Assembly (NCBI RefSeq): GCF_016758195.1
Contig: NZ_QYAC01000003.1
Location: 1 to 64,000, forward strand
DNA: 64,000 nt
Origin: Leucobacter chromiireducens subsp. solipictus
GTDB taxonomy: Bacteria > Actinomycetota > Actinomycetes > Actinomycetales > Microbacteriaceae
Direction of reading: 5' to 3'
Position numbers and translations under genes: made by a program. Each line of letters opens with the position of its first letter. Position 1 is the stretch's first letter. A model generated the notes under the pieces. The model made no database searches. It was not told where the DNA came from and saw nothing but the letters and a program-made list of their open reading frames with translations. Below are positions 1-64,000 of this stretch, piece after piece.

Positions 1-70
1 GAAGCTAAGACTGACTGCGCCGATGGTACTGCACTCGGGAGGGTGTGGGAGAGTAGGACACCGCCGGACA
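1..70 (+). rRNA. rrf: 5S ribosomal RNA, 3' part only
   Basis: The first ~70 bases match the conserved 3' half of bacterial 5S rRNA: the GAAGCTAAG segment, the CGCCGATGGTACTGC loop region, and the GGTGTGGGAGAGTAGG helix ending in CCGCCGGAC. The 5' part lies outside the window, so this is the end of an rrn operon. The call rests on recognised consensus only. Confidence 0.93.
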
Positions 71-78
71 CCTTTTAT

Positions 79-127
79 CGAGGGTCGTATCCTGGACACC
101 AGTGATGGTGCCGGGATGCGGCCCTCG
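79..127 (+). terminator. Hairpin after 5S rRNA, probable rrn terminator
   Basis: A long imperfect stem-loop starts ten bases after the 5S gene. The outer arm CGAGGG pairs with CCCTCG, and an inner GGACACC/GGTGCC arm closes around AGTGAT. The following CTCATTT is only weakly T-rich, so it may be a terminator or a processing structure. The next gene starts about 50 bases further on. Confidence 0.55.
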
Positions 128-175
128 ACTCATTTCAGGACCCTTTTTGAATAGCGTATTGCGGGAGGCACCAGT

Positions 176-1972
176 ATGAACGAACGGGATCGACGAGAGC
201 GCCCGGACGACGGCGCACCCCGGAAGAAGCGCGAAGGGTCCCCCTACCGGGGCGATCGCTCGGGCAACTCGCGACCGCAGCGTGACGACCGGTCGAGCCG
301 GCCGGAGCGCCGCGATCGTGGTGACGAGCGTGGCGGTTACGCTCCGCGTGGCGGCAGCGATCGCCGGCCGCAGCGCGACGGTGATTCGCGCCCGCCGTAC
401 CGGGGCAACCGTGATGATCGTCCGTCCTACCGTGGCGGCGATGACCGTCGTCCGCAGCGCGATGGTGATTCGCGTCCCCCGTTCCGTGGCAACCGCGACG
501 ACCGTCGCCCCCAGCGCGATGGTGACTCGCGTCCTCCGTTCCGTGGGTACCGGGATGATCGTCCGTCCCACCGTGGCGGCGATGATCGTCGACCGCAGCG
601 TGACGGGGATTCACGCCCGCCCTACCGTGGCGGAGATGACCGTCGTCCGCAGCGTGATGGTGATTCGCGTCCCCCGTTCCGTGGGAACCGCGACGACCGT
701 CGTCCGCAGCGTGACGGTGATTCCCGTGCGCCGTTCCGTGGGAACCGGGATGCTCGTCCCTCGTACCGTGGCGGTGATGATCGCCGTCCGCAGCGCGATG
801 GCGATTCGCGCCCCCCGTACCGCGGGAACCGTGACGACCGTTCCGAGCGCCCCCAGCGCGATCCTCGCGCCAACTACGGTCGCGGCGGCACCCGTGGCGG
901 CGGGCGCAGCGACCGGGGCGGCAGCGACCGTGAGTTCACCGAGGCAGAGCGGCTCCAGCACGAGCTGCGTCCCGTTCGTGCCGAGCACCAGGACCCGGTG
1001 CTTCCGGACGAGGTCGAACCGCGCGATCTGCACCCGTCGGCCCGCAACGAGCTGAAGACGCTGCAGGCAGACGTCCAGGAGCGCGTCTCCCGGCACCTCG
1101 CTATGGTCGCGTTCCTCATCGATGACGACCCCGAGCTGGCGCACCAGCACGCGCTGTCGGCAAGCCGTCGGGCCGGACGGATCCCGGTCGCTCGGGAGAC
1201 GCTCGCGATCACGGCGTACCGCACGGGCGATTTCGCCCTCGCGTTGCGCGAACTCCGCACCTACCGTCGCCTGAGTGGACTCGACGGCCACCTCGCACTG
1301 ATGGTCGACTGCGAGCGTGGCTTGGGCCGCCCCGAGAAGGCGATCGAGACCGGCCTCGAGGCGGATCCGAAGACGCTCGAGACGGACCAGCGGGTGCACC
1401 TCGCGATCGCGATGTCCGGCGCGCGTCTGGACCTGGGACAGACCCAGCAGGCGCTCTTCGAACTCGAGATCCCCGAGCTGAACCCAAACAAGGCCTTCTC
1501 CTGGAGCCCTGACCTGTTCGCGGCCTACGCCGCCGTTCTGGAGGATCTGGGCCGTACCTCAGAGGCAGCGACCTGGCAGAAGCACGCCGATCGTGCCTTG
1601 GCCGCGCTCGCGGATCACCATGGTTCTCAGGACGAACTCGAAGTCTTCGAGATTTTGGAGTCCGAGCCGCTTGCGGAGCCGGTTGAGATGCAGGATCCTG
1701 CGTCAGATGCTGATGCTGATGCTGATGCTGATGCTGATGCTGATGCTGATGCTGATGCTGATGCTGATGCTGATGCTGATGCCTCGGGCGAACCGAGTGA
1801 CGCCGCGGTCCAGCAACCGGCCGCAGACGCGCCGGGCGCAGACGCGCCGGGCGAGAATTCCGACGATGCACCGCTCTCCTTCGCGGAGTCCGTGGCCGCG
1901 GAGGTTGATGAGTTGCTGGCCGAGGCCGGTATCACCGAGACGTCGACGGAGGCGGAGGAGGAGTCCAAGTGA
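176..1972 (+). CDS. TPR-like protein with Arg/Gly/Asp-rich N-terminus and Asp-Ala repeat tail
   Basis: The product has 598 residues and three visible parts. Residues ~20-245 are a disordered stretch of imperfect ~22-residue repeats rich in R, D, G, P and S (core DDRRPQRDGDSRPP). Residues ~260-480 are helical and resemble tetratricopeptide repeats. The tail is acidic and contains 13 consecutive Asp-Ala pairs. The position directly before the HAD phosphatase and TlyA matches M. tuberculosis Rv1691, a TPR protein of unknown role. The start is preceded by GGGAGGCACCAGT. The next gene overlaps by four bases. The basic N-terminus may bind RNA or membranes, but that is inference; the exact function is unknown. 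Confidence 0.85.
   Translation: MNERDRRERPDDGAPRKKREGSPYRGDRSGNSRPQRDDRSSRPERRDRGDERGGYAPRGGSDRRPQRDGDSRPPYRGNRDDRPSYRGGDDRRPQRDGDSRPPFRGNRDDRRPQRDGDSRPPFRGYRDDRPSHRGGDDRRPQRDGDSRPPYRGGDDRRPQRDGDSRPPFRGNRDDRRPQRDGDSRAPFRGNRDARPSYRGGDDRRPQRDGDSRPPYRGNRDDRSERPQRDPRANYGRGGTRGGGRSDRGGSDREFTEAERLQHELRPVRAEHQDPVLPDEVEPRDLHPSARNELKTLQADVQERVSRHLAMVAFLIDDDPELAHQHALSASRRAGRIPVARETLAITAYRTGDFALALRELRTYRRLSGLDGHLALMVDCERGLGRPEKAIETGLEADPKTLETDQRVHLAIAMSGARLDLGQTQQALFELEIPELNPNKAFSWSPDLFAAYAAVLEDLGRTSEAATWQKHADRALAALADHHGSQDELEVFEILESEPLAEPVEMQDPASDADADADADADADADADADADADADASGEPSDAAVQQPAADAPGADAPGENSDDAPLSFAESVAAEVDELLAEAGITETSTEAEEESK
1705..1782 (+). repeat. (GATGCT)13 in-frame hexanucleotide microsatellite
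   Basis: Thirteen perfect copies of GATGCT (the last is GATGCC) encode a run of Asp-Ala in the acidic tail of the TPR-like protein. Because the unit is six bases, gain or loss changes protein length by two residues per unit without breaking the frame. Confidence 0.95.
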
Positions 1973-3009
1973 GTCTGTTCGGGCGGAAGGCAACACCGTT
2001 GGGCGCGGCGCCGATCGCAGATCGCGAGCTTCTGCTCGCGGATCTCGACGGTGTCGTGTACCGCGGCCTGGGCGCGATCCCGGGTGCCGTGGCGGAGCTG
2101 AACCGTGCGGCCGAGTCGGTGCGGCTCGGTTACATCACGAACAACGCCTCCCGCACGGACCGGGACGTCGCCGCTCACCTGAGCGAACTGGGTCTCCGAG
2201 CCGCCGCGGACGACGTCGTGACGTCTCCGCAGGCCGCGGTGACGCTGCTGCGTGAGACCGTGGCCCCCGGGGCTCGGGTGCTCGTGATTGGCGGCGAGGG
2301 GCTGACTGACGAACTGACGAAGGCGGGCTACGCGGTGACGCGTAGCGCGGAGGACGATCCGGCCGCCGTGGTGCAGGGGTTCGCCCCCGAAGTGGGGTGG
2401 GTGCATCTCGCGGAGGCCGCGTTCGCCCTCGCTGAGCAGCCGGGCCAGCCACCGCTGCCCTGGATCGCAACCAACACGGACTGGACGATCCCGGTCGCCC
2501 GTGGTCTCGCGCCGGGCAACGGGACGCTCGTGTCCGCGGTCCACACCGCCGTGCAGCGGCTTCCCGTGTTTGCCGGGAAGCCCGAGACGCCCATCTTTGA
2601 GGCCGCGTTCGAACGCTTCGGTACGCGAAACGCACTCATGATCGGCGATCGCTTGGATACCGACATGAAGGGCGCTCGTGCCGCGGGGATCCCGTCGCTG
2701 CATGTGCTGACCGGCGTCGATCGCCCGAAGCAGCTCGTCGCCGCGTCGAAGGACATGCACCCGGACTACATTGTTGCGTCGCTCGCGGAACTCCACGAAC
2801 CGTACCCGGAGACCGTGCAGCGCAAGGATGGCAGTATGCAGGTGGGCACTGCGCGGGTGGGGATGGATGGGCACATCGTGCGCATCGACGCCGAAGGCGA
2901 TTCGCCGATCAACCTGTTGCGTGCCGGCTGCGCCGCGATCTGGGGTTCAGGGCTTGCGATCTATGGATTGAAGGTTCCGGAGCGGTTGTACGAGGATCAC
3001 TGGAACTAA
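1969..3009 (+). CDS. HAD-IIA superfamily phosphatase (NagD/PGP-like)
   Basis: This is a 346-residue cytoplasmic hydrolase of the haloacid dehalogenase IIA subfamily. Motif I DLDGVVYRG carries the nucleophilic Asp (about residue 24). ITNNAS is the phosphate-binding motif II, and GDRLDTDMKGARAAG is the metal-binding motif IV, with the C1-cap typical of NagD/4-nitrophenylphosphatase proteins in between. The GTG start overlaps the upstream stop as GTGA and follows GGAGGAGGAG, which decides the start. The substrate cannot be read from sequence; the subfamily includes phosphoglycolate and nucleotide phosphatases. The ortholog by position is Rv1692. Confidence 0.93.
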   Translation: MSLFGRKATPLGAAPIADRELLLADLDGVVYRGLGAIPGAVAELNRAAESVRLGYITNNASRTDRDVAAHLSELGLRAAADDVVTSPQAAVTLLRETVAPGARVLVIGGEGLTDELTKAGYAVTRSAEDDPAAVVQGFAPEVGWVHLAEAAFALAEQPGQPPLPWIATNTDWTIPVARGLAPGNGTLVSAVHTAVQRLPVFAGKPETPIFEAAFERFGTRNALMIGDRLDTDMKGARAAGIPSLHVLTGVDRPKQLVAASKDMHPDYIVASLAELHEPYPETVQRKDGSMQVGTARVGMDGHIVRIDAEGDSPINLLRAGCAAIWGSGLAIYGLKVPERLYEDHWN

Positions 3010-3097
3010 CGCACCGCCCACGCCCGCGGTCCCGATCCGCTCGCCCAGCGTGCGGATCGGGACCGCGGGCGTTCCTGGCTGTGTCAGGGGTCACGGA

Positions 3098-3103
3098 TAA
3101 GCT
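3098..3103 (+). promoter_or_regulatory. -10-like box (TAAGCT) before the small conserved gene
   Basis: TAAGCT fits the actinobacterial TANNNT -10 element and lies six bases upstream of the ATG of the small protein gene. This would put the transcription start at or next to the start codon (leaderless mRNA). It would separate the tlyA-nadK-recN unit from the upstream operon. Confidence 0.45.
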
Positions 3104-3109
3104 GGGGAC

Positions 3110-3295
3110 ATGGAACGCCAGGACCCGCCCCCGAGCACTCAGCCGCGCGATGCGTCAGCTGACCCCGAGGCGAGCCTGCTGAGCCGCGTCGACGTGATCG
3201 AGGCGCAGCCGCTCGCGGAGCGGGCCGCCGGCTTCGAGCAGCTCCACGACGAGCTGCTCGCGGAACTCCAACGGGGTGACCATGGCGACGCCTAG
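3110..3295 (+). CDS. Small conserved hypothetical protein (Rv1693-like by position)
   Basis: This 61-residue acidic protein has no membrane segment. It contains a predicted helix around LSRVDVIEAQPLAERAAGFE and ends in QLHDELLAEL. A short gene of the same size lies in the same place, between the HAD phosphatase and tlyA, in mycobacteria (Rv1693). The stop codon lies inside the start of tlyA, so the two are probably co-translated. No function is known. Confidence 0.75.
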   Translation: MERQDPPPSTQPRDASADPEASLLSRVDVIEAQPLAERAAGFEQLHDELLAELQRGDHGDA

Positions 3296-4151
3296 CGCGG
3301 TGTGGGGCGGTGCCCCGGAGCGTCTCGATCGGGTGCTTCCCGAGCTCGGACTCGCGCGGTCGAGGAGCCGAGCGAGTGAGCTCATCGCCGCGGGCGGTGT
3401 GGTGGTGAACGGTGCCATCGCGGGAAAGCCCGGAGTCCGCGTGGCGACGGGTGCCCGCGTGGAGGTGTCGGGGGACGACCACTACGTTGGCCGGGCCGCG
3501 CACAAGCTGATCGCGGCGCTCGACACCTTCGGCATCGACCCGGCGGATCGCCTCGCCCTCGATCTGGGGGCGTCGACGGGCGGCTTTACGCAGGTCCTGC
3601 TCGAGCGTGGCGCGCGACTCGTGCAGGCGATCGACGTGGGACGCGATCAGCTGGCATCGCAGCTGCGCGCGGACCCTCGAGTGCGGCTCGTCGAGGGCCG
3701 CAACGCGCGCGAGCTGACCGCGGAGAACCTTGCCGTGGACACCGGCGAAGCGGCGTCGCCACAACTGGTGGTGGCGGATCTGTCGTTCATCTCGCTCTCC
3801 CTAGTTTTCCCCGCGATCGTCCGGGTCGCCGCGGCGGATGCTGAGCTGGTGCTGCTGATCAAACCGCAGTTCGAGGTCGGCCGGGTCCGCGATGGCGTCG
3901 TCACGAGTCCCGAATTGTGGGCGGACGCGATCCGGATCGTGCTGCGCGCCGCCGCCGAGAACGGCTTTGCCGCGTGCGGCCTGGCCCCGTCGCCGATCGC
4001 GGGCGGGAGCGGGAATCGTGAGTTCCTGGGATACTTCTCGCGCGCCGCGTCGCCGCATCCGACAGAATGGGAGGGGCGGATCACGGAGCTTATCGGCGCC
4101 CCGACGCGGCAGCACGGGGCGGATCCGGAGCGAGACGAGGGAGCGCGATGA
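3282..4151 (+). CDS. tlyA: TlyA family rRNA (cytidine-2'-O)-methyltransferase
   Basis: The product (289 residues) has an N-terminal S4 RNA-binding domain (RLDRVLPELGLARSRSRASE to about residue 65) followed by an FtsJ-type SAM methyltransferase domain with the motif LALDLGASTGGFTQ. In mycobacteria TlyA 2'-O-methylates 16S and 23S rRNA cytidines, which makes ribosomes sensitive to capreomycin. ATG at 3282 follows ACGGGG at suitable distance; a GTG six bases earlier is an alternative. The end overlaps nadK as ATGA. The sequence looks complete, and the KPQFEVGR segment near the end of the catalytic domain is intact. Confidence 0.95.
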   Translation: MATPSAVWGGAPERLDRVLPELGLARSRSRASELIAAGGVVVNGAIAGKPGVRVATGARVEVSGDDHYVGRAAHKLIAALDTFGIDPADRLALDLGASTGGFTQVLLERGARLVQAIDVGRDQLASQLRADPRVRLVEGRNARELTAENLAVDTGEAASPQLVVADLSFISLSLVFPAIVRVAAADAELVLLIKPQFEVGRVRDGVVTSPELWADAIRIVLRAAAENGFAACGLAPSPIAGGSGNREFLGYFSRAASPHPTEWEGRITELIGAPTRQHGADPERDEGAR

Positions 4152-5074
4152 CAGCGGTGCACGAGGGGGAGCCCCGGCGGTTCCTCATTGTTTCTCACAC
4201 GCACCGTGAGGAGGCGATCGCGGCGACGATCGCTGCGGTGTCGGCGCTGCAGAACGCCGGAGTGGTCCCCGTGTTTGTCGCGGAGGACCGTGACGAGTTC
4301 GCGCCGCATCTTGATGTCTCCCGAATCGGGGTGCTCGGCACCGACGCGGCGATCGCGGACCTCGAGGTCGCGATCGTGCTCGGCGGTGACGGCACGATCC
4401 TGCGGGCCGCGGAGGTGCTGCGCGGATCGGCATGCCCGATCGTCGGGGTCAACCTGGGGCACGTCGGGTTCCTCGCCGAGATGGAGAGCTTCGACCTTGC
4501 GTCGACGATCCATCGCGTGCTGCGGCGCGACTACACCGTCGAGGAACGCCTCACGCTCGAGGTCAGCGCGAGCTGCGACGGCGAGATGATCGCGGACACG
4601 TGGGCGCTGAATGAGGCGAGCGTGGAAAAGCGTCGCCGCATGCTCGAGGTCGAGATCGGCGTGGACGGGCTGCCGGTCTCGTCGTTCGCCTGCGACGGCA
4701 TGGTCGTCGCCACTCCGACGGGGTCGACCGCCTACGCCTTCTCCGCGGGCGGTCCCGTGGTGTGGCCGGGAGTGCAGGCCATGCTGATGGTGCCGATCGC
4801 CGCGCACGCCCTCTTCAACCGGCCGCTCGTGACGGGCACCGACTCGGAGCTCAGCGTGCGGATCCTCCCCGAAAACATTGGGCCGGGCGTGCTGTGGTGC
4901 GATGGCCGCCGCCGCACGGAGCTGCCCGCCGGGTCGATCGTGCGCGTGCGGCGCTCCCCGCTGTCGGTGCGCCTGGCGCGGCTCAGCGCGGCCCCGTTCT
5001 CGGATCGGCTGGTGCGTAAGTTCCACCTCCCGGTGTCCGGGTGGCGTGGCAACGGACGGGAGGTGCGTGCATGA
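4148..5074 (+). CDS. nadK: NAD kinase
   Basis: The 308-residue cytoplasmic enzyme phosphorylates NAD to NADP using ATP or polyphosphate. The diagnostic LGGDGTILRAAE motif (Gly-Gly-Asp-Gly) lies near residue 80, NLGHVGFLAE follows, and the C-terminal TPTGSTAYAFSAGGPVV motif is complete. The true start is the ATG that overlaps the tlyA stop (ATGA); longer upstream readings would run into tlyA. The gene overlaps recN by four bases. The tlyA-nadK-recN order is conserved in actinobacteria and many firmicutes. Confidence 0.96.
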   Translation: MTAVHEGEPRRFLIVSHTHREEAIAATIAAVSALQNAGVVPVFVAEDRDEFAPHLDVSRIGVLGTDAAIADLEVAIVLGGDGTILRAAEVLRGSACPIVGVNLGHVGFLAEMESFDLASTIHRVLRRDYTVEERLTLEVSASCDGEMIADTWALNEASVEKRRRMLEVEIGVDGLPVSSFACDGMVVATPTGSTAYAFSAGGPVVWPGVQAMLMVPIAAHALFNRPLVTGTDSELSVRILPENIGPGVLWCDGRRRTELPAGSIVRVRRSPLSVRLARLSAAPFSDRLVRKFHLPVSGWRGNGREVRA

Positions 5075-6774
5075 TCGAGGAGATGCGGATCCGCGATCTC
5101 GGGGTGATCGCAGACGCGACGCTGCCGCTCGGCCCCGGCTTCACCGCGATTACGGGTGAGACGGGCGCTGGCAAGACGATGGTCGTGAGCGCGCTCGGCC
5201 TGCTCATGGGCGAACGCAGCGACGCGGGGGCGGTGCGCACGGGCGCACGCCAGGCGCGCGTCAACGGGGTCGTGCACACGGCGGATCCGGCGGTGGTGGA
5301 TCTCGTTGATGAGCTCGGCGGCGACGTCGAAGACGGGGTGCTGATCCTCGGCCGCACCGTCAGTGCGGAGGGGCGCAGCCGCGCGAGCGTCGGCGGATCG
5401 AGCGCTCCCGTCGGGAGCCTGACCCGCTTGGCCGAGCGGCTCTTTGCCGTACACGGCCAGTCCGAGCAGCTGCGGCTGCGCTCGGCCGCCGCGCAGCGCG
5501 AGACGCTCGACCGCTTCGCCGGGGCCGAGCTCGCGGCCACCCTTGCCGAGTATCGCGACGCGCACCGCGCCCGGCGCGAGCTGGGGGAGCGCGTCGCGGA
5601 GCTCACAGCGGCCCGCGACGAGCGCGCCGCCGAGGCGGTGCGGCTGCGCGCGGAGCTCGACGAGATCGCCGAAGTCGATCCGCAGCCCGGCGAGGAGGCT
5701 GAGCTCGCGGCGCGGATCGAGCTGCTGAGCAACGTGGAGGCGCTGCGCTCCGCCACTGCGGGCGCGCATGAGGCGCTCGTGACCGAGTCTGACGATCCCA
5801 TGAGCCAGGACGCGGCGAGCCTGGTCGACACCGCCGTGCGCGAGCTGGAGCGGGTTGCCGCACACGATGCACGGCTCAGCGGCGTGCTGGAAACGCTGCG
5901 CAGCGTGAGCTTCCAGCTCGCCGATACCGCGCGCGAACTCGCCGCCTATGTGGGAGATCTCGACGTGGAGGGCCCCGGGGAACTGGCCCGGGCCAACGAG
6001 CGGCTTGCGGCGTTGAACGGGCTCTTCCGCCTGTACGGGGTCGACTCTGCCGCGGTGATCGAGCACTCCGGCACCTCGGCGGCCCGGCTGACGGAGCTTG
6101 AAGGGGACGACGAGCTGATCGACCAGCTCGCCGCGGAGCTCGACGAGACGGGTGTCCGCGAGCGTACGCTCGCGGACCAGCTGAGCGCGCAGCGGGCCGC
6201 GGCCGCCGAGCGGCTCTCTGAGCTGGTCACGGTCGAGCTGCGGCAGCTCGCGCTGCCCGACGCCGACTTCATGGTGCGGGTGCTCCCGCTCGAGTCCCTG
6301 GGTGGATCCGGCGGCGACGAGGTGCAACTGCTCCTCAGCCCGCACCCGGGTGCCACGCCCCGCCCCATCGCGAAGAGCGCCTCCGGCGGCGAGTTGTCCC
6401 GCGTCATGCTTGCCCTCGAGGTCGTGGTCGCCGGCGTCGATCCGGTGCCGACGTTCGTATTCGACGAGGTCGACGCGGGCGTGGGTGGCGCGGCCGCCAT
6501 CGAGATCGGCCGCCGGCTCGCCCGTCTCGCGCAGAGCTCGCAGGTGATCGTGGTGACCCACCTCGCGCAGGTTGCGGCGTTTGCCGGGAACCACCTGCGC
6601 GTCGTCAAAGACTCGGCGGGCGGCTTCACCGAGTCCAGCTGCCAGCGCCTCAACGGCGACGACCGGCTCGCCGAGATGGCCCGCCTGCTCTCCGGGCTCA
6701 GCGACTCCTCCAGCGCACTCGAACACGCTGCGGAGCTGCTAGAGCTCGGTGACGCCGCACGCGCCACCGGGTAA
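5071..6774 (+). CDS. recN: DNA repair protein RecN
   Basis: RecN is an SMC-like ATPase of 567 residues that gathers DNA ends during double-strand break repair. The N-terminal head has Walker A GETGAGKT (about residues 30-37), the middle ~170-370 is helical coiled-coil rich in Ala, Glu and Arg, and the C-terminal head has the ABC signature SGGELSRVMLALE and Walker B FVFDEVDAGVGG. The start codon overlaps the nadK stop. Length matches the family. A LexA box is not visible because the gene lies inside the operon. Confidence 0.96.
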   Translation: MIEEMRIRDLGVIADATLPLGPGFTAITGETGAGKTMVVSALGLLMGERSDAGAVRTGARQARVNGVVHTADPAVVDLVDELGGDVEDGVLILGRTVSAEGRSRASVGGSSAPVGSLTRLAERLFAVHGQSEQLRLRSAAAQRETLDRFAGAELAATLAEYRDAHRARRELGERVAELTAARDERAAEAVRLRAELDEIAEVDPQPGEEAELAARIELLSNVEALRSATAGAHEALVTESDDPMSQDAASLVDTAVRELERVAAHDARLSGVLETLRSVSFQLADTARELAAYVGDLDVEGPGELARANERLAALNGLFRLYGVDSAAVIEHSGTSAARLTELEGDDELIDQLAAELDETGVRERTLADQLSAQRAAAAERLSELVTVELRQLALPDADFMVRVLPLESLGGSGGDEVQLLLSPHPGATPRPIAKSASGGELSRVMLALEVVVAGVDPVPTFVFDEVDAGVGGAAAIEIGRRLARLAQSSQVIVVTHLAQVAAFAGNHLRVVKDSAGGFTESSCQRLNGDDRLAEMARLLSGLSDSSSALEHAAELLELGDAARATG

Positions 6775-6886
6775 CCCCAGCTCGGCTCGGGATTTCGGGC
6801 CGCAAGGCCGGGGTGTGTGACGCGCCGACGCGAATCGCACAAGCTTTCTCGCCGGTCACGCGCACCCGGGTGCTACGCTCCAACAC

Positions 6887-8152
6887 ATGGTGAAGATCTT
6901 CCGACGGCGTCGGCAGCAGGGGGTCCCCGCGATACCGGATGTGGGAGACGACGAGCAGACGAAAGCCGCCTACCTCGACAATCACCCGGACGTGGTGCAC
7001 GCCGACGTGGAGCAGATGGACGCGGACACGCGCGAAATGTACCGCGACGCCCGTGAGGCGGCCTTCGACGCGCACGAGGAACGATCCAAGACGTCCGCGC
7101 GTGAGTTCGTCGTGCGCGCGCCGTTCCAGCTCGGCTTCACCGTGACGCTCGGCGTTCTCGTCGCCCTGCTGTTCGGCGACATCGTCGGACAGCTCTCCAC
7201 CATCATCATGTACGTCGTGGCCGCGCTGTTTGTGGCGCTCGGCCTCGACCCGGTGGTGCGCTGGCTGGAACGCAAGGGCCTGAAGCGCGGCCTCGGCATC
7301 GGCGTGGTGTTCGGCGGATTCGTCGTCCTGATCGCGGCGCTGCTCGCCATCGTGATCCCGATGATCGCGAACCAGATCTCCCTGCTCGTGAAGAGCGCGC
7401 CCGCGCTGTTCCGAGACGTCACCACGCAGCAGTGGTTCATGGATCTGAACGAGAACTTCGGCCGCTTCGTCGACTTCGACGGCCTCCTCAAAATGGGGCA
7501 GGATCTCGTCAGCAAGCCGGAGAACTGGGCGCAGGTCGCGGGCGGCGTGTGGCAGGCGGGCATCGGCATCGCGAACGGACTCACGGCCGGGCTGATCGTG
7601 CTGATCCTCACCCTGTACTTCCTCGCCTCGCTGCGCACCATCAAGCGCGCGTTCTACTCGCTCGTGCCGCGCACCGGCCGCGCGAAGGTGATGGACATCA
7701 CGGAGCAGGTCACGAAGTCCGTGGGTGGCTACGTGAGCGGCATGGTCGTGCTCGCCTTCATCAACGCGGTGCTCGGCTTCGTCATGATGACGATCGTCGG
7801 CGTCCCGTTCGCGGGCCTGGTCGCGGTCGGCGTGTTCCTCCTCGCGATGATCCCGCTGATCGGATCCGTCGTCGCGACGGTGCTCGTGTCCGCGGTCGCG
7901 CTGTTCGACTCGCCGATGACCGCGATTATCGCGGCGGGCTACTACCTCGTCTACATGCAGGTCGAGTCGTACCTGCTCACGCCGCGCATCATGAACCGCG
8001 TGGTGTCTGTGCCCGGGGCGCTGGTCGTGATCGGCGCGCTGGCGGGCGGCACGCTGCTCGGACTCCTGGGAGCCCTGATCTCGATCCCGGTGACCGCCAT
8101 GGTCCTCATGATCGTCAAGCAGGTGTGGGTGCCACGGCAAGAACTCCGCTGA
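6887..8152 (+). CDS. AI-2E family transporter (PerM/TqsA-like membrane protein)
   Basis: The protein (421 residues) has a charged ~80-residue N-terminus and then about eight hydrophobic segments. These include paired helices near residues 85-125, a helical hairpin near 145-165, and a C-terminal four-helix group containing the family-typical [20 protein letters not shown]. The family covers autoinducer-2 exporters and Na+/H+ antiporters, so the substrate is undetermined. A TACGCT box seven bases before the ATG suggests a leaderless transcript. It lies between recN and pyrG, where other actinobacteria often carry different genes. Confidence 0.88.
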
Positions 8153-8193
8153 GCGCGAGCTGAAACCCGTCCCCCGCACCCCAACACTACTGA

Positions 8194-8199
8194 TAGGAT
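8194..8199 (+). promoter_or_regulatory. -10 box (TAGGAT) of pyrG
   Basis: TAGGAT lies eight bases before the pyrG GTG. The spacing fits transcription starting at the GTG, i.e. a leaderless mRNA. No ribosome-binding site stands between the box and the start codon. Confidence 0.55.
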
Positions 8200-8207
8200 C
8201 GAAGCCC

Positions 8208-9902
8208 GTGGGAACAGAGCAGAGCACGGACCAGACCCGGACAACTAAGCACATCTTCGTGACCGGAGGTGTCGTCTCCTCGCTGGGCAAGGGATTGACC
8301 GCCGCGAGCCTCGGAAACCTCCTGACCGCGCGTGGGCTCCACGTCGTGATGCAGAAGTTGGATCCGTACCTGAACGTCGATCCCGGCACGATGAACCCGT
8401 TCGAGCACGGCGAAGTTTTCGTGACGGACGACGGCGCGGAGACCGACCTCGACATCGGACACTACGAGCGCTTCCTCGGCATCAACCTGTCGCAGGCCGC
8501 GAACGTGACGACCGGCCAGATCTACCAGCAGGTCATCGCCAAGGAGCGCCGCGGCGAGTACCTCGGCCAGACCGTGCAGGTGATCCCGCACATCACGAAC
8601 GAGATCAAGCGCCGCATGCGCCTGCAGGCCGAGCAGGATCCGCAGCCCGACGTGATCATCACCGAAGTCGGCGGCACGGTCGGCGACATCGAGTCGCAGC
8701 CCTTCCTCGAGGCCGCACGCCAGGTGCGCCACGAGCTCGGCCGCGGCAACGTGTTCTTCGTGCACGTGTCGCTCGTGCCCTTCATGGGTGCCTCGGGCGA
8801 GCAGAAGACGAAGCCCACGCAGCACTCGGTTGCGGCGCTGCGCTCGATTGGCATTCAGCCCGACGCGCTCGTGCTGCGCAGCGATCGCCCCGTCACGGAC
8901 GACAACCTCCGCAAGATCGCGCTCATGTGCGACGTCGAGGAGCGCGCGGTCGTGAACGCGATCGATGTGCCGAGCATCTACGACCTGCCGACCCTGCTCA
9001 ACGACCAGGGGCTCGACAAGATCATCACCGAGAACCTTGGGCTCGAGGAGCGTGCGCACGACGTCGACTGGACCGGCTGGCAGCCGGTGCTCGACGCGGT
9101 GCACCACCCGAAGGGCGAGATCACTCTCGCGCTCGTCGGGAAGTACATCGACCTGCCCGACGCGTACCTCTCGGTCACTGAGGCGCTGCGCGCCGGTGGC
9201 TTCGCGCACTCGACCAAGGTGAACATCCGCTGGGTGCCGTCCGACGACTGCGAGACCCCCGAGGGTGCGCTTGCGGCGCTCGGCGACGTGCACGGCATCT
9301 GCGTGCCCGGCGGCTTCGGGATTCGCGGCATCGAGGGCAAGCTGGGCGCGCTGCGCTTTGCCCGCGAGAACGGGATCCCCACCCTGGGCCTGTGCCTCGG
9401 CCTGCAGTGCATGGTCATCGAGTACGCGCGCAACGTCGCCGGACTCGAGGGCGCCTCGTCGACCGAGTTCGACCCGGAGACCCCGGTCCCCGTTATCGCG
9501 ACGATGGCCGAGCAGGTCGACATCATCGACGGCGGCGACCTGGGCGGCACCATGCGCCTCGGTCTCTACGAGGCCGCGCTGGCCGAGGGATCCCTCGCCG
9601 CGCAGCTGTACGGGGCCCCGACCGCGACCGAGCGCCACCGCCACCGCTACGAGGTGAACAACCAGTACCGCGAACAGATCGCTGCCGCGGGCCTGGCCTT
9701 CTCGGGCACCAGCCCGGACGGCGCCCTCGTCGAGTACGTGGAACTGCCGCGCGAGAAGCACCCGTTCTACATCGCCACGCAGGCGCACCCCGAGCTGCGT
9801 TCGCGCCCCGGCACCCCGCACCCGCTGTTCGCGGGGCTCGCGGGTGCCGCGATCGAGCGCCGCGACGCCGCACGCCTCTTCGAGGTCAACGGCGGTGAGT
9901 AA
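8208..9902 (+). CDS. pyrG: CTP synthase
   Basis: The 564-residue enzyme aminates UTP to CTP with glutamine and ATP, the last step of pyrimidine nucleotide synthesis. The amidoligase domain begins [17 protein letters not shown]. The glutamine amidotransferase domain (from ~300) has the oxyanion segment PGGFGIRG, the nucleophile in [11 protein letters not shown], and the His-Glu pair in [10 protein letters not shown]. The GTG start has a TAGGAT promoter directly upstream and no Shine-Dalgarno site. The following NUDIX gene overlaps by eight bases. Confidence 0.97.
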
Positions 9903-10554
9903 CGAGCCCGGTTCGGCTGGCGCGCCCCTCGCGGACGCGCCAGCCGAGGTCGAGGTGCTCGACACTGAGCTGCTCGTGCGCGGCCACGTCTGGGACGTGC
10001 GCCGCGACCGGTTCCGCTTCGGCGACACCGAGCTCGTGCGCGACTACCTCGACCATCCCGGGGCGGTCGCGGTGCTCGCGATCGACGCCGACGATCGCGT
10101 CCTGCTGATCCAGCAGTACCGCCACGCGATCGGGCACCGCGACTGGGAGATCCCGGCGGGCCTGATGGACATGCCCGGCGAGTCCGGCCTCGCCGGCGCG
10201 CAGCGCGAGCTGGCCGAGGAAGCCGACCTCCGGGCCGAATCCTGGGGCCTGCTGCTCGACCTGTACCTCTCACCCGGCGGGACGAGCGAGGCGATGCGCA
10301 TCTTCCTCGCGCGGGACGTGCACGCCGTCGAACACGACTACGTGCGCTCCGAGGAGGAGGCCGAGCTCGTGCCGCACTGGGTACCGCTCGACGAGGCCGT
10401 CGCTGCCGCGCTCGACGGCCGGATCCAGAACGCCGTCACGGTGAGCGCCGTGCTGGCCGCCGCCGTTGCCCGGGCCCAGGACTGGGCCTCGCTGCGCGAT
10501 CCGGAACTGCCGTGGACGGCGCGCGCCGCCGCCCGGGGAGAGCGCTCGGCCTGA
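9895..10554 (+). CDS. NUDIX hydrolase, ADP-ribose pyrophosphatase type
   Basis: This 219-residue enzyme most likely hydrolyses ADP-ribose or a related nucleoside diphosphate derivative. The Nudix box reads [18 protein letters not shown], with the catalytic RE-x-x-EE core intact. It is preceded by the [11 protein letters not shown] loop typical of the ADP-ribose pyrophosphatase group. The GTG start overlaps the end of pyrG; the pyrG-NUDIX-xerD order is the same in M. tuberculosis (Rv1699-Rv1701). The stop codon shares a base with the xerD start. Confidence 0.9.
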
Positions 10555-11585
10555 TGGTGATGAGCGCGGCCCAGGGGGCGCAGCGCTTCCTGCGCCACGT
10601 CGCCCTCGAGCTCGGCCTGTCCGAGAACAGCCAGGCGGCCTACCGACGGGACCTCGTCGCCTACTCCGCGTGGCTTGCGGCGCGCGGGATCGAAGATCTT
10701 GCGGCGGTCACGCCCGAGACGCTCTCCGCCTATGTGGCCGAGCTGAGCGGAGCGGAGCCTCCGCTCGCGCCCGCATCGATCACGCGCCGCCTGTCCACGG
10801 TGCGCGGGATGCACCGCTACCTCTTCGAAGAGGGGCTGCTCGAGACCCACGCCGGCAGCGGGGTGCGCACCCCGAAGCGCGCGCAGCGCCTCCCCAAGGC
10901 GCTCTCCGTGGAGGACGTGGAAGCGCTCCTCGCCGCGGCCGGGGGGACCGTCGAGAGTGCCGGATCCGGCGCTGCGGCCGGCCCTGCCGCTGCGGCTGGA
11001 TCCGGCGCGGCGGGTTCCGACGATCCGGTCGCGCTGCGGGATCGGGCCCTGCTCGAACTGCTCTACGCCAGCGGGGCGCGCATCAGCGAGGTGACGGCGC
11101 TCGATCTCGACGACCTGCTCGCGGGCACCGGCCAGGGGGAAGCCTGGCGGGCACCCGAGCAGGCGCTCGGCGAGGGCGGATTCCTGCAGGTCACGGGCAA
11201 GGGGTCGCGGCAGCGGATCGTGCCCTATGGGAGTTATGCGGGGCGCGCGCTTGCGGCGTACCTGGTGCGGGCCCGGCCCGTGATGGTGGCGGCGGGGAAG
11301 GGCACTCCGGCACTGTTCGTCGGGCCCCGCGGGGCGCGGCTCTCCCGGCAGAGCGCGTGGCTCGTGATCCGCGCCGCCGCGGAACGTGCCGGGATCACGG
11401 CGGAGGTGTCGCCGCACACGCTCCGGCACTCCTTCGCCACCCACCTGCTGTCCGGCGGGGCGGACGTGCGCACGGTGCAGGAACTGCTGGGCCACGCCTC
11501 GGTGACGACGACCCAGATCTACACGCAGGTCACCGCGGACACGCTCCGCGAGCACTACCTGCTCGCCCACCCCCGGGCCCGGTAG
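10554..11585 (+). CDS. xerD: Tyrosine recombinase XerD
   Basis: XerD resolves chromosome dimers at dif together with XerC. The product is 343 residues, about 40 longer than usual. The N-terminal SAM-like core-binding domain is followed by the catalytic domain with Arg in ASGARISE, Lys in [14 protein letters not shown] (His-x-x-Arg), the GHAS His and the nucleophilic Tyr in TTTQIYTQV. Extra length comes from two insertions: a Gly/Ala/Ser-rich linker around residues 138-160 and a segment before VTGKG. The start shares one base with the upstream stop (TGATG); an ATG six bases later is also possible. Confidence 0.92.
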
Positions 11586-11589
11586 CCCC

Positions 11590-11657
11590 CGGGTGCCCAA
11601 ACGCCGCCCAACCGTCGCCCAACCGTCGCCCAAGCTCCGCCCAATCGTCGCCCAACC
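11590..11657 (+). repeat. Degenerate tandem repeat of CGTCGCCCAAC
   Basis: About six imperfect copies of an 11-base unit (CGTCGCCCAAC and variants) follow the xerD stop. A converse TTGGGCGGCGGGCG run stands beyond the hairpin on the right, so the tract and the hairpin together form a larger imperfect inverted structure. Confidence 0.7.
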
Positions 11658-11661
11658 TTAG

Positions 11662-11719
11662 GCAAATTATCCTGCCCGAGTGTTTTATCGCGGAGAATGA
11701 CTCGGGCAGGATAATTTGC
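11662..11719. terminator. Perfect 20-bp stem hairpin between convergent genes
   Basis: The arms GCAAATTATCCTGCCCGAGT and ACTCGGGCAGGATAATTTGC are exact inverted copies around an 18-base loop. It lies between xerD and the convergent PEBP gene and can act as a bidirectional terminator. The AT-rich outer part is unlike the GC-rich surroundings. Confidence 0.75.
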
Positions 11720-11759
11720 ATCGGTTTGGGCGGCGGGCGTGGGCGGCGCCGGGGCCGCG

Positions 11760-12293
11760 CTAGTGCCCGAAGATGCCCGTGAGGCGGGCGCGGCCGAGCG
11801 TGTGGCCGAACATGTTGAAGCCCAGGAACGCGGGCGACGCCAGCTCGTCGAGCTCGAGCGCGTCCACGTCGAGCGCGTGCACCACGAACATGTAGCGGTG
11901 GTCGCCGTGACCCTCCGGTGGAGCGGACCCCATGTACCCGCGCACCCCGCCGTCGTTGCGGAGCAGGGAGAACGCTGACGCGTACTCGGGCGCGACCGAG
12001 TCGAGCATGATGGCACCTTCGGGCAGCGAGGTGAGTTCGGGGGACAGGTTGTAGGCCGCGAGATGCCAGAAGCCGCTCGCCGTGGGGGCGTCGGGATCGA
12101 AGCAGGTCAGCGCGAAGCTGCGCGTGCCCGCGGGAGCACCGCTCCAGCTCAACTGGGGAGTGCGGTCTCCGCCGCCCGTGCCGAGCATGGCGGAGATCTG
12201 GGGCAGGGGCATCCGTTCGCCGTCGGCGAGGGTGTCCGACGTCAGCGTGAACTCGGGAACCGCGGGCAGTGCCGCGTAGGGGTCGGTGCTCAA
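11760..12293 (-). CDS. YbhB/YbcL family PEBP (Raf kinase inhibitor-like) protein
   Basis: The 177-residue protein belongs to the phosphatidylethanolamine-binding protein family. Visible hallmarks are the ligand-pocket DPDAP (in TCFDPDAPTASGFWHL), the HLAAYNLSPE segment and the GYMGSAPPEGHGDHRYMF stretch with the family His. Bacterial roles are unclear. The likely start is a TTG preceded by AGGAAAGGACGATC on the minus strand; longer in-frame upstream sequence lacks PEBP similarity. The gene is convergent with xerD and divergent from parA. Confidence 0.88.
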   Translation of the reverse strand: MSTDPYAALPAVPEFTLTSDTLADGERMPLPQISAMLGTGGGDRTPQLSWSGAPAGTRSFALTCFDPDAPTASGFWHLAAYNLSPELTSLPEGAIMLDSVAPEYASAFSLLRNDGGVRGYMGSAPPEGHGDHRYMFVVHALDVDALELDELASPAFLGFNMFGHTLGRARLTGIFGH

Positions 12294-12495
12294 GATCGTC
12301 CTTTCCTGGCGGTGAGACGCGGATCGTGGCGCACACTGGTGCGGCGATCCGCGCGGCGGTACCGGCGGAGGCCGGTACCGCTCTGTGGATGATACCGGCG
12401 CGAGGTGAGCGCCCGACAAAGCGCGGTGTGCACCGCCGCCCCCGGCGATCCGCCCCCGCGCCGCAGCGCGCCCAGAGACCTACCCAAAGCCGCGA

Positions 12496-12501
12496 TAGGA
12501 T
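12496..12501 (+). promoter_or_regulatory. -10 box (TAGGAT) of the parA-scpA-scpB-rluB operon
   Basis: TAGGAT is followed about 22 bases later by a strong GGAGGAG ribosome site and the parA ATG. It is the only good promoter-like box in the 245-base gap between parA and the divergent PEBP gene, so it likely drives the whole segregation and ribosome operon. Confidence 0.5.
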
Positions 12502-12538
12502 GGAGCGTTAGCGAGCACCTGCAGGAGGAGAATCGGGA

Positions 12539-13393
<855 letters not shown>

Positions 13394-13402
13394 GTTCCGA
13401 TC

Positions 13403-14257
13403 ATGGCAGCGCTCGACACGAACCAGGAGCCGGGCGTGCGCGATGCGTCGTCCGGTGCTGCGGGCGCGCCCGAAACCGGGTTCCACGTCACCCTGGAAGT
13501 GTTCGACGGGCCGTTCGACCTGCTCCTCAACCTGATCGGCAAGCACGAACTCGACATCACCGAGGTTTCGTTGAGCCTCGTCACCGACGAGTTCATCTCG
13601 TACCTCGCGTCGATCGAGGGGCAGGGGCTCATCGAGCTGGATCGCGCCTCCGAGTTTCTCGTGGTCGCCGCGACCCTCCTCGACCTGAAGATCGCGAGCC
13701 TGCTGCCGCAGGGCGAGGTCGTCGACGCGGAGGACATCGCGCTGCTCGAGGCGCGGGATCTGCTCTTCGCCCGGCTCTTGCAGTACCGGGCCTTCAAGCA
13801 GGCCACGGCCTGGTTCCGGGAGCGCCTGGCCGCCGAGGAATCCCGGCATCCGCGGCTCGTGCCGCTCGACGCGAAGTACCGTGAGCGTGGACCGGAACTC
13901 GTGTGGACGCTTTCCGCCGCCGATTTTGGGGCGATCGCTGCGCTCGCGTTTGCGCCCCGGGAGCTCCCGACCGTGGGGCTCGACCACCTGCACGCACCGC
14001 TCGTGTCGATCCGCGAGCAGGCCGCGATCGTTGTTGCTCAACTGCGCGGCGACGGGGTGCGCAGCTTCCGCGAACTCATCGTTGGCGTGTCCGAGCGCGG
14101 CGTGATCGTGGCGCGCTTCCTCGCGATCCTCGAGCTGTATCGTCGCGCCGCGGTCACCTTTGAACAGGCCGAGCCGCTGGGCGAGCTGCTGGTGCAGTGG
14201 ACCGGGGAGAGCTGGTCGGACGATGAACTTGCCACACTGGGGAATGACTATGACTGA
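13403..14257 (+). CDS. scpA: Segregation and condensation protein A
   Basis: ScpA is the kleisin subunit that bridges SMC heads in chromosome condensation. The product (284 residues) contains the family opening FDGPFDLLLNLIGKHELDI, then TEVSLSLVTDEFISYL, and a C-terminal winged-helix region that engages the SMC head. The first ~25 residues are a variable leader. It starts ten bases after the parA stop and overlaps scpB. Confidence 0.95.
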   Translation: MAALDTNQEPGVRDASSGAAGAPETGFHVTLEVFDGPFDLLLNLIGKHELDITEVSLSLVTDEFISYLASIEGQGLIELDRASEFLVVAATLLDLKIASLLPQGEVVDAEDIALLEARDLLFARLLQYRAFKQATAWFRERLAAEESRHPRLVPLDAKYRERGPELVWTLSAADFGAIAALAFAPRELPTVGLDHLHAPLVSIREQAAIVVAQLRGDGVRSFRELIVGVSERGVIVARFLAILELYRRAAVTFEQAEPLGELLVQWTGESWSDDELATLGNDYD

Positions 14258-15044
14258 GACTGATCCGGCACCCGCCGAGGCGCGCGCGGTACCCGAGGTG
14301 CCCGCGGTACCCGAGGTGCCCGCGGTACCCGAGGTGCCCGCGGATTCGCCGACCTTCGCGCCGGACGAGACCGCCAGCGAGGCCGCCAGCGAGGCCGCCA
14401 GCGAGGCCGCCAGCGCGGCCGACGCGCTCGCCGAGGTGCGCGCCGCGCACACGCTCGCGCAGCAGCTCGAGGCGCTGCTGCTCGTGGCCGATGAACCGCT
14501 GAGCGCGGTCGGCCTCGCCACGGCCACGGACCGCCCGGTGCGCGAGGTGCGCGCGGCGCTGACCGCGCTCGCCGCCGACTACGACGGCACGGACGTCGGT
14601 GCCGGATCCAGCGCGAGCGGTGCCGGATCCGGCACTCCCGCGCGTACCCCGCGCGGCTTCGAACTGCGCGAGGTCGCGGGCGGCTACCGCTTCTACGTGC
14701 GCGAGAGCCTGGACCCGCTGATCGCGGACTTCGTGCAGCAGCAGACCCCCGCACGGCTCTCGCAGGCCGCGCTCGAAACGCTCGCGGTGATCGCGTATCG
14801 CCAGCCCATCGCGCGCGGTGCGATCGCGTCGATCCGCGCCGTCAACGTGGACTCCGTGGTGCGCACCCTGCTCGCGCGTGGCCTGATCACCGAGGTCGGC
14901 CACGACCCTGAAACCACCGCAACGCTGTACGGCACGTCCGACGCGTTGCTCGGGCACCTGGGGATCGGAGACATCTCCGAGCTTCCCCCGATCGCCCCAC
15001 TCCTTGATGATCCAGCAGAAGGGTTCGACCATGAGTCGCTCTGA
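14250..15044 (+). CDS. scpB: Segregation and condensation protein B
   Basis: ScpB dimers bind ScpA and complete the SMC-ScpAB condensin. The product (264 residues) keeps the two winged-helix domains, with ALETLAVIAYRQPIARGAI in the second. The first ~65 residues are low complexity: three VPEVPA units, then repeated EAAS units. A Gly/Ser-rich insertion (GAGSSASGAGSG) separates strands of the first domain. ATG at 14250 is spaced best from CTGGGG; ATG 14244 is an alternative. It overlaps scpA and rluB. Confidence 0.93.
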   Translation: MTETDPAPAEARAVPEVPAVPEVPAVPEVPADSPTFAPDETASEAASEAASEAASAADALAEVRAAHTLAQQLEALLLVADEPLSAVGLATATDRPVREVRAALTALAADYDGTDVGAGSSASGAGSGTPARTPRGFELREVAGGYRFYVRESLDPLIADFVQQQTPARLSQAALETLAVIAYRQPIARGAIASIRAVNVDSVVRTLLARGLITEVGHDPETTATLYGTSDALLGHLGIGDISELPPIAPLLDDPAEGFDHESL

Positions 15045-17379
15045 GTCCGGGTTCGGCGGATCGTTTTCCGTCGACGGTTCCGATGTCGAGGTGGACCTCG
15101 CCGAGTTTGGCTGGCCGGGCGACCGCTCGCGCGCCGAGGACGCGTCGGATGATGCGCCCGAAGACGACGGCCGCGTCCGCCTGCAGAAGGCGCTTGCTCA
15201 CGCTGGGATCGCCTCGCGCCGTGCGTGCGAAACGCTGATCACGAGCGGCCGGGTCACCGTCAACGGCGAGCCGCAGCTTGAGCTGGGCTCGCGGATCGAC
15301 CCGGCCACCGACGAGGTGCGCGTGGACGGCGTCGTGGTGCAGCTCGACGCGAGCAAGCGGTACTTCGTGCTGAATAAGCCGACCGGGGTGGTCTCCACCA
15401 TGAGCGACGAGCACGGACGCCCCGATCTGCGGGAATTCACCGACCGGGTCGAGGATCGGCTCTACAACGTTGGCCGCCTCGACACGGACACGAGCGGGCT
15501 GCTCATCCTCACGAACGACGGCGAGCTCGCCCACAAGCTGGCGCACCCGAGCTTCGGCGTGCAGAAGACGTACATCGCGAAGGTGCGCGGCCGGGTGACG
15601 GCCGCCGTGATCCAACAGCTGAAGGACGGGGTCGAGCTCTCGGACGGGCCGATTCACGCCGACCGGGCCAAGCTCCTGCCGGGCGGATCGGGCAAGTCGC
15701 ACTCGCTTGTCGAGCTCACCATTCACTCCGGCCGCAACCGCATTGTGCGCCGCATGCTCGCCGAGGTGGGGCACCCCGTTGTTGAACTGGTGCGCCGCCA
15801 GTTTGGTCCGCTGCACCTCGGGACGCTCCGCGTGGGGGAGATGCGGGAGCTCGCGCCCGCCGAACGCGGCGCGCTGCTCTCCGCGGACTCCGTGGATGAC
15901 ACCACCGCGAACGGTGACGGTGCCGGGTCGGGGGAGCGTGGCCGGGGGACTGCCGGCGCACGCGGCGCACGCCGGACCGTCACCTCGGGGCGTCCGGGCG
16001 ATGGCAAGGGCGCGCGCGGGATGCGCGGGATCGCCGCAAAGGGCAACCCGCACGGCCGCAGAAGCGCCGAGTCATCGGGCGACGACCGGGTCGGCGGGCC
16101 CCGCAGCGCGGGATCCCGCCCGGGCACTTCGCGCTCCGGCGGACCCCGCGAGGCCCGCGGCGGGCGCGGTGAGTGGGACGCACGCGGCGGGCGGGAAGAC
16201 CGCGACGAGCGTGGTGGTCGCCCTGACCGTGACGAGCGTGGTGGTCGCGGCGGGCGCGGTGATCATTTCGACCGTGAGGAGCGCGGCGGTCGCCCCGTCC
16301 GTGACGTGCGCGGCAGTCGGGACGTGCGTGACGCTCGTGCCGGGCACGGCGATCGTTACGACCGTGATGCTCGGAGTGAGCGCGGCGAGCGATCGGCTCG
16401 CGATGGCCGTTCTGGCCGCGATGATCGTGGCGAGCGTAGCGAGCGTAGCGATCGCTTCGGCCGTGGCGGCGCTTCGGCCCGCGACGAACGTTCGACCCGT
16501 GATGCTCGCGGCGGCCGCGACGAACACTACGGCCGCGACGAGCGTTTCGGTCGCGAAGAGCGCCCGGGCCGGGAGCGTCGATCCGACGACCGTCGATTCG
16601 AGGCGGGCCGCGGGGGCCGGGGCGACGCGACGGCCGGCGGCCGCTCCGCGCGTGCGAATAATTCGCGCGCTCGCGGTGGGCGCGATGCGGGCCGCGAGGG
16701 CGGATTCCGCGGCGGCCGCGACGGTGGTTTCGACCGTGCGCGTGGTTTCCGTGAGGGTGGTTTCGACCGCTCGCGTGGCGAGCGCGAGGCTGGCCGTGAT
16801 GGTGGTTTCGACCGTGCGCGTGGTTTCCGTGAGGGTGGTTTCGACCGCTCGCGTGGCGAGCGCGAGGCTGGCCGTGCCGGCGGGTTCGACCGCTCTCGTG
16901 GTTCCCGTGATGGCGGCTTCGACCGCTCGCGTGGCGAGCGCGAGGCTGGCCGTGCCGGCGGTTTCGACCGCTCGCGTGGTTCCCGCGACGGCGGCTTCGA
17001 CCGTGCGCGCGGCGGGCGCGATGGCACGTCGTCCTCCGGCCGGCGTGATCTGGGGGCCCGCGGGTTCCGCGAGGGCGACCGCGACGGCGGGTTCCGCGGC
17101 GGCCGCGACCGTGGGTTCGACCGCTCGTACGGCGACCGCTCGCGTGACGACCGCGCGCATGGCTCGCGCGACCACGGCGACCGTTCGGGCCGATCCCGCA
17201 CCGACGGATCTCGCACCGACGGATCCGGCAACACCCGTGACGAACACTTCCGCGGATCCCGGGACGGCGGCACCGCGCGCGGCCGCGGCAATGATTTCCG
17301 TACCGGTCGTGACGGGGTCCGCGATGGCGACCGTCACCGCGGACCCCGCGGCGGACAGCAGAAACGAGGCGACTGGTGA
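15031..17379 (+). CDS. rluB: 23S rRNA pseudouridine synthase RluB with a giant Arg/Gly-rich tail
   Basis: Residues ~45-290 form a normal RluB/RsuA enzyme: an S4 domain (VRLQKALAHAGIASRRACE) and the catalytic GRLDTDTSGLLILTNDG with the active Asp. The family makes pseudouridine at 23S position 2605 (E. coli numbering). The remaining ~470 residues are an R/G/D/S-rich extension with 26-residue units such as GGFDRSRGEREAGR. The DNA of this tail contains near-perfect 78-base tandem copies around 16723-16878. The total of 782 residues is about three times the usual length. The tail may bind RNA or ribosomes (inference). It overlaps scpB by 14 bases and tyrA by four. Confidence 0.92.
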   Translation: MSRSESGFGGSFSVDGSDVEVDLAEFGWPGDRSRAEDASDDAPEDDGRVRLQKALAHAGIASRRACETLITSGRVTVNGEPQLELGSRIDPATDEVRVDGVVVQLDASKRYFVLNKPTGVVSTMSDEHGRPDLREFTDRVEDRLYNVGRLDTDTSGLLILTNDGELAHKLAHPSFGVQKTYIAKVRGRVTAAVIQQLKDGVELSDGPIHADRAKLLPGGSGKSHSLVELTIHSGRNRIVRRMLAEVGHPVVELVRRQFGPLHLGTLRVGEMRELAPAERGALLSADSVDDTTANGDGAGSGERGRGTAGARGARRTVTSGRPGDGKGARGMRGIAAKGNPHGRRSAESSGDDRVGGPRSAGSRPGTSRSGGPREARGGRGEWDARGGREDRDERGGRPDRDERGGRGGRGDHFDREERGGRPVRDVRGSRDVRDARAGHGDRYDRDARSERGERSARDGRSGRDDRGERSERSDRFGRGGASARDERSTRDARGGRDEHYGRDERFGREERPGRERRSDDRRFEAGRGGRGDATAGGRSARANNSRARGGRDAGREGGFRGGRDGGFDRARGFREGGFDRSRGEREAGRDGGFDRARGFREGGFDRSRGEREAGRAGGFDRSRGSRDGGFDRSRGEREAGRAGGFDRSRGSRDGGFDRARGGRDGTSSSGRRDLGARGFREGDRDGGFRGGRDRGFDRSYGDRSRDDRAHGSRDHGDRSGRSRTDGSRTDGSGNTRDEHFRGSRDGGTARGRGNDFRTGRDGVRDGDRHRGPRGGQQKRGDW

Positions 17380-18485
17380 CTGAACTCGCATCCCCGCAGC
17401 CTGCGAAGGCCGCCCGTACGCAGGGGCTCGTGCACATTATTGGCTCGGGCCTGTTGGGCGCGAGCGTGGGCCTCGGCCTGCGCGAGCGCGGCGTCGACGT
17501 GACCCTCGAGGACCTCTCGCCGACCACGGTCGCGCTCGCCGCCGACTACGGGGCCGGCCGCGTGCGCACGGCCGAGGATCCCGCGCCCGCGCTGGTAGTC
17601 GTGGCGACGCCGCCCGACGTCGCGGCCGACGCCGTCGAACGCGCGCTGCACGCATTCCCGGACGCGGTGGTCACCGATGTGACGAGCGTGAAGCTCGCCC
17701 CCTACCTGGAACTCACCCGTCGCGGCGTCGACCTCACGAACTACGTCGGTTCGCACCCGATGGCCGGGCGTGAGCGCGGGGGCGCGATCATGGCGCGCGC
17801 GGATCTGTTCACGGCACGCCCCTGGGTGATCTGCCGGGACGAGGCGACGCCCGCGTCCGCGCTCGCCCTCGTCGAGGACGTGGCGCTGGATCTCGGCGGC
17901 GTACTCATCGAGATGACCCCCGAGGAACACGACCGGGCGGTGGGGCTGGTCTCGCATCTGCCACAGGTCGTGTCGAGTCTGCTCGCAGCCCGGCTGGTGC
18001 CCGCCGCCGAGCAGGCCATCGGGCTCGCGGGCGCGGGGCTGCGTGACACGACGCGCGTCGCCGCGAGCGATCCCGAACTGTGGATGCAGATCCTCGATGC
18101 CAACCGGGAGCCCGTCGTCGAGCTGCTCGACGCGATCGGGGCGGACATCGCGGCGTTCGCTGATGCGTTGCGCGATCCGGCGCAACCGGGCGCGAAGCGG
18201 CGCATCGCCGACCTCCTCGCCGCGGGCAACAGCGGGGTCGGGCGGATCCCGGGCAAGCACGGCTCCTCGGAACGATTCACCACGATCACGGTGCTCATCG
18301 ACGATACGCCGGGCCAGCTCGGCCTGCTGCTCACCGAACTCGGAGAACTGGGCATTAACATGGAAGACTTGCGTCTTGAGCACTCGCCGGGCGCACAAAT
18401 AGGCTTTGCGGAGATCGCGGTGCTGCCGGAGGTCGCGGAGCGCGCGATTTCCGATCTCACCGGACGGGGATGGAGGACACTGTGA
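17376..18485 (+). CDS. tyrA: Prephenate dehydrogenase with ACT domain
   Basis: The 369-residue enzyme oxidatively decarboxylates prephenate to 4-hydroxyphenylpyruvate in tyrosine synthesis. The N-terminal Rossmann motif is IIGSGLLGASVGLGLRERG. The catalytic His lies in VGSHPMAGRERGG and the helical dimerisation domain follows. A C-terminal ACT domain (about 300-368, TTITVLIDDTPGQLGLLL) likely gives tyrosine feedback. The GTG start overlaps rluB as GTGA. Its place between rluB and cmk is found in Microbacteriaceae relatives but not in mycobacteria. Confidence 0.94.
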   Translation: MTELASPQPAKAARTQGLVHIIGSGLLGASVGLGLRERGVDVTLEDLSPTTVALAADYGAGRVRTAEDPAPALVVVATPPDVAADAVERALHAFPDAVVTDVTSVKLAPYLELTRRGVDLTNYVGSHPMAGRERGGAIMARADLFTARPWVICRDEATPASALALVEDVALDLGGVLIEMTPEEHDRAVGLVSHLPQVVSSLLAARLVPAAEQAIGLAGAGLRDTTRVAASDPELWMQILDANREPVVELLDAIGADIAAFADALRDPAQPGAKRRIADLLAAGNSGVGRIPGKHGSSERFTTITVLIDDTPGQLGLLLTELGELGINMEDLRLEHSPGAQIGFAEIAVLPEVAERAISDLTGRGWRTL

Positions 18486-19249
18486 TGCACGCTGCAACCG
18501 AGGAGAACCGGGACCACGGCGCCGCCGCCCCGATCCTCGTCGCGATCGACGGGCCCGCGGGCAGCGGCAAGTCGAGCGTGTCTCGCACCGCCGCCGAGCA
18601 GCTCGGCTTCGGGATCCTCGACACCGGTGCCGCATACCGCTCACTCGCGTGGGCGGCGCGCCGCCTCGGCCTCGACCTCGATAACGCTGCCGCGATGGAG
18701 AACCTCCTTGACGCGTGGGAGTACCGGATCACGTTGCGCGGCACCCAGCAGGTGACTGTCGCGGTGGCCGGGGGACTGGCCGCGGCCGATCCCGAGCTCG
18801 AGTCACCGGTGGATGTCACCGCCGCGATCCGCGAGCACGAGGTCAGCGGGCAAGTCAGCCGAGTCTCCAAGCACCCCGCGGTGCGGGATCGCCTGAACGC
18901 GATGTTCCGGACCATCGTCGCGGAGTCCGGCCTGCCGGGCGTCGTGATCGAGGGCCGCGACATCACCACGGTGGTCGCCCCGGACGCCCCGGTGCGGATC
19001 CTCCTCACCGCCTCACCCGAGGTGCGCGCCGCCCGCCGGGCCGGGGAACTGCCCGGGCTCACCCCCGAGCAGGTCCTCGCGGATCTGCAGGCACGCGACG
19101 CGAAGGACGCCCTCGTGGTGGACTTCATCACCCCCGCCCCGGGGGTCACGCTCGTAGACACGAGCGATCTGAACTTCGAGCAGTCGGTGCAGGCTGTTAT
19201 CGATATCGTACGAGCGGCGCAGAACGCTGCGGAAGAGAGCACAGTATGA
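18485..19249 (+). CDS. cmk: Cytidylate kinase
   Basis: Cmk phosphorylates CMP and dCMP with ATP. The product (254 residues) shows the P-loop [14 protein letters not shown], the CMP-binding [12 protein letters not shown] and [14 protein letters not shown] stands eight bases before the chosen ATG; a GTG three bases earlier gives the GTGA overlap with tyrA. The gene overlaps der by four bases, repeating the cmk-der pair seen across actinobacteria. Confidence 0.95.
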
Positions 19250-20817
19250 GCACGGAGCAGAACGGCGCAGTGAACGCCGACGCGAACGAGGCGGAGGTGT
19301 TCGATCCCGCAGCGGTCGAAGCGTCCGAGGTGATCACGGGCGAGGGTTTCAGCCCCGAGGGAGACGACTTCACCCTGAGCGACGAGGAGCGGATGCGCGC
19401 CATGCGCTCCAACCTCGACGGCTTCGACCTCGAAGAGGACGACCTGGTCATCGTGAACGAGGACGGCGAGTTCCTCGGCTTCTCGGAGACCCCCGCCGAG
19501 GCGCTGCCGGTCGTCGCGATCGTGGGACGCCCGAACGTCGGCAAATCCGCGCTCGTGAACCGCATCCTGGGCCGGCGCGAGGCCGTCGTCGAAGACCTCC
19601 CCGGAGTGACCCGCGACCGTGTCAGCTACCCGGCCGAGTGGACGGGGAAGCGCTTCACGCTCGTCGACACCGGCGGCTGGGAGCCCGACGCGAAGGGGCT
19701 CGACGCGTCCGTCGCGCTGCAGGCCGAGGTCGCCATCGAGCTCTGCGACGTCGTGATGTTCGTGGTCGACTCCCGCGTGGGCCCGACCGCGACCGACGAG
19801 CGCGTGGTGCAGCTGCTGCGCAGCACGAAGAAGCCCGTCTTCCTCGTCGCCAACAAGGTGGACGACATCGTCCAGGAGCCCGAGGCGGCGCAGCTGTGGT
19901 CGCTCGGCCTGGGCGAGCCGCACCCCGTCTCCGCGCTGCACGGCCGGGGCGTTGCCGACCTGCTCGACCAGGTCATCGCCGCCCTGCCCGACGAGTCCGC
20001 CGTGGCACAGCCGAAGCTGCAGGGACCCCGCCGCGTGGCGCTGCTCGGCCGCCCGAACGTGGGCAAGTCGAGCCTGCTGAACAAGGCTGCCGGCGAAGAG
20101 CGCGCCGTCGTTTCCGATGTCGCGGGCACCACCCGTGACCCCGTGGACGAGCAGGTCGAGATCGCGGGCCGCGTGTGGACGTTTGTCGACACCGCCGGTA
20201 TTCGCCGCCGCGTACACCTCCAGAAGGGTGCCGACTTCTACGCCTCGCTGCGTACCGCCGCCGCCCTTGAAAAGGCGGAGGTCGCCGTCGTTCTGATCGA
20301 CGTGACCCAGGAGATCAGCGACCAGGATCTGCGCATCATCGACCTGGTCCTCGAGTCGGGCCGCGCCCTCGTGCTGGCGTTCAACAAGTGGGACCTGCTC
20401 GACGACGACCGCCGTCGCTACCTCGAGCGGGAGATCGAGCAGGACCTCGCGCACGTCGACTGGGCACCCCGCGTCAACATTTCGGCGCGCACCGGCCGCC
20501 ACCTCGAGAAGCTGGTCCCCGCGCTGGAGACCGCCCTCGAGTCCTGGGACACCCGAATCCCGACCGGCAAGTTCAACGCCTTCGTGGCCGAGCTCGTGCA
20601 GGAGCACCCGCACCCGCTGCGTGGCGGCAAGCAGCCGAAGATCCTGTTCGGCACGCAGGTGCAGAATCGGCCGCCCACGTTCGTGCTGTTCACCTCGGGC
20701 TTCCTGGACCCCGGGTACCGCCGCTTCATCCAGCGCCGCCTGCGCGAGACGTACAGCTTCGAGGGCTCGCCGATCGTGATCAACATGCGCATCCGCGAAA
20801 AGCGCCAGCGCGCCTAG
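19246..20817 (+). CDS. der: Ribosome biogenesis GTPase Der (EngA)
   Basis: Der is a double-GTPase needed for 50S assembly. Two G1 motifs, [13 protein letters not shown] (about residue 92) and [13 protein letters not shown] (about 268), start the tandem G domains. NKVD and NKWD are the G4 motifs. A KH-like domain ends the 523-residue protein. An acidic ~80-residue N-terminal extension (ending [16 protein letters not shown]) precedes the first G domain, as in other actinobacterial Der proteins. The ATG overlaps the cmk stop. Confidence 0.96.
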
Positions 20818-20818
20818 C

Positions 20819-20862
20819 CCGGGCCCCGGGCCCCGGGCCCCGGGCCCGGGCCCCCCCCGGGC
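20819..20862. repeat. GGGCCCC low-complexity tract after der
   Basis: The der stop is followed by a run of alternating G and C blocks made of overlapping CCCGGG/GGGCCC palindromes and an 8-C run. It has no coding potential. Such tracts slip easily in replication and sequencing. Confidence 0.9.
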
Positions 20863-20872
20863 CCAGACACCG

Positions 20873-20935
20873 CATCGATGGTTGGATTTTGGTTGCTTCC
20901 CGGCCCGGGAAACAACCAAAATCCAACCATCGATG
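20873..20935. terminator. Near-continuous 31-bp palindrome (cruciform/terminator)
   Basis: Twenty-three bases beginning CATCGATGGTTGG are exactly repeated in inverted orientation. After one mismatch an inner TTCCCGG/CCGGGAA arm extends the stem almost to the centre. It stands downstream of der and upstream of another GC hairpin. A terminator role for the long operon is likely; the AT-rich arms are unusual in this genome. Confidence 0.75.
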
Positions 20936-20952
20936 GATCTTCGGAGTGTTGG

Positions 20953-20989
20953 ACGCCCCCGCGGACCCAGCCTGGGGTCGCGGGGGCGT
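20953..20989 (+). terminator. GC-rich hairpin downstream of der
   Basis: ACGCCCCCGCG pairs exactly with CGCGGGGGCGT around a 15-base loop. No U-tract follows, which is common for actinobacterial terminators. It is the second stem-loop in the gap after der. Confidence 0.6.
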
Positions 20990-20997
20990 TCGCGTGG

Positions 20998-21043
20998 GCA
21001 GGGCAGGCAGGCTGGCAGGCAGGTAGGCAGGCGCGCAGGCAGA
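20998..21043 (+). repeat. Degenerate CAGG tetranucleotide tract
   Basis: Repeated GGCAGGCAGGCTGGCAGGC-type sequence with interruptions fills the space before the DUF817 gene promoter. It is non-coding, and no other function is visible. Confidence 0.8.
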
Positions 21044-21123
21044 CCCCAGCCACCCCGGAACGTTCAGCACGGTTGGAATAGGGTATTCGGATGCAGAACG
21101 AATCCGTGCCGGGGGAGCAACGC

Positions 21124-22095
21124 ATGACCCCGCTGGAGCGCACGATCGACCGGGCCGCCCACCGGATTCTCGCCACTGCGCCGCAGTGCGGGGTCCGCGC
21201 CGTGCTCGTCGAGAGCGCGGTGTTCCTCCTGAAACAGGCGTGGGCGTGCGTGTTCGGCGCGCTGCTCCTCGTCGTGATCGTGGCGGCGCGGCTCTGGTAC
21301 CCGGACGACGCGATCCTGGCCCGCAATGACGCGCTCACGATCGCCGCGGTCCTGATCCAGATCGGCATGCTCGTGTTCAAGCTCGAGAGCGGGCGGGAGC
21401 TCTGGGTGATCGTGCTGTTCCACATTGCGGGCACCACGATGGAGATCTTCAAGACGGACGTCGGATCCTGGGCGTACGAGGCCGAGGGCGTGCTCCACAT
21501 CGGTGCGGTGCCGCTGTTCAGCGGCTTCATGTATGCGGCGGTCGGCTCGTACATGGTGCGCGTGTACCGCCTGCATCGGCTCCGCTTCTCGCACTATCCG
21601 CGGGTGTGGCTCACCACGGTCGTGGCCGCCGCGATCTACGTGAACTTCTTCTCGCACCACTTCATCGTGGATCTGCGCTGGGTGCTGCTCGCGCTCGTGG
21701 TGCTGCTGTGGTGGCGCACCGTGATGCATTTCCGGGTGTGGCGGGTGACGCTGCGGGTGCCGCTCCTGCTCGTGTTCGCGGGCGTTGCCGTGTTCATCTG
21801 GATCGCGGAGAACATCGCCACCTGGGGCGGTGCGTGGCTGTACCCGCACCAGGAGGGCGGCTGGGAGCTCGTGTCCCCGCAGAAGCTCATCGCCTGGTTC
21901 CTGCTCATGATCATCTCGGTCGTGATGGTGACATGGGTGTACCCGCCCCGTCCTGTGGACGAGGCGGGTACGGGGCCGACGAACGGCGGGGACGCGGTGC
22001 CGGATCCGACACCCCGGCTTAGAGCCAGGCGAAGGGCATCGCGAGGAGCCCGACCCCGAGAACCGCGACGCCGATCAGCACGGCGATCGCGGTGA
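21124..22095 (+). CDS. DUF817 family integral membrane protein
   Basis: A membrane protein of 323 residues with about eight hydrophobic segments resembles the DUF817 family (B. subtilis YoaT). Recognisable conserved stretches are GTTMEIFKTDVGSWAYE, LFSGFMYAAVGSYMVRVYR and WVYPPRP near the end. Function is unknown. GGGGGAG lies six bases before the chosen ATG. An in-frame ATG at 21091 with a TAGGGT box six bases upstream is possible and would give 334 residues and a leaderless start. The 3' end overlaps the converging DUF4190 gene by 77 bases. Confidence 0.85.
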   Translation: MTPLERTIDRAAHRILATAPQCGVRAVLVESAVFLLKQAWACVFGALLLVVIVAARLWYPDDAILARNDALTIAAVLIQIGMLVFKLESGRELWVIVLFHIAGTTMEIFKTDVGSWAYEAEGVLHIGAVPLFSGFMYAAVGSYMVRVYRLHRLRFSHYPRVWLTTVVAAAIYVNFFSHHFIVDLRWVLLALVVLLWWRTVMHFRVWRVTLRVPLLLVFAGVAVFIWIAENIATWGGAWLYPHQEGGWELVSPQKLIAWFLLMIISVVMVTWVYPPRPVDEAGTGPTNGGDAVPDPTPRLRARRRASRGARPREPRRRSARRSR

Positions 22096-22477
22096 GCGCG
22101 AGCATGATCGCGTTCAGCCAGATGCCCCACAGCGTGAGGGTGCGCTCCGTGGTGCCGCGGCGCAGCGCGAGGATGCCGAACACGAGGCCCGTGATCGGGG
22201 CGATGAAGGTCCAGCCGCTCACGATCGAGGCGATGCCGAGCACGAAGCTCACGATCGAGAAGATGCGGGTCGTCTCCGGGTTCGGGGCCGCCTGCGGGCC
22301 TCCCTGCGGGGCAGGCTGCGCCCACTGCTGCGCGGGATCCGGCGCGCCCTGCGAGGTGGCACCCGGTGCCGTGTTCGGGGCGGCGAAGGTTGTCTCGCCG
22401 GGGATCACGCTGGTGGTCTGGTCGTCCTGACCGTTCGGGGTGGGAACGGCGTCGGGGAGGATCGCGGTGGTGTTCAT
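22019..22477 (-). CDS. DUF4190 domain small membrane protein
   Basis: The 152-residue product has a Pro/Gln/Ala-rich cytoplasmic N-terminus (~1-70) and two hydrophobic helices (about 78-105 and 120-148). The connecting GLVFGILALRRG motif is typical of DUF4190 proteins. AAAGGAGCGCCCC precedes the ATG and decides the start. Function is unknown. It is convergent with the DUF817 gene, with overlapping coding ends. Confidence 0.8.
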   Translation of the reverse strand: MNTTAILPDAVPTPNGQDDQTTSVIPGETTFAAPNTAPGATSQGAPDPAQQWAQPAPQGGPQAAPNPETTRIFSIVSFVLGIASIVSGWTFIAPITGLVFGILALRRGTTERTLTLWGIWLNAIMLALTAIAVLIGVAVLGVGLLAMPFAWL

Positions 22478-22919
22478 GGGGCGCTCCTTTCGCGCAAGAG
22501 GCGGGTCTCCGGGTGGGGCCCTGTCCTGATGCTTCAACGGTATGCCGGTACCCCGGTGCGGCGCGTCCTGCCCCGGTATTGTCCCCGTCATACCCGGGTA
22601 CTGTCCGCGGTCGGGGTATTCCCTGACGCGAGCGGTACGCGGGTCTGATTCGGAGGTCTGGCGTAGGCGTTCGCGCGGTGCGCCGCGCGGCGGGCACCTG
22701 GGGAGCGTCGCGCGGCCGACGCAAGCGGCACCCGGGACCGCGTCGCCCAGATACTCGGAGATTCTCGGGCGAAGTGCCGGATCCGGCACCAGATCTCCGT
22801 GTTGTTCGTGAATCTCCGAGCGTTTGGTTGCTGAGCAGGCGGTGTTCGGGAGTCGGCGAGCGGTGGCCAGTGGCGGGCGGCGACCGGGAATCGAACCCCG
22901 GCCACCGCCCGCGGCGCGA
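22478..22919. other. 442-base non-coding gap
   Basis: This stretch separates the DUF4190 gene from the end of the MFS gene. It contains clustered GGTACC/CCCGGGTA palindromic fragments (about 22540-22620), a perfect GTGCCGGATCCGGCAC palindrome (22774-22789) and a tRNA T-arm-like CCGGGAATCGAACCCCGG (22884-22901). No convincing gene is seen on either strand. Confidence 0.6.
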
Positions 22920-24467
22920 CTAGTGCGCGGCCTCCGAGACGTCGGTGCCCTTGGGCGTCAGCACGAACACGACGGCGGCGACCACCAGCATGATGATGCC
23001 GCCCGTAATCCCGGTCGTCTGTAGCGCGTGGGTGAACGCGACGCCCGCCTCGCTGGCGAGTTCGGGAAGGCGCAGCTCCTCCGCGATCGACACCGCCGCG
23101 CCGAGGGATTCGCCGGCCTGGCCCGCGAGCTCGGGATCGAGGCCGCCGGTGATCCCGGAGGCCACGAACTCGGCGCGGTAGAGCAGCGCGGCGATGCTGC
23201 CGAGGATCGCGACCCCGAGCACGGCGCCGAGCTCGTAGGAGGTCTCCTCGATCGCGCCCGCGCTGCCGGCCTTCTCCTCGGGGGAGCCGTGCATGATCAT
23301 CGCGGAGCCGATCGCGAGCGAACCGCTGCCCATGCCCACGAGGATCAGGGCGATGGTGACGGTGAGCTGCGTGAGGGCGCCGGGCTGGATCCCGACGATG
23401 ATCATGCCGATTCCGGCGAGGCCGATGCCGCCGGCGAGCACCGCCCGCGCGCCGATCACGCGGGCGACCGGGGGTGCGAGGAGCGAGGCGATGGCACCGG
23501 AGATCGCGATCGGGATGAGGCGCGCCCCGGCCTCCATGGGGGAGGCACCGTCGACGAGCTGCAGCCACTGGGCGATGAGGAGCAGCGCGGCGATCATCGC
23601 GAAGGTGGAGCCGAGCGCGGCGATCACGCCCGCGGAGAACTCGCGGTTGCGGAACAGCTTGAGGTCCAGGAGCGGCGCGTCGCTGCGGATGCAGCGGAGC
23701 ACGAACCAGGCGAGCAGCGCCGCACCGGCGGTGAACGCGATCAGCGCATCGGGCACGAGGAACGTTGCCTCCTTGCCGAAGGTCTTGATCGCCCACACGA
23801 GCAGGGTCATGCCCACGAGCGACAGGAGCGCGGCGAAGGCGTCCCAGCGACCGGGGTTCGGGACCCGCGACTCGGGGAGCAGGATGGTGCCCGCGATGAC
23901 GGCGACCAGCATGAGCGGCACGTTCACGAGGAACGCGGCGTGCCAGGAGAAGTGCTCGAGCAGGAACCCGCCGATGAGCGGCCCCACCGCGGCACCGAGC
24001 CCGGAGACCGCGGCCCAGATGCTGAGCGCGGTGGCGCGCTCCTTCGGATCGGTGAAGATGACGCGGATCAGGGACAGCGTGATCGGCATGATCATCGCGC
24101 CGCCGACGCCGAGCAGGGCGCGGACGCCGATCACGGATTCGGCGCTGTTCGCGAACAGGATCAGGAGTGATGCGCCGCCGAAGATCGTGTAGCCGAGCAT
24201 CAGCATGCGTTTGCGGCCCCAACGATCCGCGATCGCCGCGAAGGAGACGAGCAGGCCCGCGAGCACGAGCGAGTACACGTCGATGATCCAGAGCTGCTGA
24301 TCCGAGGTCGGGTGCAGCTCGGCGGCCATCTCGGGCAACGCGATGTTGAGAATGGTCATGTCCATCGTGATCACGAGCAAACTCGCGGTGAGCAGGGCGA
24401 CGGCCGCCCATCGGCGACCGCGGCTGAGGAGCTGCGCGGGGGCCTGGGGTGCGGGAGGGGTGGACAT
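22920..24467 (-). CDS. MFS drug efflux transporter, DHA2 (EmrB/QacA-like) family
   Basis: The 515-residue inner-membrane protein has about fourteen predicted helices, the number expected for proton-driven DHA2 exporters. MDMTILNIALPEM carries the acidic residues of helix 1, ADRWGRKRML is motif A, and GLGAAVGPLIGG is the antiporter motif C. The export substrate is unknown; relatives extrude cationic dyes, disinfectants and antibiotics. The TetR gene lies upstream on the same strand after a 276-base gap, so control by that repressor is likely but not proven. No copy of the TetR operator is seen directly before this gene. Confidence 0.9.
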   Translation of the reverse strand: MSTPPAPQAPAQLLSRGRRWAAVALLTASLLVITMDMTILNIALPEMAAELHPTSDQQLWIIDVYSLVLAGLLVSFAAIADRWGRKRMLMLGYTIFGGASLLILFANSAESVIGVRALLGVGGAMIMPITLSLIRVIFTDPKERATALSIWAAVSGLGAAVGPLIGGFLLEHFSWHAAFLVNVPLMLVAVIAGTILLPESRVPNPGRWDAFAALLSLVGMTLLVWAIKTFGKEATFLVPDALIAFTAGAALLAWFVLRCIRSDAPLLDLKLFRNREFSAGVIAALGSTFAMIAALLLIAQWLQLVDGASPMEAGARLIPIAISGAIASLLAPPVARVIGARAVLAGGIGLAGIGMIIVGIQPGALTQLTVTIALILVGMGSGSLAIGSAMIMHGSPEEKAGSAGAIEETSYELGAVLGVAILGSIAALLYRAEFVASGITGGLDPELAGQAGESLGAAVSIAEELRLPELASEAGVAFTHALQTTGITGGIIMLVVAAVVFVLTPKGTDVSEAAH

Positions 24468-24743
24468 GGGTCCTACCTTTCGGTGTTCGGGTGGTGACGG
24501 ATCGTGACGGGGAAGAAAGTGAGGGGGACTGGGGGCGGCGCCTGCGACTGCGGGGCCGGTGGGTGCCGGATCCGGCCTGCGGTGCCGGTGAGCGGAGTGC
24601 GTTGGTTTCCGCGGTGGTGCTGCGGCCGTCCCCGGTTCAGAAGCGATCCGGGAGCGGGTGCGCGTCGGGAGCGGCTGCGGGGCGGGACCGGCTGCGCGAG
24701 TGCGGCGGTGCTGATCCTGGGGTGGGGAGGGGCGGGAGTGCGG

Positions 24744-25412
24744 CTACGCTGCGGGATCCGGCGCGTGCCGCGACCCAGAGTCCCCGGAGAGATCAGGCCG
24801 GTCCGCCGGCCGTCGGTCTCGGGTGCGTCGCTCCGGATCCGCGGGGGCGTCGCCGCCGACCAGTGCGTGGAACACGCGCGTGAGGTGGGCGTGTGAGAGC
24901 GGTTCGTCGTGCAGGCCGGCGTGGATCGTGGCGCCGTCGAGGTAGACGGAGAGCGCGAGCGCGGCCTCAGCGCCGATGGGTTCGGTGAGCATCTCGATCA
25001 GGCGGTCGTTCCAGCGGAGCGCGAGGGCGCGGAGCCGCGGATCGGTGGTGCCGCTGGTCATGAGCGCGATGTCGGAGAGCACGGCGCGGCGATCCTGCAG
25101 GAAGGTGAGGACCTCGGCGGCGGCCCGGGACGGATCCCTCGCGAAGTCCGCGGCGAACGGCTCGATCGCGGCGAGCGACTCGTCGATCTCCTCGGCGAGC
25201 TGCTGCAGGGCGGCGTCGCGGAGCTCGTCGATCGACGCGAAGTGCTGCGTAGTGGACCCGAGCGGGACCCCCGCACGGGCGGCGATGGCACGGTGGGTGA
25301 GGGCTGCGGGGCCGTGTTCGGCCGCGAGTTCGGCGGCGGCGGCGAGGATCTCGCGGCGGCGTGCCTCGGGGTCCCGGCGACGAGGTGCCGCGGTGTCGCG
25401 CGTCTCAGCCAT
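24744..25412 (-). CDS. TetR family transcriptional regulator
   Basis: The 222-residue repressor has an N-terminal helix-turn-helix (ILAAAAELAAEHGPAALTHRAIAARAGVP split around the turn; residues ~20-65) with the family-typical TQHFASIDELRDAAL stabilising helix, and a divergent ligand-binding domain. The last ~30 residues are Arg/Asp-rich and lie outside the fold. The start is the ATG after GGGGAAGGGGCCGGGAC on the minus strand. A tandem palindrome 29 bases upstream is the likely auto-operator. The neighbouring MFS exporter is the probable target. Confidence 0.9.
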   Translation of the reverse strand: MAETRDTAAPRRRDPEARRREILAAAAELAAEHGPAALTHRAIAARAGVPLGSTTQHFASIDELRDAALQQLAEEIDESLAAIEPFAADFARDPSRAAAEVLTFLQDRRAVLSDIALMTSGTTDPRLRALALRWNDRLIEMLTEPIGAEAALALSVYLDGATIHAGLHDEPLSHAHLTRVFHALVGGDAPADPERRTRDRRPADRPDLSGDSGSRHAPDPAA

Positions 25413-25440
25413 GTCCCGGCCCCTTCCCCACAGCCCCAAG

Positions 25441-25468
25441 TGTACTTTTGTACATGTACTTTTGTACA
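25441..25468. promoter_or_regulatory. Tandem palindromic operator, 2 x TGTACTTTTGTACA
   Basis: Two identical 14-base units follow without a spacer. Each unit is an inverted repeat, TGTAC and GTACA around TTTT. The site stands 29 bases upstream of the TetR gene and 125 bases upstream of the rraA-like gene. A TACACT -10-like box on the minus strand overlaps its edge. Two repressor dimers binding side by side would fit the geometry. Confidence 0.8.
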
Positions 25469-25593
25469 TTAACTTGCTGTGTGACGCAAGGTGTCGACTG
25501 TGCAGAGAAATCGCCCCGTTTGTCAGAGGTTGCCGGTAGCGTGGTTCGTGTCCGGCAGCCGCGCCGCGGCACAGCCCGAGGAGGAAACCTGAC

Positions 25594-26064
25594 ATGGCTC
25601 AGATCAGCACGGCCGACCTGTACGACGAACGTGGGGACCAGCTGCAGTCCGTCGCGCTCCAGTTCCAGAACATTGGGGGCATGACCGGTTTCACGGGCAT
25701 CGTGCGCACGGTCCGCTGCTTCCAGGACAACGCGCTACTCAAGCAGGTCCTCGGCACGCCCGGCGACGGTGCCGTGCTCGTCATCGACGGTGCCGGATCC
25801 CTCGCCACCGCGCTCGTGGGCGACGTCATCGCGGGCCTCGCCGTCGACAACGGCTGGGCCGGCCTCATCGTGCACGGCGCGATCCGCGACCGCGTGGCGA
25901 TCGGCACGCTGCCCTTCGGCGTGAAGGCGCTCGGCTCCAACCCCGCGAAGTCCACCAAGACCGGCGCGGGCGAGGTCGACGTCGACGTGGAGTTCGCGGG
26001 CGTCGTGTTCCGCCCGGGCGCGACCGTGTGGTGCGACGAGGACGGGATCCTCGTCGAGGCGTAA
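25594..26064 (+). CDS. rraA: RraA family protein
   Basis: The 156-residue protein resembles RraA, an inhibitor of RNase E, and the closely related aldolase-like fold used by 4-hydroxy-4-methyl-2-oxoglutarate aldolases. Conserved stretches include [35 protein letters not shown] and [15 protein letters not shown]. Actinobacteria often carry one such gene, commonly annotated as an RNase E regulator. GAGGAAACCTGAC precedes the ATG. Whether it is under the divergent TetR operator is open. Confidence 0.85.
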
Positions 26065-26096
26065 CGCCGACCGGCCACCGCCTCGGGGTTCGCGTC

Positions 26097-26295
26097 GGGC
26101 TTTGGCTCGGGCTTCGCCCTCGGATTGGGCTTTCGCCTTCGCACTGCCTTCCGTCCTTACACCGGCTTTCGCTTCTGCGTCGGCTTTCGTTCTTGCGCCG
26201 GCTTTCGCTTCTGCGTTGGCCTTCGTCCTCCCACTTCCTTCCGCTTTCGTGTCAGCCTTTGCGCCGCATTTGCATTCGCGTTTGCCTCGGCCATT
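26097..26295 (+). repeat. Degenerate 18-base tandem repeat tract
   Basis: About ten imperfect units related to GGCTTTCGCTTCTGCGTC follow the rraA-like gene. Translation in any frame gives only low-complexity peptide with no ribosome site, so it is treated as non-coding repeat DNA. It ends shortly before the promoter of the next gene. Confidence 0.7.
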
Positions 26296-26344
26296 GCGTC
26301 ACATTCGCGTTTCTCGCCTGCCGAGGTGGCGGCGGCACCGCCAC

Positions 26345-26350
26345 TAGGAT
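26345..26350 (+). promoter_or_regulatory. -10 box (TAGGAT) of the YhhN gene
   Basis: TAGGAT stands seven bases before the GTG start. The spacing predicts a leaderless mRNA, as for pyrG. Confidence 0.5.
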
Positions 26351-26357
26351 CGGCAGT

Positions 26358-27071
26358 GTGAAGACTCGCATGCGGGCGCTGCTGCCCTTCCTGCCCTACG
26401 CGATCGTGTCGATCGTGCACGTCACCGCACGGTTCGCGGAGCATCCGCTCGACGCTCCCAGCAAGCTGTGGCTCATGCCGGCGCTCGCGCTTGGCGTGCT
26501 CTGGGCGTCCGCCACGATCCGGCCTTGGCCGCGCGGGGTCGTCCTGCTGCTCGTGGCGTCCGTGCTGTTCTCGTGGCTGGGGGACGGGTCCGGCACCTTC
26601 TTCCCAATGTTTGACGACGAGCTGCCGATGATGCTGCTCTGTTTCGGGCTGGCGCACGTCGGGTACCTGCTGCTCATGTGGCGGGCGCGGGGTGTCGCCG
26701 TGCAGCGAATCCCGCGCTGGGCGCTCGTCTACGCGCTCGCGTACGCCGTGATGATCGCGGTCCTGATCCAGCACACCGGGGCGCTCACCGTGCCCGTGAT
26801 CCTGTACGGCCTGCTGCTCGCGGGCACCGCGGCGATGGCCTCGCGCTGCGGGCCGGTGATCGCGTGGGGCGGGGCCTGGTTCCTCGTCTCCGACGCGATC
26901 CTGTCGTTCCGCATCTTCCTGCCCGAGGCGATGCCGGCATGGACCAGCGGCATGGTGATGCTCACCTACACGCTGGGCCAGGGCCTGATCGCGGCGGGGA
27001 TTATCGCTGCGCTGCGCCGTCGGGCAGCGGCGGAACCGCCTGCAGCAGTTTCTGCGCGCCCCGCGTCGTAG
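26358..27071 (+). CDS. YhhN (TMEM86) family lysoplasmalogenase-like membrane protein
   Basis: The product is 237 residues with seven to eight hydrophobic helices. The first segment LLPFLPYAIVSIVHV and the pair SWLGDGSGTFF and LCFGLAHVGYLL (acidic and His residues in helices) match the YhhN/TMEM86 family, whose studied members cleave the vinyl-ether bond of lysoplasmalogens. The GTG start is chosen because of the TAGGAT box seven bases away; ATG four codons later is possible. The 3' end overlaps the converging NUDIX gene by 71 bases. Confidence 0.83.
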   Translation: MKTRMRALLPFLPYAIVSIVHVTARFAEHPLDAPSKLWLMPALALGVLWASATIRPWPRGVVLLLVASVLFSWLGDGSGTFFPMFDDELPMMLLCFGLAHVGYLLLMWRARGVAVQRIPRWALVYALAYAVMIAVLIQHTGALTVPVILYGLLLAGTAAMASRCGPVIAWGGAWFLVSDAILSFRIFLPEAMPAWTSGMVMLTYTLGQGLIAAGIIAALRRRAAAEPPAAVSARPAS

Positions 27072-27918
27072 TCGCTCCGGCCGCGAGCACGCGGGCCTGC
27101 AGCTCGACGTCGCTCGTCACCACGGTCACGACCGCGCGCGCCGCCGACAACTGCTCCACCGCCTCGACGATCGTGTCGTCCCCGAGGCGCGGGGCCTCCA
27201 CCACGCGCACGTGCGCGCCGTCCTCGACGCCGCGCGCCGCACCCTCGACGACCATGACCCAGTCCGGGAAGGCGTCGACGAGTCCGGGGACCTGCGTTTC
27301 GGGGAGATCGAAGAACCCGGACCGGATTCCCGCGCCGCTGCCCGCGTGGGCGTCGATCCGATCCCGCAGCCGCACCGCGGCCGCGTGGCGATCCTTCCAC
27401 CAGCCGTCCGGCACCGACCCCACGACGTTGGCGGCGTCCACCACCACCGTCGGGGTGCCGCGCAACAGCGGGCGCAGGATCTGCCAGCTGTTCGCGAAGG
27501 CCGGGTGCAGCGCCAGGTTCTCGACCTCGGCCACCGGCACCCAGGCGAGTGCGTGGCTCTCTGGGTCCGTGATCTCGGGCGTGAACGGCGTCGCGACGTC
27601 CGCGATCAGGGTGGTATACGTCCAGCCGCCCCGATCCAGCACGTGCGTGAAACGGGGCGCCACGGCGTCGTCGGGGACCCCGGCTTCTTCCTGCGATTCG
27701 CGGATGCCGGCGTCGATGGCTGATTCGCCTTCGTGGCGCGCGCCGCCGGGAATGCCCCAGGTGTCGCCGTGGTCGCTCCAGGTGACGCGGTGCTGCATGA
27801 GGATCGCGTCCAGGTCGCGGTCGTAGGCGAGCAGCCCGGCCGCGCCGTAGCGGCCCCAGTAGCGGCCTCCGTCCTCGGCAGTGACCCACGCGTCGCCGGG
27901 GTCTCGAAGGTCGCTCAT
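27001..27918 (-). CDS. NUDIX hydrolase fused to a NYN/PIN-like domain
   Basis: Residues ~1-160 are a NUDIX domain with the box GGARHEGESAIDAGIRESQEEAGV, where the RE-x-x-EE-x-G core is intact. Residues ~170-305 form a second domain beginning TPTVVVDAANVVGS, with acidic residues in DAAN, GDDTI and TSDVEL. This pattern fits the NYN/PIN-like nuclease fold (YacP group). Such fusions occur in actinobacteria, but neither substrate is known. A combined nucleotide-housekeeping and RNA-cleavage role is inference. The start follows the family N-terminus; the convergent neighbour is the YhhN gene. Confidence 0.82.
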   Translation of the reverse strand: MSDLRDPGDAWVTAEDGGRYWGRYGAAGLLAYDRDLDAILMQHRVTWSDHGDTWGIPGGARHEGESAIDAGIRESQEEAGVPDDAVAPRFTHVLDRGGWTYTTLIADVATPFTPEITDPESHALAWVPVAEVENLALHPAFANSWQILRPLLRGTPTVVVDAANVVGSVPDGWWKDRHAAAVRLRDRIDAHAGSGAGIRSGFFDLPETQVPGLVDAFPDWVMVVEGAARGVEDGAHVRVVEAPRLGDDTIVEAVEQLSAARAVVTVVTSDVELQARVLAAGATTTRGAQKLLQAVPPLPDGAAQR

Positions 27919-28066
27919 GCCTCCAGGGTATCCCGGGGTCCGGGGCGCGCGCCTGGAAGTTCCCGTTCGTTACGGCCCTGGGCGCAGAAGCTGCGGCGGC
28001 TGGATGCCCGGTGAGACTTTTCGCGACGGCCTTCCCCGAGCTCGCCGCGGGGGAGAGGATGGGAGC

Positions 28067-28504
28067 ATGGAGACACACGCAGACGGAGTGGATGTGCTCG
28101 ATCCGGGCGAGTGTTGGGAGCTCGCCGCGACCGCGTCGGTCGGCCGACTCGTCACCCGGGTCGGCGACATCATCGACATCGCCCCGGTGAACTACGTCGT
28201 AGACGGCGGCACCCTGGTGTTCCGCACGGCCGCCGGCAGCAAGCTCTCCGGGCTAACAGTGAACAGTTCTGTGGTCTTCCAGATCGACCGCTTCGACGCG
28301 CTGGGCGGCTGGAGTCTCGTGTTCCACGGCGACGCGCGTGCGCTCGAGTCGGAGTCCGAGATCGACGCCGCAGCACAGCTTCCACTGCAGCCGCTGATCC
28401 CGACACTGAAACCCACCTTCGTGCGGATCAGCGTGGCGTCGGTGACGGGCCGCGCCTTCCGATTCGGCGAGGAGCCGCGCCGCGAAGACGTGCAGCACGG
28501 CTGA
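28067..28504 (+). CDS. Pyridoxamine 5'-phosphate oxidase-like (split beta-barrel) protein
   Basis: The 145-residue protein shows the flavin/heme split-barrel pattern of the PNPOx-like family: CWELAATASVGRLVTRVGD at the start, IAPVNYVVDGGTLVFRTA with the typical pyridoxamine-oxidase strand, and GSKLSGL next to VVFQID. Actinobacterial members bind F420, flavin or heme; the cofactor is not decidable here. GGGAGAGGATGGGAGC precedes the ATG. It is the last chromosomal gene before the tRNA-Pro integration site. Confidence 0.85.
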   Translation: METHADGVDVLDPGECWELAATASVGRLVTRVGDIIDIAPVNYVVDGGTLVFRTAAGSKLSGLTVNSSVVFQIDRFDALGGWSLVFHGDARALESESEIDAAAQLPLQPLIPTLKPTFVRISVASVTGRAFRFGEEPRREDVQHG

Positions 28505-28652
28505 CGCTCTGTGCATGCCGCGTAGCCGAGAGACGCGCCCGGGAAACGCGAAGTTCGCCCCGTGGTCTTCGTGTGCCGCGGAGTATGGGTAAGATAGAGG
28601 GGTTGCCATGATGGTGGACCTCCTCGCGGAGGCCTCGCGATCGCGATGACAA

Positions 28653-28731
28653 CGGGCTGTGGCGCAGTTTGGTAGCGCACTTGACTGGGGGTCAAAGGCA
28701 ATAGCCCTCAGCACGAAGACTTACAACTGAA
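28653..28731 (+). pseudogene. Truncated tRNA-Pro(GGG) copy
   Basis: The first ~45 bases (CGGGCTGTGGCGCAG, D-arm, anticodon arm TTGACTGGGGGTCAA) match the 5' half of the intact tRNA-Pro 82 bases downstream, with about four substitutions. No variable loop or T-arm follows; the sequence changes to unrelated CAATAGCCCTCAGCACG. It looks like the stump of a tRNA gene cut by an earlier integration or duplication. Confidence 0.75.
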
Positions 28732-28734
28732 TAA

Positions 28735-28808
28735 CGGGATGTGGCGCAGCTTGGTAGCGCACCTGACTGGGGGTCAGGGGGTCGCAGGTTCAAATCCTGT
28801 CATCCCGA
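28735..28808 (+). tRNA. tRNA-Pro, anticodon GGG
   Basis: The acceptor arm CGGGATG pairs with CATCCCG, the D-arm GCGCAGCTTGGTAGCGC is standard, the anticodon stem CCTGA/TCAGG encloses CTGGGGG with anticodon GGG, and the T-arm GCAGG-TTCAAAT-CCTGT is regular. CCA is not encoded. An integrase gene points at its 3' end, so the 3' half is the likely attL of the integrative element. Confidence 0.96.
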
Positions 28809-28813
28809 CGGAA

Positions 28814-28848
28814 AAGCCCTGATGAGAACCCATTTCTCGTCAGGGCTT
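28814..28848 (+). terminator. Terminator after tRNA-Pro
   Basis: AAGCCCTGATGAG pairs with CTCGTCAGGGCTT (13 pairs, one wobble) around AACCCATTT. It lies six bases after the tRNA. Between it and the integrase stop at 29040 nothing else is recognised. Confidence 0.8.
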
Positions 28849-29039
28849 CCTTCGCTTCTGGTGACCTCGGGAGCCCTCGGCTCGAGGGTCGCGATGGACC
28901 GGGATCGCTGGCCTCGGCTCGAGCTGCTTGGTCGCTCGATACGGTTCTAGTGGGCCAAATAGTGGAAATCTAGTGGGCCAGAATCCGGGCACAGTGATAT
29001 CTCGACCCCATACGGGGCCGAGTGAGATGGCGCGGTGGG

Positions 29040-30230
29040 TTAGAGCTGTGGTCCGTGTCGGCGGGGTTCCTCCTTCCTGTTCTTGGGGCGTGCGAGAAAC
29101 TGGTTTGCGAGCTTCGCAGCTTCGTTGAGCTGTCGATGGTCGGGATGCAGGTATCCCTTCGTCGTCTCGATCGACGCATGCCCGAGGATGCGTTGCAGAA
29201 CGTGGAGCGGCACCCCTGCGTCTGCGAGCCAGGTGGCTCCCGTATGACGGAGGCCGTGCCTGGTGAGGTTCGGCAATCCGAGCTCGTCCACGAGCTGATC
29301 CCAGTTCGTTGCATCCCGGACAGTCGCCGTGGTGAGCACTCCACCTCTCGGGCCTCGCAGGAGCGGATCTCCGGGCTGCTTCCCCGCAGACAGGCGGATG
29401 AGTACCGGTTCGAGTGCATCGAGGATCGGAACGTAGCGCACGTTGCGGCCCTTGGTCTGCTTGCGCACGAGACCGCCCTTGCCGGGGTAGATTTGCCGTT
29501 CGATGGTGACGATCCGGTTCTTCCAGTCGATGTCGCCGACTTCCAATCCTGCGACTTCGGAGCCTCGTGCAGAGAGCAGCGCACAGAGCATGACGTGGTC
29601 CGAGTAGCTCTGGTGCACCTCCGCGCACTTCTCAGCGAGCCTGGTCAGCGTCTCGATGTCGGAGATCGCATAGGCACGCAAGGCTCCGGGCTTGAGCGTT
29701 GAGTCGTGATTGAGCGTGCGACGCGCCCGATTCTTCGCCGGGTTCGAGGGAATCACCTCGTCCCGCACCGCCACGTCAAGGACTCGCACGAGCGGCCCAA
29801 TGGAGTTCTTGATCGTGGAGGGTCCGTATTCGGTCTCCCACTGGTCGATCGTGCGGTCGATGACTCCCGTCGTGATCTTGCTCACCTTCAGATGGCCGAG
29901 CGCGGGCAGAACTCGGAGCCTGAGCCCTGCGTCGTATCCCGAGACGGTGGAGGTCACGTCGAGCCCTCGTTGCCAGCGATCGCCGATGGACTCCACATAG
30001 TCTGCGAGCGTCACCAGGAGGTTCGCGCCGGTCTCCGTCGCTTGCCGCATGGTTTCGAAGAAGGCCTCGGCCTGGTCCGTTGTCTCGACGAACTCGGAGC
30101 GGCTGGGGCGTTTCTTCGTCTGCGGATCGGTCCATCGCACTCGGGCGAGGTATCCGTTTCCGCGGCGCTCGACGCTGGTGGAGAGCTTCACGCCGACGGG
30201 AGGCATCTTGTGCTGGTGCGGGTCAGCCAC
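29040..30230 (-). CDS. int: Tyrosine-type site-specific integrase of the ICE
   Basis: The 396-residue recombinase has an N-terminal arm-binding domain (KLSTSVERRGNGYLARVRW), a SAM-like core-binding domain (~60-160) and a catalytic domain. The catalytic residues are present: Arg in LLSARGSEVAGL, the Lys region in VRKQTKGRNVRYVP, HGLRHTGATWL (His-x-x-Arg), GHAS and the Tyr in TTKGYLHPDH. The GTG start overlaps the excisionase-like gene by eight bases; an ATG eight codons later is possible. It points towards the tRNA-Pro 3' end, as expected for attL. Confidence 0.92.
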   Translation of the reverse strand: MADPHQHKMPPVGVKLSTSVERRGNGYLARVRWTDPQTKKRPSRSEFVETTDQAEAFFETMRQATETGANLLVTLADYVESIGDRWQRGLDVTSTVSGYDAGLRLRVLPALGHLKVSKITTGVIDRTIDQWETEYGPSTIKNSIGPLVRVLDVAVRDEVIPSNPAKNRARRTLNHDSTLKPGALRAYAISDIETLTRLAEKCAEVHQSYSDHVMLCALLSARGSEVAGLEVGDIDWKNRIVTIERQIYPGKGGLVRKQTKGRNVRYVPILDALEPVLIRLSAGKQPGDPLLRGPRGGVLTTATVRDATNWDQLVDELGLPNLTRHGLRHTGATWLADAGVPLHVLQRILGHASIETTKGYLHPDHRQLNEAAKLANQFLARPKNRKEEPRRHGPQL

Positions 30231-30402
30231 GATCGCGCTCGCGTTCCAGTACCCAGGACCGCACGGTCGGCGGGTTATAGCGGGCAACCCCTCCGACGCT
30301 GACGAAGGGTGGGCCTTCGGACTGGCGCCGCCAGCGAGAAAGGGTTGCCTGCGAGACGTTCAGGAACTCGGATGCCTCACGCGAGTTCCACAATGGTTCC
30401 AC
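30223..30402 (-). CDS. Excisionase-like helix-turn-helix protein
   Basis: The short basic protein (59 residues from the GTG at 30402; a GTG at 30423 is an alternative) is almost entirely one MerR-like winged HTH: WNSREASEFLNVSQATLSRW, then GGVARYNPPTVRSWV. Proteins of this type act as recombination directionality factors next to tyrosine integrases. It overlaps the integrase and directly follows the DUF4913 gene, so the three are one transcript. Confidence 0.8.
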   Translation of the reverse strand: MEPLWNSREASEFLNVSQATLSRWRRQSEGPPFVSVGGVARYNPPTVRSWVLERERDRG

Positions 30403-30403
30403 C

Positions 30404-31012
30404 TCATCTGGCGTCGCGCACACGATCAGCCGCTCGCTTCGCGCGAATGAACTCGTCTTCGATGTCCTGCCGTGCCTGGACATCGGCAGCCACGAACGCA
30501 ACGAAGTCTTCGTCTCGGTTTGGTATCACCGCATCTTCGATGGGCGGCTGAGGGTTCTCGCCCGGCCATGTCGTCTGCCGTGTCGGGCGATCGCGGTCGA
30601 TCCGAGTACCGCACGTAGCGACCCACTCGCGCAGCCGTTCCCGGGCGAGCGCAAAATCCGTGTGCCAGGCGATGGGCCCCGATCCTGACTGCTCGGGATC
30701 GTAGCTCGCGACCCAGTGCAGATGCAGTGCCGACAGCTCCCACAGGAGCTCTGGGTGCCGGTACCAAAACGGCGGCACGACGCTGGCCGGCAGGCCGTAG
30801 GTCATCCTCAGCCAATCGACCCACTGGTTGAGCGCGAGCCATTCGGCTTCCGCGTCGCCCGAGGAGAGAAGGTTCCAGTTGATCGGGCGGGGAGGCTCTG
30901 GCAGCGTCGTGCCGGCCATGAGGCGGTCGTAGAGGTCGTCTTCCTCGAACTCGGCGTCGAGGTCGTCGTTGGGTTCGACTTCGGGGTTGCCAGCAATGGA
31001 GAGGTCGTTCAT
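30404..31012 (-). CDS. DUF4913 domain protein
   Basis: The 202-residue product has an acidic leader and a conserved core: WVDWLRMTYGLP, PPFWYRHPELLWELSALHLH and RPTRQTTWPGE, recognised as the DUF4913 pattern of actinobacterial conjugative elements. It is soluble and of unknown function, plausibly linked to DNA processing or copy control because it always sits by integrase and transfer genes (inference). A GTG nine bases earlier, overlapping the SSB-like stop, is an alternative start. Confidence 0.7.
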   Translation of the reverse strand: MNDLSIAGNPEVEPNDDLDAEFEEDDLYDRLMAGTTLPEPPRPINWNLLSSGDAEAEWLALNQWVDWLRMTYGLPASVVPPFWYRHPELLWELSALHLHWVASYDPEQSGSGPIAWHTDFALARERLREWVATCGTRIDRDRPTRQTTWPGENPQPPIEDAVIPNRDEDFVAFVAADVQARQDIEDEFIRAKRAADRVRDAR

Positions 31013-31017
31013 GGCAG

Positions 31018-31473
31018 TCACAAGCTGAACGCGGCCGGCCGGGCTACCGGCGGTGTACGGAACTCGACGGCGGCCGCAGCAGTCGGCGGCTCGTGCTGAG
31101 CCGGTGCAATCGTTCGGGGTGTGCGTTCGACCGTGTAGCGGCGGCGTGAGGTATCGAAGAGGAGCTTGGCGGTCAGGAACTGCTGTTCCTCGATCTTGTT
31201 GCCGCGATGCTCGTAGGTGCGGGTCTTGAAGTCGCCGAGGGCGACAACGTCGTCGCCTTCCGCGAAGTCGTTGAAGGCCTCCTCGGCGTTCTCGCCGAGC
31301 ATCACCAGCTTGATGTAGCTGGTGCCAAGGAGGGTGAAACTGCCGTCGTTCTCGTTTCGGTAGTGCTTCTGTCCGAGCTGGGCGATGAACAGCGAGAGAT
31401 CGTCGGGCAGGCGCTTGAGCTGTGGCCGGCGAGCGATGTATCCCTGGATCGACTTTCTGGTTCGAATGTCCAT
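31018..31473 (-). CDS. Single-stranded DNA-binding-like (OB-fold) protein
   Basis: The 151-residue protein begins MDIRTRKSIQGYIARRPQ and shows the SSB strand order: YIKLVMLGENAEEAFNDF, then EGDDVVALGDFKTRTYEHRG and FLTAKLLFDTSRRRYTVER. The C-terminus is Ala/Pro-rich and ends in FSL rather than the DDDIPF tip of housekeeping SSB, so partner recruitment may differ. In an ICE it would coat transferred single-stranded DNA. The assignment is by pattern only. Confidence 0.65.
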   Translation of the reverse strand: MDIRTRKSIQGYIARRPQLKRLPDDLSLFIAQLGQKHYRNENDGSFTLLGTSYIKLVMLGENAEEAFNDFAEGDDVVALGDFKTRTYEHRGNKIEEQQFLTAKLLFDTSRRRYTVERTPRTIAPAQHEPPTAAAAVEFRTPPVARPAAFSL

Positions 31474-31516
31474 CTCTGTGTCCTTTGCAGTCACCGTCGC
31501 GCACGGTGCGCGACCT

Positions 31517-33322
31517 CTACGAATCAGGTGCGCTCGCCCCGCATCCGGTCGCATCGCGCCGAAGACTGGCCTCAACGGCTGCTCGGTCAGCTACGAGCTG
31601 TGAGCCGTCTGCCCGTTGAGTCCAGCGGCGCAGCCGGGTGACGATGGGCGGCGCGGAACGCAGCAGCACGAGGCCGGTGCCGAATGGGAGCCTGCGGATG
31701 GTGTCTGGCGGCATGATCGCGACGCGGCGGATCGAGCGCTGCGCGGATCGTGAACCATGGTCGCCGACGGTCGTGGAGTCTGTGATCTCGTCCCGCTCGC
31801 CGATGAGCGTCGAAAGGTCTTGGAGATCGCGACTATTGGAGGCTCCGCCGAGGATGATCTTCACGATCGCGGCATCCCAGATCGCGGATGCCGCGTTGTC
31901 CGACCATTGCTCCCGCGCCTGGGCGAGCGACTGCAGAACCGGCATCGTCGTGATGCCGGTGCCGCCGCCCTCAGCCATGAGCGTCGGCAGCGAGGGAAGC
32001 GGGCTGAGATTCGCCACTTCATCGAGCGCGAGCAGTAGGGGCGGGTCGAGTCTTACCCCCGGGCTGCGAGCGGCTAGGCGGCGGGCTGCTTCCACGACAT
32101 CTTCGATGAGCGCGGCAACCAGCGGGGCGCTGTTGTTCGCGCCGGCGGCTGTCGCCAGGAGGTAGAGGGTGCCCTTCTGTTCGAGGAACGATTCGGGATC
32201 GAACATTTCATCCGGGCCCGGGGTGACGGCGTCGAGCACGCGTGGGTCGGCGAGGGCGGCGAGTGCGAGGGAGACGCCCTGCCAGATCGAGTCTCTGGTG
32301 CGCGGGTCTGCTTCGAGCATCGCCTGCAAGGCCTCTGCCCAGCCTCCGGCAGCGCGCGGGTGCGTGCCGAGGATGGAGACGGCATCGCCTGCGGCGGCGG
32401 GGTCGAGCGTCCAGCGGAACAGATCGGCTGGTTGCCGGCCGTCGAGGGCTGCGGCGTGTAGCAGGCATTGGAGAGCGACGCGGGTTTTCGCTTCCCAGAA
32501 GTCACCACCCTCGACGCCTCCCTTCCCGAGTCCAGTGGCCGAGGCAAGGCCCGCAGCCCGGATCATCGCCGTCAGCGGCGCATCGCATCCACGGACGGGC
32601 GACCAGCGCAACCCAGCCGGGATGCCTGCTGCGAGGCCTTGCGGGTCGAACACCGCGACCGGGCCGATGCGCTCGCGCGCACGGATGGTCGCGGTCGCAT
32701 TGTCAGGCCGCGTCGAAGTGGTCACCACGGCACCTGGGGCGGAGAGGATCGAGTTGATGACGATATGCACCCCCTTGCCGCTTCGGGGCGGCCCGATCAG
32801 CAGGATCGAGTCTTCGACCGAGGCCCACACCTCGACCCCACGCGAGACCCCGACCCGGTAGCCGACATCAGCCGGTTCCGGGTGTTCGAGGGAGGAGCGC
32901 AGGTTGCCGGCGCGTGCGAGCAGGGCGCGCGGAGATCCGGATCTGGCGACTTCGGCCCGGGTGGCGATGCCTGCGATGCGGTACGGGTCCATCGCCTGAC
33001 GCCGGCCGTGATGCCGGATCGCCGACCATACCCACCAGCCAGCCGCTCCGGCGGCGACGATCAGCACGCCTGCGACGAGCCAGTAGACGACCGGGTTCAG
33101 GCCGGGCGCATCGAGTGCAGTGGCTGGGTCGCCGGGATGCAGGATGACCCCGGCACCAGCACCGATCCCTCCGGCGGGCGGCGCCGAACCGGTGAGAAAC
33201 GCAGCGACGCTTCCCGCGCCACGGAGGATCGCCGCCAGGATCGCAAGCGCGGCAAGCCCGACGAGTGAGGCGTTCGTGAGCTCGTCGCCGAGGCTGCCGG
33301 TCGGGCGGATCGGGGAACTCAT
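31517..33322 (-). CDS. TraG/VirD4-type coupling ATPase
   Basis: The coupling protein (601 residues) connects the relaxosome to the secretion channel. Two N-terminal membrane segments (about 17-45 and 78-103) precede the ATPase domain with Walker A GPPRSGKGVH and Walker B LLLALDEVANLSPL. LPTLMAEGGGTGI and QSLAQAREQWSDNAA are typical of the TraD/TraG core. The start overlaps the upstream hypothetical gene (ATGA). All motifs look intact. Confidence 0.93.
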   Translation of the reverse strand: MSSPIRPTGSLGDELTNASLVGLAALAILAAILRGAGSVAAFLTGSAPPAGGIGAGAGVILHPGDPATALDAPGLNPVVYWLVAGVLIVAAGAAGWWVWSAIRHHGRRQAMDPYRIAGIATRAEVARSGSPRALLARAGNLRSSLEHPEPADVGYRVGVSRGVEVWASVEDSILLIGPPRSGKGVHIVINSILSAPGAVVTTSTRPDNATATIRARERIGPVAVFDPQGLAAGIPAGLRWSPVRGCDAPLTAMIRAAGLASATGLGKGGVEGGDFWEAKTRVALQCLLHAAALDGRQPADLFRWTLDPAAAGDAVSILGTHPRAAGGWAEALQAMLEADPRTRDSIWQGVSLALAALADPRVLDAVTPGPDEMFDPESFLEQKGTLYLLATAAGANNSAPLVAALIEDVVEAARRLAARSPGVRLDPPLLLALDEVANLSPLPSLPTLMAEGGGTGITTMPVLQSLAQAREQWSDNAASAIWDAAIVKIILGGASNSRDLQDLSTLIGERDEITDSTTVGDHGSRSAQRSIRRVAIMPPDTIRRLPFGTGLVLLRSAPPIVTRLRRWTQRADGSQLVADRAAVEASLRRDATGCGASAPDS

Positions 33323-33858
33323 TGCGGTTGCCCGAGGCAGACCGTTGCGGAGATGCGGCCCAGCAGCACGGCTTCGCCCGTGGGCGAATGCTCAAGGTAG
33401 CGGGAGTCGATCAGTGCACGGGCGATCCCGTCCGGCCCTGACTCGGCGTGCGCGATGATGATCGCCACCGCGACCTCTTCGCCGGGGATCATCCCGGACC
33501 CGGCGAACTGCATCAGACGCGACGGCGCCGGGGCTGGCACCACTGCGGCCGCAACCTGCTCAGAGGGCTCAGCGGCGGGCGTTTGCGGGTCGGCCCTGCG
33601 GGGCGTGCGTGGGGTGTAGAAGTCGGTGATGGTGCGGCCGTCGGTTTCGATCACGTCGACGCGGAGGGTGCGGCCGGTCTGCTGGCTGATCGCGTCGACG
33701 ATCGCGGGGAACGACGCACGGCGCCAGGGCGGCGAGAACTCGGGCGGCAGGTAGGGTGCCCCATCGACGGTGACGGTCAGTGTGCCGTCGTCTGCGACGA
33801 CGATCCGCACCATCACGGCCGTTGGGTCGGAGTGCTTCGAGTGATCGCGTTTGGGCAT
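33319..33858 (-). CDS. Hypothetical ICE protein
   Basis: The 179-residue soluble protein has an N-terminal part with strands (VRIVVADDGTLTVTVDG), a Pro/Ala-rich middle (~105-130) and a C-terminal helical part. GAAGGAGATTCCCGC precedes the ATG. It is coupled to the traG-like gene by a four-base overlap, which suggests a role with the coupling protein. No family is recognised. Confidence 0.75.
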   Translation of the reverse strand: MPKRDHSKHSDPTAVMVRIVVADDGTLTVTVDGAPYLPPEFSPPWRRASFPAIVDAISQQTGRTLRVDVIETDGRTITDFYTPRTPRRADPQTPAAEPSEQVAAAVVPAPAPSRLMQFAGSGMIPGEEVAVAIIIAHAESGPDGIARALIDSRYLEHSPTGEAVLLGRISATVCLGQPQ

Positions 33859-33940
33859 GCGGGAATCTCCTTCGTAAGTGGTCGAGGGCAGAGCTCGGCC
33901 CTGACGCGCAGGCACGCCAGGGCCAGGACTGGAATGAGGG

Positions 33941-34948
33941 TCAGAGGGCGGCCCGACCCGCCGTGCGGCTCGCATCCGGTGCGGCGCGGCGGGCAGCCTG
34001 TTGATAGGCCGGCGGGAGGCGGTACGGCGTCGGGGTGGGATCGAGCATTGATTCGATGCCGCTCGCGTTCGTGACCACCTCTGCGAGGCCTTCGGCGAGC
34101 ATCCGGTTGCAGCCGGCCGAGGCTGCGGAGGTGATCGGGCCCGGCACCGCGCCGACGCGGCGGCCGAGATCGTGGGCCTCGACCGCGACCCGCAGGCTGC
34201 CCGAGCGGAATCCGGCTTCGGGAATCACTGTTGCTGCGCTGAGTGCGGCCATGAGCCTGGCACGGGCGACGAAGCGATCCCGGTTCGGTGCGAGTCCGGG
34301 CGGCACTTCGGACAGCAACAGGCCGCCGCTGTCGGTGATGCTCTGGAACAGAGAAGCGTTCCCGGCCGGATAGGGGCGGTCGACGCCGCCCGCGAGCACC
34401 GCGATCGTCGAGCCGGAACGCACAGCGAGCGCGGCACGATGCGCTTCGGCATCAATACCGTAGGCACCCCCGGAGATGAGGATGCGCGGAGCCTCGGCAA
34501 GTTGGCCGGCGAGCTCTCGGGTGACGTGCACGCCGTAGCCGGTGGCTGCGCGTGCGCCGGCGATCGTCACCCGGGAGGTGAGCGACGAGGTGAGCAGTTC
34601 CGGGTTCCCCTTCGCCCACAGCACCAGCGGTGCCGAAGGCCCGAGATCGGTGAGGTCTGCCGGCCACCCCGCGCGCCCCGGCGTGAGCAGCCTGAGCCCG
34701 CCCCCTTCGGTGAGGGTGATGAGTTCGTCTGAGAGGGCGTCTTTCTGCCGTGAAGCGGCTTCCTGCCGCCAGCGGATGCCTTCGAGCGGGTCGACCTGGG
34801 CGGGAATCGCAGCGCCAGGGTCTCGGAGCAGCGCGAGGGTCTCGGTGAGGCCGATGGCCTGCACGAGCTTCCCTGTGACCGGGTCTCCCGGGTCGGTGAG
34901 CGCCGCGAGCGTCATGCGCGCGATCATGTCTTCCGTGTAGTCGGTCAC
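33941..34948 (-). CDS. dprA: DprA/Smf family DNA-processing protein carried by the ICE
   Basis: The protein (335 residues) keeps the DprA Rossmann core: SRVTIAGARAATGYG, ILISGGAYGIDAEAHRAAL, IAVLAGGVDRPYPAGN, LLLSEVPPG and the SGSLRVAVEAHDLGRRVGAVPGP segment. DprA loads RecA on incoming single-stranded DNA. Mobile elements often encode a copy, perhaps to protect or recombine DNA in the recipient. The GTG start follows CAGGAGGCGACG on the minus strand. It does not belong to the chromosomal dprA locus. Confidence 0.9.
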   Translation of the reverse strand: MTDYTEDMIARMTLAALTDPGDPVTGKLVQAIGLTETLALLRDPGAAIPAQVDPLEGIRWRQEAASRQKDALSDELITLTEGGGLRLLTPGRAGWPADLTDLGPSAPLVLWAKGNPELLTSSLTSRVTIAGARAATGYGVHVTRELAGQLAEAPRILISGGAYGIDAEAHRAALAVRSGSTIAVLAGGVDRPYPAGNASLFQSITDSGGLLLSEVPPGLAPNRDRFVARARLMAALSAATVIPEAGFRSGSLRVAVEAHDLGRRVGAVPGPITSAASAGCNRMLAEGLAEVVTNASGIESMLDPTPTPYRLPPAYQQAARRAAPDASRTAGRAAL

Positions 34949-35069
34949 CGTCGCCTCCTGAGCCTGATTGCTGTCAGAGGGCAGGTGCACCGGGCAGGCA
35001 TGACGAAGCGGGCGGAACCGCAAGACCTGGGGGTAGGGTCTGCCGGTTCCGCCCGCTCAGTGGGGGTGT

Positions 35070-37715
35070 CTAGTCGTTCATGAGTTCTTCGATACCTTCG
35101 TCCTCCTCTCTGAAGTAGCCGTTGCGCTCCCGGTAGAGCGCGAGCCGGCGCCCGAACCACAGCGTGAACCCAGCCGCGAGAAGCGCGACCGCACCACCTG
35201 TGGCGATGATCCACGGGAACCCGGACCCGCCGGTGACCGCGAGCCCAGGCGGGAGCTTCGGCAGATCCGGCACCTCATGTGTCGGCGGTACCTTCGGCGG
35301 GGTGCCGGTCACGACCGTGGTCTCGCCCGGTGCACCGCAGCGCCCTTCGGCGAGCACCCTCCCGTCCTTCCCGTAGAGGGTCTCGACCCAGTAGACGTGC
35401 CCGGCCCGGTCGACGCTCGTCTTCCCGGAACGGTAAATACCAGCCTGGGTAACCGGGATCTTCTCGGAGGTGAAGAACGGCGTCTCGCACACCGGCTCAG
35501 CCTCGGGGTCGTGGGGGCCGTAGGCGCGGAACACGAGATACGAGTCCTTGGGGATCTTCGATCCCTGCACGAGCGCGGCATCGTCGAACTCCTCGCCGAC
35601 GCCCGCGGCCGGGGTGGCCTGCGTGATGACCGACAGCGGCTGCTCGTCGTCGGGAACATAGAACCGCTCCCAGATGTCCGAGGCAGAACTCTTGAAGGGC
35701 TGCACCCGGTCGTCGCCCGCGAAGATGGTCACCACGACGTAGTAGCCGGGGTCTTCCGGCTGGATGCGATCCTCGTTGGTGTAGCCGATGTCGTAGACGC
35801 CGTTCTTCGCGGGCGTGGTGATCCGGGTCAGCATCGGCGCATCCGACAGATCGAGATCGTCTGTCAGCTCCGCATCGGTCTTGAAAGGTCCGTAGACGGT
35901 GTGCTCGAGTTCTTTCGTGTCGGGGCCCCAGTAGCCGTCGCCCTCGAACTCGGGGTGATTGTCGGGGAACCCGGTGACGGTGATCCGGTCGAACGCTCTA
36001 CCTTCGGGATGCACGTTGTACTCGCGCACCTCCGAGGTGATCGTCAGCGGCCAGCGCACCGAGTGCGACTCGATGTTGATGCCGTAGTCGTCCTGCCAAT
36101 CGGAAGCGATGTAGGGGCGCACCCACTCGGGCTGCGACGCCTTCTTCACCTGCCACACCCAGGTCACGAAGCCCGCATCCGGGAGGATCACCTCGGGCGA
36201 CTCGTAGGTGCCCGGCCCGGTCGCGGTGACCTGCACCGTGCCGATCGGCACCGCACCCGCCGGAACCTCAGCCCCCTGCGCGGGCGGCAGAGTGCCGGGC
36301 GCCTGATAGGCGGTGCCCTCGAACACCACCGGGATCAGTTCGCCGTTGTGCTTCAGCCACCGGCCGTTGCTCGACTCTACGGTGATGGTGTCGGTCACGG
36401 CATCGCCGGGCTTCACGAGCCGTCCGTTCGCCTTCGATACTGCTTCGGGCTGGAACGGGGTGATCGAGGTCTCAGCGACCCTGCCGAAGCGATCCGTGAA
36501 GGAATCGGTGAGGTACTTCGCGTTGCCGCCTTGCTGCTGCTTGTCGATCTTCCACACCCACGTGTAGTAGCCCGACTCCGGGGCGGTGAGGGTGCCGGGC
36601 GAGACGTAGTCGCCTGGCCTCGTGAGGGTGAGGGTTTCGGTGCCGAGAACGGGCGCGCCCTGCGGGGGCGCGTTCGCTTCGGCCGGCTGCGCATCGAACG
36701 GCCCGTACAGGGTGCCTTCGGCGAGCACCGGCACCGGGTTCCCGTTCACCTTGATCCAGGAGTGCTTCGTCGCCGATACGGCGAGCTTGTCGGTGAACAC
36801 GTCGCCGGCCTGCACGAACTTCGCCGAGACGACCGTTTCGATGACCGGCTGGAAGTCGAGCGGGATCACCGGGGACTTCGCGGTCGCAGACAGCGGTTCG
36901 AAGGAGGCGGCCGCGAGAATGCGCTGCTCGCCGGGCGTGTAGAAGAGATCGACGCCCGCCCCGTACCCGATCGCGGGAGCCTGCATGGCAGCGGTGATCT
37001 GGTAGTCGGGAGCCGACTCTGGCGGGGTGCCGACGATCTGATGCGTACCCGCGCCGAGCGTCGCGGTGGCCGACCCGTTCGCGAAGGTGGCATTGGTGAG
37101 GGTCACGGTGCCCGTCGCAGACGCGGGGTTTGTGCTGACCGTGACCTGCCCATTGTATTGGTCGCTCATGCTGATCGACAGCGACACCGACGGGTTCGCG
37201 ACTGCGTTCGCTGCCGCAGCGTCGCGCATCGCGCCCAGGTTCGCGATCACGGTGCCCTGCGCGCCTGCCGGGACGCGGGTGATGAAGTGCGCATCCCCGC
37301 CACGGTCGGCGTAGTTGCCGTGATCGGCGACATCCCACACGTACATCTGCACCGCCGCCGTCACATTCGGGTCCTGTGACTCGCCCCAGCGGCCCATGAC
37401 GTAGTTGAGACGAGCCAGCTCGGTATCGCTCAGACTTTCGAGCGTGGTCTTCAGCTCAGGATGCTGGGTCGTGCCATACGGCGGCAGCGAATCCAGATCC
37501 ATGCAGTACGCCTGCCGGCCATGAGAGGAGAACGACCCCAGCCACAGCGACTCGTTGCCGTAGCCGACACCGAGGGTCGCCGCCTGCGCCGGGGGCGCGG
37601 TGAAGAACAGACCGCTGATGAGCATGAGCAGGATCGTGAGAAGCGCCGCCGCACGAGCGGCGGCGCGGCTGGGCGGTCTCGCTACGCCGGGCGGAACGAG
37701 CACGGTATTCGACAT
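35070..37715 (-). CDS. Cell-wall surface protein: thioester-like head, repeated beta domains, LAXTG anchor
   Basis: The product has 881 residues. Residues 1-46 are a Sec signal ending AQA. Residues ~47-190 resemble a thioester domain, with Cys71 in YCMD and Gln123 in AAVQMYVW as the candidate cross-linked pair. Residues ~300-790 hold about four related beta-sandwich repeats, each with a YGPF or TVYGPF turn and a GxYxSPG..TWVW end. LAVTG followed by a hydrophobic helix and Arg is a class E sortase-type signal. CAGGAGTTCCC precedes the ATG. In an ICE it may help mating-pair contact or adhesion (inference). The Cys-Gln spacing is shorter than in known thioester adhesins. Confidence 0.8.
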   Translation of the reverse strand: MSNTVLVPPGVARPPSRAAARAAALLTILLMLISGLFFTAPPAQAATLGVGYGNESLWLGSFSSHGRQAYCMDLDSLPPYGTTQHPELKTTLESLSDTELARLNYVMGRWGESQDPNVTAAVQMYVWDVADHGNYADRGGDAHFITRVPAGAQGTVIANLGAMRDAAAANAVANPSVSLSISMSDQYNGQVTVSTNPASATGTVTLTNATFANGSATATLGAGTHQIVGTPPESAPDYQITAAMQAPAIGYGAGVDLFYTPGEQRILAAASFEPLSATAKSPVIPLDFQPVIETVVSAKFVQAGDVFTDKLAVSATKHSWIKVNGNPVPVLAEGTLYGPFDAQPAEANAPPQGAPVLGTETLTLTRPGDYVSPGTLTAPESGYYTWVWKIDKQQQGGNAKYLTDSFTDRFGRVAETSITPFQPEAVSKANGRLVKPGDAVTDTITVESSNGRWLKHNGELIPVVFEGTAYQAPGTLPPAQGAEVPAGAVPIGTVQVTATGPGTYESPEVILPDAGFVTWVWQVKKASQPEWVRPYIASDWQDDYGINIESHSVRWPLTITSEVREYNVHPEGRAFDRITVTGFPDNHPEFEGDGYWGPDTKELEHTVYGPFKTDAELTDDLDLSDAPMLTRITTPAKNGVYDIGYTNEDRIQPEDPGYYVVVTIFAGDDRVQPFKSSASDIWERFYVPDDEQPLSVITQATPAAGVGEEFDDAALVQGSKIPKDSYLVFRAYGPHDPEAEPVCETPFFTSEKIPVTQAGIYRSGKTSVDRAGHVYWVETLYGKDGRVLAEGRCGAPGETTVVTGTPPKVPPTHEVPDLPKLPPGLAVTGGSGFPWIIATGGAVALLAAGFTLWFGRRLALYRERNGYFREEDEGIEELMND

Positions 37716-38014
37716 GGGAACTCCTGACTGGACGATGGAAGACCACCGCCAGAAATGACGGCAGCCAACAGCCAGGTGCACACCGTCATGCCTGAGTCCC
37801 GAACGCCGCGTGTCCCGAACGCCGCGGCTCTGAACCTGCGGCACACGCGTAGACGCGAGCCGCAGACGGCGGCAGAATGGGTATGTCGTTGGTTCAAGGT
37901 GCTAGCGAGCCCTCCATGTGGCTCGGCACAGTGTGGCTGGCGGTGGCCCTGCCCCTGGCGTTCGTCCGCCTCCTCAGTGAGATTCCCGCAAGGAACAAGC
38001 GAAAGGAGAATCGA

Positions 38015-38182
38015 ATGAAAGCTATTCCGGTGAGTGCCCCCGTGAGTCAGTCCGCAACGCAAAGGAGGTTCTGGCAGTACCTGCTCGAAACCATCTGGGC
38101 GGCGGGCGCTGGGGTCCTTGGGACCTCGCTAGCCACCTTGGATCAACGAACGAGCGGAGCCCCGTCACGGGGCTCCGCTTAG
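38015..38182 (+). CDS. Small protein (55 aa) ending inside a terminator hairpin
   Basis: A strong GAAAGGAG site lies six bases before the ATG. The product begins MKAIPVSAPVSQ and has one short hydrophobic stretch (LLETIWAAGAGVLGTSLATL), so it could be a small membrane peptide. Its final codons are formed by the terminator stem and the TAG lies at the start of the T-run. No family is recognised. It lies between the divergent surface-protein gene and the left edge of the metal island. Confidence 0.5.
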   Translation: MKAIPVSAPVSQSATQRRFWQYLLETIWAAGAGVLGTSLATLDQRTSGAPSRGSA

Positions 38183-38189
38183 TCTTTTT
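38153..38189 (+). terminator. Intrinsic terminator
   Basis: AGCGGAGCCCCG pairs with CGGGGCTCCGCT (12 perfect pairs, loop TCA), followed by TAGTCTTTTT. It is a classical factor-independent terminator that overlaps the end of the small 55-codon gene. Confidence 0.92.
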
Positions 38190-38270
38190 GTCTCTAGACC
38201 CGCATGTTCCTGATTGATCTTCATGCCGCTTAGGTGCGTCTCCCCAGCCCCCGAGCTGGACCCCTCGGTG

Positions 38271-38285
38271 GTCAGGAATCCTGAC
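38271..38285. repeat. Left-edge palindrome GTCAGGAATCCTGAC
   Basis: This is a perfect 15-base palindrome about a central A. It shares 11 of 13 inner bases with the palindrome at 51283-51297. It may be the left end of the resistance element or an operator of the recombinase module. Confidence 0.6.
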
Positions 38286-38295
38286 AAATCATCAT

Positions 38296-38348
38296 GATTC
38301 CTGAAGCTTTCGCGGTATTCTTGATGCATGGTCACGATTCCTGAAGCT
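38296..38348 (+). repeat. Two direct copies of GATTCCTGAAGCT, 40 bases apart
   Basis: Copies at 38296-38308 and 38336-38348 share the ATTCCTGA half of the edge palindromes. They flank the probable start of the recombinase transcript and overlap a short leader reading frame, so they may be binding sites for the recombinase or its HTH partner. Confidence 0.65.
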
Positions 38349-38360
38349 GCGAGGCGATGA
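38328..38360 (+). CDS. Possible 10-codon leader peptide before the recombinase
   Basis: ATG GTC ACG ATT encodes MVTIPEAARR, whose TGA overlaps the recombinase ATG as ATGA. No clear ribosome site precedes the recombinase start itself, so translation through this leader could deliver ribosomes to it. The leader contains one of the GATTCCTGAAGCT repeats, which makes regulation by a bound protein possible. It is inferred from arrangement only. Confidence 0.35.
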   Translation: MVTIPEAARR

Positions 38361-39436
38361 AGCTCGCCGCGTTGCGGAGCATCGGGACTGCCAGGGGGTG
38401 GCGGTCTGAGGAAGATGCTGCGGACTTCGAGCAGGAGATCATCGACCAGTACGCCCTCGCGATGGCCGCAGCGGGACTCAGTGACAGCTACATTGCGCAG
38501 TCCAGAGCAGTCGTCTTTGAGTTCCGGCACCACCTCGATGCCCCACTCTGGCAGGCGAGGCCTTCCGACGCGGACGCTTTCCTTGCCGGGCTGCGCCGGG
38601 CAGGTCTCGCGGTCACGACCCGTGCGAGCAAGGTTGGGGTGATCGCGCAGTTCTACGACTTCGCCATTGCCCGCTACCAGGGCGATATCAACGCGCTGAC
38701 CGAGTGGGTGATCGAGCAGCCCGTCGACGAGTACAACCGACAGTCCGGCGCATCGCTGGGCAAGGTCAGGGTGCCGCCATCGGATGCGGAGATCGATCGG
38801 CTCTTCGGCGGCTGGGCAGCCTCCCTTCAAAACGAACGGCGTTACCTGCCCGCTGCCAGGAACTACTTCGCCGCATCACTCTGGCGACGGGTCGGGGTGC
38901 GTATCACTGAGAGCACGAAGCTCGACCTTCGTGATTGGCGACCCGATCTCGGCGCGCTTGGCAAGTTGCATGTCCGGTTCGGGAAGGGCTCGCGCGGCCG
39001 CGGGTCGAAGCAACGGCTGGTGCCTGCGATCAATGGCGCGGACAAGCTCATCGACTGGTGGCTCGGCGATGTGCGACACCGCTTCGGCCCCGATTGGGAC
39101 AACCCGGACGCCCCGATGATCCCGTCCGAACGGTTCGATCACGAGCTCGGCCGCTCGTGGCGAGCCAGCGACGATGTGCTCCGACGCGGCCTCGCCCTGG
39201 CCACTGAGCGGTTCCTACCTGCCTGGGCCGACGGGCGAATGACGCCCCATGTGCTCCGGCACTACTGTGCGTCATCGCTGTATCTGGCCGGCATGGACTT
39301 GAAGGCCCTGCAAGAACTGCTCGGCCACCAGTGGCTGTCGACCACGACGCAGTACATCCACGTCTCGGACCAGCACATCGAGGACTCGTGGAGGCAGGCG
39401 AACCAGCGCCTGGAGACCCGATTCGAAGGGATGTAG
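38357..39436 (+). CDS. Tyrosine recombinase, TnpA-like member of a recombinase trio
   Basis: The 359-residue recombinase has an N-terminal core-binding domain (~40-135) and a full catalytic set: Arg in RRVGVRITES, Lys in GKGSRGRGSKQR, HVLRH (His-x-x-Arg), GHQW and the Tyr in TTTQYIHV. The length is close to Tn554 TnpA (361). Eight bases separate it from the XRE-type gene, and the third gene overlaps that one, so the three are a single unit. It is distinct from the ICE integrase at 29040. It probably moves or moved the arsenic/cadmium island. Confidence 0.88.
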   Translation: MKLAALRSIGTARGWRSEEDAADFEQEIIDQYALAMAAAGLSDSYIAQSRAVVFEFRHHLDAPLWQARPSDADAFLAGLRRAGLAVTTRASKVGVIAQFYDFAIARYQGDINALTEWVIEQPVDEYNRQSGASLGKVRVPPSDAEIDRLFGGWAASLQNERRYLPAARNYFAASLWRRVGVRITESTKLDLRDWRPDLGALGKLHVRFGKGSRGRGSKQRLVPAINGADKLIDWWLGDVRHRFGPDWDNPDAPMIPSERFDHELGRSWRASDDVLRRGLALATERFLPAWADGRMTPHVLRHYCASSLYLAGMDLKALQELLGHQWLSTTTQYIHVSDQHIEDSWRQANQRLETRFEGM

Positions 39437-39443
39437 TGACACG

Positions 39444-39770
39444 ATGAAATGGAACCTGCGCGTCCAAGCCGCCGAACGCGGCATCTGGAAGTCGGCAGAG
39501 CTGCGACGGATGCTCGCCGATGCGGGGCTGGAGATCAGCGTCGGCAAGATGTCCGGGCTATGGACGGGCAACCCGACCACGATCCGCCTGGACGACCTCG
39601 ACGTCATCTGCCACGTCCTCGACTGCTCACCGACCGACTTGCTCGTGCCCGAACCAGAGAAGGTCACCGCTCGTAAACCGGGCGCCAAGCAGCAGGAAGC
39701 GAACGGGGGCCCGAACATCGTCACGCCCCGGTTCGGACCGAAGAATGATCGGCCGGCTCCGCCGTTATGA
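39444..39770 (+). CDS. XRE/Cro-type helix-turn-helix protein of the recombinase trio
   Basis: The 108-residue protein has an N-terminal HTH: SAELRRMLADAGLEISVGKMS, then IRLDDLDVICHVLDCSPTDLL, the pattern of small Cro/C1-type regulators. Residues ~75-108 are a disordered Lys/Pro tail. It takes the place of Tn554 TnpC by size. Binding to the ATTCCTGA repeats upstream of the trio is a plausible role (inference). It overlaps the next gene as ATGA. Confidence 0.82.
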   Translation: MKWNLRVQAAERGIWKSAELRRMLADAGLEISVGKMSGLWTGNPTTIRLDDLDVICHVLDCSPTDLLVPEPEKVTARKPGAKQQEANGGPNIVTPRFGPKNDRPAPPL

Positions 39771-41542
39771 GCCCAGCGCGCGGCCCGAACGGACCTCTGA
39801 GTCCGCCGCTGCCCTGCACGGGGTGCGGAGTGAAGCCAGCCGCGTGGCTCACACCCCGCATCGACTTCTGCTACGACTGCATCCCTGGCGGCCCGTTCAC
39901 CCCGCCGACCTGTAGCATGTGCGGGTCGACCGAGTATTACAGTCAAGGGCTCTGCGCCCACTGCCACCCCGGCAGCCCAGGCTTCACCGGCTCCTGCCGT
40001 GACTGCCTGGCCTGGGGCGTCTACCGTGGGCGCAACTGGCGCTGCTGGAAATGCCGCTGGTGGTTCACCCACTACCCGCAGGGCGAATGCGTCTCCTGCC
40101 ATCGCGAGGTCACCATCGGCGAGCAGGGCTACTGCCGCCTTTGCCTCGAAACCGCCCGTTACCACCAGTCGCCCGGTGAGCCCCTCGACCTCGACGCGGC
40201 CGACAAGTACGGCCAGCAGCTCTTCCTCGCCTCGATGAACGACTCGCGCCGGCCGGCCGAACTCCACCTGCCGATGGCGATGAGCATCAGCGAAGCGATC
40301 CGGGTCATCAACACCCCGCCGCCGATTCCCACCAGCTACCAGCCGGTGCTGTTCCACATCGACCCTGACCCCGAACTGCTCCGGCAGCGCTCCAACGAGA
40401 TCCGGCTGCGCGATATCACCTCCCGCACCGATCACTTCCTCTACGCCCGAGCCGGCGAATACGCCTGGAGCAAGCGACAGACCAACCAGGTCCGGCGCAC
40501 CCTGAAAGTCCTGCAGCTCGTGTTCCCCGGCGCGAATCTGCGCTTCCGCGCCTCGGATATCCTCGCGATGCGCTCATACGACGACGATGGCAACATCCGC
40601 TCCACCATCGAAGTCCTCGAAGACGCAGGTCTCCTCATCGATGACCGCGTGCCCTCGTTCACCAAGCTCTTCGAACGCAAGACCCACGCCCTTCCCGAGC
40701 CGATGCGTTCCCAGCTCGAGCTCTGGCGCGACATCATGGTCGACGGCTCCAAGACCCCGCCGCGCCGCCAGCCCCGCGACACGATGACCGTCAAGGGCCA
40801 GATGTATGGCATCCTCCCCGCGATCACCCGCTGGGTCGAAGGCGGACGCACCAGCCTCGTCGGCATCGACACCGAGGACATCCTCGCCGCGCTTCCCGAC
40901 GATCCCTCGCCCCGTCACACCATGATGCTCGGCTTCCGCAGCCTGTTCACGATTCTGCGCGGCCGCAAGCAGATCTTCCTCGACCCGACGAAAGCGATCC
41001 CGCTGCGCGGCCCCAAGCGCAACATGCCGCTGCCGATGGAGCCCACCGCGATCCGCGACGCCCTGGTCAACCCTGATCCGGCGGTCGCGCTGGCCGTCTC
41101 ACTCGTCGCCTTCCACGCCCTGATGACTTCGCAAGTGCAGCACATCAAGCTCACCGATATCATCGACGGGCGGCTACGGATGCCTGATGGCCGCTTCATC
41201 CCGCTCGCGAAACCCGTGCTCGTCCGCCTCGCTGCCTGGCTCGACCACCGAGCCAAACGCTGGCCGGAGACGAAGAACCCCTACCTGCTCGTCACCATCC
41301 AGACCGCGCCCCGTCTCTCACCGCCCAGCCGGAACTTCCCCTGGAAGAAAGCCGGCGTGACCGCGCAAGCACTCCGCACCGACCGGATTCTCTACGAAGT
41401 CGAACAGACCGGCGGCGACGTCAGGCGCATCTGCGACCTCTTCGGCATCGGCATCGAGACCGCGCTGCGCTACTCCGCCACGATCCTCGAACCACCCAGT
41501 CCGTTCGAACCGCCGATCCCGACCGCGCCGAGTCACCCCTGA
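39767..41542 (+). CDS. Multi-zinc-ribbon protein with degenerate tyrosine-recombinase domain (TnpB-like)
   Basis: The 591-residue product starts with eight CxxC pairs within residues ~17-135 (CTGC, CYDC, CSMC, CAHC, CRDC, CWKC, CVSC, CRLC), enough for four zinc ribbons. Residues ~210-560 follow the shape of a phage integrase: a core-binding helical region, then MTSQVQHIKLTDI where the first catalytic Arg is replaced, TAQALRTDRIL keeping one Arg, and LRYSATI with a possible Tyr. So catalysis by itself is unlikely. It may be the DNA-binding partner of the 359-aa recombinase, comparable to TnpB in Tn554. The order recombinase-HTH-zinc protein is unlike Tn554 (A-B-C). Confidence 0.7.
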   Translation: MSPARGPNGPLSPPLPCTGCGVKPAAWLTPRIDFCYDCIPGGPFTPPTCSMCGSTEYYSQGLCAHCHPGSPGFTGSCRDCLAWGVYRGRNWRCWKCRWWFTHYPQGECVSCHREVTIGEQGYCRLCLETARYHQSPGEPLDLDAADKYGQQLFLASMNDSRRPAELHLPMAMSISEAIRVINTPPPIPTSYQPVLFHIDPDPELLRQRSNEIRLRDITSRTDHFLYARAGEYAWSKRQTNQVRRTLKVLQLVFPGANLRFRASDILAMRSYDDDGNIRSTIEVLEDAGLLIDDRVPSFTKLFERKTHALPEPMRSQLELWRDIMVDGSKTPPRRQPRDTMTVKGQMYGILPAITRWVEGGRTSLVGIDTEDILAALPDDPSPRHTMMLGFRSLFTILRGRKQIFLDPTKAIPLRGPKRNMPLPMEPTAIRDALVNPDPAVALAVSLVAFHALMTSQVQHIKLTDIIDGRLRMPDGRFIPLAKPVLVRLAAWLDHRAKRWPETKNPYLLVTIQTAPRLSPPSRNFPWKKAGVTAQALRTDRILYEVEQTGGDVRRICDLFGIGIETALRYSATILEPPSPFEPPIPTAPSHP

Positions 41543-41610
41543 GCGCCCACCCCGGGCGCACTCCGTGATTGAACAGCGGATGAACACTCGCTCCGATACC
41601 TGCTCAGGGC

Positions 41611-41640
41611 TTGCGTACCTGTTTCGATGGGTGTCAATAT
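41611..41640 (+). promoter_or_regulatory. Promoter of the trxB-trxA-acr3-arsRC-arsC operon
   Basis: TTGCGT and CAATAT are 18 bases apart, and the ATG of trxB follows six bases after the -10 box, so the message may be leaderless. The -10 lies in TGTCAATA, a sequence repeated before the second arsR gene, which suggests ArsR control. Confidence 0.5.
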
Positions 41641-41646
41641 AGAAGT

Positions 41647-42621
41647 ATGTCGATGCAAGAGGTGGAGTTGGTGATCGTCGGGTCTGGCCCTGCGGGGTAC
41701 ACGGCGGCGATCTACGCGGCGCGGGCGGGGCTGGCCCCGGTCGTGGTGGCGGGATCGGTGACAGCCGGTGGGGCGTTGATGACGACGACGGAGGTGGAGA
41801 ACTTCCCTGGCTTCATCGACGGTGTGCAGGGGCCGGAGTTGATGGCGTCGATGCGGGCGCAGGCAGAACGGTTCGGCGCGCGCATCCTGATGGATGACGC
41901 GACCGGTCTGGACCTGGCAGGCCCGGTGAAGACGATCACGACCGGCAGCGGTGAGACCTACCGGGCGAAAGCGGTGGTCCTGACGATGGGGTCCGCGTAC
42001 CGCAAGCTCGGCCTCCCCGAGGAGGAGCGCTTGTCGGGGCACGGCCTCTCGTGGTGCGCGACGTGTGACGGGTTCTTTTTCCGCGACCAGGAGATCGCGG
42101 TGGTCGGCGGTGGGGATTCCGCGATGGAGGAGGCTCTGTTCCTGACGCGGTTCGCGTCGAAGGTCACGCTCGTGCACCGTCGCGATGCGTTCCGGGCGTC
42201 GAAGATCATGGCCGAGCGGGTGCTGGCCGATCCGAAGATCGAGATCGCCTGGAATAGCGAGGTGGCCCAGGTCCTCGGTGACGACCGTGTGACGGGGCTG
42301 CGGCTGCGGGACACGGTCACCGGTGCCGAACGGGTGCTGGATGTGACCGGGGTGTTCGTCGCGATCGGGCATGACCCGCGCTCCGAGCTCATCACCGGGC
42401 AGATTGACACCGATCCGGACGGGTATGTGCGGGTCGCGCACCCGTCGACGGCCACGAACCTGCCGGGCGTGTTCGCGGCCGGTGATCTGGTCGATCACAC
42501 GTACCGGCAGGCGATCACGGCCGCGGGCACCGGATGCGCCGCAGCGCAGGACGCCCAGCACTATCTCTCTCATCTCGCCCCCGCCGCCCAGCGGGCTCTC
42601 GTTCTGGAGGTCTCCGCATGA
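41647..42621 (+). CDS. trxB: Thioredoxin-disulfide reductase
   Basis: The 324-residue flavoenzyme reduces thioredoxin with NADPH. The FAD motif is [18 protein letters not shown], the redox pair is WCATCDGFF (about residues 135-143), and the NADPH motif is [10 protein letters not shown]. It is the first gene of the arsenic operon, where reduced thioredoxin can serve arsenate reduction and arsenite stress defence. The ATG at 41647 sits directly after the promoter; a second ATG two codons later is possible. It overlaps trxA (ATGA). Confidence 0.94.
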
Positions 42622-42944
42622 ACCCCGTCACCCATGTCACTGACGCGACGTTCCAAAGCGAGGTGATCGAGGCCGAGCTGCCGGTCGTGGTGGATATCTG
42701 GGCGTCCTGGTGCGGGCCGTGCAAGGCGATCGCCCCGATCCTCGACCAACTCGCCGCCGAGTACGCGGGCCGGGTGAAGATCGTGAAGGTCGACGCCGAT
42801 GCGAATCCGGAGGCCGTGACCGCGGCCGGGGTCACCTCGATCCCGACGCTCGGGTTCTATCGGGCCGGGGAACGGGTGGACGTGCTGATCGGCGCGCACC
42901 CGAAGCCCGTCTACGCTGCGAAGATCGAGGAGTTGCTCGCATGA
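42618..42944 (+). CDS. trxA: Thioredoxin
   Basis: The 108-residue protein has the active site WASWCGPCK near residue 30 and the cis-Pro loop [16 protein letters not shown], as in typical TrxA. It is coupled by four-base overlaps to trxB and to the arsenite exporter gene, so the TrxB-TrxA pair is made together with the pump and the reductases. Confidence 0.95.
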
Positions 42945-44053
42945 CCCAGACGAACACTTCCCCCGTCACGGCGGCCCCGAAGCGGCTGTCCACGCTGGAC
43001 AAGTGGCTGCCGGCGTGGATCGGGCTCGCGATGGTCGCGGGCCTGCTGCTGGGCCGCTTCGTTCCCGCGCTCTCCGACGCGCTGTCCGCGATGGAGATCG
43101 GCGGGATCTCCGTGCCCATCGGACTGGGCCTTTTGGTGATGATGTACCCGGTGCTCGCGAAGGTCCGCTACGACAAGGTCGCGGCCGTCACCGGCGACAA
43201 GCGCCTCCTCGCCTCCTCGCTCGTGCTGAACTGGATCGCGGGCCCCGCGGTCATGTTCGCTCTCGCCTGGATCTTCCTGCCCGACCTCCCCGAGTACCGC
43301 ACCGGCCTCATCATCGTGGGCTTGGCCCGGTGCATCGCGATGGTCGTGATCTGGAACGACCTCGCCTGCGGCGACCGCGAAGCCACCGCGGTGCTCGTCG
43401 CGGTCAACTCCGTGTTCCAGGTCGTCATGTTCTCCGTGCTGGGCTGGTTCTACCTCACCGTCCTGCCCGGCTGGCTCGGCTTGGATACGCAGGGTCTGGA
43501 GATCTCGGTGTGGCAGATCGCGCTGAACGTGCTCGTGTTCCTCGGCGTCCCGCTGATCGCCGGGTTCGCGTCCCGCTGGATCGGTGAGAAGCGCCGAGGC
43601 CGGGAATGGTACGAGGAGACGTTCCTTCCCCGGGTCGGGCCGTGGGCGCTGTACGGGCTGCTGTTCACCATCGTGCTGCTGTTCGCGCTGCAGGGCGACG
43701 CGATCACCCAGAACCCGCTCGACGTGGCCCGGATCGCACTGCCGCTGCTCGTCTACTTCGGCCTCATGTGGTTCGCCGGGCTCCTGCTCGGCAAGACCCT
43801 CGGCCTCGGGTACGCGCGGTCGACGACGCTGGCGTTCACCGCGGCGGGCAACAACTTCGAGCTCGCGATCGCGGTCGCGATCGGCACCTTCGGCGCCGCC
43901 TCCGGTCAGGCGCTCGCCGGCGTGGTCGGCCCGCTCATCGAGGTGCCCGTGCTCGTCGGCCTCGTCTACGTCTCCCTCTGGGCCGCGCGCGCCTGGTTCC
44001 ACACCGACCCCTACACGCCGACCGCTGTGCCGACCGGATCGAGGACGTCATGA
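42941..44053 (+). CDS. acr3: ACR3-family arsenite efflux transporter
   Basis: The 370-residue inner-membrane protein has ten predicted helices. The helix-4 region GLARCIAMVVIWNDLACGD contains the Cys conserved and essential in studied Acr3 proteins, and FTAAGNNFELAIAVAIGTFG is the highly conserved helix-9 segment with its Glu. The protein exports As(III) as an arsenite/proton antiporter. The sequence is complete. The start overlaps the trxA stop; the end overlaps the arsR/arsC fusion. Confidence 0.95.
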   Translation: MTQTNTSPVTAAPKRLSTLDKWLPAWIGLAMVAGLLLGRFVPALSDALSAMEIGGISVPIGLGLLVMMYPVLAKVRYDKVAAVTGDKRLLASSLVLNWIAGPAVMFALAWIFLPDLPEYRTGLIIVGLARCIAMVVIWNDLACGDREATAVLVAVNSVFQVVMFSVLGWFYLTVLPGWLGLDTQGLEISVWQIALNVLVFLGVPLIAGFASRWIGEKRRGREWYEETFLPRVGPWALYGLLFTIVLLFALQGDAITQNPLDVARIALPLLVYFGLMWFAGLLLGKTLGLGYARSTTLAFTAAGNNFELAIAVAIGTFGAASGQALAGVVGPLIEVPVLVGLVYVSLWAARAWFHTDPYTPTAVPTGSRTS

Positions 44054-45051
44054 CCGACACGACCGTCATCCCCGACGTCGAGGCGTGCGCACCGTCCTCG
44101 ACGCACGCGATCGGACAGGATGCCGCCGCGACCGTGGCCGGCGCACTCAAGTCGCTCGCCGACCCGCTCAGGTTGCGGATGTTGTCCGTGATCGCCACCG
44201 ACCCGCGGGGCGAGTCGTGCGTGTGCGACCTCGCTGAGCTTGCCGAGGTGTCCCAGCCGACCGTGTCCCACCACCTCAAGGTGCTCAAGGAGACGGGGAT
44301 GCTGCTGTCGGAACGGCGCGGCACATGGGTCTGGTACCGGATCGCCCCGGCCCGGCAGCGCGCCGTCGCCGCTCTCCTGGACGCGTTCGCGCCGGCCGCG
44401 GTGGCCGACGAGCCGGAGCAGACCGAGGACCGTGCTGAGGCGCTGCGTGACATGGACGCCCGCGTCACCCGTCTCGCCGAGGAACTCGCCGACGAGCTCA
44501 CCGGCCTGAACCGGGACCTCGTGATCGCGATCGTCCGGGAATCCTACGCGGGTCTGGTCCGCTCGGCGAAGCTGACCCGGCACCTGATCCCGCTCACCGA
44601 GCGGTTCGCCCGGCAACGCCTGGCCGATCTCACCCGGAACTGGGAAGCCGGGGTGCCGCAGGTGCTGTTCGTATGCGTGCAGAACGCCGGCCGCTCCCAG
44701 CTCGCCGCCGCCCTCGTCAACCAGCTCGCCGGCGGCACCGTCATCGCACGCTCAGCCGGGTCGACCCCCGCGGCCGACGTGCACCCGCACGTGCGGTCTT
44801 TGCTGACCGAGATCGAGGGCGAACCGGAGGCGGAGACGGCGTTCCCGAAGCCGCTCACCGACGACGCCGTCCGCGCTGCCGACGTCGTGATCACGATGGG
44901 GTGCGGCGACGTGTGCCCGATCATCCCGGGGGTCCGCTACGAGGACTGGGCCGTGGGCGACCCGGCCCTCGCCTCCCCGGAAGGGGCCGCGGCGATCCGC
45001 GACGACATCGAAACCCGCGTCCGCGCACTCCTCACCACCCTCACCCACTGA
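44050..45051 (+). CDS. ArsR repressor-arsenate reductase fusion
   Basis: Residues ~1-120 form an ArsR/SmtB winged helix with the As(III)-binding CVCDL in the recognition-helix region and QPTVSHHLKVLKETGML. Residues ~125-195 are a three-helix bundle, LNRDLVIAIVRESYAGLVRS, seen at the N-terminus of some actinobacterial ArsC. Residues ~200-333 are a low-molecular-weight phosphatase-type arsenate reductase with VCVQNAGRSQLAAAL and ITMGCGDVCP. One chain thus could sense arsenite and reduce arsenate. Both ends lie in the operon; a separate arsC follows. Confidence 0.9.
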   Translation: MTDTTVIPDVEACAPSSTHAIGQDAAATVAGALKSLADPLRLRMLSVIATDPRGESCVCDLAELAEVSQPTVSHHLKVLKETGMLLSERRGTWVWYRIAPARQRAVAALLDAFAPAAVADEPEQTEDRAEALRDMDARVTRLAEELADELTGLNRDLVIAIVRESYAGLVRSAKLTRHLIPLTERFARQRLADLTRNWEAGVPQVLFVCVQNAGRSQLAAALVNQLAGGTVIARSAGSTPAADVHPHVRSLLTEIEGEPEAETAFPKPLTDDAVRAADVVITMGCGDVCPIIPGVRYEDWAVGDPALASPEGAAAIRDDIETRVRALLTTLTH

Positions 45052-45071
45052 ACGAAAGAAGCGAACCGAAC

Positions 45072-45488
45072 ATGACCGATCAGAAGCCCTCCGTGCTGTT
45101 CGTCTGCGTCCACAACGCCGGCCGCTCCCAGATGGCCGCGGGCTACCTCCGCCACCTCGCCGCAGACCGGGTCGAGGTGCGCTCGGCCGGGTCGATGCCC
45201 GCCGACCAGATCAACCCGGTCGCCGTCGAGGCCATGGCTGAGGAGGGCATCGACATCACCGCCGAACAGCCCAAGATCCTCACCACCGAGGCCGTGCAGG
45301 ACTCCGACGTCGTGATCACGATGGGCTGCGGCGACGCGTGCCCGTTCTTCCCCGGCAAACGCTACGAGGACTGGAAGCTCGACGACCCCGCCGGGCAAGG
45401 CATCGACGCCGTGCGTCCGATCCGCGACGACATCAAGACACGCGTCCAGACCCTGATCGACAGCCTGCTCACCCCAGCGGCACCGTAA
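45072..45488 (+). CDS. arsC: Arsenate reductase ArsC (mycothiol-dependent type)
   Basis: The 138-residue enzyme is a low-molecular-weight phosphatase-fold arsenate reductase. The P-loop VCVHNAGRSQM holds the nucleophilic Cys, and ITMGCGDACPFFPGKRYEDWKLDDP matches the Corynebacterium glutamicum ArsC1/ArsC2 group, which uses mycothiol and mycoredoxin. It follows the fusion gene by 20 bases with GAAAGAAGCG as ribosome site and is the last gene of this operon. Confidence 0.94.
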   Translation: MTDQKPSVLFVCVHNAGRSQMAAGYLRHLAADRVEVRSAGSMPADQINPVAVEAMAEEGIDITAEQPKILTTEAVQDSDVVITMGCGDACPFFPGKRYEDWKLDDPAGQGIDAVRPIRDDIKTRVQTLIDSLLTPAAP

Positions 45489-45551
45489 TCCGGCGGGCGC
45501 GGGCATGACCGCAGGCTTCGGACTCGGGCCGTTGGCGGGGAAGGCCGAGGG

Positions 45552-45872
45552 CTATGTCTGCGCGTCCGTGCGGGCACGGATCGCGTGGACGATCTGCGTC
45601 CGGCTCGGGTATCCGGCCGTGCCGGTCTCGGTGCGATAGATACGGCAGGCGAGATTCCCGGTCGGCATGGTCCCGGGGATCACATCCGCGCCGTCGATGA
45701 GCACGGTCGGCGACCCGGCGAACGCGATCGCCGCAGCGTCCGCGGGTGATGTCACGCGGCGCTCGATGACCGGGATCGCCGAAAGTCCGAGCGATGCCAG
45801 GGCGGCTTCTGTCTCTGCGAGGGCCAGCCGGGAGTTCGGGCAGTCCTCGATGCTCAAAACTTCGATCCGCAC
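45552..45872 (-). CDS. Thioredoxin-like protein with CPNS motif
   Basis: The 106-residue protein begins VRIEVLSIEDCPNSRLALAE. The single Cys of the CPNS motif stands at the thioredoxin-fold active site, and FAGSPTVLIDGADVI is the cis-Pro loop. Related small proteins lie near mercury or arsenic genes and are sometimes called thioredoxin-like or alkylmercury-lyase-associated. The GTG start follows GAAAGGAACGCT. It diverges from cmtR across an 81-base control region, so metal-dependent expression is likely. Confidence 0.75.
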   Translation of the reverse strand: MRIEVLSIEDCPNSRLALAETEAALASLGLSAIPVIERRVTSPADAAAIAFAGSPTVLIDGADVIPGTMPTGNLACRIYRTETGTAGYPSRTQIVHAIRARTDAQT

Positions 45873-45918
45873 AGCGTTCCTTTCGCCCGAGTTCACACTC
45901 CCACTATAGGTCATCGAT

Positions 45919-45961
45919 TGCTGACTGGTCAGCATTTGATGTATGGTCAGTGCATGCTGAC
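45919..45961. promoter_or_regulatory. CmtR operator: two inverted repeats over a leaderless promoter
   Basis: Site 1 is CTGAC-TG-GTCAG inside TGCTGACTGGTCAGCA. Site 2 is GTCAG-TGCATG-CTGAC and overlaps the cmtR ATG. Between them TATGGT, six bases before the ATG, fits a -10 element for a leaderless message. A bound repressor would block both the promoter and the start codon. Confidence 0.7.
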
Positions 45962-46328
45962 TCTTGCTTCTCGTGTGGATGTGATGAATCGTCTCGGGCG
46001 GGCGATGGCCGATCCCACCCGGTCTCGTATCCTGCTGTCGCTGCTCGTCGCGCCGGGGTATCCGGCGAAGCTTGCCCGGGAGCTGGAGCTGTCCCGCACG
46101 AACGTGTCGAACCATCTGGCGTGTCTGCGCGGGTGCGGGATCGTGGTCGCCGAGCCCGAGGGGCGGCAGGCGCGGTACGAGATCGCCGACCCGCATCTCG
46201 CGGCGGCGTTGACGGCTCTGGTGGATGTGACGCTCGCGGTGGACGAGCAGGTGCCGTGCATCGACCCGGAGTGTTCGGTGCCCGGCTGCTGCGGCACGGC
46301 CGCCGACGCCGACGAGGATGCCTCGTGA
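45954..46328 (+). CDS. cmtR: CmtR-like Cd(II)/Pb(II)-sensing ArsR/SmtB repressor
   Basis: The 124-residue protein closely follows M. tuberculosis CmtR: LGRAMADPTRSRILLSLL, then LELSRTNVSNHLACLRGCGIVV. The two Cys of the alpha-4 metal site (LACLRGCG) and the C-terminal Cys (EQVPCID, matching CmtR Cys102) are all kept, so cadmium/lead sensing is expected. The tail CSVPGCCG adds further Cys. It overlaps the P-type ATPase gene by four bases, as in the mycobacterial cmtR-cmtA unit. Confidence 0.92.
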   Translation: MLTLASRVDVMNRLGRAMADPTRSRILLSLLVAPGYPAKLARELELSRTNVSNHLACLRGCGIVVAEPEGRQARYEIADPHLAAALTALVDVTLAVDEQVPCIDPECSVPGCCGTAADADEDAS

Positions 46329-48298
46329 GCGACGACTGCTGCGCCCCCGACGCCGCACCTGCTGCCTCCGTCGGGGATGAGAGGGATGAGCCGTCGCGGT
46401 CATGGTGGCGGGATCCGGGAATCCTGATCCCGATCCTCTCCGGTCTCGCGTTCCTCACCGGCCTGATCCTGGAATGGTCCGGGCAGGACACGGTGGCGCT
46501 GGGGGTGTTCTGGGCGGGTCTGCTGTTGGGCGCGTACACCTTCGCGCCCGGCGCGCTCCGCGCTCTGGTGACACGCCGGAAGATCGGGATCGCGCTGCTG
46601 ATGACGATCAGCGCGATCGGTGCGGTGGTCCTCGGCTACGTCGAGGAAGCCGCCGCTCTCGCCTTCCTGTACTCGATCGCCGAAGCCTTGGAAGACAAGG
46701 CGATGGATCATGCCCGCAGCGGCCTGCGCGCCCTGTTGAAGCTCGTGCCAGACACGGCGACCATCCGCCGGGACGATGCGACGGTGGAGATTCCCGCCGC
46801 CGAGCTCACTGTCGGGATGGTCCTCGTCGTCAAGCCCGGTGAGCGGGTCGCGACCGACGGGATCGTCCTGTCGGGCCGGTCGAGTCTGGACACCTCGGCG
46901 ATCACCGGCGAGTCGATTCCCGTCGAAGTCGCTCCCGGCGATGCGGTGTCTGCCGGGGCGATCAACACCGCCGGCGCGCTCGAGGTGCGCACGACGGCAG
47001 GCGGGGCAGACAACTCGCTGACCACGATCGTCGAACTCGTCGAACAGGCCCAGGCGGAGAAGGGCGAACGGGCGCGCCTGGCCGACCGCATCGCGAAACC
47101 TCTCGTCCCGGGCGTCATCATCCTCGCCGTCCTCGTCGGCGTCCTCGGATCTCTCCTGGGCGACCCGGAGACGTGGATCACCCGCGCCCTGGTCGTCCTG
47201 GTCGCAGCCAGCCCGTGCGCGCTGGCGATCGCGGTGCCCGTCACCGTGGTGTCCGCGATCGGCGCAGCGAGCCGGTTCGGTGTCGTCATCAAGAGCGGGG
47301 CCGCGTTCGAACGCCTCGGCACGATCCGCCGCCTCGCCGTCGACAAGACCGGCACCCTCACCCGCAACCAGCCCACCGTCACCGCTGTCGTCACCGCCCC
47401 CGACGTGGATACGAGCGACGCCGAGGTGCTCCGTCTCGCGGCGGCGATCGAGCAGCACTCCACCCACCCGCTGGCGACCGCGATCACCACGGCCGCATCC
47501 GAGATCCCTGCCGCGGCCGATGTGGCCGAGGAGGCCGGGCACGGCATCTCCGGAACCATCCACGGCCGCCGGGTCACCGTGGGCAGCCCCCGCTGGATCG
47601 CCCCCGGTCCGCTCGCCGCCGATGTCGCGGCGATGGAGGCCGGCGGGCAGACCTGCGTCCTCGTCGCCCGCGACGACATGCTGATCGGCGCGATCGGGGT
47701 TCGCGACGAGCTCCGTCCCGAAGTCCCCGACGTCGTCCACACGCTCACCGGACAGGGGGTGGCCGTGTCGATGCTCACCGGCGACAACACCCGCACCGCA
47801 GATGCTCTTGCCGCCGAGGCCGGCATCACCGACACGCACGCCGAGCTCCGCCCCGAGGACAAAGCCCGCCTCGTCGCAGCATTCGCGACGGAGCGGCCGA
47901 CGGCGATGATCGGCGACGGCATCAACGACGCCCCCGCCCTGGCCGGAGCGACCGTCGGGATCGCGATGGGCGCCACCGGCTCCGATGCCGCGATCGAGTC
48001 CGCCGACATCGCGTTCACCGGCCACGACCTGCGCCTCATCCCACAAGCCCTGCAGCACGCGAAACGCGGACGGGCGATCATCAACCAGAACATCGTCCTG
48101 TCCCTCGCGATCATCGTCGTGCTGCTCCCGCTCGCGATCACCGGCACGCTGGGCCTTGCCACCGTCGTCCTCGTCCACGAAGTCGCCGAGGTCATCGTGA
48201 TCGGCAACGGCCTCCGCGCCGCCCGTACACGCCCCACCCAGATCCCGTACACCACCACCACCACTGCGCAGTCGCACGCCGCCACCTCCATCCGGTAA
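46325..48298 (+). CDS. cadA: Heavy-metal P1B-type ATPase (cadmium/lead/zinc exporter)
   Basis: The 657-residue pump has an N-terminal DDCCAPDAAP segment in place of a full metal-binding domain. The membrane metal site SPCALAIAVP, phosphorylation site DKTGTLTRNQP, the ITGES actuator loop, the HP motif STHPLA and GDGINDAPALAGA hinge motif are all present. Together with the CmtR-like repressor the probable ions are Cd(II), Pb(II) and perhaps Zn(II). The GTG start gives GTGA overlap with cmtR. Confidence 0.94.
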   Translation: MSDDCCAPDAAPAASVGDERDEPSRSWWRDPGILIPILSGLAFLTGLILEWSGQDTVALGVFWAGLLLGAYTFAPGALRALVTRRKIGIALLMTISAIGAVVLGYVEEAAALAFLYSIAEALEDKAMDHARSGLRALLKLVPDTATIRRDDATVEIPAAELTVGMVLVVKPGERVATDGIVLSGRSSLDTSAITGESIPVEVAPGDAVSAGAINTAGALEVRTTAGGADNSLTTIVELVEQAQAEKGERARLADRIAKPLVPGVIILAVLVGVLGSLLGDPETWITRALVVLVAASPCALAIAVPVTVVSAIGAASRFGVVIKSGAAFERLGTIRRLAVDKTGTLTRNQPTVTAVVTAPDVDTSDAEVLRLAAAIEQHSTHPLATAITTAASEIPAAADVAEEAGHGISGTIHGRRVTVGSPRWIAPGPLAADVAAMEAGGQTCVLVARDDMLIGAIGVRDELRPEVPDVVHTLTGQGVAVSMLTGDNTRTADALAAEAGITDTHAELRPEDKARLVAAFATERPTAMIGDGINDAPALAGATVGIAMGATGSDAAIESADIAFTGHDLRLIPQALQHAKRGRAIINQNIVLSLAIIVVLLPLAITGTLGLATVVLVHEVAEVIVIGNGLRAARTRPTQIPYTTTTTAQSHAATSIR

Positions 48299-48309
48299 CT
48301 GCGCAGCAA

Positions 48310-48910
48310 CCTAGAGCAGCGTGTTCGAGGAGAACGACCGCTGGAACTTCACCCCGAAACCGGGTGCCCGTGACGATCCGGTACAAGACCGCCGGTGGCA
48401 GCAGGACGACGCGCGTGCGCGTCAGCCACCAGTGCAGGTCCCGCCCCGCGATCACCTGGGGTGCGAACCGGATCCGATCCCGCACCACCAGCGACACGTT
48501 CGCGGCCTCAGTGAGCTCGTAGGCGTCCTGGATCGCGGAAATGCCCGCCCGGATCACCAGCACCCGCTGACCGGCGAACACCTCCCGCGACCGGTAGTCG
48601 ACAACATGCAGCACCCGGCCCCCGAACCCGTCCCGCCCCAGGGTCTGCGGCAGACACGGATTCCGGAACGAACCCATTGCCGCGATCACTGCCTCCCTGG
48701 CCACCCAGCCGCCGTCTTCGAACCCCGCAACGAGTCCGTTGTGCGCTCCGCGCTGATGTCGGTGACACGATGGTTCGTGCGGATTTCGACACCGAGCCGG
48801 CCACGACCCGACCGGTTCCTGGCCAGCCTCCAGCACGACCGGCTCCCACCCGCGATCCCTGGCCGGCACAGGCGGCAGCTAGGCCGGGCTGGTCCCCGCC
48901 GACGAGCAGC
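48310..48910 (-). pseudogene. Decayed flavin-dependent monooxygenase (ArsO-like) gene
   Basis: Reading the minus strand, one frame gives a damaged FAD-motif start (LLVGGDQPGLAAACAGQGS) and another gives REAVIAAMGSFRNPCLPQ, GFGGRVLHVVDYRSREVFAGQRVLVIRAG split by the motif, and IRFAPQVIAGRDLHWW. These are the NADPH-binding half of a flavin monooxygenase. At least one frameshift, a missing middle and a lost C-terminus are evident. It lies directly beyond the intact paralog at 48923 in the same orientation. Confidence 0.65.
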
Positions 48911-48922
48911 AGCGCCCGCGAC

Positions 48923-50242
48923 TCACCCCGCCGTCCTGGTACCGAGCTGGAAGAGCTGCGGTGCAGGCGCACAGCACGACCCCGTGCTGGCGGCCTCGTC
49001 CGGGGCGTCGAACAGTCCCGTCCCACCGCACACGCCGGTGTCCGGGAGGACCAGGTCGACCCGCTCGGCGCCCTCGCGGTCGCCGGCGATCGCGGCGACG
49101 ACGCTGCGGACCTGTTCGAACCCGGTCAGAGCGAGGAACGTCGGCGCGCGCCCGTAGGACTTCGCCCCGACGATGTAGAACCCCGGCTCGGGGTGCTCCA
49201 GGTCCGCGGCCCCGGTCGCCCGGACCGAGCCGCAGGAGTGCAGGTTCGGGTCCACTTCGACGGCGACTCTCGCCGGCGCCTGCAGCCGCAGGTCGAGATC
49301 GAGACGGATCTCGGACAGGAATGACAGGTCGGGCCGGAACCCGGTCGAAACGAACACCTTCGCCGCCGGGTCCAGCCTGCGCCCGTCTTCGGCGACGAGC
49401 ACCGCCTGCCCGTTCTCGACGACGACCTGGTCGGTGCGGAACCCGGTGACGAGGTCCACGAATCCGTCCTCGACGGCCTGCTTCGCCCGCTGACCCAGCG
49501 CGCCGCGCTCCGGCAGCTCGTCCGCGGTCCCGCCCCCGAAGGTGTTCCCGACCGTGCCGCGGCGCAGCACCCACGTGATCCGCGTCCCCGGCTCCCGTTT
49601 CGCGACCCGCGACAAGATCCCGATCGTGGTCGCAGCAGAGTGCCCGTTGCCGACCACGACGACATGCCGGCCGGCCAGACCCGTGGCGTCCTCGATCGCG
49701 GGCATCCGGTGATCCAGGAGTCCCGCATCGGCTGCGGCCCGCTCGCCCAGCGCGGGAAGGCCGTCAGCTCCGGCAGGGCTCGGGGTGCGCCAGGTGCCCG
49801 ACGCGTCGATCACTGCGCCCGCCTCGATCCGCTCCTCCGTGCCGTCCGTGCGGCGGACGTGCACGACGAACGGCTGCTCGGCACGTCCGGCATCGACCGA
49901 GAGATCTCGCCCCTTCCGGCCCACGCCCACGACCCGCACCCCATACCGCACCCGGTCGCCGAGCACTGCCGCGAGAGGGGCGAGATAGCCATCGATCCAC
50001 TGCGCCCCGGTCGGATACCCCTTCTCCGGCGCCACCCACCCGGACGGCTCCAGCAGGCGACGAGATGCGGCGTCGGTGAGCTCCGACCACGGCGAGAACA
50101 AACGCACATGCCCCCACTCAGCCACCGCCGCCCCGGGACCATCGCCGGCTTCCAGGACGAGCGGTTCGAGCCCGCGCTCACGCAGATGAGCCGCAGCGGC
50201 CAGCCCCTGGGGACCGGCCCCGATCACGACGACGAGTTCCAT
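48923..50242 (-). CDS. NAD(P)-binding flavin monooxygenase, ArsO-like
   Basis: The 439-residue enzyme has the FAD motif VVVIGAGPQGLAAAAHLRERG at the N-terminus (start of the Rossmann fold), ASGTWRTPSP and the NADPH motif VVVGNGHSAATTIG. The last ~45 residues carry Cys-containing CGGTGLFD and GSCCAPAP that could bind arsenicals. Genes of this type beside arsR and arsN are annotated ArsO; the reaction is not established. GGAGGT stands before the ATG at 50242. It diverges from the arsR-arsN1 pair. Confidence 0.82.
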   Translation of the reverse strand: MELVVVIGAGPQGLAAAAHLRERGLEPLVLEAGDGPGAAVAEWGHVRLFSPWSELTDAASRRLLEPSGWVAPEKGYPTGAQWIDGYLAPLAAVLGDRVRYGVRVVGVGRKGRDLSVDAGRAEQPFVVHVRRTDGTEERIEAGAVIDASGTWRTPSPAGADGLPALGERAAADAGLLDHRMPAIEDATGLAGRHVVVVGNGHSAATTIGILSRVAKREPGTRITWVLRRGTVGNTFGGGTADELPERGALGQRAKQAVEDGFVDLVTGFRTDQVVVENGQAVLVAEDGRRLDPAAKVFVSTGFRPDLSFLSEIRLDLDLRLQAPARVAVEVDPNLHSCGSVRATGAADLEHPEPGFYIVGAKSYGRAPTFLALTGFEQVRSVVAAIAGDREGAERVDLVLPDTGVCGGTGLFDAPDEAASTGSCCAPAPQLFQLGTRTAG

Positions 50243-50255
50243 ACCAACCTCCACA

Positions 50256-50310
50256 CATTGACAATCTTCGATGGATCAAGCCTGCCCAACCCATCGACAA
50301 CTGTCAATAC
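50256..50310. promoter_or_regulatory. Divergent ArsR-controlled promoter region
   Basis: The gap holds ATTGACAATC, then TCGACAACTGTCAATA with a GACA-AC-TGTC inverted repeat. TGTCAATA is also found at the trxB promoter and TTGACA can serve as -35. The site probably binds ArsR and controls both the monooxygenase and arsR-arsN1. Confidence 0.5.
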
Positions 50311-50328
50311 GTGATGGAGAATAGGAGC

Positions 50329-50682
50329 ATGACCGCTCTCCCCGTGACGCTCGACACGACATCCGCGCAGGCCTCGTGCTGCCCGCCTCCGGTCGACGCC
50401 ATGGTCGACGACGCGACTGCGCTGGAGCTCGCGAAGGTGTTCAAAGCGCTCGGGGACCCGAACCGGGTCAAGCTGTTCTCGCTGATCACCGCGAGTGCGA
50501 GCGGGGAGATGTGCGTGTGCGACCTCACCGCCCCTGTCGGCCTCTCCCAACCGACGGTGTCGCACCATATGAAGCTGCTCGTCGAAGCCGGGCTCGTCAC
50601 CCGTGAGCAGCGCGGCAAGTGGGCGTACTACCAGCCCACGATCGGCGCCCTCGCCAACGCCGCACGGGCATTCACCGCCTGA
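50329..50682 (+). CDS. arsR: ArsR family arsenic-responsive repressor
   Basis: The 117-residue regulator (from ATG 50329; GTG/ATG at 50311-50314 would add a few residues) is an ArsR/SmtB winged helix: AKVFKALGDPNRVKLF, the metal site EMCVCDL, and QPTVSHHMKLLVEAGLV. CVCDL is the type 1 arsenite site. An additional ASCCPPP stands near the N-terminus. It is coupled to the acetyltransferase gene by a one-base overlap (TGATG). Confidence 0.92.
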   Translation: MTALPVTLDTTSAQASCCPPPVDAMVDDATALELAKVFKALGDPNRVKLFSLITASASGEMCVCDLTAPVGLSQPTVSHHMKLLVEAGLVTREQRGKWAYYQPTIGALANAARAFTA

Positions 50683-51296
50683 TGCAGCCGCTCCGGTTCC
50701 GGCCGATGATCGAGCCCGACTGGCCCGACGTCGCGACGATCTACCAGGCGGGGATCGCCACCGGGCACGCGACCTTCGAAACAGCCCCACCCGCAGACTG
50801 GGTGGCCTTCGCCGCAGGCAAGCACCCGCATCTCAGTGTCATCGCCGTCGATTCCGCCGACCGCACCCTCGGCTGGGCTGCCGCATCTCCTGTGTCGGCG
50901 CGGACGGTGTACGCGGGCGTCGTCGAACACTTCATCTACATCCACCCCGAAGCCGCAGGGCACCGCGTCGGCACCCAGCTCCTGAGCACGTTTCTCGATC
51001 TCGCGGATCAGGCCGGCATCTGGACCATCCAGTCGTCGATCTTCCCCGAGAACACCGCGAGCCTGCGCCTCCACGAACGCGCCGGGTTCCGTGTCGTCGG
51101 TCGACGAGAGCGCATCGCCCGCATGACGTATGGACCCCACGCCGGCCGCTGGCGCGACACCACCCTCGTGGAACGCCGCACCCCCGACGCCGACGAGCAG
51201 AGTGAGGGCGCATCTTCCACGAACACGCAACCTCACACCACGCCCAACGACACCTCAACCCGCATCTTCACACCGATCCGGCTTCAGAATTCCTGA
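50682..51296 (+). CDS. arsN1: GNAT acetyltransferase, ArsN1/phosphinothricin type
   Basis: The 204-residue product starts LRFRPMIEPDWPDVATIYQAG and continues with ATFETAPP, as in phosphinothricin and arsinothricin N-acetyltransferases. EHFIYIHPEAAGHRVGTQLL is the acetyl-CoA-binding motif and NTASLRLHERAGF is typical of the family. ArsN1 acetylates the organoarsenical antibiotic arsinothricin. The last ~35 residues are unrelated Thr/Asn-rich sequence, and its stop lies inside the right-edge palindrome of the island, so the end may have been altered by insertion. Confidence 0.85.
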   Translation: MQPLRFRPMIEPDWPDVATIYQAGIATGHATFETAPPADWVAFAAGKHPHLSVIAVDSADRTLGWAAASPVSARTVYAGVVEHFIYIHPEAAGHRVGTQLLSTFLDLADQAGIWTIQSSIFPENTASLRLHERAGFRVVGRRERIARMTYGPHAGRWRDTTLVERRTPDADEQSEGASSTNTQPHTTPNDTSTRIFTPIRLQNS

Positions 51297-51297
51297 A
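51283..51297. repeat. Right-edge palindrome TTCAGAATTCCTGAA
   Basis: TTCAG and CTGAA enclose AATTC. The inner TCAGAATTCCTGA matches 11 of 13 bases with the left-edge palindrome. It overlaps the acetyltransferase stop and lies just before the stop of the converging virB4-like gene, near another GGAATTCAG. Confidence 0.6.
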
Positions 51298-51309
51298 CTT
51301 GCGGGGAAT

Positions 51310-52803
51310 TCAGAGCATGCGTGCGCGGGTGTCGAAGAGTTCGAGTTCGGCGGGGTGGAGCTGGTGCTGCACGACGAAGCTGCGATCTTTGATCTTCCAC
51401 AGGCCCTGCCCGATGCCGAGGCCTGGGAGCAGGGATCGCTCAGTGCCGGTGAGGCCGAGGGTCTGTGCGGTGGCGCCGAGCTGGTCGGATTCCTGCCGGT
51501 AGACGATGCGAGTCTCTGCGTTTGCGAGGAGCGACGAGGCGAGGCCCCGCATCCGTGAGCCCTGGTCGCCGACGTTTTCGAGGTCTGAGAGCTTGTGGAA
51601 GACCAGCAGGTTCGCGAGCCCGTAGTGCCTGGCGAGCCGCCATTGCGCATCCATGCGAGCGAGAAGGCTCGGGTAGGACATGAGGCGCCATGCCTCGTCG
51701 TAGACGACGAAGCGTTGCCCGCCGTTCGGGTCTTGGAGTGCGGCTTCCATCCACGCGGCCGCGCAGGTCATCAGCACCGCGAGCAGCGCCGAGTTCTTGG
51801 CCACTCTTGAGAGATCGAGCGAGAGCATCGGCAGGGTGGGGTCGAACTTCTCGGTGCTGGGACCGTCGAACATGCCTGAGAGGTCGCCGGCGACGAGTCG
51901 GCGGAGTGCGTGCCCGGCCATGCGGCCGTCTTCGGCGAGTCGGCCGTCGGGGTCGTCGGTTTTCGCGGGTGCGAGGATGCGGTCGACGACCATTGGCAGG
52001 ATCGGCACTTCCGCGCAGCGCACCGCATCGGCGAGGGCGACGTCGATCGCGGTGTGCTCCACCGGTGTGAGGCGGCGGTCGAGCACGGTCTCCGCGAGCG
52101 CCCCGATGAGATCCCGGCGGCGGGCTGCGACCTGTGCCGCCCAGTCCTCATCCGGGATGCCAGCCGCGCGGTAGCCCTCATCCAAGGGGTTCAGGCGGGT
52201 CGGGAGCGAGGGGCCGAGCACGATGGCGCGCCCGCCGACGGCGCGAGCGACGGAGGTATGCTCGCCTTTCGGGTCTCCCGGGATGTAGACGCGGCGCCCG
52301 AACGGGAGCGCCCGCGTGTAGAGGCTCTTCGCGAGCGAGGACTTCCCGGAGCCGACGATGCCGGCGAGGATCATGTTCGGGGCGGTGATGACCCCTTGCT
52401 TGTAGAGCTGCCAGGGATCGTAGACGAAGGAGCCGCCCGAGTAGAGGTCTTGCCCGATGAAGGTTCCAGCTGAGCCGAGCCCGCCTTCCGCGAGGAACGG
52501 GTAGTGCCCCGACAGCGTGGCGGAGGTGTCCTGGTGGCGTGGGAGCCGGAACCGGCCAGGCGTCCGCAACGCCGCGGGCCCGTCTTCGCCGGCCCTTGGT
52601 AGGTAGCGGGTCGCGCGGCGAGCTTTGCGTTCCTCGTCTGCTTGTGCTCGGGCGGCGGCGATAGCGGCGGCTCTCGCTTCGGCTTGGAGGCGGGCTGCGG
52701 CTTGCGCGCGGGCTCGGCGATGCCTGCGCAGCTCTCCTTCCGGGCCGACGAGCACCGAGGTATGGAGCCGGCCGGGCTCGGCCTCGCCTGGTTCGTGACT
52801 CAT
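51310..52803 (-). CDS. VirB4/TraC-type conjugation ATPase (C-terminal ATPase half)
   Basis: The 497-residue protein has a basic Ala/Arg-rich leader (~20-70) and an ATPase domain with Walker A GIVGSGKSSLAK, PGDPKGEHTS, Walker B RFVVYDEAWRLM and QESDQLGATAQTLGLT near the end, typical of VirB4/TraC motors. It is shorter than VirB4 (~800) because the N-terminal half seems to be encoded separately by the SCO6880-type gene. It overlaps the upstream hypothetical gene by four bases. Its 3' end is the insertion point of the metal island. Confidence 0.9.
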   Translation of the reverse strand: MSHEPGEAEPGRLHTSVLVGPEGELRRHRRARAQAAARLQAEARAAAIAAARAQADEERKARRATRYLPRAGEDGPAALRTPGRFRLPRHQDTSATLSGHYPFLAEGGLGSAGTFIGQDLYSGGSFVYDPWQLYKQGVITAPNMILAGIVGSGKSSLAKSLYTRALPFGRRVYIPGDPKGEHTSVARAVGGRAIVLGPSLPTRLNPLDEGYRAAGIPDEDWAAQVAARRRDLIGALAETVLDRRLTPVEHTAIDVALADAVRCAEVPILPMVVDRILAPAKTDDPDGRLAEDGRMAGHALRRLVAGDLSGMFDGPSTEKFDPTLPMLSLDLSRVAKNSALLAVLMTCAAAWMEAALQDPNGGQRFVVYDEAWRLMSYPSLLARMDAQWRLARHYGLANLLVFHKLSDLENVGDQGSRMRGLASSLLANAETRIVYRQESDQLGATAQTLGLTGTERSLLPGLGIGQGLWKIKDRSFVVQHQLHPAELELFDTRARML

Positions 52804-53615
52804 CGTCCGAGGCCCCGAATGGCGGGGTGGTTCACGTAGTTTTGTCGGTTGATCGTCGGGGTTCCGAGACGTTCCCGCCGCGCCTGCCGCGACTCCGCAA
52901 CAGCACCGTCGTGCTCCGGGGTGCCGGCTGGTGCGGCAGGACGGGGGTCAGCGATGCCGAGCAGTACGGGGCTGGGCAGGCTGTCTTCGGCCCGGTAGAG
53001 GGCGATGTGGCGGTGGTCCTGGTTATAGACCAGGGTGTAAGCGTTGAGCGTCGCTATGCGGTCGAGCTGCGCGACGGGCACTGAGTCGTAGACGTACCCG
53101 TTCTCGAGCGCGGCTTCGACGGTCTCGTCTCCGAAGTCGTAGCCGGCGAGTTCTTGGATCGCGGCATCCGCGCCCCCGGCTTCGATCAGGTCGAGGGCGT
53201 GGTCGGCTTCGCCGCCGTGCAGGAACACCACGTTGATGAGCCGCGAAGGGGCTTCGCTCGTCTGAACGGCGGGCTGCCAGGCGATCCGGCCGGCCGCCGC
53301 CTTACCTGCGTCGAGTCGCCGCTCTGCCTCGCCGATGAGGGCGGCGGCCTGGCGGAGCTCGGCCGCTGCGGTGAGCGCGTCCTGGGTGCCGGCGGCACGA
53401 TCACCTGCGTCATTCGCTGCGCGCCCGCGGGCGTCGGTGTGGCCTTTCGCGAACTGGCTGAGCACCTGTTCGAGGGATCGCACCGCGCCGAGGAGGTCGC
53501 CGAGCATCCCGTACATGCGCTCGGGCTGGTCGAGCACGATGCTCGCGTGGGCGAGGCCGCGCATCGCCTCGTACATCTCGGCCGCGTCGGCGGCAGGGTT
53601 GGTGAAGGTCGGCAT
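52800..53615 (-). CDS. Hypothetical ICE protein between SCO6880 and VirB4 genes
   Basis: The 271-residue soluble protein has a helical N-terminal half (PTFTNPAADAAEMYEAMRG to ~115, including coiled-coil-like AELRQAAALIGEAERRLD) and a C-terminal half with NVVFLHGGEADHALDLI and TLVYNQDHRHIALYRAED. GGAGTCCCGATC precedes the ATG. The tight coupling to the ATPase gene suggests a role in the transfer machine. No family is recognised. Confidence 0.8.
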   Translation of the reverse strand: MPTFTNPAADAAEMYEAMRGLAHASIVLDQPERMYGMLGDLLGAVRSLEQVLSQFAKGHTDARGRAANDAGDRAAGTQDALTAAAELRQAAALIGEAERRLDAGKAAAGRIAWQPAVQTSEAPSRLINVVFLHGGEADHALDLIEAGGADAAIQELAGYDFGDETVEAALENGYVYDSVPVAQLDRIATLNAYTLVYNQDHRHIALYRAEDSLPSPVLLGIADPRPAAPAGTPEHDGAVAESRQARRERLGTPTINRQNYVNHPAIRGLGR

Positions 53616-53646
53616 GATCGGGACTCCATTCAAGAGGGTGCAGTGG

Positions 53647-55122
53647 TCAGATGGATCGGCACAGCGGCAGTGCCGCTGCGGTGAAGGCCTGTGCTTGCTG
53701 GCCGACGAGCCTTCTTGTTTCGCAGGAGGCCTGGATCGCGGCCTGTTCGATCTGCGACACGGCCGCATCGAGCTCGCTCGCGGTCGGTGCCGAGACGGAG
53801 ACGAGGCCGACGACGCGCAGGACGCCGTGACCCGCGGTGAGCTCGGATTCCTGTTGCAGGACATCGCTGTACTCGGCGGAGGCTTGCGTGTCTTCGACCT
53901 GGCCGATCTTCCGCCGTTGCGCGGCGTCGGCGATCATCTCGGTCTTCTTCTTCCGCAGATCCCGTGCCGCCTGATCCGCCCGGACCGGGAGGTAGTGCAG
54001 CGAGAGCGAACGGAGCACGCCGCCGGTGAGAACGAGCGGAGCGAGGAACCCCGGGAAGGTCTGCGCTCTGGGCCACTCGCTGATCCACAGCACCGCGTGG
54101 TGCGCGCTGTCGGAGCGCAGCCGATCCCATGATTCGTTCACCGCGACTGGGCCCGCGATGGCGAGATCCCGGCCGAGGGCGCCGTGCCGTTCCAGGGCGG
54201 GGCCTGCGGCGGGGTCATAGGCGGTGCGGAGGATCAAGGCGACGTCGCCCGGGGTGAGCCAGCCGGTCATGTGGAGCTCGGCGCTGCGGAGCGCGGTCTG
54301 GAACGACTGCATTTCCTGACGCAGCACCGCGGCCGCGCCCTTCATCCCGCCGCCTGCGGAACGAATCTGCCTGGCGGCGGCGCGCATGTCGATCGACAGC
54401 GACACGGTGGTGGCGTGGCGCTCGCCTGCGGGGCCGGCCCGCTCGATGAGTTCCCGGTAGGTGGTCGCCGCCCAGGAACCGTCGTCGGTGCCGTGCGCCC
54501 GCCACCATTCGGTGAGCCCGGACCCGGAATCGGGGAGGGTGCGCTCCATGACCTGAATGCGGGCGATGCGACCTGAGCGGCAGGCGGCGGCGAGCACTCG
54601 GCCCCAGCCGGTGACGCGGCGCTGCTGCTCGGCGGGGTCGAGGAGCACGAACGCCGGGTGCTGCACCCCGCATACTGCGGTGAGGGTCTGCGCGTGGGGA
54701 TCGTGGATCATCGCCGCATCCGTTTCGGGATCGACCCATTCCCGGAGCGCGGCCATGTCGCCTGGGAGCGCGAGCGTGCCCGCTGGGCGGGGCTTCACGA
54801 CGCGGCGGCGGTAGCGGGTCTGCTTCGCCCGGGTGCGGAGCATCCAGCGGGTCACGATGGGCGCCCACTCGATGAGCTTCCGTCCGCCGACGGGCACCCA
54901 GGCGACCGCGACGAGCGACGCCCAGGCAGGCGACGACCACGCGAGGCCCGCGCCGCCGTTCGTGTAGAGGCCCGCGACGACGATGAGGAGCGCCACTGCG
55001 AGAACGATGAGCTGTGAGAGGGAGAGGCCGAGAAGGATGCCGCGGCGCGTGAGGCGCGAGAACTGCACCGGCCGCAGCTCGAACCGCTCTGGTGCGGAGG
55101 CCGTAGACGCCTGCGAAGTCAC
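53647..55122 (-). CDS. SCO6880 family type IV secretion protein
   Basis: The 491-residue protein has two or three N-terminal membrane segments (LLGLSLSQLIVLAVALLIVV, LAWSSPAWASLVAVAW) and a large cytoplasmic part. The end, VSVSAPTASELDAAV followed by SCETRRLVGQQAQAF and LPLCRSI, resembles the N-terminal domain of VirB4/TraC. So this gene plus the later ATPase gene may be a split VirB4 (inference). The GTG start follows GGAAAGGGGTAGCCCC. Four bases separate it from the SCO6881-type gene. Confidence 0.82.
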   Translation of the reverse strand: MTSQASTASAPERFELRPVQFSRLTRRGILLGLSLSQLIVLAVALLIVVAGLYTNGGAGLAWSSPAWASLVAVAWVPVGGRKLIEWAPIVTRWMLRTRAKQTRYRRRVVKPRPAGTLALPGDMAALREWVDPETDAAMIHDPHAQTLTAVCGVQHPAFVLLDPAEQQRRVTGWGRVLAAACRSGRIARIQVMERTLPDSGSGLTEWWRAHGTDDGSWAATTYRELIERAGPAGERHATTVSLSIDMRAAARQIRSAGGGMKGAAAVLRQEMQSFQTALRSAELHMTGWLTPGDVALILRTAYDPAAGPALERHGALGRDLAIAGPVAVNESWDRLRSDSAHHAVLWISEWPRAQTFPGFLAPLVLTGGVLRSLSLHYLPVRADQAARDLRKKKTEMIADAAQRRKIGQVEDTQASAEYSDVLQQESELTAGHGVLRVVGLVSVSAPTASELDAAVSQIEQAAIQASCETRRLVGQQAQAFTAAALPLCRSI

Positions 55123-55126
55123 GGGG

Positions 55127-56437
55127 CTACCCCTTTCCGGTCGGTGCGGGCGGGGTCTTCGGCGTCGGTGGCGGGAGCACCGCCGGGGGCTGCTGCGCCG
55201 CGGATGCTGGTGGTGGGGATGCCTGCTCGGAGGCGTTGCCGGCGTGCGAGTCTGCGGCATCGCCGATCGCTCCGCCGAGCTTCGGCCCCGCAGTCGCGGT
55301 CTCCTTCACGACGATCGCTCCCGCGACGATGGGTGCGGCGACTCCCGCAGCGCCGCTCGTGCCAACGGACGCAGTGCCGCCTTCAACAGCGCCTTCGGCA
55401 GCCGGAGCCATCGCAGGAGCCTCGGCGGCGGGTGGAGGCGCGGCCGGAGCAGGCTCCGACGGAGCGCTTGCCGAGTCGTCGCGGCTGAGCACCTGCTTCG
55501 GCGCAGGACCATTTGGCTGCGACGGGAGCGGGACCGGCCGGTTGAGGGCGTTCTTCGCTTCCTGCTCCATCGAAGCGGCCTGGTACATATCGAAGCCGAC
55601 GAAGCTCAGGAACTTGTACGCCATGTACGGTGCGAAGGCTGCGACGAACAGCAGCACGATCCCCGCAATCGGTTCCGACAGCGACTTCAGGTCGAGACTG
55701 ATGGGAGCGGCGACCTGGGCGGTGGCGATCAGGAAGATCACCACGATCACGAGCTTCGACGCAATGAGCGCGACCACGAAGGTTGCCCACTTCCCGAACC
55801 AGCCGCGAGACGCCTCCCAGGTCAGGCCTGCGAGCGCGATCGGCCCGAACACGATTGCCACCAGCAGCAAGGCCTTCCGGATAAGGAGGGAGAACCACAG
55901 GATGAAGATCGCCGCGATCATCAAGCCTGCAAGGAAGATCGTGAGCAATGCGCCTGCGCCGCCGGCGACGGAGGTGATGGTGACGGCGCCGATGAGAAGG
56001 GCGAGCCGGCCGCCCATGCTCTCGATGGTCTGCCCCGTGGCCTGGATGACACCGACGCAGAGCTGGTCGGTGATCTCAAGGAGCAGCGCGGTGCAGGTGA
56101 TGAGCACGAACGAGCCGAGCACGCTCTTCGCCACCCCGAGCGCGGCACGAGAGAGCGCGGAGGGGTCGCGGCGGGCGAGACCCGCGATGAGCTGGAAGCA
56201 GAAGAACAGCAGCGTCACGAGCACGGCGATGCCGAACAGGATGTTGTAGACCTTCACGTAGCCGTCGCTGGTGACATCGACCGAGGTGGAGGTGGAGAAC
56301 ACCTCCCACATGCCCTGGAACATGGTGGACACGCCGAGGCCCATCGCCGATGCGATCCACCCGAAGAAGAGCCCGGCGGGTCCTTCACCGATCGCGGTGC
56401 AGACTGTTGAGATGCCGGGGATGTCGCAGATACTCAC
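55127..56437 (-). CDS. SCO6881/VirB6-TrbL-like membrane protein
   Basis: The 436-residue polytopic protein has about six helices between residues ~25 and 290 (LFGIAVLVTLLFFCFQLI, VTITSVAGGAGALLTIFLAG, LVIVVIFLIATAQVAA), then a ~130-residue Pro/Ala-rich cytoplasmic tail. Organisation and place match VirB6/TrbL channel components. The start is a GTG with ICGA-like weak upstream site; the reading frame is continuous. It lies between the SCO6880-type gene and the DUF6112 pair. Confidence 0.83.
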   Translation of the reverse strand: MSICDIPGISTVCTAIGEGPAGLFFGWIASAMGLGVSTMFQGMWEVFSTSTSVDVTSDGYVKVYNILFGIAVLVTLLFFCFQLIAGLARRDPSALSRAALGVAKSVLGSFVLITCTALLLEITDQLCVGVIQATGQTIESMGGRLALLIGAVTITSVAGGAGALLTIFLAGLMIAAIFILWFSLLIRKALLLVAIVFGPIALAGLTWEASRGWFGKWATFVVALIASKLVIVVIFLIATAQVAAPISLDLKSLSEPIAGIVLLFVAAFAPYMAYKFLSFVGFDMYQAASMEQEAKNALNRPVPLPSQPNGPAPKQVLSRDDSASAPSEPAPAAPPPAAEAPAMAPAAEGAVEGGTASVGTSGAAGVAAPIVAGAIVVKETATAGPKLGGAIGDAADSHAGNASEQASPPPASAAQQPPAVLPPPTPKTPPAPTGKG

Positions 56438-56453
56438 CCTGGATCACCGCCGG

Positions 56454-56726
56454 TTAGTTGACGGCCTGGCCGACGGTCCAGAAGAAATTAATCAAGGTGA
56501 CGGCCGCACCGCACAACACCGCCGCGCCACAGGACACCAGCACGCCCGTCTTCCCGCGTGAGGCGAGGTGCGGGTTGGAGGAGTTCGCGCCGAAACCCCA
56601 GACGATCGCCGAGACGATCAACGCCAAGACGCTGAGAATCAATCCCACGGTCATCACGGCGCCCACGATGTCGCGCAGTTGCGCGATCCCCGGAAGCCCG
56701 TCGCTGTTCGGGTCGATGTCGATCAT
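56454..56726 (-). CDS. DUF6112-type small membrane protein (copy 1, pilin-like size)
   Basis: The 90-residue protein has two hydrophobic helices (TVGLILSVLALIVSAIVWGF and GVLVSCGAAVLCGAAVTLIN) separated by a polar SSNPHLASRGK loop. It shares LALIVSAIVW with the next gene, so the two are tandem duplicates. Size, topology and place resemble VirB2-type pilins, but no signal peptide is evident. AAGGAGCAGCACCTC precedes the ATG. Confidence 0.8.
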   Translation of the reverse strand: MIDIDPNSDGLPGIAQLRDIVGAVMTVGLILSVLALIVSAIVWGFGANSSNPHLASRGKTGVLVSCGAAVLCGAAVTLINFFWTVGQAVN

Positions 56727-56809
56727 GAGGTGCTGCTCCTTGCCGGTCGATGGTCGGACGCGAATCGTCCGACAGGCAGGTGCACCGGCCAGTGACGGCA
56801 GCGGTGGGT

Positions 56810-57076
56810 TCAGAGGGTGTCGCCGACGGTGAGGAGGAAGTTCACCCACGCGACCCCGGCCCCCGCGAGCGTGGCAGCCCCGAGCGCGACGAACACGCCG
56901 ACTCGGGCTTTCTGCGCCGTGTACGGGTTCCCGGCCGATGACGACACCGCCCACACGATCGCGGAGACGATGAGGGCGAGCACGGCGCCGATGAGGATGA
57001 TCGTGAGAAGCGCGCCGATCACCGAGGCGAGTCCGTCGGATGCGCCGACGCCGCCGAAGTCGGGAAACACGTTCAT
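56810..57076 (-). CDS. DUF6112-type small membrane protein (copy 2)
   Basis: The 88-residue paralog of the neighbouring gene has the same two-helix layout: IILIGAVLALIVSAIVWAV and VGVFVALGAATLAGAGVAW around SSAGNPYTAQKARV. It is coupled to the M23 hydrolase gene (ATGA). It is likely a membrane component of the transfer channel; a pilin role is inference. Confidence 0.8.
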   Translation of the reverse strand: MNVFPDFGGVGASDGLASVIGALLTIILIGAVLALIVSAIVWAVSSSAGNPYTAQKARVGVFVALGAATLAGAGVAWVNFLLTVGDTL

Positions 57077-58245
57077 GCGGCGCTCCCGAAGTTCGCGCGG
57101 CACCCGACCGCGGTGGTTGTGCCGTCGCTCGGCACGGCGCCGTGCTGGGCGAGCCATTCCATCGCGTTCACGGGCGGCTGACCCTGCCCGCTAGGATGGA
57201 TTTCAAGATGCAGATGCGGGCCCGTCGAACGGCCCGACGAGCCGACATCACCGATGTGCTGCCCGGCCGCGACCGTTTCGCCGGCCGTAACGTAGATACC
57301 GTCTCGCCACATATGCACGTAGTAGGAAGCGACGCGGGCACCCTTGACCGTGTGCTCGATGATGATGAGGCCACCCCAGCCCCCGAACTCCGCGACCGCG
57401 ACGCGGCCATCGGCGACGGCGAAGATCGGGGTGCCGTCGGCTGCCGCGAGATCAGAGCCGGAATGGAACTCGCTCTCCCCAGTGAAGGGGTCGGTGCGCC
57501 ACCCGAAGCTGTCGGTACTCGCGTAGCTGCCCTCCGGGAGCGGGAACACGACGCGCGAAGTCTCCGACACCTGCCCGCCACCCCCGCCGCCCCGGCTGTT
57601 GCCGGGTGCGGGGTTGGTGAGAGCGGTGAGGATCGCCTCGGCGACGGGCTGCCAGTTCCGGTACCGGTCGGGATAAGCGCTGACCTCGACCGCCTGCGCC
57701 GCAGCGCCCGGATCCATCGACTGCCAGCCGGGAATGTCAAGCAGACCACGCGGCGAAGGGTAGTTCGGTCCGTCCTTCCCGCCATAGAACGCCTGAGCCT
57801 GATAGCTCGGGTTCATGAGCTCAGCGACCGTGCCCCAGCCCGCGGCAGGCCGCATCTGGAACACCCCCAGCGAGTCGTGATCCGAAGCGTCGCCGTCGTT
57901 CGGGAAGTTCCCGGACTCGGGGTACGCGCCCGTGTTCGAGAGCATCCGCAGCCGCGATTCGGTGAGCGCGGCCATCAGCGCAATGCGAACGCCGGCCTGC
58001 CCGGCACCGGGGATGCCGGCCCCGGTGGTGATGATCGTCGCCGCGTGGGTGAGCTGCCGCTTGTCGAGCGTGACCGGGGTGCCGTCGGCGGTCGTCGCGG
58101 TAAGGCTGTCGGGGATCGGGCCGACGAGCAGGGAGTTGTTCAGGCAGAACCCGGCCGGCCCCATGAACGCGCCAAGACTCACGATCGCGGTCGACGGGCC
58201 GATGCAGAACAGCACCAGCAGGATGACGAGCAGCTTCTTCGCCAT
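57073..58245 (-). CDS. M23 peptidoglycan hydrolase with lysozyme-like domain (conjugation)
   Basis: The 390-residue exported protein has a signal anchor (KKLLVILLVLFCIGPSTAIV), a lytic transglycosylase-like domain (~85-190: ALMAALTESRLRML, DSLGVFQMRP with the catalytic Glu in TESR), a Gly-rich linker, and a LytM/M23 endopeptidase domain (~245-365) with the zinc ligands in HSGSDLAA and HLHLEI. Such two-domain enzymes open the cell wall for the secretion channel. Both active sites look complete. Confidence 0.92.
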   Translation of the reverse strand: MAKKLLVILLVLFCIGPSTAIVSLGAFMGPAGFCLNNSLLVGPIPDSLTATTADGTPVTLDKRQLTHAATIITTGAGIPGAGQAGVRIALMAALTESRLRMLSNTGAYPESGNFPNDGDASDHDSLGVFQMRPAAGWGTVAELMNPSYQAQAFYGGKDGPNYPSPRGLLDIPGWQSMDPGAAAQAVEVSAYPDRYRNWQPVAEAILTALTNPAPGNSRGGGGGGQVSETSRVVFPLPEGSYASTDSFGWRTDPFTGESEFHSGSDLAAADGTPIFAVADGRVAVAEFGGWGGLIIIEHTVKGARVASYYVHMWRDGIYVTAGETVAAGQHIGDVGSSGRSTGPHLHLEIHPSGQGQPPVNAMEWLAQHGAVPSDGTTTAVGCRANFGSAA

Positions 58246-58248
58246 GAG

Positions 58249-58917
58249 CTACGGCATGGGGGTATCGACGGCCGAGAGCCGCAGCAGCCGGCAGGAATCA
58301 CCCGTCGGGCAGGCGGCGAAGATCGTGAACGACACCGGGCGCGCATCCGAAACGTCCTGACCCTCCCAGGAGCCTGCGCGGTGCCGGGTGCCGGTGATCG
58401 TGTAGGCGACCGCACCCTGCGGAAGCGTGCCCGGTCGTGCCTCTTCTGTGACGCGCGCCCAGGTGTCGGGCACGGTGGCGGTGTCGAGTTCGAGCCACTG
58501 CCTCGTCGAGTAGCCCTGCAAGGTGCGCCAGGCGGCATCGTCTGGGTAGTAGCTGCGGAGATCGGCAGCGAGACCCGGCGCCTCAGCCGGGTCAGCGATG
58601 TCAATGAGGGACTGCATGTACTCGGCCGTGCCGTGGCCGAGCCGGGTATCCCACGCGAACAGCCGCACCGCGACCGCGCGGGCGAACCGCTCCCCATCCG
58701 AGGCCGCAGACAGCCGGCTCAGGGCGAGATCACGCTCAGGCTCGGGCTCCGCGGTCTCAGAAGTCGAGGAGTCTGCGCGGGTGTCCGTGTCTGAGGCGGG
58801 GCCCCGGAGGAGTCCGTAAATGCCGATGCCGACGAGCACCATGAGCGCGAGACCGCCGGCGATGAGGGCGATCTGGAAGCGGCTGGACTGCCGGCCCGAT
58901 TCCTTGGGCGTGCGCAT
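58249..58917 (-). CDS. Membrane-anchored conjugation protein (VirB8/TrbJ-like place, hypothetical)
   Basis: The 222-residue product has one N-terminal helix (FQIALIAGGLALMVLVGIGIY), an acidic Ser/Thr/Glu linker and an extracytoplasmic alpha+beta domain (RFARAVAVRLFAWDTRL, SYYPDDAAWRTLQGY, SCRLLRLSAV). The single-span layout and the TcpC/VirB8-like size fit the channel scaffold of Gram-positive systems, but the family could not be proven by eye. GGGAGGAACC precedes the ATG. Confidence 0.72.
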   Translation of the reverse strand: MRTPKESGRQSSRFQIALIAGGLALMVLVGIGIYGLLRGPASDTDTRADSSTSETAEPEPERDLALSRLSAASDGERFARAVAVRLFAWDTRLGHGTAEYMQSLIDIADPAEAPGLAADLRSYYPDDAAWRTLQGYSTRQWLELDTATVPDTWARVTEEARPGTLPQGAVAYTITGTRHRAGSWEGQDVSDARPVSFTIFAACPTGDSCRLLRLSAVDTPMP

Positions 58918-58982
58918 GGTTCCTCCCGAAGCCGAAGTGAGAACGTCACTCGGGAGGTGCACAAGCTGCACCCCGGGCAGGA

Positions 58983-60116
58983 TCAGCCCGCCTGCGACCG
59001 GGCTTCCATCCCAGCGCCGGGAACCGCCGGTGCGGCGCTTTCGCGGACGGTGCGGATCGCGGCGAAGAACGAGACCGTCTCTGCGAGCACGATCTCGGCG
59101 CGCTCCCACTCCGGGACGGTCAGGGCGGCGGCGATTTCGGCCGGGTCGTACTTCCTCGTCCAGCCATCCATATCAGCCCAGAGCGCGACGAAGGCGCGCG
59201 GCGGCAGCATGACGAGCGTCAACGCCGGCCGGCCGGGTTCCTTCGCCTGTCGCTTCTTGCCCTTGCCCCGGCCCTCGGCCGTGACCCGGGCGATCGCCTC
59301 GGCAGCGAGGGCAGCAAGCTCCGCCGTGCGAGTCTCCGCGCTCGCGGCGGCCCGCACCTGGGAAGCCGAAGCGGCAGCCTGCGCCCGCACAGGCTCCGAT
59401 TGCGCGGGGTCGGCTGCGATCCGGTCGAGCTCGTCGAGCGAGAGCGCCGCGTTCATGCGCAGATGCGCGCCATGCACTTTCCCGCCGGCCTCGATCCGAG
59501 CAAGCTCGGCCATCGCCTGAGACCTGATGCGCTCGGGGCGCGTGTCATCGTGCGCAAGATCCTTCAGCCGGCCGATCTGCTCAAGCATCGTCTGCGAGCC
59601 GCGGCCCGTCACCATGCGTGCCGCCTGCACCCGCGCTTCGCCCGCCGATCGCGGTGCCGTCGATTCGACGGCACCGGAGACTTCCGCAGAGTCCTCCGGT
59701 GTTCCCGCCTCCGCACCGAAGCGGGTCGCTGCCTGCCGACGCGTGGCTTCCTCGGCGAGCACGACCTTGAGCTCCCGGTACAGCGACTCGGCCTCTATCA
59801 GGGAGAGAGGCTTGTGCAGGGCGTTGTCGTTCTGCTCCGCGAGAAGCTGGCTGAGCCGGTCCGAGAGGTTCGAGCGCACCCACACGTTCGTGGAGCGATG
59901 CCCGAGGAGGCGGAGCGCCTCGAGCCGGCGACGCCCGCAGACCAGCGTCCCATCCGGGGTGACCGTGATCGGCTGCAACAGCCCCTCGCTGCGGATGGAC
60001 TCGGCCAGCGCGGCAATGTCGCCGAGGTCAGTGCGATGCCGCTTGCCGACGACGATGGAATCGAGCGAGCGTTCCAGCTCGATATGCCCCGGGCTACTCG
60101 CAGCCACGTCACCCAC
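58983..60116 (-). CDS. ParB/Spo0J-like protein
   Basis: The 377-residue protein has an N-terminal ParB nuclease-fold region: LAESIRSEGLLQPITVTPDG, VCGRRRLEALRLLG (the GxRR-type motif) and LAEQNDNALHKPLSLIEAE. A helical middle and a long Ala-rich C-terminus follow. No ParA is next to it in the window. In ICEs such proteins help maintenance or act as transcription factors. GTG at 60116 overlaps the upstream stop; GTG at 60107 is an alternative start. Confidence 0.82.
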   Translation of the reverse strand: MGDVAASSPGHIELERSLDSIVVGKRHRTDLGDIAALAESIRSEGLLQPITVTPDGTLVCGRRRLEALRLLGHRSTNVWVRSNLSDRLSQLLAEQNDNALHKPLSLIEAESLYRELKVVLAEEATRRQAATRFGAEAGTPEDSAEVSGAVESTAPRSAGEARVQAARMVTGRGSQTMLEQIGRLKDLAHDDTRPERIRSQAMAELARIEAGGKVHGAHLRMNAALSLDELDRIAADPAQSEPVRAQAAASASQVRAAASAETRTAELAALAAEAIARVTAEGRGKGKKRQAKEPGRPALTLVMLPPRAFVALWADMDGWTRKYDPAEIAAALTVPEWERAEIVLAETVSFFAAIRTVRESAAPAVPGAGMEARSQAG

Positions 60117-60978
60117 CCCCGTCAGGCGCGGAACGCACGATCTCAGCGAGCACCGTGTCGTCGGCGAGGAGCGCGCGGAGCGGTTCGCCCGACACGAGCC
60201 GGTACAGCACCCCGCGCGCCGCCCGGGTGTGGGATTGGTTCGGGTCCTGCGTTCCGAGCACGATGCGCAGCATCGCCAGCCACGAGGCGGCGGGCAGGTC
60301 GAGCAGCGCACGGGCGTGGTAGTCGCGGCGCAGCGACTCGAACGCCTGCGCCCGAGAGGAGGACTCGGCCAGCCTCGTCACGATGTAGTCGATCCCCGCC
60401 CGCGCCGTCTCCGCCGGCCAGCCGAGCAGATGGAACAGCACCACGGCATCTTCCACGGCTCGCACTACGAGGGTCGAAGTCTCCGTGTCGTCGGGGTCGT
60501 CGTCTGGGAAGTCGGGGGCGGGCACGCGGAGGTTCGGGTGATAGTCGGTGAGCGGGTTCTCCCGGTCCGAGAACCGTTCGGCGTCGTGGTGCGCGGAGAA
60601 CTTCGGCCTACGTGCCTGGTGCACCGAGCACAGCAACCCGTTCGCTCGCTCCTCGGCGATGCAGGTGACCTTGACGGCACGGGTGATGACCGCCCACGGG
60701 TCGTCGGCCCGGCGGACGGCGCCGGTGCGCATCGCATCGAACGCGGCCGCGGCTGCCTCCCACGGGTCGAGGCCGTGCCGGCGCGCGAGGGCGGCGTACT
60801 TGTCGGCGGCGTGCCGCATGAGCGCGGCGACCTCGGGATCGTGCCGCCACGCCCACTGGCCTCCCTCGTGCAGGCGGATGAGCAGGGCGCGCAGCCCCTC
60901 GGAATGCTCGAACCCCCGCCGCGGGCCCGGGGTTCCGGGCTGCGCGGCAGGGGTTCTCGTGCTGCTGGTTCTCTTCAT
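60109..60978 (-). CDS. Hypothetical ICE protein with sigma-factor-like region
   Basis: The 289-residue protein starts after a very strong AAGGAGGTG. Residues ~50-130 (YAALARRHGLDPWEAAAAAF, then AMRTGAVRRADDPWAVI and TRAVKVTCIAEERANGLL) resemble the sigma-70 region 2 helix pattern with the DPWxxI stretch. The C-terminal half is helical with SWLAMLRIVLG. No region 4 motif is obvious. It may be a transcription regulator of the transfer operon (inference). It overlaps the ParB-like gene. Confidence 0.75.
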   Translation of the reverse strand: MKRTSSTRTPAAQPGTPGPRRGFEHSEGLRALLIRLHEGGQWAWRHDPEVAALMRHAADKYAALARRHGLDPWEAAAAAFDAMRTGAVRRADDPWAVITRAVKVTCIAEERANGLLCSVHQARRPKFSAHHDAERFSDRENPLTDYHPNLRVPAPDFPDDDPDDTETSTLVVRAVEDAVVLFHLLGWPAETARAGIDYIVTRLAESSSRAQAFESLRRDYHARALLDLPAASWLAMLRIVLGTQDPNQSHTRAARGVLYRLVSGEPLRALLADDTVLAEIVRSAPDGGG

Positions 60979-61071
60979 GGTCGTGGCACCTCCTTGGAGG
61001 CAGGTGCACCCGGCCTGCATGGGCCCGGGCAGGTCCTGCGCGAAGACGCGGCTGGTCGCATTCATGGCGGA

Positions 61072-61548
61072 TCACCTCAGCCCCATCCCCGAACGCTCCT
61101 GCGATGAGGCGCGGCGAGCACGGCGGCCCGAGATCGACAGATCGGGCAGACGCTCCGCCCGTGCGCTGCGGCGCTCGGCCCGATCCTGCTTCCGCTCGAC
61201 ACGCGCGTCGCGAACCCGCTGCCCGAGCTTGGCCCGCAGATCAAGGCCCCAGCCCGTCGCCCGAGCCCCGCCCTGCATCGCCAGCTCGGTCGGCCGCACC
61301 CACCGCACCTGCGTGCGCCGTTTCTCCTCAGCGTCTGCCTCAGGCTCGGAGGTCTCGGGATCTGCTTCGGGAGCGTTCAGCGTGGGGTCGCGGTGCACGG
61401 CGAGCATCGACCGCTGCGCCTCCGCGACCTCTGCCGCCACCGGGTCTGTCGGGCGGGCGGCTTCGGCTTGCATGGCCGCCGCGAGCGCGGGGTGCAGGCG
61501 CGACCGCGCCGCCTCCGGCCCGCCGGCGGGCTCGTATTCGGGGTTCAT
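61072..61548 (-). CDS. Hypothetical ICE protein
   Basis: The 158-residue hydrophilic product has Ala-rich helix segments at the N-terminus, an acidic middle (EADPETSEPEADAEEKRR) and an Arg-rich C-terminus (RVRDARVERKQDRAERRSAR) that could bind nucleic acid. It is coupled to the DUF2637 gene by a four-base overlap. No family is recognised. Confidence 0.72.
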   Translation of the reverse strand: MNPEYEPAGGPEAARSRLHPALAAAMQAEAARPTDPVAAEVAEAQRSMLAVHRDPTLNAPEADPETSEPEADAEEKRRTQVRWVRPTELAMQGGARATGWGLDLRAKLGQRVRDARVERKQDRAERRSARAERLPDLSISGRRARRASSQERSGMGLR

Positions 61549-62324
61549 GAGGGTTCCTCCTCGTTCTCAAGAGGTGTCGCATCAGCAGGAGGTGACATCG
61601 GTTCCGGTTCGGGGCTGCCGCCCGTCGGCTCGCCTGGCTGGTCGGAGTCGTGGGCGAACCATCGGCCGACGGTCGAGGGGTGAACTTCGAGATAGCGGGC
61701 GATCTTCTTGTTCGACCATCCGCCCGCCCGCAGGACCTCGGCAGCTTCTCGCGCCGTCGGCACGCTGTGTCCGCTCGTCGGGGCCATGCCGTCGCTCTCG
61801 ATGGGCGCGTGCTCTCGCGCCACGGCCGTGACTGGGATCGACGTCGGCGCCGGTTTCGGATTCGTCATCGCCTCTGGGATAGACAGTGCGTGGGTGGTGA
61901 GCAGTGATTTGCGATGCCGGTTGAGCACGATCGTGAGGTGCGTGATCGCGAGCAGCACCAGCGATGGTACGGAGGCCACTGAGCCGGCGAGCAGCCAGGG
62001 CACTTCGGGGTCGGCGGTCAGTATCGCGTGAATGAAGTTCGCCGTCACCGAGATCCCGGCACCGCACATCAGGAGGAACCACGGGTACCAAGCAGAACGG
62101 TGGCCGGCGATTGCGACCGTGGCAACGGTCGCCACGACGATGATGCCGTCCACGATCAGCGGCCATACCCACGCCTGCTCCGCCGCGTATCCCGACCTCT
62201 GGGCAAGATTCGTCAGCGCGATGAACGACAGCCAGAACGCCCCCGCCGCAATGGCGATCGTGCCGGTGATTGCCGTGATGACCGGGAGCCGTCCGACTCG
62301 CGTCTCAGATGCTGTGGCGGTCAT
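61545..62324 (-). CDS. DUF2637 membrane protein with C-terminal helix-turn-helix
   Basis: The 259-residue protein has four membrane helices in residues ~15-145, with the DUF2637 hallmark WVWPLIVDGIIVVATV and SVTANFIHA. This domain is common in Streptomyces conjugative plasmids (Spd-like spread proteins). A ~45-residue linker leads to a HTH (TAREAAEVLRAGGWSNKKIA, then RYLEVHPSTVGRW). The link of a membrane domain to a DNA-binding domain suggests anchoring of element DNA to the membrane (inference). It overlaps both neighbours. Confidence 0.82.
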   Translation of the reverse strand: MTATASETRVGRLPVITAITGTIAIAAGAFWLSFIALTNLAQRSGYAAEQAWVWPLIVDGIIVVATVATVAIAGHRSAWYPWFLLMCGAGISVTANFIHAILTADPEVPWLLAGSVASVPSLVLLAITHLTIVLNRHRKSLLTTHALSIPEAMTNPKPAPTSIPVTAVAREHAPIESDGMAPTSGHSVPTAREAAEVLRAGGWSNKKIARYLEVHPSTVGRWFAHDSDQPGEPTGGSPEPEPMSPPADATPLENEEEPS

Positions 62325-63226
62325 GCGAGCACCCGCCCTCGATCGACCGGCCCCCGCTGGGCGGCCGGCTGCGCATGCGCGGGCGACGGCGAGGAAGCCG
62401 AGACGGGGCCACGGTATGCGGAGCGGATCGTGCGTGCGATTTCCGGAGGTGCGAGGCCGATCTGCTCGGCGACCGGGCCGAGCGCTGCGAACGCCTCGGC
62501 AAGGGTGGCGCCGTTCTCGGCGAGACGGCAGGAAGCCCAGTAGAGGCCCTGGTTCCGTTCGCTCTGCTCCCGTCCGCCAAGCCATGCTGCAATGCGCTGG
62601 GTGCGCTCTTGGAGGGCGCCCCGGAAGGGCTGCCCTTGCCACGTCGGCCGCACCAGGCGAGGGTCGAGGAACTCCCGCAATGCGGCCGCATCCACCGGCT
62701 GCACGTCGCCGGTGGCGAGATCGAGGAGCTGATACGCGGCCACCTGCCCGTCGATGAGGGTGCGAGATGGCGGGGCGACGATGTAGCCGGCGGTGCCCCG
62801 GAAGTCGAGCTGCGCGTTCCCCGACGCCCACGAGCGCTGCTCGATCTCCGCCGCCGGATAGTAGGCGTGCAGCCCGCCCGACGGGGTGACCACGTGCGCC
62901 GCCCACCCGTCGAGGAAGCCGGCCTGCGTGGCGCGCTGCCACGAGACGGGCCCGCGCGGTTCGTCGCCCTTCACGTCGACATCGACGACTTCGATCCCGG
63001 AGGCGGGGCCGGTCGGGATGCCGATGTTCGCCTCCGGCCAGCGCCGCCACCATGCACCCACCTGGACAGGGTCAGCGGTCGCGTCTTTGAAGCCGTGCGC
63101 CACGAGCGGGCGCTTCTCACCGGGCACGCACGGGAACACGGGCACCCCGAGATTCGCATAGTGCTGGGCGGCATCCGCCAGCGACAGGCCGGCCACTGGG
63201 GCGAGGAGCTGCTCGGCATCCATCAC
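62321..63226 (-). CDS. Bifunctional DNA primase/polymerase (Prim-Pol)
   Basis: The 301-residue protein begins LSLADAAQHYANLGVPVFPC and has the catalytic acid pair in VVDVDVKGD, preceded by WWRRWPEANIGIPTG, and TPSGGLHAYYPA with the His, the classic Prim-Pol pattern. It lacks a fused helicase domain. It may prime complementary-strand synthesis of the transferred ICE. Two start ATGs are adjacent; the first overlaps the ArdC-like gene. Confidence 0.9.
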   Translation of the reverse strand: MMDAEQLLAPVAGLSLADAAQHYANLGVPVFPCVPGEKRPLVAHGFKDATADPVQVGAWWRRWPEANIGIPTGPASGIEVVDVDVKGDEPRGPVSWQRATQAGFLDGWAAHVVTPSGGLHAYYPAAEIEQRSWASGNAQLDFRGTAGYIVAPPSRTLIDGQVAAYQLLDLATGDVQPVDAAALREFLDPRLVRPTWQGQPFRGALQERTQRIAAWLGGREQSERNQGLYWASCRLAENGATLAEAFAALGPVAEQIGLAPPEIARTIRSAYRGPVSASSPSPAHAQPAAQRGPVDRGRVLA

Positions 63227-64000
63227 AGCCCCCGAACCGGCGCCGTCTGCGCTGGTTTTCGTGCAGCGGGGCGTGCCGGTGTCTTCCGTTCGGCCTGCTT
63301 TGCAGTCGCGCGCTCGGGCTCATCTCGGGTGAGACCGGGCGGGGTGCCGTCGCTGATCTGCACGGTGTCGAGCTGGTCCAGGATCTCGAGCGAGACTTTC
63401 CGCACGCGCTCGGCCGTGGCCTGCACGATCTGGATCGGGTTCTTCCCATCGGCGGCCATCGCCCACCCCGAAACATATGGGATCGTGTAGGCGCTCGTAT
63501 CCATGCCGTGCGCGGCACCGACCATGAGCGCGACCGACTCGGCCTCCACCTCGCCGATCCCGCGATGCTGCCGCGCCTCCACCTGGTCGGGGCCGTGCAT
63601 CTTCACATGCGCCAGCTCGTGCACGAGCGTCTTCACCTGGGCGGCATCGTCCATGTTCGTGCGCACCGCGACCTGACGATCATCGAACTTCGTGATGCCA
63701 TTCGCACCGTGGATCATGCCCTCGTGCGGCACCGGCATAAACGTGAACCCAGCCTCCTCGACCTGCCGGATCAGGCCCTCGCGAAGCCCGGCCGGCGCCT
63801 CACCCGCGAGGAGCTGCGGTGACGGCGGCAGGGCCACGTCGGGGCCGGTGGTCTGGGAAATATCGAAGACGTAGGCGACCTTCGCGCCAACCATCTCCGA
63901 CTTCACCTTCTCGCCCGGCAGCGGCGCTTCGCGGGGCGCGAGCCGACGCCACGACATCGGATTCGCCGGGGTCTTCGACGCGAACTTCCCGATCACCGGG
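63223..64000 (-). CDS. ArdC-like antirestriction protein with zincin domain (5' end outside window)
   Basis: At least 259 C-terminal residues are in the window; the N-terminus lies beyond the right edge. VGAKVAYVFDISQTTG is the end of an ArdC-like single-strand-binding domain. Residues after it form a metallopeptidase with HELAHVKMH (HExxH) and a downstream Glu in EVEAESVALMV. The tail is Lys/Ala/Pro-rich. ArdC proteins protect incoming DNA from restriction. Confidence 0.85.
   Translation of the reverse strand, partial: PVIGKFASKTPANPMSWRRLAPREAPLPGEKVKSEMVGAKVAYVFDISQTTGPDVALPPSPQLLAGEAPAGLREGLIRQVEEAGFTFMPVPHEGMIHGANGITKFDDRQVAVRTNMDDAAQVKTLVHELAHVKMHGPDQVEARQHRGIGEVEAESVALMVGAAHGMDTSAYTIPYVSGWAMAADGKNPIQIVQATAERVRKVSLEILDQLDTVQISDGTPPGLTRDEPERATAKQAERKTPARPAARKPAQTAPVRGL

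Follow-up and report, generated by a model that had tools for sequence, protein, structure and literature searches.

The window analyzed here, a stretch of 64,000 nucleotides from Leucobacter chromiireducens subsp. solipictus, carries a block of metal-resistance genes inside an integrative and conjugative element (ICE), and the question that it raises is whether this block belongs to the backbone of the ICE or is a mobile element with ends and a target of its own. Based on comparison of related loci, we consider it very probable that the island is a site-specific integrative element that docks at the 3′ terminus of virB4-like genes.

Recombination Trio and Metal-Resistance Cargo

At the left of the block lie the three coupled genes (359, 108, and 591 aa) named in a preliminary description of this DNA, all on the plus strand: tnpA, encoding a 359-aa tyrosine recombinase (38357–39436, Phage_integrase), a middle gene encoding a 108-aa HTH_26 (Cro/C1 type) protein (39444–39770), and tnpB, encoding a 591-aa protein with a Cys-rich N-terminus (39767–41542). 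Residues R182, H298, R301, H324, and Y333 of TnpA are invariant in nine aligned kin, and we take these to be its catalytic residues, from what is known of the family. TnpB is less readily placed: it matched no Pfam or NCBIfam family, a PHROGs search gave no match for either TnpB or the HTH protein, and a comparison of the TnpB and TnpA profiles with hhalign gave no match. When the TnpB profile was compared with PDB sequences, its C-terminus matched XerA (E = 7e-4), followed by XerD (0.04) and lambda integrase (0.1), with the XerA match being near noise because a designed TIM barrel scores 1.4e-3 in the same search. Inspection by eye indicates that R537 and Y569 are retained while the first Arg and both His are apparently lost, and an AlphaFold model (from 12 close sequences) failed, with a mean pLDDT of 40. 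From the XerA match, the C-terminus of TnpB is read here as probably a degenerate tyrosine-recombinase fold. Some copies (L011, L063, and L138) carry a disrupted tnpB.

Downstream of the trio, the cargo follows the order arsenic, cadmium, arsenic, as was described initially. On the plus strand are genes for thioredoxin reductase (41647–42621), thioredoxin (42618–42944), ACR3 arsenite efflux (42941–44053), an ArsR-ArsC fusion with its ArsC half below cut-off (44050–45051), an ArsC-like arsenate reductase with its best match below cut-off (45078–45488), the Cd/Pb regulator CmtR (45918–46328), and a cadmium-type P-ATPase (46328–48298). These are followed by an ArsO-like flavin monooxygenase on the minus strand (48923–50254, below the NCBIfam cut-off) and, again on the plus strand, by ArsR (50311–50682) and an ArsN1-like GNAT acetyltransferase (50682–51296, with the ArsN1 match below the NCBIfam cut-off).

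Element Ends and the virB4 Target

Aligning 14 ends on the left and 9 on the right (with the window in both) and comparing filled with empty sites in relatives places the mobile element at 38190–51309 in window coordinates, approximately 13,120 bp, with ends accurate to ∼1–4 bp. The edge of the left end (38190–38201, minus strand) reads TAGAGAC in the virB4 orientation and lies 168 bp from the tnpA start, with a terminator-like hairpin of the ICE just beyond it (38153–38179); TAGAGAY or TAGGGGC stands 168–173 bp from the tnpA start in 35 of the 46 loci with a tnpA-type match. The right end falls at ∼51309 in both the right-end alignments and the filled/empty pairs.

The preliminary description had instead taken two palindromes, at 38272–38284 and 51284–51296, as the island ends, and held that junctions falling elsewhere would count against a separate element. 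Both palindromes are present, but the real ends lie farther out, by ∼80 bp on the left and 12 bp on the right; read to the letter, the objection applies, as the junctions are 81 and 12 bp outside the palindromes. The palindromes are subterminal. The left palindrome (38271–38285) is accompanied by two half copies (38291–38305 and 38331–38345), with similar sequence in the end alignment, and the right palindrome (51283–51297, TTCAGAATTCCTGAA) is seen in both the motif matches and the end alignment. Allowing at most three mismatches, TTCAGGAWTCCTGAA has five matches in the window against 0.39 expected, a number reached by none of 100 shuffles; four of the five are at the two island ends and the fifth is at 46414. 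The palindromes and the left half copies are putative binding sites.

The block splits a minus-strand operon, in agreement with the preliminary description, and sits between the VirB4-like gene (51310–52803) and a gene encoding 924 aa (35070–37844), both on the minus strand. The product of the latter had been named a surface protein and has a weak Ig-like match as its sole Pfam match; at locus L096, a 72% relative of this gene directly follows virB4. The target gene encodes a VirB4-like conjugation ATPase (AAA_10 below cut-off), the kin of which are annotated as TraC in two cases and as ATP-binding or hypothetical in the others. The insertion point lies two codons past the C-terminal motif DTxxRM of this gene, such that the target arm (51310–51333, minus strand), comprising the last virB4 codons (DTRARM and two further codons), is retained after insertion. 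The junction register is constant in 28 of 30 loci, comprising 24 nt counted from the D codon, a further 9 nt, and an AAGTTC-like word, where the pattern was composed after the junctions had been inspected and allows three alternative first codons. As a control, 41 virB4 ends that show no trio in the stretch examined were compared with the pattern: 34 lack it and seven carry it (L060, L065, L066, L075, L085, L101, and L108), and right-end-like sequence outside the pattern was seen by eye at L061, L062, L072, L083, L103, and L104. Such occurrences may reflect remnants, longer elements, or contig ends, or be due to chance. Junctions and empty site differ by about one base, indicating target-site specificity without target duplication, and when a 6-bp footprint of the SE type was sought, the position directly following the target arm was the sole one that varied among copies of one element. 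We propose to recognize the family by an A–HTH–B trio, a left end 168–173 bp before tnpA, and insertion two codons after DTxxRM-type codons, all of which the island displays. The specificity for virB4 had been missed in the preliminary description.

Differing Histories of Element and Backbone

Searches with the 591-aa protein alone (at least 40% identity over at least 80 residues) returned 36 places, a count that covers the best 60 of 96 records in the plasmid search and omits two plasmid records beyond these (60–80% identity band), one of them from S. microflavus with 44 residues. Neither a spread listing nor a C-terminal search added a long match with ≥40% identity among the matches listed. 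Setting aside five places cut by contig ends, H7, and G340 C217, 29 could be judged. In 26 of these, a virB4-type gene converges on the trio from the far end; the three without an adjacent virB4 (L019, L025, and G885 with its 38–44% copies) are truncated or broken. Elsewhere, virB4 itself is broken (L024 and L006/H1), a tnpB fragment lies near virB4 but out of register (L146), and on pNOCA01 the kin (L127) is located behind a tadC-like gene.

The preliminary description proposed searching for the same ICE without the island, and among relatives an empty site was found in an otherwise near-identical ICE. One such backbone occurs empty (L135/L090), with an 11,111-bp copy (L014), and with a different copy of 14,670 bp (L136, Cellulosimicrobium), inserted at the same base. 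Both filled loci match the empty site at 99.75% identity in the left flank (399 bp) and at 99.9% in the right flank (1000 bp), with the empty contig, L135, being a short draft (9,134 bp). L136 belongs to the same genome as L007. A second filled/empty pair, L137 and L086, has flanks that are 82% and 90% identical.

These differing cargoes at one place, between homologous flanks, are what would be expected from a cargo hotspot of the ICE, in which the trio belongs to the backbone as a module while cargo is exchanged by homologous recombination between the flanking conjugation genes. This explanation is very improbable when taking into account that the exchange breaks fall at two short ends, that cargo-free copies occupy the same codon on conjugative plasmids with VirB4 proteins 27–34% identical, and that 41 of 50 related virB4 regions have no trio in the stretch examined (several stretches being short). 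Two plasmids of Arthrobacter sp. FB24 are among the carriers of cargo-free copies. The preliminary description had reasoned that trios found at one place with different cargo or none, and lacking shared ends, would speak against a transposon; the place is indeed the same and the cargo differs or is lacking, but the ends are shared. This sharing of ends indicates a site-specific element rather than a module of the ICE backbone.

The presence of the trio beside virB4 in several actinobacterial orders could also reflect common descent of a single plasmid–ICE lineage in which mobility has been lost. We regard this as the least credible of the explanations considered, given the separate histories of element and surroundings: the elements of L014 and L015 are 96.5% alike, while their virB4 ends, aligned over 1,494 bp, reach 72.9% and blastn detected no match between the 3 kb on their left; L078 and L144 have in common 10,136 bp at 99.9% from the left end on (with the identity ending ∼140 bp short of the right end of L078), while the sequence outside differs and the left flanks are unrelated; L017/L018 contain two elements in tandem; and the backbone described above carries two different elements. 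The earlier proposal of a distinct, transposon-like actinobacterial family that loads metal-resistance cargo into ICEs is supported, with shared ends and empty sites found.

Proposed Mechanism and Comparison with Known Systems

For the site-specific element favored here, TnpA, with its intact catalytic set, would perform strand exchange between a circular joint of both ends and the last virB4 codons, while TnpB, as a degenerate recombinase whose cysteines resemble those of a zinc ribbon, would be accessory together with the HTH protein, likely in recognizing target and ends at the palindromes. These roles are a guess, to which we give an even chance. Because insertion falls two codons past DTxxRM, the virB4 reading frame would be left open, either with its own stop kept or with a short tail and stop supplied by the right end, and the element could ride every conjugative element that it enters. 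As a bolder and rather doubtful extension, this may be a transposon class that evolved to seek out conjugation and pilus machines in general. The degenerate TnpB and the HTH protein would then form a target-choosing module that recognizes a few conserved 3′ codons of a transport gene, with virB4 used by one clade and a tadC-like gene by another; insertions would do the carrier no harm and leave the element well positioned for onward transfer, and movement may be by copy-out as in SEs. The island would be a clear case of an element picking a vehicle rather than a chromosome; it suggests the simple rule that resistance cargo concealed in conjugative elements of actinobacteria can be sought behind virB4. 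It also offers a small and tractable recombination system in which one partner protein is naturally degenerate, the role of that protein in target choice being open to testing.

The preliminary description had considered the trio Tn554-like, and an ordinary Tn554 family member (TnpA, TnpB, and TnpC) in a new gene order would fit the gene sizes. In the excerpted text of PMC3414803, Tn554 and its actinobacterial relatives have short and long recombinase-like proteins, some with a small TnpC-like protein, and Tn554 is site-specific; the island likewise combines a tyrosine recombinase, a long protein, and a small DNA-binding protein with site specificity, but in the order A–HTH–B and with virB4 as target. 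Membership is nevertheless very unlikely, with the Tn554-like trio of pBD2, not Tn554 itself, as the yardstick: the middle gene is HTH_26 where the pBD2 TnpC is DUF6262, with no similarity between them; TnpB apparently lacks the catalytic motif of a long recombinase and has no similarity to pBD2 TnpB, and PF00589 misses its gene in four plasmids that carry it; and TnpA matches pBD2 A over no more than 59 aa of the catalytic end (42%) and pBD2 B over no more than 56 aa (39%), as a generic catalytic-domain match. The virB4-docking element would work like Tn554, SEs, and GInts, yet by this yardstick is not a Tn554 member, because an unrelated HTH protein takes the place of TnpC and the long protein is probably a degenerate recombinase. 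Separately, the Famint36/41 pair listed for pNOCA01 was considered as the same system and rejected, as the two fitting recombinase genes lie apart from the pNOCA01 trio.

SEs share with the island the order of short recombinase, small protein, and long recombinase, the use of few chosen sites, and copies both on a chromosome and on a conjugative plasmid. As described in the excerpts of PMC10214605, they occur in Gammaproteobacteria, with no other taxa reported there, their IntB carries an RHRY motif, their small protein has a predicted recombinase core-binding domain, and a fourth gene (srap) is needed; by this description, they differ from the actinobacterial island, with its three genes, HTH small protein, and apparent lack of an IntB-type RHRY. 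GInts, in the excerpted account of PMC5385486, have four genes, three of them for recombinases, and the site of the pseudomonad group is an ABC-transporter gene. The island resembles them in that a recombinase operon, which includes a gene for a small protein, occupies one end and is followed by variable cargo, and in its fixed site, and differs by description in its virB4 target; where the cores of SEs and GInts comprise four genes with two or three recombinases in these excerpts, the island has three genes and one intact catalytic set. Streptococcal IMEs are similarly smaller elements that seek a conserved gene of a conjugative element, inserting in the ICE genes traG, maff2, and snf2, but according to the sections of PMC5357655 consulted, they use serine integrases, encode a relaxase of their own, and interrupt the gene that they target, whereas the target gene of the island stays open and no relaxase was found among the trio and the 10 cargo proteins scanned. 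Integron-like elements in rulB, as partially described in PMC4542609, also enter site-specifically at a plasmid gene hotspot and differ by that description in their target. The virB4-docking elements apparently form an undescribed actinobacterial family.

The element and its conjugative setting

Gene calls and family scans of the window confirmed the three genes, gene order and cargo content of the preliminary description: tnpA (359 aa), an HTH_26 gene (108 aa) and tnpB (591 aa), here the trio, within an element at 38190-51309. The genome spans 3.54 Mb in 11 contigs, of which contig 5 contains the window, and it gave a single tnpB match. A conjugative region surrounds the element, with tRNA-Pro (28735-28809), a Phage_integrase gene (29040-30287), a T4SS coupling protein gene (31517-33322), a DprA-type gene (33941-35023) and a 924-aa gene (35070-37844), then the element, then a VirB4-like conjugation ATPase gene (virB4, 51310-52803, minus strand). 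The tRNA-Pro and adjacent tyrosine integrase gene (28735-30287) are the probable left end of the carrying ICE. We name the ATPase on the basis of weak, sub-cut-off Pfam matches (AAA_10, E 1.6e-4), of relatives annotated as TraC or ATP-binding protein, and of relatives adjoining SCO6880-family and type IV secretion genes; two other operon genes gave no match in the Pfam scan. Elsewhere in the window, a recombinase-like stretch within a 538-aa open frame (11058-11576) possibly belongs to a further element, and a minus-strand frame at 48192-48869, by eye like part of a flavin monooxygenase, is perhaps an ArsO-like gene remnant.

In TnpA, residues R182, H298, R301, H324 and Y333, which we take to be the catalytic set, are kept in all nine aligned relatives, as are C108/C111, C123/C126, R537 and Y569 in the nine aligned TnpB relatives. 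The TnpB profile matched XerA at E 7e-4 (profile positions 407-564), near the chance matches of the same search, and the best, if unproven, reading of TnpB would be a degenerate recombinase.

Ends and empty sites

Alignment of 14 left (tnpA-side) and 9 right (virB4-side) ends, from the window and loci found by the genome tnpB search, gave a common sequence inward from 38190 on the left (where L008 starts at a contig edge) and up to about 51309 on the right, with immediate divergence beyond the former and virB4 beyond the latter. The alignment places the subterminal 13-base palindromes, previously proposed as the ends, inside them. Of the 46 loci that gave a tnpA-type match (some being second fetches of one genome), 35 have TAGAGAY or TAGGGGC at the left end, at a distance of 168-173 bp from where tnpA starts. 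Among the other 11, L059 and L060 hold distant recombinases only (31-32%), L061 one distant recombinase and a 70-residue piece; the left end is altered but similar by eye in L063, L078, L107 and L144, and none was recognised in L024, L128, L142 and L143. L078 (9016-19151) and L144 (4058-14193), from two genomes, share 10,136 bp at 99.9%, with the same trio and MFS/MMPL/histidine-kinase cargo, starting at the altered left end and stopping about 140 bp short of the L078 right end; their flanks are unrelated.

An empty site is found in L135, where the virB4 codons ATGACCGGC run directly into AAAGGCTAG; L090 is the same site. Two different elements, of 11,111 bp (L014) and 14,670 bp (L136), occupy this junction point, with flanks identical to L135 at 99.75% (left, 399 bp) and 99.9% (right, 1000 bp). 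A second filled/empty pair, L137 and L086, has flanks at 82% and 90%. The predicted island-free arrangement is seen in L096, where a relative of the 924-aa gene adjoins virB4 with no island between. L014 and L015 are 96.5% alike in the element vs 72.9% in virB4. In L017 and L018 (99.995% identical), the element abuts, near 8426 on the left side of tnpA, sequence resembling the right end of an L107-type element, a probable tandem insertion.

The virB4 junction and its distribution

In virB4 orientation, 24 nt separate the D codon of the C-terminal DTxxRM motif from the element, followed by 9 nt and an AAGTTC-like word. This pattern, composed after the junctions had been seen and with two alternative first codons serving P. 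aurescens TC1, Pimelobacter and L063, was found in 28 of 30 loci: the window, 17 other ICE-type virB4 genes, L147, L024, Streptomyces NBC_00334, Arthrobacter FB24 plasmids 2 and 3, A. sulfonylureivorans, ZXY-2, TC1, Pseudonocardia pFRP1-2 and Pimelobacter. It is absent at L146 (a tnpB fragment) and L127 (tadC), and matches once more elsewhere in the window and once in TC1. The 30 leave out additional fetches from genomes already represented (L007, L009, L012, L064, L069, L071, L077, L140), L018 (near-identical to L017), L006 (99.7% identical to L007) and loci whose fetched stretch lacks the trio or the virB4 end.

A family survey of 299 genomes gave 69 virB4-type matches, the 50 strongest of which, window not counted, were fetched. 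Nine of these regions bear the trio within the fetched stretch, eight matching the pattern without the alternative codons and L063 with them; of the 41 other regions, some on short contigs, 34 lack the pattern without the alternatives and 7 have it. We note that L060, L065, L075, L103 and L104 have right-end-like sequence behind virB4 and no trio in the stretch; these may be scars, remnants or longer elements.

The virB4 stop codon immediately precedes the junction in the window, L017, L020, L087 and L138, and at most other loci the right end supplies a short tail (e.g. RKFTIPE) plus stop, such that insertion leaves virB4 open. In L024 virB4 is broken at a place other than the junction, and in the Microbacterium plasmid copy L006/H1 (L129 18450-19901), where it is found in several pieces, it is probably also broken elsewhere.

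Used as the sole query, TnpB matched 36 places outside the window at 40% identity or more over 80 or more residues: 10 plasmid records among the best 60 of 96, 20 genome loci (one the same record as a plasmid match), six in an order survey of 396 genomes (G913, G1014, G788, G1054, G926 and a 44% piece in G885) and one in a phylum survey of 396 genomes (a 43% piece, G340 C217). A convergent virB4-type gene stands at the far end in 26 of the 36, that is 26 of the 29 judged (plasmids H1-H6 and H8-H10; loci L007, L009, L010, L012-L018, L020, L022 and L024; genomes G913, G788, G1054 and G926). The three judged places not adjacent to virB4 (L019, L025, G885) are all truncated or broken; outside the 29 are five cut by contig ends (L008, L011, L021, L023 and G1014, the last with a coupling-protein gene on its left), H7 and G340 C217. 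In the phylum survey, matches at E 1e-20 occur in 3 of 396 genomes, the window's included.

More distant relatives (25-38%) retain the A-HTH-B order in other locations. In Nocardioides pNOCA01 (L127 8528-12687), a 38% relative lies behind a T2SSF/tadC-like gene, just under the Pfam cut-off, which ends in codons (ETEARLAG) similar to the virB4 target; others lie near TadE in S. coelicoflavus and elsewhere in two Streptomyces plasmids, one Nocardia plasmid and G885, and a third Streptomyces plasmid has no annotated recombinase at the corresponding place.

Cargo and relation to known systems

No cargo is annotated between trio and virB4 in FB24 (two plasmids), A. sulfonylureivorans, ZXY-2, pFRP1-2 and NBC_00334. 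Other copies carry a P-ATPase (L016, its cargo 76% identical in DNA to the window's cmtR-P-ATPase; L139), two ORFs of comparable size (L137), an ArsR-type regulator and cation efflux (L107), LMWPc, redox and P-ATPase genes (L063), chromate and sulfate transporters (L010), MMPL and histidine kinase (L078), heavy-metal genes (Pimelobacter), or an acetyltransferase and one unnamed gene (TC1). The OLD-type AAA/TOPRIM cargo of L138 (4285-6045) is possibly anti-phage.

Actinobacterial Tn554-related elements have been described by Van Houdt 2012 (PMC3414803). As far as tested, the trio does not belong to this set, and the table has no entry for FB24 plasmids 2 and 3. The pNOCA01 trio (24871) was considered as one of its pairs and rejected, the one recombinase pair there that includes a long member lying at 110500/112524, away from the trio. 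Among the listed titles and abstract openings of open-licence literature, we found no report of virB4 as an insertion target; one may be in print elsewhere.

Judged from sequence comparison, it is highly probable that these copies constitute a site-specific element family, of the Tn554/SE/GInt kind, whose seat is the 3' end of virB4, a conjugation gene. The systems nearest in behaviour are SEs, GInts and ICE-hunting IMEs.
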